IMG/VR virus record: IMGVR_UViG_3300025785_000041
Coordinates: 1 to 37,037 of that record
Strand: one strand, 5' to 3'
DNA from: a virus
DNA length: 37,037 nt
Every line of letters begins with the position of its first letter. Positions within the stretch are counted from its first letter, which is position 1. A model generated the notes under the pieces. It ran no database searches. It was not told where the DNA came from and was given only the letters and a program-made list of their open reading frames with translations. Both the position numbers and the translations under genes were made by a program. This document shows, in pieces, positions 1-37,037 of the stretch.

Positions 1-145
1 AGTTTTTAATTCAAGCCAGTTTCCTGACACTATGGTATGGCAAACGAATACATACACTAGTGTTCAGTACATGTGGAACGGTGTCACATGGACTAAGAGT
101 TTTGAAGGTGAGTACGATCAAGGATTATGGAGAATAGAACTGTAA
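1..145 (+). CDS. 3' end of an unidentified gene, probably virion-related (partial)
   Basis: A reading frame is open from the left edge of the window (first full codon at base 2) and ends with TAA at 143-145, giving about 47 residues. The visible part is rich in Trp, Tyr, Thr and Asn (it includes YMWNGVTWTKSFEGEYDQG), a composition seen in phage fibre or baseplate proteins. It overlaps the next gene by 19 nt, which suggests co-transcription and translational coupling with the oxygenase genes. No family can be assigned from so short a piece. That it is a coding 3' end is fairly sure; the virion role is inference from composition. Confidence 0.65.
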   Translation, partial: VFNSSQFPDTMVWQTNTYTSVQYMWNGVTWTKSFEGEYDQGLWRIEL

Positions 146-717
146 ATACGTCAACTGAATATTGGTGGCCAACACCAATATATCATGCATTTATAGACAA
201 GACTGTGATTGATAAGATACAGCAAGATTTTGATAATGTATTTTCGGATATAAAATTCCAAAAAAAAGATGAATGGTCAATTGATACCCATTTTATAAGC
301 GATCCAACTTTTTCAAAAAATCTACTCGATGAGTATAAGTTAATAGCATTTCAAGAAGAATTGAAATACCACGTTTTTCAATACGTTGATAAAAAATATA
401 GCAGTTATAAAATTGATTCAGCTTGGATGACTTTGACTTGTCCAGGTCAGTCTGCTCATACACACGATCACGGAGCAGCCGATTTATCGGGAGTTTATTA
501 CTATAAAACTAACGGAGACGACGGTGATCTCTATTTTGATTCTCCGGTCGCACAACTAAAATCTTCATTTGTTTTTAATAAATCATCTAGAGTATTTTAT
601 AAACCAGAAGTGGGTAAACTTATTTTATTCCCAGGGTGGCTAAGCCACGGCGTTTTTCAAAATACAAGTAATGAAAATCGTATTAGTATTTCTTTTAACA
701 TTTATTTTATAAGATGA
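127..717 (+). CDS. 2OG-Fe(II) oxygenase-like protein (TIGR02466-type)
   Basis: A 196-residue protein with the layout of the TIGR02466 putative 2-oxoglutarate/Fe(II) oxygenases. An N-terminal WWPTPIY motif (residues 13-19) is the usual 'P-T-x-I/V-Y' start of the family. The metal site is probably H113-D114-H115 followed by SGVYYY, with the distal histidine H174 (FPGWLSHGV) and the 2OG-binding arginine R185 in NRISISFN. The substrate is unknown for the family. The ATG lies inside the 3' end of the preceding gene, and the stop overlaps the next gene by 4 nt (ATGA), so it is part of a coupled run. Length is normal for the family. Fold assignment is firm; activity and substrate are not established. 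Confidence 0.85.
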   Translation: MENRTVNTSTEYWWPTPIYHAFIDKTVIDKIQQDFDNVFSDIKFQKKDEWSIDTHFISDPTFSKNLLDEYKLIAFQEELKYHVFQYVDKKYSSYKIDSAWMTLTCPGQSAHTHDHGAADLSGVYYYKTNGDDGDLYFDSPVAQLKSSFVFNKSSRVFYKPEVGKLILFPGWLSHGVFQNTSNENRISISFNIYFIR

Positions 718-1301
718 TTATTGATAACGTATTACCTGATAAAGTTTTTCAATCTTTACAAAAAGAAATTTTTTCTAGAGAATTTCCTTGGTTTTATGGT
801 GCAAAAGTAGATGAAAATACCGAACCTTCTAGCCCTTTTTCTTATGGGTGGTCTCATGGAATTTTATCAAATTTTGGAAAAAAATCCTCAAGCTACAACT
901 TTGTATTTCCATTAATAACAGATGTTATAACAAAAACTGGGCATGATTTAAGCAATGTAATACAAATAAGAATTAAATTAAACACTATTGCTGATAACCA
1001 CTATGTTCAACAAGCGCATGTTGATCAAGTATTTCCCCACTGGACTGGATTATTGTATATGAACGATTCAGACGGTAATACAATAGTTTATAATGAACGT
1101 TATGATCGGGCATCTGAATTGCATCCATTTGAATATGCTAAAAATACATTCAATGATCAATTTACCATAAAAGAAACGGTTGAACCAAAAGCAAATAGAT
1201 TATTGATTTTTGATGGGTTGCAATATCATTCAGGAACTACTCCTATTAGTACCTCTAGACGAGTAATTATTAATTTTAACTACGTTGCAAATCAAACATA
1301 A
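714..1301 (+). CDS. 2OG-Fe(II) oxygenase-like protein (PWFY / HVD / FDG subfamily)
   Basis: A 195-residue double-stranded beta-helix oxygenase. Predicted iron ligands are H102-V103-D104 (AHVDQ) and H172 (FDGLQYHSG), with R182/R183 in RRVIINFN as the likely 2OG-binding residue. An N-terminal FPWFYG motif (residues 24-29) marks the subfamily. The product of the gene at 8397-8975 shares every one of these landmarks, so the two are paralogues on opposite strands. It starts inside the previous gene (ATGA overlap) and is followed by a 70-bp gap holding a palindrome, which suggests the end of a transcription unit. Substrate unknown. Family 2OG enzymes of phages have been proposed to modify proteins or metabolites, but nothing here decides. 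Confidence 0.85.
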   Translation: MIIDNVLPDKVFQSLQKEIFSREFPWFYGAKVDENTEPSSPFSYGWSHGILSNFGKKSSSYNFVFPLITDVITKTGHDLSNVIQIRIKLNTIADNHYVQQAHVDQVFPHWTGLLYMNDSDGNTIVYNERYDRASELHPFEYAKNTFNDQFTIKETVEPKANRLLIFDGLQYHSGTTPISTSRRVIINFNYVANQT

Positions 1302-1317
1302 AAATAAAATCAATTTG

Positions 1318-1337
1318 AATATTTCTTAAGAAATATT
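1318..1337. terminator. 20-bp perfect palindrome, possible terminator or operator
   Basis: AATATTTCTT is followed directly by its reverse complement. As RNA it could form an 8-bp stem (AATATTTC/GAAATATT) with a TTAA loop. It lies in the 70-bp gap between the oxygenase gene ending at 1301 and the Nudix gene starting at 1372. There is no clear U-tract after it, so a classical intrinsic terminator is not proven; a protein-binding dyad is the alternative. Confidence 0.4.
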
Positions 1338-1356
1338 TGCAAGAGAAAAATCTATT

Positions 1357-1364
1357 CATAAATA
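1357..1364 (+). promoter_or_regulatory. T4-late-type promoter motif CATAAATA (candidate)
   Basis: CATAAATA matches the late-promoter motif reported for T4-like marine phages (NATAAATA; TATAAATA in T4). It lies between the palindrome and the Nudix gene. The ATG begins only 7 bp after the motif, so transcription from it would give an almost leaderless message, which lowers confidence. Such a short AT-rich motif also occurs by chance. Confidence 0.3.
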
Positions 1365-1371
1365 CCTTGCG

Positions 1372-1818
1372 ATGATAACTGATACAAAAGATCAAATAGT
1401 ATGTAGTGGTGCATTATTTTATGCTAAATCTACACGACGATTTTTGCTCTTACAAAAATCTGATGGAAAACATGAAGGGACTTGGGGATTAGTTGGCGGC
1501 ACTAATATTATCGGTGAGACTCCGTGGCAGGGACTACAGCGTGAAATTTCCGAAGAAATTGGCAGTCATCCTAAAATAATCAAAACTATTCCTTTAGAAA
1601 CTTTTGTCAGCAACGATCGTGTGTTTAATTTTCACACCTACTTGTGTGTAATTGATTCAGAATTTGTACCTGTCCTAAGTGACGAACATCAAGGTTGGTC
1701 GTGGGCAACTATGGATCGTGCTCCTAAACCATTACACCAGGGTCTACGGAATAGTTTTAGTTCAAAAACTATTCGTACAAAATTGCAAACAGTATTTGAT
1801 CTAGTAGATTTAATTTAA
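1372..1818 (+). CDS. Nudix hydrolase
   Basis: A 148-residue protein with a complete Nudix box: G43, five residues, E49, seven residues, then R57-E58-I-S-E61-E62-I-G64. This matches the consensus for binding Mg2+ and hydrolysing a nucleoside diphosphate linked to another group. An N-terminal strand (CSGALFYA) and a C-terminal EHQGWSWA segment complete a minimal single-domain enzyme. The substrate (a damaged NTP, dinucleotide, nucleotide-sugar or other) cannot be told from sequence. No good Shine-Dalgarno precedes the ATG. The stop is 2 nt from the next start, so it is transcribed with the oxygenase-like gene that follows. It breaks the run of oxygenases and may either clean up nucleotides or act in the same pathway. 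Confidence 0.9.
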   Translation: MITDTKDQIVCSGALFYAKSTRRFLLLQKSDGKHEGTWGLVGGTNIIGETPWQGLQREISEEIGSHPKIIKTIPLETFVSNDRVFNFHTYLCVIDSEFVPVLSDEHQGWSWATMDRAPKPLHQGLRNSFSSKTIRTKLQTVFDLVDLI

Positions 1819-1820
1819 TC

Positions 1821-2450
1821 ATGGAATATTTTACAGAATTTTTTAATAATGTAGGCACAATACGTTCTCAATTTAACGAAGAAGAACTTGCCCCTATTAA
1901 AAACGAAATAAATGAAATTAAAAAAGATTGGAGTAATGCAACTCCATTTAATAACAAACTAGCTGGTAATCTCGAGCATGAATACGAGCTAACAAAGTGT
2001 CATGCACATGTTCAAGATTTGCTTATGCCGTTAGTTACAGAATTCAATTCTAATTTTAATTACATGAAAGGTTTTAAATTATTCAAAAATAGTCATCGTA
2101 TTGTGTTAGATAAACTTTGGGTTAATTTTCAAAGAAAACACGAATTTAATCCCCTACATAATCATTCGGGAGTATTAAGTTTTGTCATATGGATTAATAT
2201 CCCGTATGCTATTAAAGACGAGATGTCTCGTCCAAGTGGACTTAATTCTAATAACAATATTCCCGGACATTTTAGTTTAGTGTTTATTAATAGTTTAGGA
2301 GAAATCCAAACAGAAGACATACCTGCTGATCGTACATTTAATGGTAAGATTATTATATTTCCAGCTAGTATGCGGCATTGCGTGTATCCGTTTTATACTA
2401 GTGATGAGTATAGAGTTTCGGTTAGCGGTAATTTTTTATTTGATATATAA
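1821..2450 (+). CDS. Putative 2OG-Fe(II) oxygenase-fold protein
   Basis: A 209-residue protein with a cupin-like oxygenase core in its second half. The probable metal site is H113-N114-H115 (NPLHNHSG) followed by the strand LSFVIWINIPY, then H186 (PASMRHCVYPF) and R198 in YRVSVSGNF. The first 90 residues are charged and helical-looking, without recognised motifs. The middle insert (about 130-150, Asn- and Ser-rich) is longer than in the neighbouring oxygenases. The HxH rather than HxD motif matches other TIGR02466-like genes here. It starts 2 nt after the Nudix stop and ends 2 nt before the zinc-ribbon gene, so it is operonic. Fold call is good by motif spacing; substrate unknown. Confidence 0.75.
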   Translation: MEYFTEFFNNVGTIRSQFNEEELAPIKNEINEIKKDWSNATPFNNKLAGNLEHEYELTKCHAHVQDLLMPLVTEFNSNFNYMKGFKLFKNSHRIVLDKLWVNFQRKHEFNPLHNHSGVLSFVIWINIPYAIKDEMSRPSGLNSNNNIPGHFSLVFINSLGEIQTEDIPADRTFNGKIIIFPASMRHCVYPFYTSDEYRVSVSGNFLFDI

Positions 2451-2452
2451 TT

Positions 2453-2641
2453 ATGGAAGATTTTGAACACAGACCTAAGCGGCCAGGTTTTAGAACCGCA
2501 GACGATGTTAAAGCTGAACGTATGCGAATTTGCAAATCTTGTGAACATTTAAATGCACTTAAAGTTTGTAAAGAATGCGGATGTTTTATGCCATTAAAAA
2601 CATGGTTAGTTATGTTTCACTGCCCAAAAGAAAAATGGTAA
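2453..2641 (+). CDS. Small cysteine-rich zinc-ribbon-like protein (DUF6171-like)
   Basis: A 62-residue protein with six cysteines arranged as C27-x2-C30, C39-x2-C42-x-C44 and C57 near the C-terminus, ending CPKEKW. The ICKSC...CKECGCFMPLKT pattern is typical of a small zinc-binding family that recurs in T4-like marine phages; I believe this is DUF6171, but I name it from memory. Four of the cysteines probably hold one zinc ion. There is no catalytic motif, so a binding or adaptor role to protein or nucleic acid is the most that can be inferred. It sits between two oxygenase genes with 2-nt and 13-nt gaps, so it is expressed with them. Confidence 0.8.
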   Translation: MEDFEHRPKRPGFRTADDVKAERMRICKSCEHLNALKVCKECGCFMPLKTWLVMFHCPKEKW

Positions 2642-2654
2642 AATAAGGAAAAAT

Positions 2655-3359
2655 ATGAGTAAAATTCCAGTAACTATAGTTGATAATTTTCTTAAGAACC
2701 CGGATGATATTAGGAAATATGCATTAGAATTAGACTATGCAAAGGGGGATGGTAAATGGCCGGGCACCCGATCAAAATTTTTAGAAAAAATTAACGCAGA
2801 CCTATCTAAACAAATTGCAAGTCAGATATTTTCTTTATTTGTTGACTTAAGAATCCACGAATTTGGATGGGATATTGAATCCTGTTTTCAGCTAATTCCT
2901 GGAAACTACGAAATAGGATTGGTACATAATGATCTAAGTGTTGAAAACTGGGATATAGCAGGCGTAATATATTTGAATCCCGAAGCACCGTTGGATGCTG
3001 GCACTTCTATCCATAGAATAAATCCAAGTGTTGATGTGACTAAAATTAATCCTGACGAATTATTAGAGTTAAAGAAAAAATTCTATCAAGGAGTAGAAAT
3101 AGATACTAACAAGTACAGAGAAATGCGAGATCTTTATAATTCTACATTTGAAAAAACTGCTGAGGTCGGTAATATTTACAATAGATTAGTAGTTTACAGT
3201 ACTAGCGAATTCCATCAAGCCAATAAATATTTTGGAACTACGCCTGATAATTCAAGATTAACCTACGTATTTTTTGCTAAATTTGAAAACCCCGACTGGG
3301 TTAAATTTCCATTAGACCGTGTGATCGATGTGCGGGGAGATATAAATGGACAAGGCTAA
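2655..3359 (+). CDS. Putative 2OG-Fe(II) oxygenase (DUF6445-like)
   Basis: A 234-residue protein. The N-terminus (VDNFLKNPDDIRKYAL, then WPGTRS at 35-40) is typical of a phage/bacterial oxygenase family resembling DUF6445. The core has H91-N92-D93 (LVHNDLS) as the HxD iron motif, H187 (TSEFHQANKYFG) as the distal ligand and R201 in SRLTYVFF as the 2OG contact. A helical insert of about 45 residues (130-175) sits in the middle of the barrel, as is usual in this family. A clear Shine-Dalgarno (AAGGA, 2645-2649) precedes the ATG by 5 nt, the best start signal in the rightward block. It overlaps the next gene by 14 nt. Substrate unknown. Confidence 0.82.
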   Translation: MSKIPVTIVDNFLKNPDDIRKYALELDYAKGDGKWPGTRSKFLEKINADLSKQIASQIFSLFVDLRIHEFGWDIESCFQLIPGNYEIGLVHNDLSVENWDIAGVIYLNPEAPLDAGTSIHRINPSVDVTKINPDELLELKKKFYQGVEIDTNKYREMRDLYNSTFEKTAEVGNIYNRLVVYSTSEFHQANKYFGTTPDNSRLTYVFFAKFENPDWVKFPLDRVIDVRGDINGQG

Positions 3360-3969
3360 ATCAAACTTATTACAGTTATACCCAACGCCTGTTTATATAT
3401 CTAAACTTGAATCAATAACTAAAGAACTAAAAGAATTAATTGTAACTGAAAAATACGAAGTTATGTATTCAGGAACAGCTACGTATACTAGTAATCAACA
3501 ATTACTTAGTGAACCAGCATATAAAATTTTACAAGAAGAAATTGATGCTCATGTTGAACATTATGTGAGAGATTATTTACAGGTTAACCCTAACCAGAAA
3601 TTTTATATGACAAATAGTTGGGGAGTATGTATGCCGCAAGGTAGCTATGCTAATCCTCATGCACATACAAATTCTTTGATTAGTGGGTGTTTTTATTTAA
3701 ATAGCGATACAAACTTTGGTAGTTTTAATATAAATCGTAACTATGATAATATTTTTACATCAACTCTTTGCCCAGAGTTTACAGAATATACAACTATCAA
3801 TTCTGGTTCGTACAGTATACAACCAGAAGAGGATATGATTATTCTAATGCCTTCACTAGTTATACATGCGGTTAGCCCAAATCAATCAACAAATTCTAGG
3901 TATTCAGTTGCATTTAATTATTTTGCCAATGGAATATTTGGTCGTAAAGAAAGTTATTTAGAATTATAA
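3346..3969 (+). CDS. 2OG-Fe(II) oxygenase-like protein (TIGR02466-type)
   Basis: A 207-residue protein with the family start LYPTPVYISK (11-20). Probable ligands are H105-A106-H107 (ANPHAHTNS) followed by LISGCFYL, then H174 (PSLVIHAVSPN) and R185 in SRYSVAFNYF. This is the same subfamily as the products of 127-717, 7266-7763 and 7774-8394. The start lies 14 nt inside the previous gene. The gene ends exactly where the leftward block ends (stop 3967-3969 next to a stop at 3970-3972), with an 8-bp hairpin over the junction. A C-terminal extension of about 15 residues (GIFGRKESYLEL) follows the core. Confidence 0.85.
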   Translation: MDKAKSNLLQLYPTPVYISKLESITKELKELIVTEKYEVMYSGTATYTSNQQLLSEPAYKILQEEIDAHVEHYVRDYLQVNPNQKFYMTNSWGVCMPQGSYANPHAHTNSLISGCFYLNSDTNFGSFNINRNYDNIFTSTLCPEFTEYTTINSGSYSIQPEEDMIILMPSLVIHAVSPNQSTNSRYSVAFNYFANGIFGRKESYLEL

Positions 3970-3979
3970 CTATTCTAAA
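3957..3979. terminator. Hairpin on a convergent gene junction (possible bidirectional terminator)
   Basis: TTTAGAAT (3957-3964) and ATTCTAAA (3972-3979) form a perfect 8-bp stem around a 7-nt loop. The hairpin covers both stop codons of the converging genes at 3346-3969 and 3970-4575. It is AT-rich and has no long U-tract on either strand, so it would be weak. A similar hairpin occurs at the other convergent junction (9644-9663). Confidence 0.4.
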
Positions 3980-4575
3980 AAGTTAAACCAACCGGTAATA
4001 ATATATTTTTCTTGTGCAGGCGATGGTATTCCCCTATGATAATGTGTCCAGTCTGCCGGCCATATTAGTGTAAGCCCTTTTTCAGGTTTGACTTTTATAT
4101 TTTGATGATAAAACTCAGTTTCGCCTTGATCCGTAACATCGTTTAGGTAAGTCATGAATACCAAATGGCGTGTACCAAGTAGCCCGCTTGCACAAATTCT
4201 TTCAGAATGCCAAGATTTATAGCCACCACCAGGCGCATAATGTTGTAAATTTGTCCATTCAATAATTCCCCATTTTGCAGTGTCTTCACATCTTGGAAAT
4301 TGTTTTTTATATTCATTTACACAATCAGCAAGTTGATCTTGATATTTCAACCATACTGCATCAGTATTGTCTGTTTTAAAATATATTTCTGTTGAATCTT
4401 TAATTCCCTTATTAATTACAAGTTCTCGTCCATCAATATTACCTGTAGAGCCTTTGACTTGTTTATCAGGATGATCTTTGAAATATTCAATTAGTTCGTC
4501 ACATACTGTAAGGTCTTCTATAAAGTAAGAACCAATAAAATTTGTATGTTTAATTTCTAATTTTTTATGCTTCAT
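3970..4575 (-). CDS. 2OG-Fe(II) oxygenase-like protein with HxE motif
   Basis: A 201-residue oxygenase if started at the ATG at 4575, which has GGAT 5 nt upstream. An in-frame TTG at 4602 would add nine residues but has no such site. Counting from the ATG, the metal motif is H123-S-E125 (SWHSERICASG), an HxE variant, followed by LVFMTYLNDV and GETEFYHQ. The distal histidine is H178 or H180 (WPADWTHYHRG), and K190 in KYIITGWF is a likely 2OG contact. The pattern matches a prolyl-4-hydroxylase-like family seen in marine phages. It overlaps the methyltransferase gene by 11 nt and is last in the leftward block. Substrate unknown. Confidence 0.82.
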   Translation of the reverse strand: MKHKKLEIKHTNFIGSYFIEDLTVCDELIEYFKDHPDKQVKGSTGNIDGRELVINKGIKDSTEIYFKTDNTDAVWLKYQDQLADCVNEYKKQFPRCEDTAKWGIIEWTNLQHYAPGGGYKSWHSERICASGLLGTRHLVFMTYLNDVTDQGETEFYHQNIKVKPEKGLTLIWPADWTHYHRGIPSPAQEKYIITGWFNFLE

Positions 4576-5152
4576 TTTTAATCCAACACCAAGTATTATC
4601 AAATGTACTTATAGATGATGTTATGTTATTTTCTTTTCTATATTCTTTAACTGCACGTTGTACCGCACTACTATCCCAATCATGCCCTGCTACTAATTTT
4701 CCTGGTTTGACTTTTGGAAACCATTCTTCAATATCTTTCTTTGCTTGTTCGTAAGTCATACATGTATCTAAAAATATGAAATCTAAACTACTATCTTGAA
4801 AGTGTTTTAGGGCTAGACTACTATCTTTTTCAAATAATATAGCTTTTTCAACAAATCCACTCCATTGTATATTATGATGTGCTGTTAGTTTTATATAATC
4901 AATTTCTTTTTGTGTAATTGTATATGCCGGAGTGCCGTCGTATGGTTCTTTTAAATAATCTGTATAAGGTTTGTAAGAATCAATTCCGTATAGTGTTTTA
5001 ATATTAGGACAGTTTTGTAGTATTGTACAAAAACTTTCTGCCTTAAAAACACCAATCTCCGCCCCAACAAGATCAGTTCCAAGCAAATTTATTACATGTA
5101 CGATACTTTGTATATCTGATTTGCAATTCTTAAAATTATAAAAATCAGTCAT
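4565..5152 (-). CDS. Class I SAM-dependent methyltransferase (Methyltransf_24-like)
   Basis: A 195-residue Rossmann-fold methyltransferase. Motif I is VGAEIGVFKAES (29-40), which binds SAM. D58 in YGIDSYKPY is the acidic residue expected to hold the ribose. LDFIFLDTCMTYEQAKKDI (123-141) and the later KPGKLVAGHDWD (149-160) match the D-x-x-x-x-D and post-IV pattern of the Methyltransf_24 group, whose members often act on small molecules, sugars or O-linked targets. The gene overlaps its upstream neighbour by 8 nt and its downstream one by 11 nt, both oxygenases, so it is tightly coupled to them. A tailoring step after hydroxylation is a reasonable but unproven idea. Confidence 0.85.
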   Translation of the reverse strand: MTDFYNFKNCKSDIQSIVHVINLLGTDLVGAEIGVFKAESFCTILQNCPNIKTLYGIDSYKPYTDYLKEPYDGTPAYTITQKEIDYIKLTAHHNIQWSGFVEKAILFEKDSSLALKHFQDSSLDFIFLDTCMTYEQAKKDIEEWFPKVKPGKLVAGHDWDSSAVQRAVKEYRKENNITSSISTFDNTWCWIKNEA

Positions 5153-5744
5153 GTGTTATATCTCTTTCATAAATTATTGATCTATGGTAGTGTTTATCAT
5201 ATTTGTATTCAACATTTGATCCGTTCTTATCAACATAGTGCATAAACATCTGTCCTAAATAATAATTAGGATGTACACAATAGTTGCGCCAATGCTCTAG
5301 TTCGCAACCTTTATATATTATAGCATCTCCATCATTTAATTTTATTTCTTGCCCGTTCATGAAAATTGGCCAATTATAATTTCCAGTATCCGATAATTTT
5401 AAAGTTACGCTAATTTCGCAACTTGGGCGATCTCGATGCGGTTTCATTTCGTTGCCGGTTTTATATAGTCTTGCATAGGTATATGTTGGAAATAATTCAA
5501 GACCTATTAATTTTTCTATTTTGGATTTACTAGTTTTTAATAATGTATCAAACACTTGATCGTGCGATCTTGCACCCAAACAGCCTGAAACTAATACATC
5601 ACCCTCTATTGCTAACTGATCACCGCTAGCAACTAATACCTGTGTTGAAAATTTTAAATACTCGTAAAGGAATTTTGCAACTGGCGGATCTATAAAACCT
5701 TTAACAACTATAAATTTATCAACTAAAAACTGTACAGGTTGCAT
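5145..5744 (-). CDS. 2OG-Fe(II) oxygenase
   Basis: A 199-residue oxygenase. PTYTYARLYKTGNEMKPHRD (86-105) is a typical lead-in to the HxD motif, here H103-R104-D105, followed by EISVTLKL. NGQEIKLNDGDAIIYKGCE then leads to the distal histidine H151 (LEHWRNYC). The usual basic 2OG anchor is less obvious than in the neighbours: the last core strand reads YYLGQMFMHYV. The C-terminal 25 residues are charged and His/Tyr-rich. Its ATG overlaps the stop of the halogenase gene by one base (TAATG), so the two are translated in tandem. Substrate unknown; a shared substrate with the halogenase is possible. Confidence 0.82.
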   Translation of the reverse strand: MQPVQFLVDKFIVVKGFIDPPVAKFLYEYLKFSTQVLVASGDQLAIEGDVLVSGCLGARSHDQVFDTLLKTSKSKIEKLIGLELFPTYTYARLYKTGNEMKPHRDRPSCEISVTLKLSDTGNYNWPIFMNGQEIKLNDGDAIIYKGCELEHWRNYCVHPNYYLGQMFMHYVDKNGSNVEYKYDKHYHRSIIYERDITHD

Positions 5745-7258
5745 TAGATGTTAATCTTTGATAATTTTAAATCTTGTCCCTGCAATAGAATATCATTCAA
5801 TTGGTCAACAGTTAATGCAATATTTAAATTAGATTTCATTGTTTGATGAAACTCTTGCCAGCCTACATCGACTTCGCCTAAATTAATATTATTATTAGCT
5901 AAAACTTTTTCAATTATATCTGATTTAAAATACCCTAGGCCAGCTAAAGTATAGTTCCATATAGCTTGCCCGGCATATCCATTATAACTATTAAAATCAC
6001 TGGATCTAATTAACCTATGTTTTGCTAAATTTAAAATATTAATTAATCTATCAGATTTTTTAGAATCATAGGTCATATGTTTCCAAAAATCAGTATCGAT
6101 TCTGCCGCCCATATATGTAGCTTGAACAAAATCTACTAGTTCGTTACTTAATATATTAAAAAATTCATTATATTTTTTCATTACAGTACTATTAATAGTT
6201 TCTGCTTTGGTAGGCATCAGACAATCTATGATAAATTTTTCTATTTGCGTAATTGACACATGCAAACTAGTAGCTTGCAACGGTTCTAGAAAATTACTAG
6301 AAAGACCGAGACTCAAACAATTGCTAATCCATGCACTACTACAACGACCTGCACTAAATGATATAGTCTTTATTTCTTCAAACTCGCCGTAATTTTTTTC
6401 TATTTCTTGAGACAGTGCATCTTTGGTAATAAATTGATCGCTATGAATATAACCCCTACCTACTTTATTTCGAGTAGGAATTTCAAAAGTCCAGCCTGCA
6501 TCATTGGCAATAGCATGAGTATATGGATATTTAGGATTTTTTTCTTTTTTAGGTTTAAAGATTAATGCTTTATTAACTGGTAATTTTTCACTTTCATCAA
6601 TCCAATTGTAACCTTCTAGCTTACTCATTAGCACTTTAGAAAAACCGGAACAATCTATAAAAAAATCACCGTCTACTATTGTATTATTATCTAGTACGAC
6701 CGATGTTATTTCGTCGTTTGTTACTGACACATCTACAATTTTAGCATCGATGCAATTTACCCCAACAGCACGTTTCTTAAAAAACTCACCAACCTTATAG
6801 GCATCCATGTGGTAGGCTTTGCCGCCTGTCCACTTTAATTTACCATCTAATACTTGCCACGGTAGTTTATTATCTTTATAAAAATGTCCGCTAAAACTGG
6901 CCAAGCCAATATCGATATTCTTATGAATAGCATTGTAAAGAAATACATCAAAATTTAAACTTTCTGTTGCAGATCCTTCTATCGGGGAATAAAAACTGGA
7001 GCCGTTGCCGGTCCAATTAGTGAATTTGATTCCGTACTTAGGAAGAGACCAAGTTTCCTGGATAAATTCAAATTCGTCAAGTCCTAAAAAAGGATCTTCA
7101 AACATGTCTGTGAGTTTTCCAGTCACACCTTCGCCTACGCCAATGATAGGAATACTGCTAGATTCTATAACAGTAATCTTATGATTCCTGCATTTTTTAG
7201 AAAGTAAAAAAGCGGTGATCCAACCGGCGGTACCTCCGCCAACAATAATTATATTCAT
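5744..7258 (-). CDS. Flavin-dependent halogenase (tryptophan-halogenase family)
   Basis: A 504-residue protein of normal length for the PF04820 family. GGGTAGW (7-13) binds the FAD pyrophosphate. GVGEGV (40-45) follows, then K74 in LPKYGIKF, at the place of the catalytic lysine that carries the halogenating species. The family's W-x-W-x-I-P motif is present as W256-T-F-E-I-P261, with Phe for the second Trp. E325 in NFLEPLQATSLH matches the conserved active-site glutamate region. Such enzymes use FADH2, O2 and halide; a partner flavin reductase is not in the window. A related cyanophage enzyme, VirX1, has been shown to halogenate (iodinate) small substrates. The target here is unknown. The start has no clear ribosome site and lies 7 nt after the preceding gene. 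Confidence 0.92.
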   Translation of the reverse strand: MNIIIVGGGTAGWITAFLLSKKCRNHKITVIESSSIPIIGVGEGVTGKLTDMFEDPFLGLDEFEFIQETWSLPKYGIKFTNWTGNGSSFYSPIEGSATESLNFDVFLYNAIHKNIDIGLASFSGHFYKDNKLPWQVLDGKLKWTGGKAYHMDAYKVGEFFKKRAVGVNCIDAKIVDVSVTNDEITSVVLDNNTIVDGDFFIDCSGFSKVLMSKLEGYNWIDESEKLPVNKALIFKPKKEKNPKYPYTHAIANDAGWTFEIPTRNKVGRGYIHSDQFITKDALSQEIEKNYGEFEEIKTISFSAGRCSSAWISNCLSLGLSSNFLEPLQATSLHVSITQIEKFIIDCLMPTKAETINSTVMKKYNEFFNILSNELVDFVQATYMGGRIDTDFWKHMTYDSKKSDRLINILNLAKHRLIRSSDFNSYNGYAGQAIWNYTLAGLGYFKSDIIEKVLANNNINLGEVDVGWQEFHQTMKSNLNIALTVDQLNDILLQGQDLKLSKINI

Positions 7259-7265
7259 TAATGAA

Positions 7266-7763
7266 TTATACTATAGAAAAATCAAAAACTAAAGTAATTC
7301 GGTTATCTTTAGCTTCAGGGGTACCAACTGTACCGTGTGGAATTTCTCTTGGATAAATCAAAATATCATTTTCTTGGACTTCAACTGTAGGTTGATCCCC
7401 GCTATCATCGACAATAAAATATGTTGGATTGTGATCCAGTGTATATCGAATATAATGTATAGCAGTAAACCCGTGTCCAGAAGTTTCAATGTTATGGTTA
7501 TGTGTGTCAATCCATTCCCCAGGCTTATAGTTATTAACCCATGCTTGATGAGGCTCGATTGTTCCCGAAATTCCTAATTCTGATTTTAGTTGCTCTATAA
7601 TTTCAGAATATAATTCAACCGTACTTTTCAAATCAAAACCAGAAATTGGGTTTGCAAATGTCGATGAGAATTTGTTTGATATGTCGGTTAGTATTCGTTG
7701 TTTTATAGTATCGTTTACTACTTGCGTTTTGAATAATTTATAATCACCTAATTGTAAAATCAT
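7266..7763 (-). CDS. 2OG-Fe(II) oxygenase-like protein (short TIGR02466-type)
   Basis: A 165-residue protein, the shortest of the oxygenase set. The core is complete: H88-N89-H90 (WIDTHNHNIE), a strand AIHYIRYTL, the distal H143 (YPREIPHGTVG) and R155 in NRITLVFDF. The usual PTPIY N-terminus is reduced to LGDYKLFKTQVV. A good Shine-Dalgarno (GGAG, 5 nt before ATG) supports the start at 7763. It lies 7 nt before the halogenase start and 10 nt after the preceding oxygenase, in the middle of the leftward block. Substrate unknown. Confidence 0.83.
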   Translation of the reverse strand: MILQLGDYKLFKTQVVNDTIKQRILTDISNKFSSTFANPISGFDLKSTVELYSEIIEQLKSELGISGTIEPHQAWVNNYKPGEWIDTHNHNIETSGHGFTAIHYIRYTLDHNPTYFIVDDSGDQPTVEVQENDILIYPREIPHGTVGTPEAKDNRITLVFDFSIV

Positions 7764-7773
7764 GTTTTACTCC

Positions 7774-8394
7774 TTAAAAGTTTAGTGCGATAGTGATTCG
7801 CGGATCTGTATTTTGGCACATAGGTACCATATGTTTGAGATATGATCTAAAAATTATCAGTGTTCCTGGTTTTGGATTGTATGAACAATACTGGAAACTG
7901 TTAGGATTTTCAGATGAAACGTTATTAAGCGGCATCATATCTGGTTCTAGAGGGCTTTGAAAATAAATTCCACTAGAGCCCTCTGGCATACTAGCGTAAT
8001 ACACTGCGCTGATTGTGCAAGCCGCATGTGCGTGGTATTCTTGATAAGAGTATTTGTAAGAAATATTTGCCCACGCATCTTGACATTTATATTGATGTTC
8101 AGATCCTAGACAAGTAGCATATTCATTTACATGTTTTTCAACTGATTTTATTAATAAATTAAAACTGTTATCGGATAACAAATTTAATGTTCCGAGGGTG
8201 TTGTATGTATTACATAACCAGCCACTTCCGCCCTTGGGGATTTTTTGTTCAATATCAAGACATCGATCAACAATGTCTTGATTTTGGTCAACAGAAATCA
8301 CATCTTCGGATACATATATCGAAGTAGGAAACCATTGATGCATACTATATTGCTTTGCATCTTTGGTTGTGTTGTTCCAATGATTTATTTGCAT
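7774..8394 (-). CDS. 2OG-Fe(II) oxygenase-like protein (TIGR02466-type)
   Basis: A 206-residue protein with the family start QWFPTSIYVSE (20-30). Probable ligands are H121-A122-H123 (YHAHAACTISAVYY), then H188 (SYLKHMVPM) and R199 in PRITIALNF, which is also the C-terminus. Compared with the 127-717 product it has a longer loop after the first histidines (EGSSGIYFQSPLEP...). It follows the PWYF-type oxygenase at 8397 by 2 nt. The same two subfamilies sit side by side at 127-1301 on the other strand. Confidence 0.85.
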   Translation of the reverse strand: MQINHWNNTTKDAKQYSMHQWFPTSIYVSEDVISVDQNQDIVDRCLDIEQKIPKGGSGWLCNTYNTLGTLNLLSDNSFNLLIKSVEKHVNEYATCLGSEHQYKCQDAWANISYKYSYQEYHAHAACTISAVYYASMPEGSSGIYFQSPLEPDMMPLNNVSSENPNSFQYCSYNPKPGTLIIFRSYLKHMVPMCQNTDPRITIALNF

Positions 8395-8396
8395 TG

Positions 8397-8975
8397 TTAC
8401 CCTATATTAAAATTTATTATGCATCTTCTTCCAACATCTGGATTTGAACTTGCGTGGTAGAATCTTCCATCAAAAATAACAACTCTACCTTTTTTTGGAG
8501 TTACTTCTTTTCGTATTGGCAGGTTATCTATAGTATTTATAGTGTCCTGATCGTAGTCGTTGATAGTTTTATCAACAAATACAGTATTTCCTGTGGAATC
8601 GTGAATATAATATAAGACAGAAATATGCGGATCTAGTAAGTCTACATGTAATAAGTTTCTCGTATTATGCGCAGGTAAAGTCATAAACGCTCGACCATAA
8701 TAAAATTTATTAGGAACAAAAGAAATATGCGCACATGCTTCATAAGCTAACGGCAATAAAAAATCTGTAATTTTGCTAATACTGCCGTTTCTATTGCAAA
8801 ACTGATGAGAAAAACCAAAAGTATCTCCTTCTAACTGAGAATAGTCTTTTGATTTTTTACTGATACTAGAAACAAAATACCAAGGGAACGCTGGATCGTG
8901 CATGATACGAGCTTCAATAGCATCTTGATAGTTTTTACTTATTGCATCATCTATAACAACAATATCATTAATCAT
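8397..8975 (-). CDS. 2OG-Fe(II) oxygenase-like protein, paralogue of the 714-1301 product
   Basis: A 192-residue oxygenase. FPWYF (30-34) is the subfamily N-terminal mark. Predicted ligands are H110-V111-D112 (LLHVDLLD) and H174 (IFDGRFYHASS), with R183/R184 in RRCIINFN as the 2OG contact. Motifs, spacing and length match the product of 714-1301, so these are paralogues in opposite orientation. It is the first gene of the leftward block and reads away from a 66-bp divergent gap. No good Shine-Dalgarno is visible before its ATG. A TATAAATA late-type motif (8534-8541, leftward) lies inside the gene, 140 bp before the next start, and may be fortuitous. Confidence 0.85.
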   Translation of the reverse strand: MINDIVVIDDAISKNYQDAIEARIMHDPAFPWYFVSSISKKSKDYSQLEGDTFGFSHQFCNRNGSISKITDFLLPLAYEACAHISFVPNKFYYGRAFMTLPAHNTRNLLHVDLLDPHISVLYYIHDSTGNTVFVDKTINDYDQDTINTIDNLPIRKEVTPKKGRVVIFDGRFYHASSNPDVGRRCIINFNIG

Positions 8976-9041
8976 GCAGTACTTATGTCAGATCTATATA
9001 TCATCAAAAATTTTATCATTAAATATTAAAAAGGAGAACAT
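8976..9041. promoter_or_regulatory. Divergent intergenic gap, probable promoter region
   Basis: A 66-bp, very AT-rich gap between the leftward gene starting at 8975 and the rightward gene starting at 9042. It is the only divergent junction in the window and so should hold promoters for both sides. A strong ribosome site AAGGAG (9031-9036) serves the rightward gene. No clear consensus promoter was found; ATTAAATA at about 9019-9026 is only a partial match to the late motif. Confidence 0.4.
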
Positions 9042-9647
9042 ATGGTTTATCATTGGTGGTTAGAAAATTCGATTGTAGAAAACTTTTGCTATATGTATAA
9101 TGTTTTTTCAGAAGAAGAAATTGAAAAAATAATTGAAATCGGTAATAATCCAGAATTTTCTACTCCAGATACGCCTAGAGTAGGAACAGGAGAAGCAGAA
9201 GGTGAAGGACATAATATTGACTCTAAAATTAGAGAATGTAACTTATCTTGGATTCGCAGTGACATATCAGAAATATATTGGATTTTTGAAAAAATAGTAG
9301 ATCATGTACACATGGCAAACAATCGATTTTTTAAATATGATTTAGATTATGTTCAAAATCTACAGTTTACCAAATATAATCTTGGAGATTTTTATGCATC
9401 GCATATAGACATGTCTTATAAAAGTCCACGTGCTAGAAAATTAAGTTTTACTATTCAGCTTGATGACGAAGAGAGTTATGAAGGAGGAGATGTTCTATTG
9501 TATTCTAGTAGTAAACCGCATCTTGTTGCTAGGAAAAAAGGAGCAATGACTGTTTTTCCTTCGTACACATTGCATGAAGTTAAGCCCGTAACAAAGGGCG
9601 TTCGTCACGCCCTTGTTGGTTGGATTTGCGGTCCTAATTTTAAGTAA
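9042..9647 (+). CDS. 2OG-Fe(II) oxygenase, prolyl-4-hydroxylase-like (PKHD type)
   Basis: A 201-residue protein of the P4H/PKHD type (PF13640-like). NLQFTKYNLGDFYASHID (106-123) holds the iron motif H121-I122-D123. RKLSFTIQLDDEESYEGGD (132-150) is the classic strand-turn with EGGD. PSYTLHEVKPVTKGVRHAL (173-191) gives distal H178 and R188. This is the best-matched member of the set to characterised hydroxylases, some of which act on protein side chains or free amino acids. The N-terminal Trp-rich stretch (VYHWWLENSIVENF) is unusual. AAGGAG 5 nt before the ATG is a strong start signal. It stands alone on the plus strand and converges on the adhesin gene. Confidence 0.88.
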   Translation: MVYHWWLENSIVENFCYMYNVFSEEEIEKIIEIGNNPEFSTPDTPRVGTGEAEGEGHNIDSKIRECNLSWIRSDISEIYWIFEKIVDHVHMANNRFFKYDLDYVQNLQFTKYNLGDFYASHIDMSYKSPRARKLSFTIQLDDEESYEGGDVLLYSSSKPHLVARKKGAMTVFPSYTLHEVKPVTKGVRHALVGWICGPNFK

Positions 9648-9663
9648 TTTAATAATAAATTAC
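9644..9663. terminator. Hairpin on a convergent gene junction (possible bidirectional terminator)
   Basis: GTAATTTA (9644-9651) and TAAATTAC (9656-9663) form a perfect 8-bp stem with a 4-nt loop. It spans the stop codons of the rightward oxygenase (9645-9647) and the leftward adhesin (9649-9651). It is AT-rich with no U-tract, so termination would be weak; the position matches that of the hairpin at 3957-3979. Confidence 0.45.
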
Positions 9664-10650
9664 AACACGTCCCGGAGATCCATTGGTAACACTGCCCTGA
9701 TTAACGTCATTTCCGCCTTGTCCAGCGGCTGCTCGATCGATATCAGCTTCACCGCCGGGCGCTTGTCCTGAACCTTGAATCGTTTGTCCGTTAGTAACGT
9801 AAGTTCCGTTAATATATCCAGAGCCGCCACCACCGCCACCCATATCTAAGGGTTCAGTGTAATAGCCTGCACCGCCGCCATACCAACCACCGCCACCGCC
9901 TGCACCATATGAAACGTTGCAGTTAGATCCAGACATTGCGCCGCCAGTACCACCGTTACCAGTACCACCAGTAGTTTGTGTTCCACCGTTACCCCAGTCG
10001 TTACCGTAGTTTGCTGAACCGTTCTGACCACAAGACCCACCGCCAGCGCCACCACGTGTTGATCCTGGATTACGATTTGCGCCTCCGCCTCCACCACCAC
10101 CTGCAATTAAAATGGCATTACCCGTCGAGCCGTTAAAGGTTCCGCCGCTGAATACTGTGCCTCCAGAATATACATAAATTCCTGACTGGCCGCCACCTGA
10201 ACCTGGGCCCCATCCATTGGCAGCTTGGCCTCCTCCGCCATAAGTGCGTGATGAACTTTGGGTATTTCCGCCGCCGCCGACTACGATAGTATAGTTAGTA
10301 CCACCGTTGGTACTAATAGTACCACTTGAAAATCCGCCGCCGCCGCCTGATCCACCGCCTGACCAGCCACTGATATTACCGCCACCACCGCCTGCTCCCC
10401 AGACTTTTACATAAATGGTAGTTACGCCAGTTGGTACAGTAAATGTCTGATCGCCGCCGTTATAGGTAAAAATTGTTTTTTGTAAAGGAAATGGTTGCCA
10501 AGCTGATCCGTTATATTGCTCTAATCTAGCAACGTCTGTATTATATCTAATCATGCCAGTTGAGGGCGAGCCGGGGCGTTGTGCTGTTGTTCCCGAAGGT
10601 AACTGAATATAACCTGTATCGTTAATCGTAAGTGATTGTACTGTTGCCAT
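9649..10650 (-). CDS. Glycine-rich tail adhesin
   Basis: A 333-residue virion protein. Residues 1-54 carry the phage fibre motif RPGSPSTGMIRYNTD...EQYNGSAW, shared with two other genes in the window. A strand-rich linker (QTFTVPTGVTTIYVKVWG) leads into about 230 residues dominated by poly-Gly runs alternating with polar loops, then a short beta C-terminus PGRVVIYY. Such glycine-rich sandwiches occur at the tips of T-even-type long tail fibres (gp38 adhesins) and related marine phage proteins, where loops between glycine helices contact the receptor. The resemblance is by composition and layout, not alignment. GGAG 7 nt before the ATG supports the start. It is the last gene of the leftward virion operon. 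Confidence 0.8.
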   Translation of the reverse strand: MATVQSLTINDTGYIQLPSGTTAQRPGSPSTGMIRYNTDVARLEQYNGSAWQPFPLQKTIFTYNGGDQTFTVPTGVTTIYVKVWGAGGGGGNISGWSGGGSGGGGGFSSGTISTNGGTNYTIVVGGGGNTQSSSRTYGGGGQAANGWGPGSGGGQSGIYVYSGGTVFSGGTFNGSTGNAILIAGGGGGGGANRNPGSTRGGAGGGSCGQNGSANYGNDWGNGGTQTTGGTGNGGTGGAMSGSNCNVSYGAGGGGGWYGGGAGYYTEPLDMGGGGGGSGYINGTYVTNGQTIQGSGQAPGGEADIDRAAAGQGGNDVNQGSVTNGSPGRVVIYY

Positions 10651-10668
10651 TATCTAACTCCGTTTTCT

Positions 10669-11097
10669 TTATTTTGTATCATCTGTGTTATTTTGACCTG
10701 CATATTCCAAAGGATGACGATCTTCAATCATTTTTCGCATGTGCAACATCATTCTATGCGGATGTAGTGATTCGTGATCGTCTTCGACTGGAGGATATGG
10801 TGTATTAGCTACATATTCTTCAAGGGTAATTACACCATCGTGTAAATCTTGTGTATTTTTAGCCAATAACTGTGCATATTCATCTACATCAGTATCGTCA
10901 TGCCCTATAAATTTTTCAGCATGTTCGATATATTTTTCTAAGCTAGTACGAGGCGGGCGCATTGGCACCATTAATCCGTCAACAGCCTTTCTAAAAAGAT
11001 TACCTTTTTCATCTGTATAAAATAAGCCGTGCGGTTCGTCTGTTTGTTTAAAAACATCACCATTTGCATCTGTAAAAAATAGTTGGTTATCTGACAT
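10669..11097 (-). CDS. Small acidic protein of unknown function
   Basis: A 142-residue, Asp/Glu-rich protein not recognised as a family. The first 40 residues contain two similar units, NQLFFTDANGDVFKQTDEPHG and LFYTDEKGNLFRKAVDG, an apparent internal duplication of a beta-hairpin-like segment. The rest is predicted helical and charged (TSLEKYIEHAEKFIGHDD..., TLEEYV, MMLHMRKMIEDRHPLEY). It starts 11 nt inside the lectin-fibre gene and ends 18 nt before the adhesin gene, so it lies between two receptor-binding proteins. A fibre-assembly chaperone or fibre connector is possible from position alone. There is no signal peptide or membrane segment. Confidence 0.75.
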   Translation of the reverse strand: MSDNQLFFTDANGDVFKQTDEPHGLFYTDEKGNLFRKAVDGLMVPMRPPRTSLEKYIEHAEKFIGHDDTDVDEYAQLLAKNTQDLHDGVITLEEYVANTPYPPVEDDHESLHPHRMMLHMRKMIEDRHPLEYAGQNNTDDTK

Positions 11098-12214
11098 AGA
11101 TTATACATCTCACTGAGCGATTTACACCATTGCGGTTTTGACAACAGTTGATTTGGTCGCCTGCTGAGTAATAAGGGGTCCCAATACCTGCACTGATATC
11201 GTCTGAACCGTTCGCGCCGTTTGGGAACGAGCCGCCACCGTTTTCGTTGTAGCCAAATCCCCAACGAGTGTTAAGGTTGTCCTGCCAATTAAATCCGTAA
11301 AAGTGTATGTCAGCTTGACTAGACCACTGTCCGTAAGCAGGACCTCCAATAAAATTTTCAGCATCTTGAAGATAGTATCTAGTTTTTTGATTAAAATGTT
11401 GTAATAATGTAATACGAGAACCACCGGGTGTTGCCCATCCTGGGCTTAATCCAGGCTGATCCGTAGTTCCAGTACCTTGACCGGATCCGTATGTGGGACC
11501 AACAGTTGATGCATTGTTGAAATTATTTTCTACCCATGCGTACTGACCGTAACCTGGAATACTTCCGCCATTGCTTAAGTCTGGAAATACCGCCATAATA
11601 TCTTTAGCTAGATAATAGTTGTACAAGTTAAATTTTGCATCTCCGTCATTTTGATTCCAATAACTGCTATTATCATTTAATACGTTATTACTAGTCCAGT
11701 AGCTTGACCCGTAGGTAAAAGTACTACCACGAGTCATTTTCATAGCCATCATCCATCCACCGCCAGCAGCCGCTTGATTCATTAGACAATATACCTGTGT
11801 TGCTCCAAGTCCTGGAACATTAATCCAGTAAACTCCGTCGCCTGCACCAGGATTATAGGCTTTAATTTCTAATGCGCTAGCCGCAGGATTTCCGCTACTT
11901 TGCCCAACACCCGCGGCATAATTTGTAGGTGTATGTGTTTGCGCAGGCCCTTGTGGAAATAATTGAGGACGTTGTATTGGATTATACCACTGCGATGTAG
12001 AACTGGAACCGGGAGTTGAGGTTCCAGTTTGTCCACCAGAAGGTGGCCAGTAAGTGGCATTAGAGTAAAATTCAAAGTTATTATAATCGGTGTTATAACG
12101 CAAACCGCCATTTGCGGCAGCACCTAAGTTGCCAGTACTTCGCTGACCAGTATTACCGTTAACCAGTGCAGATGCACTAGTTTGTTGAATTAAAGTATTC
12201 TTAAACGTTGCCAT
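11087..12214 (-). CDS. Tail fibre with fibrinogen/intelectin-like lectin domain
   Basis: A 375-residue protein. Residues 1-57 resemble the phage fibre attachment motif (GLRYNTDYNNFEFYSN). A Ser/Thr/Gly/Pro linker follows (58-110). From about 114 the sequence ALEIKAYNPGAGDGVYWINV, then QVYCLMNQAAAGGGWMMAMK (140-159), has the G-x-Y-W...V-Y-C...GGGW layout of fibrinogen-C or X-type (intelectin) lectins. Tyr/Trp/Asn-rich loops follow, and a C-terminal INCCQNRNGVNRSVRCIIY ends the fold much as those lectins do. Such domains bind sugars, so receptor recognition is likely. The start overlaps the S74 fibre stop by one base (TAATG). Fold call rests on motif pattern; it could be a different Cys-rich phage adhesin. 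Confidence 0.75.
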   Translation of the reverse strand: MATFKNTLIQQTSASALVNGNTGQRSTGNLGAAANGGLRYNTDYNNFEFYSNATYWPPSGGQTGTSTPGSSSTSQWYNPIQRPQLFPQGPAQTHTPTNYAAGVGQSSGNPAASALEIKAYNPGAGDGVYWINVPGLGATQVYCLMNQAAAGGGWMMAMKMTRGSTFTYGSSYWTSNNVLNDNSSYWNQNDGDAKFNLYNYYLAKDIMAVFPDLSNGGSIPGYGQYAWVENNFNNASTVGPTYGSGQGTGTTDQPGLSPGWATPGGSRITLLQHFNQKTRYYLQDAENFIGGPAYGQWSSQADIHFYGFNWQDNLNTRWGFGYNENGGGSFPNGANGSDDISAGIGTPYYSAGDQINCCQNRNGVNRSVRCIIYVR

Positions 12215-13311
12215 TAATTCTTACCTTTTTTACTTTTTTTGCCTTTTAGTTCGTTGATTTCTGCTTGTAAAGTTTTAATACACTCGATCAAATACACACT
12301 TACTTTTGTATAATGAATACCGTAAGGTTTACCTTTTTCATCCAGTGCTACTAAATCTGGAGCATGTTTATAAACTTCTTCAGCAATTAAACCAGCTTCG
12401 TGTTTTTTAGTATCTTTACGATCGTAAGTTACACCAGTTAATTGTAGTATTGCATCTAATGCCCCTGCAATAGGATTGATATTTTCTTTAAATGTAATAC
12501 TTGAAGTTTCAACAAATCCAACGGTGTATATTGTACCGCTGACACCCAAGCCACCGCTAACTAACAATGTATTAGATGAATCTGTTGCTGTAGTACCCTG
12601 TGTATTTCTTGTGAATGCTGTTGCGGCATTTGATTGTAAAGTTGTAAAATATCCAGCGGCACGTGTGGTATTTCCTATTATCACGTTGTCAATGGTATTA
12701 GTTGTTCCTGCAGGTGCTACGACTAGTGTACCAGTTCCGCTTGGACTAATTGTTACACTAGTATTTGCTGGACTTAGAGTAACTGTACTGTTAGCATTTA
12801 ATGTAGTAAATGCGCCGGTGCCGCGAGTAGTAGCACCAATATTCATATTGTCTATTGTACCAGTAGTACCTGCGGTTGGACTAGCAATAACTACCTGGCC
12901 TCCAGATGCGGTTGGACTAATCGTAACTACTGCACCTGCTGGAGTTAAGTTAACTGTTGAAGTTGCGGTTAGTGTACTGGCCGCAACTGGTCCGCCACCT
13001 GCGGCTATTTGTGTCCAGTTTTGTCCATCTGAATATAGAATTGATGTAGAATTAGCTGAGATGTTTTGGGTAGTAGCCGTAGTTAATCCAGGGCCTTGAA
13101 TACTACCACCATTAGCAGTAGTCTGTAACGTAGAGGTTGAGCCACTACTATTGTAAAATACGATATTGCCACCGTTATACAACGCAGGATTAGGAAGTTG
13201 TACGGCAACACCTCCAGCAGTGATTTCGCTAAACACACCTTGTCCAGGTGTTAACAGAGTAGTTCCTGCTGAAATACTCGCTGATGATATTACACTATTA
13301 TAACGTCCCAT
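12214..13311 (-). CDS. Tail fibre/spike with C-terminal S74 intramolecular chaperone
   Basis: A 365-residue fibre. Residues about 116-228 contain two tandem units of roughly 54 residues. Each has a TVxLxPA...VTISP stretch and ends in TIDNxxIGxTTRxxGxFTTL (152-171 and 206-225), a unit common in marine phage fibres. Residues 270-356 are an endosialidase-type chaperone (Peptidase_S74, PF13884): SSITFKENI (270-278), DAILQLTGVTYDRKD, GLIAEEV (307-313) and a coiled coil (SVYLIECIKTLQAEINELK). In characterised members this domain drives trimer folding and then cuts itself off just before the conserved Ser (here S270 or S271) with help from a Lys (K275 is the candidate). A Lys-rich tail (KGKKSKKGKN) follows. 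GAGAG lies before the ATG. Confidence 0.88.
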   Translation of the reverse strand: MGRYNSVISSASISAGTTLLTPGQGVFSEITAGGVAVQLPNPALYNGGNIVFYNSSGSTSTLQTTANGGSIQGPGLTTATTQNISANSTSILYSDGQNWTQIAAGGGPVAASTLTATSTVNLTPAGAVVTISPTASGGQVVIASPTAGTTGTIDNMNIGATTRGTGAFTTLNANSTVTLSPANTSVTISPSGTGTLVVAPAGTTNTIDNVIIGNTTRAAGYFTTLQSNAATAFTRNTQGTTATDSSNTLLVSGGLGVSGTIYTVGFVETSSITFKENINPIAGALDAILQLTGVTYDRKDTKKHEAGLIAEEVYKHAPDLVALDEKGKPYGIHYTKVSVYLIECIKTLQAEINELKGKKSKKGKN

Positions 13312-13329
13312 TTGTTGTCTCTCTTAAAA

Positions 13330-13701
13330 TTATGATGTAGATGTTTCAATGCCGTAGATGTTTAAGTTAACAGCACCCGTAGGTGTACCTACACCGCCTG
13401 CGCCCCCAGAACTGCCTACAATAAAGTTTTTGCCAGCATCAACAACAATACCTGTACGTTCAAATACACCGTACGGAGCAATAGTTGTTTGGTATTCTAG
13501 ACATTCGCTTGCTTGCGGGGCCGAGTTTGTACTTGTACCAATATACAATCTAATAGTCTGTGCCGCACTACTAGTATTGGTGAATGAAATATTATATACT
13601 CCATAATAACCTGTTGGTACTGTATAGTATACTGGGTTTAACGTTGCAATGTTAGCCGCTGTTTGAGCTTGTGTAAATTTAATTCCTGATCCTGCTGCCA
13701 T
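13330..13701 (-). CDS. Small beta-rich virion protein
   Basis: A 123-residue protein with alternating hydrophobic and Thr/Ser/Asn residues, consistent with a beta-sandwich: VYYTVPTGYYGVYNISFTN, then QTIRLYIGTS, and GKNFIVGSSGG near the end. No enzyme motif. It resembles in style the 110-residue product at 35232-35564, which sits at the other end of the giant-gene pair; both read like small collar, decoration or fibre-connector proteins. GGAG before the ATG supports the start. It lies 21 nt after the 4130-residue giant gene and 18 nt before the S74 fibre gene, in the same operon. Specific function not recognised. Confidence 0.75.
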   Translation of the reverse strand: MAAGSGIKFTQAQTAANIATLNPVYYTVPTGYYGVYNISFTNTSSAAQTIRLYIGTSTNSAPQASECLEYQTTIAPYGVFERTGIVVDAGKNFIVGSSGGAGGVGTPTGAVNLNIYGIETSTS

Positions 13702-13722
13702 ATTATTTCTCCAATTTTATGT

Positions 13723-14730
13723 TTATTTCTGTCCAAAGAATAAAAGTGCTATCGGTGCGCCATCGACACCACCGGTAAACGTCATTTTACTTGTTACATA
13801 GATTTGATTTCCTGTCGTATTACTTATCGTATTGTTGGCAATTTGAATTTGCCCAGCTGTTAGTGTATTTACGTTCAAACTACTTGATCCACCACCAATT
13901 TGTGCTGTAATGTACGATTTAATAGCTTTTTGTGTTGGTACAACGTTATCGCTGTTAGCTGTAAAGTACGGATCCGTACTGAAACTAGTAATAGTTGCAG
14001 ATCCTGTACCAACACTTAAATTACCCAATGTCAAACTCTGCAATCCGCTTAGAGCAAACGCACTAGCGTTTAATGTAGCAGTACCAGTTGACTGTTGAAC
14101 TCCAAACAAGTTACCAACGTTGAAGTTACCGTCTTGGTCAGTACTTGTAAAGAACACACGGCCACCACCGTTTGGATAAGATTGGTTAGCTTGGATAGCA
14201 TTAGCCGAAGTTACATTGGGATAGTTAGTTTGTGTCTGATTACCTGAACCAATATACAAGAAGTCATGACCGGTTAAACGAACTTGACTATATTTCAATC
14301 TTGTAGTGATTAGTGTACCATTAGGCGGTGCAAGTAGTGTAGTTAATGCGGGATTAATTTGGAATGTTGCAGTATAATTGCCGGATATTCCTAAAATATT
14401 TGTTACCTGCACTAACTTGTACCATTGGGCACTTCCAGTGATTGTTGCAAATTGAACGTTTGCGCCGGCTGTTGGTATGCCATAAATTCCACTAACGTTT
14501 ATATAAGCACTATTCTGATATAAATCAGCATAGCCGTCGCCAAATGTACTTGCTGTAGCGGTAGTATTATTCAATCCTCTATTTTGGAAACTAGGATTTG
14601 CTAACACACCGTCGCTTGTACGTACACGAGTTGGCGCAGTATTGACTTTATTAGGATCAAGTTGTGTAACAATTGGGCCGGCAGTATAAATCATACCTAC
14701 AGGACTTGTAGTTGTTAATGCTACTGGAGT
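13723..14730 (-). other. Conserved C-terminal domain of giant protein A
   Basis: About 330 residues that align by eye with the end of B: YSQxRLTxHDFLYIGSG, then GGRVFFTSTDQDGNF, VGNLFGVQQSTGTATL, and TxNSDNVVPTQKAIKSYI. This is the best-conserved part of the pair and so probably the attachment, trimerisation or tip domain. Confidence 0.75.
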
Positions 14731-17700
14731 AACACTGCCTGCTGTAGCAGTAACTTGGAAAGTTCCTGCTGGTGCCACTGTTGTGGTCACACTTGAACCA
14801 ATTACATAGTAGGTTGTATTAGTTGTTAAACCGCCACTACTTACTGTATTAAATTCTATTGGTTGATTATTAGCAATACTTGTGCTTAGGCCTGTAATGT
14901 CATCGGATGTAATTACGTTTGTGCTTGCGGTTGTTGCACTGATGTTACCTTTAGCAAATCCGCTTCCTGGTTCAATTACTCGTATTTCTGTAATTGCATT
15001 GCTAACTACTTTCATACGGCCGAGTGGTTGTGGGCCAATTCGCATACTTGCGGCTACAGTTCCAGTTGTGCTACTTACTGCAACCCAAATTGGCTGAGCG
15101 CCGATTACGTTGCTAGTCTGATTACTTGGATTTCCAAATGCAACTGCACTCCAGTTGGTAGCAGATCCAGGCATTGTACGTACTGTCCAAGTAATGCCAT
15201 CTGGGCTGGTTGCCGCTACTGTACTTTGTGCTACTGCAAAGAATAATCCTTGACCGTAGCCAATCTTAGTCCAAGTATAGGTTGAACTTAATATGCTTGT
15301 TGTAGTGCCTGAACATGTTGGGCTTGCAGTCCACGATGTACCATAGTTTACACTATAAGCCACCGCTCCGTTTGATGCTAGAGCAATAAATCTGTTATTA
15401 CCGTATGAAACACTTATCCAGTTTTGTGTAGTCGGTAAAGTGCCACCCGCAGTCCAAGTAGTACCATTGTTAGATACACTAGTAATATTTCCACCATAGT
15501 TGATAGCAATAAATGTTCCGCTAGCATTTCCACCAGAACCAAAGGCCACAGCCGAATAGTATCCTGCACTCAATGCCGTTAGAGTTCTTGCTGTCCAATT
15601 ACCTGAAGATGTCGGTGTTCCTGTAGATGCGGCAGTTGCTGTTCCGCTTGCGCCACCAACTGCTACATAAACACCATTGCCGTAAGCTAAACCATACAAG
15701 TTTAGTACAGAAATATAAGCTGTGCCTCCAAGTGCAGTCCATGATGATCCTAAAGTAGACACAATGTTATAAGCAAAATAAGTACCAGTTGATGCTGTGG
15801 TACTCATAGCCAAATACAATGCACTTGGATCTATAACACTAATATTTGGAATACTAGTATAACCATATCCAGTATTTGTTATAGTTAGAGATGTAATTGA
15901 ACCGTTACTATAGTTGCCAGTTGCACTTGCTAAGGTAGCAACATATTGCAATGTAGCACTTCCGTTTGTCTGTGTCAATGTTGTAGTATTAAACACATCA
16001 AATGACGGAATAGTACTACTAGTTGTTCCTGCTACAGTACATTTATAAATTCTTCCAGTAGCCGCTACAATATAATAGTTATTCAATGTAAGTAAGGTAC
16101 TTGCAGGATAAGTGTTTGTTGATAAATTTTGAGGTGTATCAAACGTAACTGTTGGAGATCCATAATAGTTCTTACCCCATGTGTTCATGGTTGTACTACT
16201 AACAACACTAGTTGTTATTATTACACTTGGTGCTGAAATATATCCAGAACCATTAACTGTCATAGTTACGCTAGTAATTGCGCCGTTAAGAACTGTACAT
16301 GTTGCTTGTGCACCTGAACCACTAGTACCTACAAATATAATAGTTGGCGGTGTTGTATAGTTATAACCACCATTAGTAATAATTACACTAGTAACTTGTT
16401 GATTTACAATAACAGGAGTTAAGACTGCTCCAGATCCGCCAAAGCCGCCCAATACTGCTGTGGCTGTTGCGCCTTGGCCGCCTCCGTATATAACGTTATT
16501 CCACACTTGGCTGCTTGGCAATGCGCCACCAGCTTGCCAGGTCTTACCGTCTGTTGAGAACTGTGTTGTTGTACCGTTAGTATTAGTTGCTACAAAATTC
16601 TTATTACCGTAAGTAACTGCACCGTATCCTGCACTAACAACAGTTCTAGAAGTTGCCGAGTAACTAGGAGCACTGTAGCTAATACGAGGTTCAATAATAT
16701 AAGTTGTAGTTAGATCTAAAATATTAGAATATGTTACTGTTGTTGTTGGTGATCCAAAAGATGCACTTACAAAACCAGAAATTACATGATCCCAACCTGC
16801 GGCATATATTGCTGTTCCTACTGTACCTGTAATGCTTAGTCCAGTTGCTGAACTTGTAATAGTTACAGTTGTTCCAGTAAATGGAGTTGTACTCACTGCA
16901 AATGATGTAGGTGATAAATTAGTTGCATTAACATAATATAAAGTACCAGTATCAATGCCATTAAATGCTGTACCAAAAGATATAGTTTGGCCAGCTGTTA
17001 AAGAGTTAGATGATGTAATTAAATTATTAACAACTGAAGCCGCTGTTATAGTTACAGTAGTTACAGTAGTTGTAGTTACAGAAACAATATTAGCGTTGCT
17101 AGCAGTAATTGTAGCACCAGTTGCTAAACTAAATGTATTTGAAGTAGTTAATCCTTGAATATAATACAACCCAAGCGCAGTCAGTCCTGCAATCGCAGTG
17201 CCAACATAAATTGGCATACCATTATACATATTTGCAGTACTAGATACTGTTAATGTATTTTGTGTAGCAGTAATTGTTGTGCTCGATTGTGCAACAGTTG
17301 TATTAGTCTGCCACGTTGATCCAGCACCAGATCCACTGATATTTGAAACAATATATACACCTGCGGCAATTGAGCCGCCAGTTAAGAACATACCAACTGC
17401 AATAGTTCCTGAAACAGTGCCTACTGTTAATATACCAGTAGTAACTGCAATGCTTGAAGCTGATAAAGTTGCAGTAGCATTTGTAGTTGCAGTTATCGAT
17501 GGTAAAGATACACTATCTTTAATTACAAGAGCAGTTTTGCTACCATTATTATAACTTAAAATATTTCCATATTGTCCAACTCCAGTACCTGCTGTAAGTT
17601 GTACACGCATTCCCAGATAAGCGGTAGATAGTGCTCCGTCAGTTGCTGATATTACAATTTGATAAGGTGTAGTATTAGGTTGTGCAGAGTTAGAAGCTGT

Positions 17701-20700
17701 TATATATTTGCTTCCTCCGTAACCGTTTCCATCGTTAAGATCGATCAACCTTGTTTCAAACAATCCTGCATCACGGAATTCGTCTTGGAATACAGCGGAA
17801 TTATAGCCTGAACCACTGATAGTGGGTACGGCACTAGTATAGTTTGTACCTGCGTTTCCATATTCAAATCGATAAACTTGTCCTACTGCATCTGTTACTA
17901 CGTTAGTAATCTGAGCAGGATTAGCACGATTATTTAAATTTCCGTATAAGGGAACTTCGGTTGTGTCAACGCCTTCGGCTACTACACCGTATGTACCATA
18001 TGAACTGTTACCGTTAGTAGCACGAATACGTCCGCCTAACTCTGCCATATAACCTGCATAGCTATAGTAGTTAAAAACCGATACTAGCTCTGATAAAGAT
18101 CCGGCTCCAGTGGTCATCCAACCAATACCGTCTCCAATAATGCATGTGTAATCGTTAGATACCATAGAGTGGTATCCGCCGGCGTGTAATGCACCGTCAA
18201 CTTTAGCACCGTATGCGGCATATCCAAACATTGTACAGTTCTGTACATAACAGCTACGTCCATAGATCCACGCATTGCTATCGTTTGGTCCAAATCCTGG
18301 ATCTAAACTTGTGAAGGCACCACCTATTGGTCGTTTTGTTCCAAACGTTACACTAGCATTTCCTAAATATCCAGTTAAACCGTTCATAGTCATATTACGA
18401 ATACCAGAAGCATTACGTACTAACCACATGTTAGATTTTGCAGAACCGTTAATTGAATTTAACAATACTTGTGCATAACGTAAACTTCTATAGTTACCAG
18501 TATATTGTAAATCATAAATGATAGCATTTAAGTAATATTGAATATCATTCTGTGTTAATGCTACTGGATAATAATATGCTACAGTAAATGCTGGAGTTGC
18601 TACGGATGAAAGTTGTACTGTTGCTCCTGTGGAACCAGTGTTAATATTTGTATACCCTTCAATAGTTGTTACTGTAAATGTAGTTGTACTAGGCGCACTT
18701 GCAACATAATATGTTGTGCCAGCTGTTAAGCCGCCACTTACAAATCCGGTATATGAAACGGTACTAGAAGTACTTGCTACTACACCGGTTGTAAATATTG
18801 CTCCACCAAGACCAATACTAGATACTGTTATATAATTAGAAGTTGCTGTTAATACCCAATAAGTTGTTCCAGCTTGAATATTACCAAATCCTGTACCAAA
18901 AACTACTGTGCCGTTTGGTACTAGGCCTGTAATAGAATTAACTGTAATTTGATTACTAGCATTGGCCGCGGTTGCTGTTGTTGAAGCTGTAGTTGCAGTA
19001 AATTGTACAGGGTCGTTTACTACTAAACTATGTGCCGAACCAGTTGTAATTATATTTGTACCAGTTGTAGTTGAACTTAAAGTATAAGTGTATAGAGATG
19101 CATAGTAGGCTGTAACTTCAGACTGCAAGAACGGAATATTAGCACGTAAGATCTCGGCTCCTTCGATAATACCTAAAGTATTATTATAGGATATAGTTCC
19201 ATTCATTTGAGGTTGAACATACTGACTTGTACCTAAATAACTAATAATTGTATTAAGGTTGTTAGTCGAAGCTGTTAATTGAGCTAGATATGTTGAATTT
19301 GAAAGTGTTGTGGCCACTAGCGTTTGCAGATAATTCAACGCCGCAGTAGTTACAGTTAACTCATATCCTTGTAGTTGATAATCTTGTGTTCTATTATAAG
19401 CACGGCCAGCTTGCACAGTGGCAAAGTTACTGCCTAACAATGTATCAAGGAATATAGCCAATGTAACATTAAACACATCACGCTGTGTATAATTTTGATT
19501 ATAAGTAAATGCTGTATAGTTTGTATTAATATAGCCTACAACACTAGATTGACTTACCGCCGATACCGCTACACCGGTGACAGGTATAGCAACAGTACCA
19601 CTAGTAGCGGCAACACTTATTGTATAGGTACCAGTGTTACCAGTACCTGTACCAAATGCTGTAATTGTGGCGCCGCCGGTAATACCAGTAGCAGTTAATA
19701 CCATGCCTAATGCAATAGTTCCAGAAGACACTGCTGTAACGTTAATAGTAGTTGTACCATTAATTGTAGCAGTAAATGTCGCAGTTGAACCAGACTGATA
19801 TGTCGGAACACTTGCGCTTACTGCTGTCCAAGCGGCTAAGGCTGTTGAACTAGCTGTTGTTAGCTGTGGCATGTTGATAGTTTGAATACTTTGTGTTAAA
19901 CCACTGCCAGTAGTAAATGTAGTAATTGCTGTGCCGTTATAGCTGTTTGACAATTGAAACTGTGTTGAAGTTAGCCCTGTACTAATAACATAATACGGAG
20001 TAACTGTAGAACCAATAATTGTCGATACCAACCCGTTAGCAGTTGACTGAGGAATAATCATGTCGCCTGCACTTAGTCCGTGGTTGGCTGAGCCAACGGT
20101 TACTGCACCGTTTGAAATAGCAGTCGATCCACCAGTAAACGTAATTACAGTACCAGCGTAAACGTTAGCAAGCGAAGTTGATAATGTTACTGTTGTTGAA
20201 CTTGTTGTAGTTGCGGCAACGTAATATGTAGTAGTTGCGGCTAACCCCGAAGTTGTTGTAATTGAACCACCGGTTAAAATAGGAGTACCTTGGTTATAAC
20301 TTGCGGCAGTTTGTAGTGTGACTGTAGTTCCATTAGTATTAGTAATTGTATTACTCAAAGTACCAGTTGTAAATGTTGTACCGCTTGTAATTGTAGTAAT
20401 AATTGCAGTTGGAACGCCAGTTGTTAAACCGTTGTTAACAATATCAATTACAACAAACATTAGTGTTTGCATACGACCGGCATCACGTGATGATCCTGCA
20501 ACCATGTTAGTTGTTGGCAATACTTGAGTCACAGTTGCTTGTAATGAACTACCATAACTAGTGCCTGTTATTACATATGAATTTAATAATGTAGCAATAT
20601 AGTTAAGTGTTGCCGCAAACGCAGTGCCAAACCCTGATGATATCTGTGTACCATACAATGCTGAGTAATAAGCCATACCAGCATTTTGACTTGCCCAGTT

Positions 20701-23700
20701 ACCACCGTAAATCATATCATAGTGTAAAGCATCTAAAATATAACCCATGTCGCGCTGTGTTTTAGGTAAACTATAGTTAGGATTACTTGTTAATGAACTA
20801 TAGTTTGTAGTAAAGTATGCTACTGCTTCAGCAATCAAATATGCACGGTTTGCTTCTAGCATACCAATTACAGTGCCTGGATCAGAAACTGTTACATATT
20901 GCACTCCGCCGCTACTAACTTGTGTTACATTAAGTGTAATATCATTTGTTGGGCTTGTTCCGCCGATTGATGCCCCACTAATACGTAATTTACTACTTGT
21001 AGTGTAGCTGGCTCCAGCAACTGTTGGAACTACTGTGTATGAATAGTATCCATTACCATTTGATAAACGTGTAATTGTAAATGCCGCTGTGCCGTCACCA
21101 CCGCCTGTTACGCTTAGAGCTGTTACGCTTGTGTAAGTAGCTTGTGGTAATGCCTGTTGTGGCCATGTAATTTGTGGGGGTGCCGCAGGACCACCTTGTA
21201 AGTAGCCGGTTAAATCATCAATAGTAGTTTGAATTTGTGCAACTGCACCACTTGCCGCAATTTGCTTCATCTTATAATACATGAAGTTGATTGCACCTAA
21301 TGTTGGAGCTAGTTCTCCACTAGTTGATGAACGTAAGTTTGTAGCACTTGTGTTAGCACGATTAAATGCACGAGCAATTTGGATAGCATTAAAGTTTGAT
21401 CCAAACACCATGTCATATGCAGTATATGTTGCAATTAATGTTGCATCTCGATTAATCAAGTTTGGATTGCTGTATGTTACACTTTGATAATATTTGTAAA
21501 CCCAATATTGTGCATCACTGGCAATATTGCTGATTAAACCAGTAACTGTGTTAAATGCAGTCTGTAGTGCAACCGATTGAGCCCCAATGTATGGTAATAC
21601 TTGTGCGTCTGCTGCCGCATTGTTGATCCAGTTAATAACGTTCTGAATACGATCGCCTGCAAAGTTAGAGGCTGCTACGCCACCATCACCGCCTACTGTG
21701 ACTTGTACAACGTTATTACCTGATGTTGGGCTAAAACCTGTTCCTCGTGCAACTGTAATGATTGCCGCTCTTAAGCGAGTTAGTGCGGCTGTATACGCGG
21801 CTGTTTGTGCCGCAGTAATTTGTAAAATATTTAACGAATAATAAGCCGCACCTGCAATTAAACTTTGTGTGTTACCACCATAAGTTAAATCATATAGTAC
21901 GCTGTCTAAAATGTAAGTAATATCACGAACACCTAATCCGTATTGTGTTGCATTACTTGTAGTAAATCCAGATGTTCCTGGGTTGTTAGCCAAATATTGT
22001 AGAGTTTCTGTAATTAAGAAATTATAATTTTGTTGGATTTGTGTAAATGCAGTTGCATAACCAGTAGTAGTACCAGTTGGATTGCTACCTGATGTTGTTG
22101 CATAGGCTATGTTAGTTATGCTACCAGTACTGTATCCTGTTGGTTGTGGCATCTGAATCACAGGTGTGCCATGCAATCCAGTAGCGACTAGTTCATATAT
22201 GATATTAAAACTTGTTTGTAAATTAGTAATAGCAGTTGAACTACCAGTTGACGCCGCTGGCAAACTTGTTACCTGCGCTGTAGTATTTCCAGTTGTCGGA
22301 GTGATAGCAGTATTGCTCATCAAGTTTGGAATTAATGTCTTAATTCTGTTTAGAGCCACTACTGCTTTAGGAACAACAGTAGCTAGTGTTACGTCTGCCG
22401 CAAATGGTTGTACTACTGTTGAACGAAGTTCGTCGCCAACAAGTGCTGTGTAAGCTGGAACATTGATTGGAAGGACTTCATTATATGTACCTGTTTTAAT
22501 ACTAATAGTAGTAGCTGGATTGATAACAGCTGGTAATACGTTATTAGTTGTACCGGCTGATAAGCAACTTGTCAAATATCCGACAAGTGTTTGTGCTTTT
22601 GATAGTACACCAGATTCAACGGTGTAATTTGTATTGATTTGTTGTTTAGCCTTTTCTGTTTGAACAGTACCTGCAACAGTTTGTCCTCCTGTAGTTGTAC
22701 TTAAGAAACTTACGCTTCCAGAACTACTTGCAGTAACTTGCCAAGTACCATTGTAACTTGTTGGTGTAACTCCGGCTACTACAATGTAACTACCCACAGT
22801 GAATGCTGAACCAGAGTAGGTAATAGTAGCAGTTGTACCGTTACCATTTGCACCAGTTGTTGCGATTGCTGGATTCAATGTCAATTGATAGTTAGTTCCG
22901 GGTGCAGTATTAGCTAATACGTTTGGAATTAATGTATTTGCAAGATAATTTAATCCGCCATTGAACGCTGTTACATCATACGCATAAACACCAGTAGCAA
23001 ATGTTGAGCCGGTTGAGTTAAAGAACGCTTGAACGTTAGTAGTTGTTTGATATGTACCGTTGTGTGTAATATCAAATATTAGTCCTTGAATTACTAAACC
23101 GGTATCACGTTCTGACTTGCTACCAAGATATGAATATGTACCAACGTTAGCACTACCAGTACCTACTGTAAACAATGTAGGAACAAGTGCATTTGCATAA
23201 CTTGTAGCAATAGTAAATGTTGTGCTTGATAGTACTTGAGCAACAAAATATGTTGTGCCTGCAACGATATTGCCAGAACTTATTGTGAATACAATTGGCA
23301 TACCAACATATAAGTTTGCAGTAGTTATTTGTGCAACTGTACTTGTGCCGCCAACAGTAATCGTTGTACTTGATGTACCAGTTACGTTAACACTATATTG
23401 ATAATAGATATAATTGTTAACTTCCTTCATCATAAATTCTTTACTAGCTGTTAGTAAAAATTTAGCATTAGGGTTTAAATAACCGTCTTCAACTTGTTGA
23501 CAAGCGTAACGAATACTTTGCCAAGGTTTATCAATAGTTGTTCCTTGGCCTTGAGTTGTAACATCTGATCCAGTAGGAGCAACATATACAAGATTATTAA
23601 TTTGTCCATAATATTGCCACGAAGGCTGATTATTGTTTACACGTAAAACTTGGCCGTCGGCACCAATTGGCAAACGTGTTGGACCATTAGCACCATAATA

Positions 23701-26115
23701 AAACATATCACCTTGCGTAGTAAGAACAGCTTGTTCTGTACCCGATGCCATTAAATTCCAATATGTACCAACAGTATCATTATCCGGACGATTTCCGGTT
23801 GCTGAAGTGTGTGCTAATACGCAAATATATGTACTTACGCCCCATAAAACAGTATCCCCCAGCACATAAGCTGTGCTAGTAGCCCACGTGACACTGATAC
23901 CTGTTGAGGTAATTGTATTAATTGCTCCAGTAGTCACTGACGCAACAGTAATTGTTAAATCATTTGCTGGACTTAATCCTCCTAGGCTTGTACCTAGAAT
24001 TTTCATAGTGTTAGTTGCGGCATATCCGCTACCTGGACTAGTCACAGTCACGGTGTATGTTGTATTTTTTGCAAGCACTGTAAATACTGCACCAGATCCT
24101 GTACCTACAATGTTTGTAGCTGAAAGTCCAGTGTATGTATTATAACTAGGAGTCCACTTAATGCCAGAAGTTAATTGTCCCCAATATGATGCAAATGGAG
24201 GTTTTGGATTAGTTGTAGCCGTTACAGTTAATCCTGTCTGTGTTGATACTGTTGTTTGTATTCCGCCTGATTGCAGTGTACTAACCGTGAAAGTGGTTGC
24301 AGTTGGAACTGTTAAGACATAATATTGTGTTGAACTAACCAACCCAGTGACTGAAATGCCAGATGCAAATGTTATTGGTAATCCGGCAATTAAATTAGCA
24401 GTTGATGCTGTAGTAAGAGTATTTAATGTGCCTGTGATAGTTGTACTAGAAATAAGAGTACCGGTATAATTGGTAGTCCATACTGTTCCACTGCCACCGG
24501 TAATATAATAAGTATTAGTAGTTAGGCCGCCGCCACTTAGGTACATTCCAATAGTAACTGCTTGTCCAGTAGGTGTACCACTAATTGTTAGCACACCAGT
24601 TGGACTAATAGTAGTACTAGGCATAGTTGCTACGCCAGTAGTTGATGCTGTAATAGTTGGTGTTTGAACAGCATTATCCGCAAGAGCAAGATATGTATAA
24701 CCATCGAGTGTCACAACATCGCCAATTCTATAACCAGTTTGTCCGGTTTGTATTCCAGAAGGTGCTGTTGTCCATGCTCCGGCAAAAGTTAAACCGGTTG
24801 TAAATGGTTGCCAATATGTAGAAGCAGTGCTAGGAGTTTGTCCGGTATGATTCTGTAAGGCAACATAAGTATATCCACCATAGCTAACTACATCCCCTTG
24901 AACATAAGTCGAACTATTTGACCATGTATTTAGGTATTCAAAGCCTGAAACAAATAAACTAAAATTAGCTGATGCAAATGTAGCTGATGAAGTGTGTTGC
25001 GTAGTACAAATGTAAAGATTAGCGCCATAAGTTACAACATCATTAGCGCGATATCGAACACTTGATCCACTCCAGGCTCCTTGATAATAGATACCAGCAT
25101 TGAATGTTGACCATTTAAGCTGGTCGTTTTCAAGTCCTAATGCAGTTGTATTTGCTGATACATGTGCAGTATTACAAATATAAGTATATCCGCCGTAACT
25201 AATTAGATCGTTTAATTTATAACGTGTATTGATTGTCCAAGCGCCTAGCCAGTTGATGTTGCTTGAATATGGAACCCAATACTCAATTACAAATGTTAGA
25301 CCAACGGGTGTTCCTGCTGAAGTTGTTATTGCTGGGCCGCCTTGCGTGGCACTTAATGTAAAGCCTGTTCCTAATCCATTCGTAGCAATAATATAGTATG
25401 TGCCAGTTGTTACCGATCCAGCGCCGGTGTTAGTTCCAGAAATAACTACTGCCATACCTACATTCAATGTAGTTGATGCGCAAGTAAATGTTCCGTTAGC
25501 ACCAATTACTGGACTTGGAATATTATTGTATTGACTGTTTTCTAACCCTAATTGACTTGGGCCAGATACTGTGCCAAGTGTACCAGATGTGTATGTTCCA
25601 GTTAATGCAAATGTTAGTTGGGTAGTAGAACAAGTTACTACTGTAAATGTAGTATTAACTGTATTAACTGTACCGCTTGTTGAAGTAGGACTGAACCCAG
25701 CTAAGGTAATTGTTGAACCAATTAAGAATGGTTGAACAATTTGTGCAGAATATGTGATAGTAGCTGTGCCACCACTAACTGTAATTCCTGTTGCAGTTAA
25801 AGAAGCTGTTGCACTTGTACTAGTATGAGGTGTTAAACATTGATATATTACTCCTCCGTACAAGGATAAATCGCCAACGTTAAAGGTAGTACTATTTTGC
25901 CATGTACCTCTCCAAGTAGATCCGTCTGCTATTAAATTCCACAATGTTGGATTAGCATTTAAATCAGTAGCAAACGCTACAGATGCGGTATTTGATATTA
26001 CACAAATATATGTTTTGCCGCCAACTGTAACAATATCATCAACAACGTATGAATTTCCAGCTGTCCAAGTTCCTTGATATACTGGTTTAATTCTACCTAA
26101 TTTATATTCAGCCAT
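13723..26115 (-). CDS. Giant modular fibre protein A (4130 aa), paralogue of B
   Basis: A single uninterrupted reading frame of 4130 residues, roughly 0.4 MDa, rich in Thr, Ser, Gly, Asn and Ala. Approximate order: seven W/Y repeats (1-770); a fibre-type GDMFYYG...RLPIGADGQVL segment (about 792-825); a beta-helix entry GSDVTTQG...DKPWQSIRYAC; GDELR at 1227-1231; a 1,340-residue insertion; beta-helix core from R2567 to about 2840; beta modules; a seven-repeat propeller (about 3160-3690); and a conserved C-terminal domain (about 3800-4130) with KYSQVRLTGHDFLYIGSG and TSTDQDGNF. No signal peptide or catalytic motif is seen. It is probably a long fibre or whisker that contacts the host, anchored by the ends conserved with B. 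It may belong with the very large structural proteins called VrlC in cyanophages; I could not check this. AGAGGA precedes the ATG, below a late-type promoter motif. Confidence 0.9.
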   Translation of the reverse strand: MAEYKLGRIKPVYQGTWTAGNSYVVDDIVTVGGKTYICVISNTASVAFATDLNANPTLWNLIADGSTWRGTWQNSTTFNVGDLSLYGGVIYQCLTPHTSTSATASLTATGITVSGGTATITYSAQIVQPFLIGSTITLAGFSPTSTSGTVNTVNTTFTVVTCSTTQLTFALTGTYTSGTLGTVSGPSQLGLENSQYNNIPSPVIGANGTFTCASTTLNVGMAVVISGTNTGAGSVTTGTYYIIATNGLGTGFTLSATQGGPAITTSAGTPVGLTFVIEYWVPYSSNINWLGAWTINTRYKLNDLISYGGYTYICNTAHVSANTTALGLENDQLKWSTFNAGIYYQGAWSGSSVRYRANDVVTYGANLYICTTQHTSSATFASANFSLFVSGFEYLNTWSNSSTYVQGDVVSYGGYTYVALQNHTGQTPSTASTYWQPFTTGLTFAGAWTTAPSGIQTGQTGYRIGDVVTLDGYTYLALADNAVQTPTITASTTGVATMPSTTISPTGVLTISGTPTGQAVTIGMYLSGGGLTTNTYYITGGSGTVWTTNYTGTLISSTTITGTLNTLTTASTANLIAGLPITFASGISVTGLVSSTQYYVLTVPTATTFTVSTLQSGGIQTTVSTQTGLTVTATTNPKPPFASYWGQLTSGIKWTPSYNTYTGLSATNIVGTGSGAVFTVLAKNTTYTVTVTSPGSGYAATNTMKILGTSLGGLSPANDLTITVASVTTGAINTITSTGISVTWATSTAYVLGDTVLWGVSTYICVLAHTSATGNRPDNDTVGTYWNLMASGTEQAVLTTQGDMFYYGANGPTRLPIGADGQVLRVNNNQPSWQYYGQINNLVYVAPTGSDVTTQGQGTTIDKPWQSIRYACQQVEDGYLNPNAKFLLTASKEFMMKEVNNYIYYQYSVNVTGTSSTTITVGGTSTVAQITTANLYVGMPIVFTISSGNIVAGTTYFVAQVLSSTTFTIATSYANALVPTLFTVGTGSANVGTYSYLGSKSERDTGLVIQGLIFDITHNGTYQTTTNVQAFFNSTGSTFATGVYAYDVTAFNGGLNYLANTLIPNVLANTAPGTNYQLTLNPAIATTGANGNGTTATITYSGSAFTVGSYIVVAGVTPTSYNGTWQVTASSSGSVSFLSTTTGGQTVAGTVQTEKAKQQINTNYTVESGVLSKAQTLVGYLTSCLSAGTTNNVLPAVINPATTISIKTGTYNEVLPINVPAYTALVGDELRSTVVQPFAADVTLATVVPKAVVALNRIKTLIPNLMSNTAITPTTGNTTAQVTSLPAASTGSSTAITNLQTSFNIIYELVATGLHGTPVIQMPQPTGYSTGSITNIAYATTSGSNPTGTTTGYATAFTQIQQNYNFLITETLQYLANNPGTSGFTTSNATQYGLGVRDITYILDSVLYDLTYGGNTQSLIAGAAYYSLNILQITAAQTAAYTAALTRLRAAIITVARGTGFSPTSGNNVVQVTVGGDGGVAASNFAGDRIQNVINWINNAAADAQVLPYIGAQSVALQTAFNTVTGLISNIASDAQYWVYKYYQSVTYSNPNLINRDATLIATYTAYDMVFGSNFNAIQIARAFNRANTSATNLRSSTSGELAPTLGAINFMYYKMKQIAASGAVAQIQTTIDDLTGYLQGGPAAPPQITWPQQALPQATYTSVTALSVTGGGDGTAAFTITRLSNGNGYYSYTVVPTVAGASYTTSSKLRISGASIGGTSPTNDITLNVTQVSSGGVQYVTVSDPGTVIGMLEANRAYLIAEAVAYFTTNYSSLTSNPNYSLPKTQRDMGYILDALHYDMIYGGNWASQNAGMAYYSALYGTQISSGFGTAFAATLNYIATLLNSYVITGTSYGSSLQATVTQVLPTTNMVAGSSRDAGRMQTLMFVVIDIVNNGLTTGVPTAIITTITSGTTFTTGTLSNTITNTNGTTVTLQTAASYNQGTPILTGGSITTTSGLAATTTYYVAATTTSSTTVTLSTSLANVYAGTVITFTGGSTAISNGAVTVGSANHGLSAGDMIIPQSTANGLVSTIIGSTVTPYYVISTGLTSTQFQLSNSYNGTAITTFTTGSGLTQSIQTINMPQLTTASSTALAAWTAVSASVPTYQSGSTATFTATINGTTTINVTAVSSGTIALGMVLTATGITGGATITAFGTGTGNTGTYTISVAATSGTVAIPVTGVAVSAVSQSSVVGYINTNYTAFTYNQNYTQRDVFNVTLAIFLDTLLGSNFATVQAGRAYNRTQDYQLQGYELTVTTAALNYLQTLVATTLSNSTYLAQLTASTNNLNTIISYLGTSQYVQPQMNGTISYNNTLGIIEGAEILRANIPFLQSEVTAYYASLYTYTLSSTTTGTNIITTGSAHSLVVNDPVQFTATTASTTATAANASNQITVNSITGLVPNGTVVFGTGFGNIQAGTTYWVLTATSNYITVSSIGLGGAIFTTGVVASTSSTVSYTGFVSGGLTAGTTYYVASAPSTTTFTVTTIEGYTNINTGSTGATVQLSSVATPAFTVAYYYPVALTQNDIQYYLNAIIYDLQYTGNYRSLRYAQVLLNSINGSAKSNMWLVRNASGIRNMTMNGLTGYLGNASVTFGTKRPIGGAFTSLDPGFGPNDSNAWIYGRSCYVQNCTMFGYAAYGAKVDGALHAGGYHSMVSNDYTCIIGDGIGWMTTGAGSLSELVSVFNYYSYAGYMAELGGRIRATNGNSSYGTYGVVAEGVDTTEVPLYGNLNNRANPAQITNVVTDAVGQVYRFEYGNAGTNYTSAVPTISGSGYNSAVFQDEFRDAGLFETRLIDLNDGNGYGGSKYITASNSAQPNTTPYQIVISATDGALSTAYLGMRVQLTAGTGVGQYGNILSYNNGSKTALVIKDSVSLPSITATTNATATLSASSIAVTTGILTVGTVSGTIAVGMFLTGGSIAAGVYIVSNISGSGAGSTWQTNTTVAQSSTTITATQNTLTVSSTANMYNGMPIYVGTAIAGLTALGLYYIQGLTTSNTFSLATGATITASNANIVSVTTTTVTTVTITAASVVNNLITSSNSLTAGQTISFGTAFNGIDTGTLYYVNATNLSPTSFAVSTTPFTGTTVTITSSATGLSITGTVGTAIYAAGWDHVISGFVSASFGSPTTTVTYSNILDLTTTYIIEPRISYSAPSYSATSRTVVSAGYGAVTYGNKNFVATNTNGTTTQFSTDGKTWQAGGALPSSQVWNNVIYGGGQGATATAVLGGFGGSGAVLTPVIVNQQVTSVIITNGGYNYTTPPTIIFVGTSGSGAQATCTVLNGAITSVTMTVNGSGYISAPSVIITTSVVSSTTMNTWGKNYYGSPTVTFDTPQNLSTNTYPASTLLTLNNYYIVAATGRIYKCTVAGTTSSTIPSFDVFNTTTLTQTNGSATLQYVATLASATGNYSNGSITSLTITNTGYGYTSIPNISVIDPSALYLAMSTTASTGTYFAYNIVSTLGSSWTALGGTAYISVLNLYGLAYGNGVYVAVGGASGTATAASTGTPTSSGNWTARTLTALSAGYYSAVAFGSGGNASGTFIAINYGGNITSVSNNGTTWTAGGTLPTTQNWISVSYGNNRFIALASNGAVAYSVNYGTSWTASPTCSGTTTSILSSTYTWTKIGYGQGLFFAVAQSTVAATSPDGITWTVRTMPGSATNWSAVAFGNPSNQTSNVIGAQPIWVAVSSTTGTVAASMRIGPQPLGRMKVVSNAITEIRVIEPGSGFAKGNISATTASTNVITSDDITGLSTSIANNQPIEFNTVSSGGLTTNTTYYVIGSSVTTTVAPAGTFQVTATAGSVTPVALTTTSPVGMIYTAGPIVTQLDPNKVNTAPTRVRTSDGVLANPSFQNRGLNNTTATASTFGDGYADLYQNSAYINVSGIYGIPTAGANVQFATITGSAQWYKLVQVTNILGISGNYTATFQINPALTTLLAPPNGTLITTRLKYSQVRLTGHDFLYIGSGNQTQTNYPNVTSANAIQANQSYPNGGGRVFFTSTDQDGNFNVGNLFGVQQSTGTATLNASAFALSGLQSLTLGNLSVGTGSATITSFSTDPYFTANSDNVVPTQKAIKSYITAQIGGGSSSLNVNTLTAGQIQIANNTISNTTGNQIYVTSKMTFTGGVDGAPIALLFFGQK
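15030..16640 (-). repeat. Seven-repeat beta-propeller-like region of A, interrupted after repeat 2
   Basis: Seven copies of a W-x-x-(I/V)-x-(Y/F)-G-N-G-x-F-(V/I)-A-(I/V) unit, for example NWISVSYGNNRFIALAS and YTWTKIGYGQGLFFAVAQ, with intervening S-x-(D/N)-G-x-T-W-T strands typical of BNR/sialidase-type blades. Between repeats 2 and 3 (roughly 15810-16480) lie GSGY-type beta modules, breaking the propeller. Confidence 0.7.
17600..18440 (-). other. Beta-helix-like core of A
   Basis: From RNASGIRNMTMNGL (R2567) through DPGFGPNDSNAWIYGRS, YVQNCTMFG, KVDGALHAGGYHSMVSND, GGRIRATNGNSSYGTYGV to FRDAGLFETRLID. This resembles the stacked-turn solenoid of pectin-lyase-type spikes. It is closely paralleled in B from R1072. 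Confidence 0.7.
17999..18036. repeat. 38-bp direct repeat, copy in gene A
   Basis: Identical base for base to 31200-31237 in gene B, in the same orientation. It encodes part of GGRIRATNGNSSY in the beta-helix core of both proteins. Confidence 0.85.
18495..23110 (-). repeat. Six RD-(x)-ILDA-YD-GGN helical units in A
   Basis: Six related units begin near residues 1003, 1395, 1556, 1788, 2212 and 2520. Examples are RDITYILDSVLYDLTYGGN, RDMGYILDALHYDMIYGGN and, more diverged, NDIQYYLNAIIYDLQYTGN. Each is followed by a helix ending AYY or AFN. Only one such unit exists in B (RDAGFIIDAIAYDLGRGGN near residue 668). The first precedes GDELR and five lie inside the 1,340-residue insertion. Confidence 0.75.
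23806..26115 (-). repeat. N-terminal W/Y repeat array of A (seven units)
   Basis: Seven units of the form (G)xW....Y..(G/N)D.(V/I).(Y/L)GG..Y.C...H(T/V)S, for example GAWTINTRYKLNDLISYGG and STYVQGDVVSYGGYTYVAL. The pattern recalls chitin-binding type 3 (CBM5/12) modules. Unrelated beta modules interrupt the array after units 2 and 6. Confidence 0.75.
25557..25812 (-). repeat. Mobile beta module M3, copy in A (inside the N-terminal array)
   Basis: About 85 residues: TATGITVSGGTATI..., PFLIGSTITLAGFSPTSTSG, NTTFTVVTCSTTQLTFALTG, TLGTVSG. It closely matches a segment at 27762-28031 in B, where it lies in the propeller instead. Confidence 0.8.
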
Positions 26116-26137
26116 CTTATTTTCTTTCCTCTAATAT

Positions 26138-26145
26138 TATTTATC
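26138..26145 (-). promoter_or_regulatory. T4-late-type promoter motif before giant gene A
   Basis: On the minus strand this reads GATAAATA, matching NATAAATA. It lies in the 40-bp gap between the B stop (26156-26158) and the A start (26115). Transcription would begin about 6 nt later, just before the AGAGGA ribosome site (26127-26132). Position, orientation and spacing all fit a late promoter. Confidence 0.5.
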
Positions 26146-26155
26146 TATACTAAAA

Positions 26156-27130
26156 CTAAACAGTTTTATACCAAGAATTTCTTGCAAAAAAGTATAAGGC
26201 AGCTAAGTTTCCGTCAACACCGATGTTAACAGGACCTGCATTTAAAACTTGGCCAAAATATACTTTACTGGTCATTTTTACATTTGAACCTGTTGTACCG
26301 TTAGGTATAGTAGATTTAATAAGATTTGGACTACCTACTACCACTGTGCCGGCTGTTAATTGTCCTGTGAACGTATTAGAACCGCCTTGACTTAAACGAC
26401 TTGTTAAATATGTTTTAATTGATTTTTGAGTTGCTATCACACTATCGCTATTAGCACTGAATGTACCATCGGTGCTAAATTGTGTAATAATTACACCTGA
26501 TCCACCAACACTAATACCCCCTAAACTTAAACTATTCAATCCAGATATTCCAAATTGGCTTGCACTTAATGTAACAATTCCAGTTGCTTGTTGAACTCCA
26601 AACAAACTGCCAACCTTAAAGTTACCGTCTTGATCTGTTGATGTATAGAATACACGACCATAGTTGGCTTCAACTGTTTGATTATTGGATTGAGAGTTTG
26701 CAGAACTTGTTGCTGGGTACAACGAATTAGTTAAATCTCCCGAACCGATGTATAAGAAATCATGATTTGTTAATCTTGCCTGGCTATATTTTGTACGTAT
26801 ACTAATTATTGTGCCGTTAGCGGTTGAGTTTGCAGGAATTATTGCAGGGCTAACTGAAATATTTGCTTCTAAATTTGGAGCAATAGTTCCAAATACTGGG
26901 TATGCACTAGTAACTTTATAAATTTGACTTACCCCTGTAATTGTCAAGTTATCGCCTGGGCTAGGCAATCTTGTTAAATTATTTAAAATAACAGTTAATC
27001 CAGTTTGATATTGATCAGCATATCCACTACCTGTTACTAAAATTACAGTTGAATTACTATTGTAACCGTTACCTTTGTTATTGAATGTCGGGCTTGATAA
27101 CACGCCCTGACTTAATCGTTGAACAAACAA
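26156..27130 (-). other. Conserved C-terminal domain of giant protein B
   Basis: KYSQARLTNHDFLYIGSGD, GRVFYTSTDQDGNFKVGSLF, ASQFGISGLNSLSLGGISVG, SANSDSVIATQKSIKTYLTS. This matches A over its whole length with few gaps. Confidence 0.75.
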
Positions 27131-30100
27131 TACGTTTGTTGTAATATTCGGGTCTGTTACCGTAACAGCAGGTGTATTATATGTTGTTGCTCCTGCTGAT
27201 GTAACATAGCCAGAGCCTGGTTCCCACTCGTTAACACTGGTAATAACACCCGATGTCACCGAAGGTCTGCCTTTAGTTCTGCAACCTGCACTAATTATAC
27301 TACCACTACTTGTGCTAGTCAGTGTTGCAATTAAACCATAGTTATTTGTTCCAAAACCAAATGCTACATTATTAGCATAGGCAGAGCCTGCTACACCTTG
27401 TATATTCCATTGTAAACAATCTTCAGAAGTATACGCTGTAGTACTTCCAGAATTAAGTGCGGTAAACACCCCTTGTCCGTATACCACAGAAGTAGATGTC
27501 ACAGCAATATTACTACTATACCATGTGTAACCGTTTTGCGTATACGCCGGAGTAGTAACTGAACCACCGCTTGAACTACTAACGGCAACAAAAGTCTGTT
27601 GTCCATATGTAATACTTGACCAGTTAGAAGATGACGGTAATGTGCTAATGTACCATGTTTGTCCATTAAGACTGTATGCGGCCGCCGATGATCCGCTTGC
27701 TATTGCAACAAATAATCCATTACCGTATGTGATGCTTGACCAGTTAGAGGATGTTGGTAATCCTGCATGTGTTCCAAAAACTGTTCCTAAAATACTTGAT
27801 GAATATGTACCTGTTAACGTAAATGTAACTTGTGATGTTGTACAAGTTGCAACGGTAAATGTTGTGTTAATATTATTTGTTGGGCCAGTGGTTGTTGTAG
27901 GATTAAATCCAGACAAGGTAATAGTAGATCCAACTGTAAATGGTGCAATACCTGTTGTGTTAGTAAATCCTATAGTAGCTGTTCCTGCACTAACTGTGAA
28001 CGAAGTTGCGGTTAGTGTAACTGCTGTTTGGCATGAAGTCCATGTTTGTCCATAATTGTTGCTATAAGCCGCTGTGCTTGTACCCGATGCTATTGCAACA
28101 AATACACCATTTCCATATGCAATATTTGACCAAGTAGTTGAACTTGTTAAAGACGAAGTCCTCCATCCTAAACCGTTTGCTTTACTAACTATTATAGTCT
28201 GCGATCCGCTTGCTATAGCAATCCAATATCCGTTTCCATATGCTATTCCAGTCCAAGACTGCGACAGGGGCAATGCTAAACTTGTCCATGTTTGGCCGTC
28301 CGAACTTCCTGCGGCAGTTTGGCCTGTACTTGGAAAAGCAATCCAATAATTACTTCTATTACTATAGGCCATTGAAGTCCAAAGTGTTCCACCAGTTAGT
28401 TGTACTGCGCTGATAAAGTTAGTTTGGCTAAAGATAGGAGCTGTGTATGTTAATCTTGGTTCTATGTAGTATACCGAAGTATTATCAAGAACCGATTGGA
28501 TTGGTGTTCCTGGGTTAATATGATCCCACCCTACCGAGGCTACGTTCATGGATCCTGTTTTAGTTAGGATTCCAAATGGTGTTGCTGAAGTTGATGTGCC
28601 TGATACTGTTCCTTGATTTAAAGATACTGCAAATGTAGTACCTGTACTAGAAGGAATTGATTGAACATAATATGTCTGACCTATTGTCACGTTACCAAAC
28701 AAACTAGTAGAGAATGTGGCCGTCATGCTGCCTGATGGGCTTAATGTTAATGTTTTTACAGTGTTAGTACTTGTTCCTATCATAGATCCAGATGATCCAT
28801 TAAGCGAGAAAGGAGCAGGGCATGTTCTTGCTAACATTTGTCCAGAACCACCGTTCATTACAACTGCGCCGCCGCCAGGTGTTTGACTAATGGTAAATGT
28901 TGTAATATTATTAATAGCCTGAATATAATAAACAGCACCTGATTGGATATTGATTTCCCAAGTAGTTCCAATAAAATTAATAGGCTGATTAACAACAAAT
29001 CCTGCTGTTGATGTTACAGTAATCAAATTTGTAGCATTAGCAGTTGCAGTCATGCTAACAGCAATTAATGAACTAGCTATTGTAAATTGTGTTGAATTAA
29101 CAATACTAGAAATATAATATTTTTGGCTGTCTACAACAGTATCAAAAATTGTATTCGTGAATACTATAGGATTCAATTGTACTAACGAAGCAGTTGTAGT
29201 CCCAGAACCAGTTGTTAAATAATTAGTTCCAGATGATGTTGTTGTTACAGTTACAGTTACTAATGTAGTTGATAATGTAAAATTATTAGAATCAATAATA
29301 TCGTTGATATAGTAAACAGTACTATCAGTAAGGCCACCAAGGGTAATTCCGGTATATTGAATAGGATAATTTACAACCATATTTGTTGTATTGGCTTGCA
29401 AATAATTATTATTAGCAATAAAATTCAAGACCATAGTGCCGCTAGAGACAGTGTTTAATTGATAAACTGTTCCTGCATAACTTGAGCTAATTTGAATTGT
29501 TGTTGAACTTAATATTGCACTAACATAATATGTATATCCTGCAATTACGTTACTGAATATTGCTCCGCTACCGGCAGTAAACGTTATTCCCATATTTACA
29601 GTTATTCCTAAAGTACTTGCTACTGTAAAATAATTACTAGTACCGCCAAGTGCGGCTGTTACTGTAGTTTGTGACAAGTTAGTTGAAGTAACTACAGTTG
29701 TGTAATATGTAGGAATAAATTGTACAGGCTGATTTAGATATAGTGTGCCAACGTTGCTATTTGCTAAAGTAAAAAATCCTGTACCTTGATTAGTACTTGC
29801 AATTTGCAAACTAGTAAATGATTCTTTTAAAACCCATGCATATTTTGGAGTGCCGCCAGTTGTGCGACTATCAAAATAACTAATATATCCATATTGCCCA
29901 GCACCAGTACCACTTTGAATAAACACTCGCATGCCGGTATAGTTTGCGTTAGTGTTAGTATCAGCAACTGATAATTGTACAAATTGTGCTGAGCCAGATT
30001 GTGCATTATTACTTGCAGTTAAGTATCCTGCGCCTCCTGTAGTACCGTTTGAATCGGTAGCTACACGAGTTTGAAATACACTTGCACTTCTAATTTCATC

Positions 30101-33100
30101 TGCAATAGTAACTACACCAGTGCCCGATCCAGAAATATTTAAATTAGCATAGGCTGTATATTTTGATGTAGAAGCTACTTCAAGATAAAAGTTAGGTGTG
30201 TAACTAGCTGATGATAATTCAACTTGAGACCCGTATATATAACTATATTGCCCTGCTGTGCCGTTATATCCTTTTGGATATATTCTAAATTGTAAATTAG
30301 TATTTAAACCTGTAGTATCGTTAACTGATAGCCATATTCTATACCAACCTGTAGTATTACCAGTTGTTGATACTGTTTGATTTATGGCTCCGTAATTGAT
30401 TGGCAATAATCCTGCACTAGATCCAGATATTGCACTATTACGAGGTGTAACAACTCCAGTAATAAAATTAAAATTAATACTGCTAGTAACTGAGTTGGAG
30501 CCGTTAAATATTCCGTACAAATCTATGCTTGTTGCATTTCCCTGTTTGACATACAAACTAAGAGTATAATTTAATGCACTATTAGCCGGTACTGTTCCTG
30601 TACTAGTTACTGTTAAAATTGTTGCAAGAGCTCCGGTAGATCCTACTGTAATAATACAATCGTTAACACTATTAACTCCGCCAAGTTGGCCGCCAGCGAT
30701 GAACATCTGGTTTCCGCTAACATAACCGCTACCGCCAGCATTAACTACAACAGTATAATTGGTGCTAGTTACAGTAATATTAAATGTTGCACCAATTCCA
30801 GAACCGCTAACATTAACCGCACTAACGTTTGTGTATGTTGCTCCGGCGGCAGGAATTGGTATATTTTGATAAACATAGCTACCGTCAGGCCCTGAAGTTA
30901 ATCCTTGCAATGTCCATGCTTCTACATTACCAGTCAGTGCTATAGTATTTTTACTGAACACTAGGTTGCCATCACTGGTCCAGTTTGATCCAAGGAAATT
31001 GTTACTATAGTTTAACCAATTTGTAGTTGGTGTATAATATGCTGAACCAGCATTTGAGTAACTTAATCTTAATAATTGTGCTGAAGATCCAAATGAACTC
31101 TGTACTGTTGCCTGTACCTGTGAGCTTTGGTTGAATATACTACCTGTTGCTGGGATTTCAGTTATATCGTAACCTGTTGCAATAACGCCGTACACACCGT
31201 ATGAACTGTTACCGTTAGTAGCACGAATACGTCCGCCAGCTTCTGCCATATAGCCGGAATATCCGTAATATGAAAACACTGATACTGCTTCAGTTAATGC
31301 GCCAGGGCCAGTACACCAAATACCGATACCGTCGTTAACAATGTGTGTAAAATCGTTACATACGATGGATTTGTTTCCGCCGTTGTGTAGTGTTCCGTCA
31401 ATTTTAAGAGCAGTACATCCATTACCAAAAGCTGTAACGTTTTGTACATATGGGCTACGTCGGAAGATCCAGGCAGTAGTGTCATTAGGATTTGTACCTG
31501 GATCTAAACAGGCATAGCTTCCGCCTGTTGGTCTTTGTATAAGATAGCTATCAATTGCTCCTAAAGTTCCTACTAAACCAGTCAAAGTCATATTGCGAAG
31601 GCCAGTTCCATTGCGTAGTCGGAACATATCTTTTAAACTATCTCCTGCATATACAGTCATATTACCGCCAGAGAAACTTGTTAAAGGTACTATAGTTGAT
31701 CCAGTACTGCTAACAGATGTTATTCCGCCAGCTGTAATACCTGTAACTGTTATATTAATATCATTTACTGATAAATTTACAGTTCCTGTACCAGTTAATG
31801 TAGTTCCATTATAAGTAAAGGATGTCCCAACTGTATTAGAACTTGCTCCGGCTGCTGTAAAAGTTGTAGTACCAACTGTTAAAATTGTATAGACTGTTCC
31901 TTGAACTAGCGATGTTGCCGCAAAAGTTGTTGCACCGACATTACCTCCGAGAATTTTTAATGTATCACTAACTGCATAGCCACTGCCTGCGTAACTTGCT
32001 GAAACATTATATGTACCTGTACTTGCAGGGCTAACTGTAAAAGTAGCGTTCACTCCACTACTTGAAGTATTTGTAGCAGTAACATAAGTGTATGTGCCTG
32101 TAGAGCTAGTAATAGCAAATTGATTTGTTGTAGTGTTTATAGTACTACCAACTGCATAGTATTTTTGGCCTGTAGTTATTCCGCCAAATCCTACATAAGT
32201 AGTTCCTATAACATTTAGTATATTTGATGCGGCAAACATTACTGGCATTTGATCTGTCAGTGCGCTAATATTAGAAACTGTAAATAAATTTGTAGAAGAA
32301 TTACTAGCCGTAGCTGTAGTTACTATACTAATTGCAGGTTGCACAATTACTCCACGCAATTCATCTCCTACAATAGCTACATTTTCTGGCACAGATATTG
32401 GCAATGTTTCTGAATATGTTCCAGTTTTAACAAATATAGTAATACTAATACCTGTATTTGTAGGAGGTAAACTATATGTACTTTGGGTCGATAATGCAGT
32501 TGTTACGTAACTTATTAATGTCGACGCAGATGTTGCTCCTGCAGATTCTGCCGCTAACAATCCGGTTGTTTGATTAATAACCGGAGTTACTTGATTAGTT
32601 ATTTGATAGTTAGTAGTGTTGGTTTGTGTAATAGCAAAATTTAGCAATGTTGTTAGATAATTTAACATTGGCAAATAATAAGGAACATCGGCAGCAACTA
32701 CAGAACTATAAAATATATTATTTTGGCCAAACGCAAAAAACGATTGGGCGGCTGCAACAGTTTGACTATTCCCGCCTCTACCTAAATCGTAAGCTATTGC
32801 ATCGATGATAAATCCTGCATCTCGAGTAGCTTTTGTAGTATTCAAACTGTAACCTGAATACAAATAATTATAAGATGCCGCCGGAGTATTAATTTGATAA
32901 TTAGTCCATTGTATCATTTCTGCAAGCATCCACGCTTTGTTTGCTTGTATTAGTGCTACTGTATTAGGATTTTGTGTTCCGTTAGCTATAAAATTACATG
33001 CATAAGCTATAGTTCTCCAAGGCTGATCCCATGTTGAACCATAGGTTGCAATATTTTGACCAGTAGATGAACATACATAGTATACGTTTGGAACAGAATT

Positions 33101-34828
33101 AATTTTAGTCCAACTTGGTATATTATTTGTACTTCTTAATACATAAGAATTTTGTACCTGGCCTTGGGTTCCAGATATTGGTAGTGAAGTATAGCTAGAA
33201 GTAGAACTAGAATAATATTCTAAATCACCCGACGTGTTCATTGCATTCTTTCTAGCATGTGTTACATAAAATACCCAATATAAATTATTTGTGTCAAGAT
33301 CAGGTCTATTAGAAGAATTAGCAGTATGCCCTTGTACACAAATATAAGTTCCATTTTGCCAAACAGCTATATCTCCTACCGTATAATATGTAGTAGATAC
33401 CCATGTTTTAGTCCAGTATGTTCCCGGAATTAGCAAATTCCAATAAACATAATTTACACCAATAAAATTTATACCCTGGCCGGTAGTTAATGTCGCTGTT
33501 GAGTCGGGTGGACTACTTAAAATGACCGTATTTAAAGTGCCGGTTGTACAAGTAGTATTTGCCGCTTGACTACTGCTGACAGTCCAAGTTAGTCCTGCAC
33601 CGCTAACAATATAAGTCCCCGGACCAATAGTGCCGCCGCTTAAGACCATCCCAGGTACAATAGTTCCAGTTACTCCACTCACTGTCAATGTAGTACCTGT
33701 TACACTAAATGTTCCTGTAAATTGTGCATTGGTAGTCCCAGCCGATGATACTGTCTGACCTTGAGTAAATCCCGGCCCAAGTACATTCATTCCAGGTGTA
33801 ATTCCTGCTACACTACCTACTATTAAAGTTGTACCAGAACTTCCATTAGGAATGTAAGTCGATGATAAATTTAATGCCGAAGGATCTTGGCTAATATGAT
33901 TTGTGTTAGTAGAATATAATCTGCCGTGTCTACGAACAATGTCTCCAACTATATAATTAGTTGCCGCCGACCATTCACCTAAAAATGCAAATCCTTGAGT
34001 AAATAGTGACCAAGCACTTGGACTAGTACTAGGAATATTTCCAAGATTATTGGTTATTTTACTAATATAGGTGTAACCTCCATATTCAATAGTATCACCT
34101 AACTGATAATTTGAATTTGTTACCCAAGGATTGCTGGGAGCGTATTCCAACCCTGGTAACCACAAAGACCAATTTGCTGGAACAAATACACTATCAGAGT
34201 TGTATGTAGTGCATTGATAAATGTTATCGCCTAGTTTTGCAAGATCATTTAATTTGTATCTCGTGGTTGCAATCCATATTCCGGTATAGTTTATACCGCT
34301 ATAAAATACCTTCCAAGCGGCTTGATTACTTTCCAATCCTAATGCAGTAGTTGCCGCACTTGTATGATTAGCAATACAAGAATAAACAATACCTCCGTAC
34401 TTGACTACGTCGCCTATGCCATAGGAAGTGTTAGTTGTCCAAGTGATATGCCAGTTTGGAAATTGTGTGTATAAGGCCCAATAAGTTGATTGACTGGCAA
34501 AAGTTGTACTGGTATGCTGAGTAGTACAGTAGTAAATTTGTCCGCCAAAGATTGCAATATTACCTAGACTATAAGCTGTACCCGTAGACCATTGGCCGGT
34601 AAAAGTTTTACCGTCAATAATTAAATTCCAGTAAGGAGTACTTGCTCCTGAACCAGTTATATAATTTAAATCGTTGTAAAAATTTGTTGCATCACTTGTG
34701 TTAGCAATTAAACAAACGTAGGTCTTGCCTTGGTAACTTACGATTGCATCTTTTATATAGGTAGTATTAGGTTGCCATGGCCCTTGCCATGTAAAACGTA
34801 ATCTACCAATTTTGAATTCTGCTGCCAT
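26156..34828 (-). CDS. Giant modular fibre protein B (2890 aa), paralogue of A
   Basis: A 2890-residue uninterrupted frame with the same ground plan as A. In order: seven W/Y repeats (1-~500), a NTSGDLEYYSSS/LPISGTQGQV fibre segment (about 530-565), a beta-helix entry ATYGSTWDQPWRTIAYAC (about 590-610), one RDAGFIIDAIAYDL helical unit (about 668), GDELR at 821-825, a 250-residue insert with nested modules, beta-helix core from R1072, a jelly-roll module (about 1262-1555), many beta modules, a seven-repeat propeller (about 2145-2505) and a C-terminal domain shared with A. The N-terminus (AAEFKIGRLRFTWQGPW) matches that of A (AEYKLGRIKPVYQGTW). No catalytic motif. Virion fibre role is inferred from module types and the operon. 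Ribosome site weak (GGGA). Confidence 0.9.
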   Translation of the reverse strand: MAAEFKIGRLRFTWQGPWQPNTTYIKDAIVSYQGKTYVCLIANTSDATNFYNDLNYITGSGASTPYWNLIIDGKTFTGQWSTGTAYSLGNIAIFGGQIYYCTTQHTSTTFASQSTYWALYTQFPNWHITWTTNTSYGIGDVVKYGGIVYSCIANHTSAATTALGLESNQAAWKVFYSGINYTGIWIATTRYKLNDLAKLGDNIYQCTTYNSDSVFVPANWSLWLPGLEYAPSNPWVTNSNYQLGDTIEYGGYTYISKITNNLGNIPSTSPSAWSLFTQGFAFLGEWSAATNYIVGDIVRRHGRLYSTNTNHISQDPSALNLSSTYIPNGSSGTTLIVGSVAGITPGMNVLGPGFTQGQTVSSAGTTNAQFTGTFSVTGTTLTVSGVTGTIVPGMVLSGGTIGPGTYIVSGAGLTWTVSSSQAANTTCTTGTLNTVILSSPPDSTATLTTGQGINFIGVNYVYWNLLIPGTYWTKTWVSTTYYTVGDIAVWQNGTYICVQGHTANSSNRPDLDTNNLYWVFYVTHARKNAMNTSGDLEYYSSSTSSYTSLPISGTQGQVQNSYVLRSTNNIPSWTKINSVPNVYYVCSSTGQNIATYGSTWDQPWRTIAYACNFIANGTQNPNTVALIQANKAWMLAEMIQWTNYQINTPAASYNYLYSGYSLNTTKATRDAGFIIDAIAYDLGRGGNSQTVAAAQSFFAFGQNNIFYSSVVAADVPYYLPMLNYLTTLLNFAITQTNTTNYQITNQVTPVINQTTGLLAAESAGATSASTLISYVTTALSTQSTYSLPPTNTGISITIFVKTGTYSETLPISVPENVAIVGDELRGVIVQPAISIVTTATASNSSTNLFTVSNISALTDQMPVMFAASNILNVIGTTYVGFGGITTGQKYYAVGSTINTTTNQFAITSSTGTYTYVTATNTSSSGVNATFTVSPASTGTYNVSASYAGSGYAVSDTLKILGGNVGATTFAATSLVQGTVYTILTVGTTTFTAAGASSNTVGTSFTYNGTTLTGTGTVNLSVNDINITVTGITAGGITSVSSTGSTIVPLTSFSGGNMTVYAGDSLKDMFRLRNGTGLRNMTLTGLVGTLGAIDSYLIQRPTGGSYACLDPGTNPNDTTAWIFRRSPYVQNVTAFGNGCTALKIDGTLHNGGNKSIVCNDFTHIVNDGIGIWCTGPGALTEAVSVFSYYGYSGYMAEAGGRIRATNGNSSYGVYGVIATGYDITEIPATGSIFNQSSQVQATVQSSFGSSAQLLRLSYSNAGSAYYTPTTNWLNYSNNFLGSNWTSDGNLVFSKNTIALTGNVEAWTLQGLTSGPDGSYVYQNIPIPAAGATYTNVSAVNVSGSGIGATFNITVTSTNYTVVVNAGGSGYVSGNQMFIAGGQLGGVNSVNDCIITVGSTGALATILTVTSTGTVPANSALNYTLSLYVKQGNATSIDLYGIFNGSNSVTSSINFNFITGVVTPRNSAISGSSAGLLPINYGAINQTVSTTGNTTGWYRIWLSVNDTTGLNTNLQFRIYPKGYNGTAGQYSYIYGSQVELSSASYTPNFYLEVASTSKYTAYANLNISGSGTGVVTIADEIRSASVFQTRVATDSNGTTGGAGYLTASNNAQSGSAQFVQLSVADTNTNANYTGMRVFIQSGTGAGQYGYISYFDSRTTGGTPKYAWVLKESFTSLQIASTNQGTGFFTLANSNVGTLYLNQPVQFIPTYYTTVVTSTNLSQTTVTAALGGTSNYFTVASTLGITVNMGITFTAGSGAIFSNVIAGYTYYVSAILSSTTIQISSSYAGTVYQLNTVSSGTMVLNFIANNNYLQANTTNMVVNYPIQYTGITLGGLTDSTVYYINDIIDSNNFTLSTTLVTVTVTTTSSGTNYLTTGSGTTTASLVQLNPIVFTNTIFDTVVDSQKYYISSIVNSTQFTIASSLIAVSMTATANATNLITVTSTAGFVVNQPINFIGTTWEINIQSGAVYYIQAINNITTFTISQTPGGGAVVMNGGSGQMLARTCPAPFSLNGSSGSMIGTSTNTVKTLTLSPSGSMTATFSTSLFGNVTIGQTYYVQSIPSSTGTTFAVSLNQGTVSGTSTSATPFGILTKTGSMNVASVGWDHINPGTPIQSVLDNTSVYYIEPRLTYTAPIFSQTNFISAVQLTGGTLWTSMAYSNRSNYWIAFPSTGQTAAGSSDGQTWTSLALPLSQSWTGIAYGNGYWIAIASGSQTIIVSKANGLGWRTSSLTSSTTWSNIAYGNGVFVAIASGTSTAAYSNNYGQTWTSCQTAVTLTATSFTVSAGTATIGFTNTTGIAPFTVGSTITLSGFNPTTTTGPTNNINTTFTVATCTTSQVTFTLTGTYSSSILGTVFGTHAGLPTSSNWSSITYGNGLFVAIASGSSAAAYSLNGQTWYISTLPSSSNWSSITYGQQTFVAVSSSSGGSVTTPAYTQNGYTWYSSNIAVTSTSVVYGQGVFTALNSGSTTAYTSEDCLQWNIQGVAGSAYANNVAFGFGTNNYGLIATLTSTSSGSIISAGCRTKGRPSVTSGVITSVNEWEPGSGYVTSAGATTYNTPAVTVTDPNITTNVLFVQRLSQGVLSSPTFNNKGNGYNSNSTVILVTGSGYADQYQTGLTVILNNLTRLPSPGDNLTITGVSQIYKVTSAYPVFGTIAPNLEANISVSPAIIPANSTANGTIISIRTKYSQARLTNHDFLYIGSGDLTNSLYPATSSANSQSNNQTVEANYGRVFYTSTDQDGNFKVGSLFGVQQATGIVTLSASQFGISGLNSLSLGGISVGGSGVIITQFSTDGTFSANSDSVIATQKSIKTYLTSRLSQGGSNTFTGQLTAGTVVVGSPNLIKSTIPNGTTGSNVKMTSKVYFGQVLNAGPVNIGVDGNLAALYFFARNSWYKTV
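27310..28390 (-). repeat. Seven-repeat beta-propeller-like region of B, interrupted by M3
   Basis: Seven units such as WTGIAYGNGYWIAIAS, WSNIAYGNGVFVAIAS, WSSITYGNGLFVAIAS and WSSITYGQQTFVAVSS, joined by S..GQTW strands. Seven copies suit a seven-bladed propeller. Module M3 splits the array between the third and fourth YGNG strands. Confidence 0.7.
27762..28031 (-). repeat. Mobile beta module M3, copy in B (inside the propeller)
   Basis: TATSFTVSAGTATIGF..., PFTVGSTITLSGFNP, NINTTFTVATCTTSQVTFTL, GTYSSSILGTVFG. Homologous to 25557-25812 in A, and similar at the DNA level over long stretches. Confidence 0.8.
30165..31045 (-). other. Jelly-roll, carbohydrate-binding-like module present only in B
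   Basis: NWLNYSNNFLGSNW at the start, DGSYVYQN, LNYTLSLYVKQGNA, TGWYRIWLSVND and SQVELSSASYTPNFY at the end form the typical pattern of a lectin-like jelly roll common in phage fibres. A has no copy at the equivalent point. A 75-residue M1 module (about 30600-30845) is lodged inside it. Confidence 0.65.
31200..31237. repeat. 38-bp direct repeat, copy in gene B
   Basis: Identical to 17999-18036 in gene A. The bases just outside differ, while the surrounding 100 bp remain clearly similar. Confidence 0.85.
31775..31935 (-). repeat. Innermost nested beta module in B
   Basis: LVQGTVYTILTVGTTTFTAA, then NTVGTSFTYNGTTLTGTGTV: a unit known from many phage structural proteins. It splits an M1 module between its LGG and ND.ITV motifs, which adjoin directly in the other three M1 copies (A 23905-24140, A 20880-21140, B 30600-30845). 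Confidence 0.7.
33310..34828 (-). repeat. N-terminal W/Y repeat array of B (seven units)
   Basis: Seven units matching those of A, for example TNTSYGIGDVVKYGGIVYSC, TNSNYQLGDTIEYGGYTYIS and KTWVSTTYYTVGDIAVW. The array is broken between units 6 and 7 by beta modules (33490-33880), including one M2 copy. Confidence 0.75.
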
Positions 34829-34840
34829 GTTATATTCCCA

Positions 34841-35221
34841 TTAATTTGAAGAAATTGTTTGTAAACCACTATATATGTATGCTTGATTAATTCTTACTAC
34901 AAGTTCGCCTTGGCTGTCTATGTAATAATAACAATTTTTATTGTCCCAACGATATTGATCAAATATTAAATTTGGATAAGGTCTTGTATGAGTTGTTGCA
35001 CTACGCCCATCAAAATAATCAACTCCATATTCAAAATTTTCAAAGTTATTAGCACTTGAACCTGGCACATTTATTTGTATAGATGCAGAACTTGCTAGCT
35101 GATCAACTTTATAAAAGTAAAGTGTGCCATCATCCTGACGTTGAAGTCCGTAAAAGTATCTAGGATTACCTTCTCCTAACAAATCATTTAAATTATATTC
35201 GTTACCAACATAATATGTCAT
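34841..35221 (-). CDS. Small virion-associated protein, function unknown
   Basis: A 126-residue protein with many Tyr, Asp and Asn residues. Segments RYFYGLQRQDDGTLYFYKVD (21-40), FEYGVDYFDGRSA, PNLIFDQYRWDNKNCYYYID and GELVVRINQAYIYSG give an all-beta impression. The style is that of small conserved proteins next to fibre genes in marine myoviruses, but I cannot name a family. AAGGAT before the ATG (35221) supports the start. It sits 12 nt before giant gene B and 10 nt after the 110-residue gene. A connector or collar role for the giant fibre is an inference from position. Confidence 0.75.
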   Translation of the reverse strand: MTYYVGNEYNLNDLLGEGNPRYFYGLQRQDDGTLYFYKVDQLASSASIQINVPGSSANNFENFEYGVDYFDGRSATTHTRPYPNLIFDQYRWDNKNCYYYIDSQGELVVRINQAYIYSGLQTISSN

Positions 35222-35231
35222 AATATTATCC

Positions 35232-35564
35232 TTAACTTATTTCAACGTAGCTTAAAACCATATCAATACTTGAAGCGGTATTAGATGTAACAATTACATT
35301 AGTACTAGATCCTAATACCAATCTTTCGCCACCATTGATTAATCTTACACTGGTATTTGGTGGTACTACAACGTTTTGTACAAAGTATGCAGTAGTACTT
35401 GCTACAGTATCTTGAAGTTGTACGCTGATTAAAATAATACTCGATGTAACATTAGTAAAGCTGAGACCAATTACAGTTGTAGTAGCACTAGCATTAGTTG
35501 TTAATACAGTTGTAGGACTTGTTCCTAAATTGTTAGCTAATTTATTTTTAAATACTGTTGACAT
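35232..35564 (-). CDS. Small beta-rich virion protein
   Basis: A 110-residue protein with a Thr/Ser/Val-rich beta pattern: TTTVIGLSFTNVTSSIILIS, YFVQNVVVPPNTSVRLINGG, ERLVLGSSTNVIVTS and a final IDMVLSYVEIS. The order of strands (a short N-terminal arm, then a sandwich with a VPPNTSV turn) is similar to the 123-residue product at 13330-13701. No enzyme motif. AGGAT lies just before the ATG and overlaps the end of the upstream fibre gene. The gene is the second of the leftward virion operon as seen in the window. Function unknown; a decoration or fibre-junction protein is plausible. Confidence 0.75.
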   Translation of the reverse strand: MSTVFKNKLANNLGTSPTTVLTTNASATTTVIGLSFTNVTSSIILISVQLQDTVASTTAYFVQNVVVPPNTSVRLINGGERLVLGSSTNVIVTSNTASSIDMVLSYVEIS

Positions 35565-35568
35565 TATT

Positions 35569-37037
35569 TTATCCTAAAGCAAGTGCTGTTTCCACACCAA
35601 TATCTTGTGCTGTGGCGCTAGTTACACCAACACTAGTACCTGCAACACTAGTCCATGTTGTTCCATTGTATACTTCAACTAGTCCTAAATCAGTATTAAA
35701 ACGAATCATACCAGCTTCTTCGTATGCAATAGCTGGACGAGCCGCTGTATTTCCTACTGGAATTACTAATCCATATGTTCCTGCAATTTTAACATAGCCT
35801 GCACCAACTCCAGTCATTGCTACTGGACTTCCAGAACTACCCACTGTTTGGCTAATACTTACCAAATAAGTACCAATTCCACCACCGCCTGTTAATGCAG
35901 AATTAGTGTCTAAAGCCGCGGTAATTACTGTATTTGTCGTAGTACCACTTGTTATATATACGCCTTTAGTTAGCGTACCTGACACAACTGAAGTAACTGT
36001 CATAATAATGCTAGTAGCAGTTGTGACAGTAGCAGTTTGACTTTGATTAACTGTCCAGCTTAGTCCTGATCCGCTAACAATATAAGTACCAGCGGCTACT
36101 GTTCCACCACTTAACAACATACCAGCGGCAACAGTTGCTCCTGAGCTAGATGCAAAAGTTAGTGTAGTTCCTGAAATAACACCAGTTACTAAGGTAGCTG
36201 GAATTCCTGCAGGTGCTATATAAGCTGAAAAACTATAAGTTGGTTCTGTAAATTGTGTAATGCTGTTAGCTACAGTATTAGTAATTGCGTTGTTATAGAA
36301 TCTAAAATTACCAAATACAACACCGCCTGTTCCAGTTGTAGTAAAATTAATATCTGCGTTTGTTCCTGAGCTGGCAATGGTATTTCCGCTAATTGTTAAG
36401 TTAGGACTACCAGTTGTAGACAAGCTAGGAGTTGTAAAATTAGTTACGTTAAAGTTCGTAGCATTAGCAGTTTGAACCCAAATATTGTTCCATTGTAAAC
36501 TGCTAGAACCTAAATTATAAGTGTTAGTAACACTAGGCAAAATATTACTGTTTACTTCGCCTGTAAATGTAATTGTGTCGCTAGTTGCGGCACCAAGTTG
36601 AATATTACCATCGGCAGTAATAGTTCCAGTAGCATGTAAGTTACCAGTAATTAATACATTTGAATTTAAATTAATAGCACCAGTACCATTAGCTTGTAAG
36701 GTAATATTACCGTTTGTATTGGTGCTACTTAAAATATTTCCAGTTAGACTTAAATTGCCAACATTAACTAGTGCTGACAAAACTGTAGCATTAGATCCGT
36801 TTGGTGTTAGATTAATTGTGCTGTTAGAACTACTAATAGTGTTTCCATTAATAGTAAAAGTTCCTAACTGAGCTTGTGTAGTTGCGTATAAATTTGTAGA
36901 GCGTGTTGTACCATTAACATCCAGGTCGTAAGCGGGCAATGCTGTATTAATGCCCACGCGGCTGTCAACAACATCTAGATAAAGTAGGCTCGTCTCGAAG
37001 GCTAAATTTACCCCGTTACGAAGCAAATTATCCTTTA
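35569..37037 (-). CDS. Tail fibre protein, probably cut at its N-terminus by the window edge
   Basis: At least 485 residues. The frame stays open to the right edge, adding KDN before the LLRNGVNLAFETSLLYLDV start; a TTG at 37026 with AAGGAT 4 nt upstream is an alternative start, so truncation is likely but not certain. RVGINTALPAYDLDVNGTTR near the N-terminus is a common fibre motif. Beta-strand repeats follow (INLTPNGSNATVL, ITLQANGTGAINLNS, TSDTITFTGEVNS). A two-copy M2 insert occupies about 35795-36230. The C-terminus GYVKIAGTYGLVIPVGNTAA then GMIRFNTDLGLVEVYNGTTW is the usual fibre ending, shared with the glycine-rich adhesin. Confidence 0.82.
   Translation of the reverse strand, partial: KDNLLRNGVNLAFETSLLYLDVVDSRVGINTALPAYDLDVNGTTRSTNLYATTQAQLGTFTINGNTISSSNSTINLTPNGSNATVLSALVNVGNLSLTGNILSSTNTNGNITLQANGTGAINLNSNVLITGNLHATGTITADGNIQLGAATSDTITFTGEVNSNILPSVTNTYNLGSSSLQWNNIWVQTANATNFNVTNFTTPSLSTTGSPNLTISGNTIASSGTNADINFTTTGTGGVVFGNFRFYNNAITNTVANSITQFTEPTYSFSAYIAPAGIPATLVTGVISGTTLTFASSSGATVAAGMLLSGGTVAAGTYIVSGSGLSWTVNQSQTATVTTATSIIMTVTSVVSGTLTKGVYITSGTTTNTVITAALDTNSALTGGGGIGTYLVSISQTVGSSGSPVAMTGVGAGYVKIAGTYGLVIPVGNTAARPAIAYEEAGMIRFNTDLGLVEVYNGTTWTSVAGTSVGVTSATAQDIGVETALALG
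35795..36230 (-). repeat. Two tandem M2 beta modules inserted in the fibre gene
   Basis: Copy 1 contains GATVAAGMLLSGGTVAAGTY and IVSGSGLSWTVNQSQ. Copy 2 contains SGTLTKGVYITSG and GIGTYLVSISQTVGSS. They separate EPTYSFS from GAGYVKIAGTYG. Relatives occur in B near 33500-33720 and in A near 17220-17480, 19560-19800 and 24440-24660. Confidence 0.7.

Follow-up and report, generated by a model that had tools for sequence, protein, structure and literature searches.

Probable serial nested domain insertion in a viral tail fiber protein, and a promiscuous mini-domain as putative surface decoration

The stretch of DNA analysed here (the window) comprises 37,037 nucleotides, positions 1 to 37,037 of IMG/VR virus record IMGVR_UViG_3300025785_000041. 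Two of its minus-strand genes, A (13723-26115) and B (Table 1), encode proteins that match the tail fiber profile PHROG 9851, with E values of 3e-124 (six stretches) and 2e-117 (five stretches), respectively. Both window proteins resemble PHROG 9851 tail fibers in this way, whereas the small inner unit of B described below matches no PHROG when taken alone. The N-terminal regions of A and B each contain several CBM_5_12-like repeats (PF02839; 2.1e-30 for A and 1.5e-34 for B). Residues 3216-3308 of A match the head closure profile Hc2 (PHROG 460) locally (1.3e-8), which probably reflects a shared repeat and not function.

B contains four nested levels, in which the fiber core holds a YYV module, the YYV module holds a second module (M1), and M1 holds a 51-residue inner unit. 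The nested M1 spans residues 912-1042 of B (31703-32095) and the unit residues 969-1019. Boundaries were set by an excision scan, in which every possible excision was scored with an M1 profile made solely from unit-free copies. The best excision was the same 51 residues in all five orthologues (the window, L003, L005, L006 and L206), and it raised the M1 score from 46.8 to 71.5, 35.5 to 54.0, 40.5 to 57.4, 38.2 to 59.1 and 43.6 to 63.3 bits, respectively; 51-residue excisions elsewhere reached at most 46.3 bits, with no gain. The junction thus reads ...GGNVGATT, 51 aa, SVND..., with the insert separating GG from ND in the M1 motif LGG(L)SPAND. A preliminary description of this DNA had counted three levels and placed the insert exactly between LGG and ND; modules do lie within modules and the insert does fall between GG and ND, but the scan does not place it directly after LGG, and there are four levels, with M1 in the tip of YYV. 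A unit profile built from ten units of other phages only gave a single match in B, at 31.2 bits, versus 5.8 bits for the best of 300 shuffled B sequences. Because the scan agrees in five orthologues and the profile match lies far above the shuffles, the nesting is considered real.

Table 1. Positions of gene B, its nested levels and related module copies in the window
Feature	Position	Strand	Basis or remark
Gene B	26156..34828	-	Uninterrupted 2890-aa ORF; tail fiber protein bearing the nested stack
Fiber core, upstream edge of gap (IFVKTGTY...GDELRGVIVQP)	32336..32437	-	Conserved across related loci
Level 1, YYV module, N-terminal part (AISIVTTATAS...QFAITSSTG)	32096..32335	-	HMM match 1.8e-11; uninterrupted in L014, L020, L021, L068
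Level 2, M1, N-terminal part (TYTYVTATNTS...ILGGNVGATT)	31925..32095	-	M1 profile; boundary by excision scan
Level 3, inner unit, 51 aa (FAATSLVQGTVYTILTVGTTTFTAAGASSNTVGTSFTYNGTTLTGTGTVNL)	31772..31924	-	Excision scan, independent HMM, AF2
Level 2, M1, C-terminal part (SVNDINITVTGITAGGITSVSST)	31703..31771	-	Excision scan
Level 1, YYV module, C-terminal part (GSTIVPLTSFSGGNMTVYAGDSLK)	31631..31702	-	Gap comparison
Fiber core, downstream edge of gap (DMFRLRNGTGLRNMT...NGNSSYG)	31196..31630	-	Comparison of relatives
Second M1 copy in B, without unit (SYVYQNIPIPA, M1, TVPANSALNYTLSLYVK)	30599..30841	-	M1 profile; inserted in another domain
Five tandem relatives of the YYV module in B	28532..29680	-	HMM matches, ORF residues 1721-2103
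M1 copy in A, without unit	23902..24141	-	M1 profile; slightly longer stretch modelled by AF2
Second M1 copy in A, without unit	20884..21141	-	M1 profile

The gap that lies between GDELR..VQP and DMFRLRNGTGLRNMT was compared in eighty relatives of the fiber core. L042, L052-L054, L062 and L074-L076 have an uninterrupted core of 33-34 aa, and in the four loci named for it in Table 1 the core carries a single YYV module of about 85 aa; the YYV family as a whole has 344 matches in 56 loci. The YYV hairpin tip holds a different module in L007, L011, L012, L015 and L016, a YHYH-like stretch in L017, L018 and L025-L030, and two M1 copies, both unit-free, in L008, while the full stack of core, YYV, M1 and unit is found in the window and its four orthologues. 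The YHYH-like stretch in these B-like fiber gaps is about 330 aa long, its motif being identified by eye; BFVD separately lists one 'YHYH domain' phage protein carrying the unit. L008 is the only known source of unit-free M1 at this position of B, and its two M1 copies have diverged. In a tree of the downstream core, the window group adjoins L011 and L012 yet differs from them in its tip module, and the occupant of the YYV tip therefore appears to have been exchanged between close relatives; this tree has few columns and leaves the full-stack group unresolved as one clade. At the fiber-core gap, A-type fibers (L034, L036 and window A, residues 1231-2577) have insertions of about 670-1340 aa, and one A copy of M1 sits within that of window A.

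The M1 profile has 94 matches in 58 loci, with the unit solely in B-orthologous copies. It is absent from the other three M1 copies of A and B, as the preliminary description had noted. The second B copy lies at a site for which an empty counterpart exists: 35 fibers carry M1 between ..YVYQNI..P and NYTLSLYVK, and this site is empty in L008 (GYVYQNITINPGSSTNYTLSLYVYQ).

Structures were predicted with AlphaFold2, with M1 and the unit modelled separately; MAFFT alignments mixing unit-bearing and unit-free M1 were misaligned and not used. The unit model (48 aa, 101 natural sequences) has a pLDDT of 92.6 and a pTM of 0.70 and consists of a strand, a short helix and a strand, and the model of M1 (A copy) has a pLDDT of 93.7 and a pTM of 0.83, so that each is predicted to be a compact autonomous fold. 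The insertion point falls in a loop of the M1 model (residues 56-63, between helix 52-55 and strand 64-72), and B is an uninterrupted ORF, in keeping with the earlier claim that the insertion is in frame and at a loop. Foldseek comparison with BFVD placed the unit in nine uncharacterised phage proteins of 248-1235 aa (TM 0.82-0.91). No sequence match and no convincing fold match to the inner unit was found in the PDB.

The unit is 47-51 aa long with the consensus AGSFVVGxxYxIxSVGTTDFTxIGAxSNTVGVxFTATGxGxGTGTA, in which G24 and G31 are invariant and Y10, I12, F20, N28 and F34 nearly so. A degenerate DNA pattern for G-A-x-x-N-T-V-G-x-x-F matched at least 120 stretches in viral contigs, nearly all of which encode the unit, in other proteins. 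Pattern matches listed and genome loci together give at least 249 units in at least 172 ORFs; among the matches listed, 132 of 172 ORFs have a single unit, and clustered runs occur in only a few adhesin-like ORFs. Two giant adhesin-like bacterial ORFs, L248 (9861 aa) and L242 (9621 aa), have up to eight unit copies. After masking of the unit, the hosts among the matches listed fall into 58 single-linkage blastp clusters, a rough count, inflated by fragments and affected by the merging of clusters through modular fibers. Among the hosts identified, the tail is represented by sheath, fiber, minor tail and tail proteins, and the baseplate by baseplate wedge and Baseplate_J proteins. There are also head, head-tail adaptor (Ad2) and spike-like proteins, one protein whose record names it a phage stabilization protein and, in bacteria, the pilus-tip protein PilY1; every host that could be identified is a virion or cell-surface protein. 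Surface exposure and host contact of the unit are inferred from these host proteins alone.

The inner unit had no match in Pfam, NCBIfam or PHROGs except a sub-threshold chance match; in Pfam at E <= 10 there was no family for it, and an M1-like consensus gave two weak non-Ig matches only. A search of plasmids gave no match. The unit occurs in at least three of 50,697 named phage records, including cultured Cyanophage S-TIM54, and in more than 100 uncultured contigs. In S-TIM54, whose laboratory host is Parasynechococcus WH 8102, the 47-aa unit belongs to virion structural protein UYE97271.1. The figure for named phages is a lower bound because BLAST low-complexity filtering hides matches: tblastn queries with the bare unit or M1 were masked by the filter, and less repetitive relatives used as queries did match.

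Empty sites were also found in other proteins. In the stabilization protein of MW202481 the unit lies between ..TTGTTLDGIDTAYNVT and IDMAA.. and is missing from five homologues, including those of cultured Methylophilales phage Venkman and Pelagibacter phage HTVC106P; one of the five, L280, has another kind of insert, about 60 aa long, elsewhere in the protein. MW202615 reads THLGIFDAIGTG, unit, NLLDYGAL, versus THFGIMDASTTG NLLYHGEL in Psychrobacillus phage PVJ1, where the site is empty. PilY1 has three and four units in two Rhodoferax genomes and two in one Polaromonas (L238, L239 and L243), at sites that partly differ among genomes, filled in one and empty in another; only 3 of 151 genomes in the bacterial family around Rhodoferax have the unit. 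Its presence in PilY1 links phage and pilus surface proteins. With 58 host clusters among the matches listed and these empty-site homologues, the unit qualifies as a promiscuous inserted virion domain.

Since about 90 other M1 copies are unit-free, the unit appears to be derived in M1 and not ancestral. The opposite history, an ancestral inner segment lost from all other copies, could draw on the fact that all five B orthologues found carry the unit at one place, which indicates that it is fixed in this lineage. It is highly improbable given that the unit is present in dozens of M1-free proteins and that the unit and M1 profiles show no homology to each other (hhalign probability 0.2%). The preliminary description had itself held that its insertion reading would fall if most M1 homologues contained the inner segment; this was checked, and about 90 of the 94 matches do not. 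The proposal that the modularity is a chance product of low-complexity Gly/Thr/Ser sequence can practically be dismissed: B is indeed rich in T, S and G, and low-complexity filtering did hide BLAST matches, but shuffled B sequences do not score like the real one, both the unit and M1 give confident folds, and structural matches reach a TM of 0.91.

In nine discordant pairs, units with 74-81% nucleotide identity reside in unrelated genes whose flanks are at random level, and unit shuffling therefore appears to have happened more than once. These pairs were found with calibrated flank scoring, a stricter flank-identity threshold giving none, and no very recent transfer was caught, the best discordant pair having 81% nucleotide identity. 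The unit might in principle move as a selfish DNA-level element, like Rickettsia palindromic elements, PARCELs or MITEs, with DNA features of its own and the frame kept by chance; its in-frame insertion in many unrelated genes, its punctate distribution and the multiple copies within single PilY1 and large adhesin genes would fit. We judge this very unlikely. Identity at fourfold-degenerate sites is 0.31 versus 0.30 expected from composition (pairs with 30-70% protein identity) and stays at composition level even where the proteins are 50-70% identical, most copies within one PilY1 gene are as diverged as unrelated copies, and the window copy has no inverted repeats (none in 31690-32110) and no clear target duplication at its junctions. 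A weak 24-nt direct repeat at the 5' junction (31916-31939 and 31853-31876, 79%) was discounted as unconserved in the orthologue proteins. Because the protein is conserved despite saturation at synonymous sites, selection appears to act on the unit protein, and the same pattern argues that the unit is retained in the protein, as opposed to an intein or translational bypass, so far as sequence data can decide. PARCELs are similar in being small coding modules with a punctate horizontal distribution in surface proteins, but they are 25-residue amphipathic tandem repeats with dyad-symmetric DNA, whereas the unit is a 47-aa single fold; of the marks of PARCELs and palindromic elements, dyad symmetry is missing from the window copy, and neither short tandem arrays nor conserved DNA characterise the unit. 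A protein-level unit could still be a neutral spacer, for which any small stable fold would serve and whose spread would be functionless recombination noise. Its strong bias towards G, T, S and A, its tolerance in many kinds of protein and the absence of a match to any known binding domain are compatible with a spacer, which remains a minority possibility, though an unlikely one; a spacer would not call for the reuse of one specific sequence family with invariant and near-invariant residues, nor for identifiable hosts that are virion or cell-surface proteins.

Most probably the unit serves as a mini-domain for surface decoration or adhesion that loops can accommodate and that recombination has spread, with its binding function inferred. 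This rests on the identified hosts, which are virion parts or a pilus-tip protein, and on phage Ig-like domains as the closest parallel. In the proposed history, a YYV module would have entered a permissive turn of the fiber core, M1 would then have entered the hairpin tip of YYV, and the 47-51 aa inner unit would have entered the M1 loop between GG and ND. The modules may be tolerated since they fold independently in loops, and may project from the virion surface as decorations that alter or add host-surface contacts, with selection retaining useful surface variants. As an inferred default, ordinary recombination in co-infected cells, either illegitimate or through short homology, would carry them from gene to gene; this route has not been shown. 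Serial in-frame insertion at loops, which the preliminary description had suggested, is supported because intermediates exist at every level, about 90 M1 copies are unit-free, homologues with empty sites occur elsewhere and the modules are predicted to fold separately. On this evidence, the nested-insertion history is very probably correct, and the explanation as a whole, serial nested domain insertion in a tail fiber by a promiscuous mini-domain that decorates the surface, is probable. An adhesive or contact role of the unit is more tentative, somewhat short of an even chance, as no binding partner or function has been shown. Also possible, but on balance doubtful, is the wider proposal that the unit, M1 and YYV belong to a common stock of mini-domains traded among unrelated surface proteins by uncultured phages and some bacteria. 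Such mini-domains would nest preferentially in loops of already inserted units, so that recursive insertion gives rise to branched fibers, and would act as cassettes for adhesion or decoration.

Modularity is a recognised trait of phage tail fibers, but the growth of large fibers has been poorly visible, with such modules missing from domain databases and nearly missing from cultured phages. In the present case, living relatives retain the steps of a nested build-up, and a single small fold, the innermost one, recurs in fiber, sheath, baseplate, neck and pilus-tip proteins. Whether phage host contacts evolve via recursive insertion of a small set of mini-domains can now be tested, and the unit profile lets annotators label many unknown virion proteins.

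Phage Ig-like domains are about 90 aa in size; the unit is about half that, at 47-51 aa, and has no Pfam match. The two are alike as promiscuous surface domains in unrelated virion proteins. The unit, unlike phage Ig-like domains, is loop-internal in the cases examined, has sheath, neck and PilY1 hosts, and lies inside another inserted module; it does not match Big, I-set or FN3 profiles, and its 48-aa AlphaFold2 model is not an Ig-type beta sandwich. Ig-like domains (Big_1/Big_2, I-set, FN3) are promiscuous additions to fibers, baseplates, tail tubes and capsids and have passed from one phage to another, unrelated one; they are dispensable for tube formation and possibly adhesive (PMC9022992; Fraser et al., 2006, as cited there). 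In a survey of domain mosaicism, tail and host-interaction proteins were described as still shuffling their fragments; a match to more than one ECOD domain was rare among tail fibers, and the signal based on sequence depended on shared fragments with a minimum length of 50 aa (Smug et al., 2023; PMC10684548); a 47-aa unit is at or below this cut-off, and the survey would tend to miss it. None of six sequence fragments of the unit was found in open papers. The unit is thus a new family among known promiscuous domains, and is unusual in its very small size, its wide range of host proteins and its recursive nesting with living intermediates.
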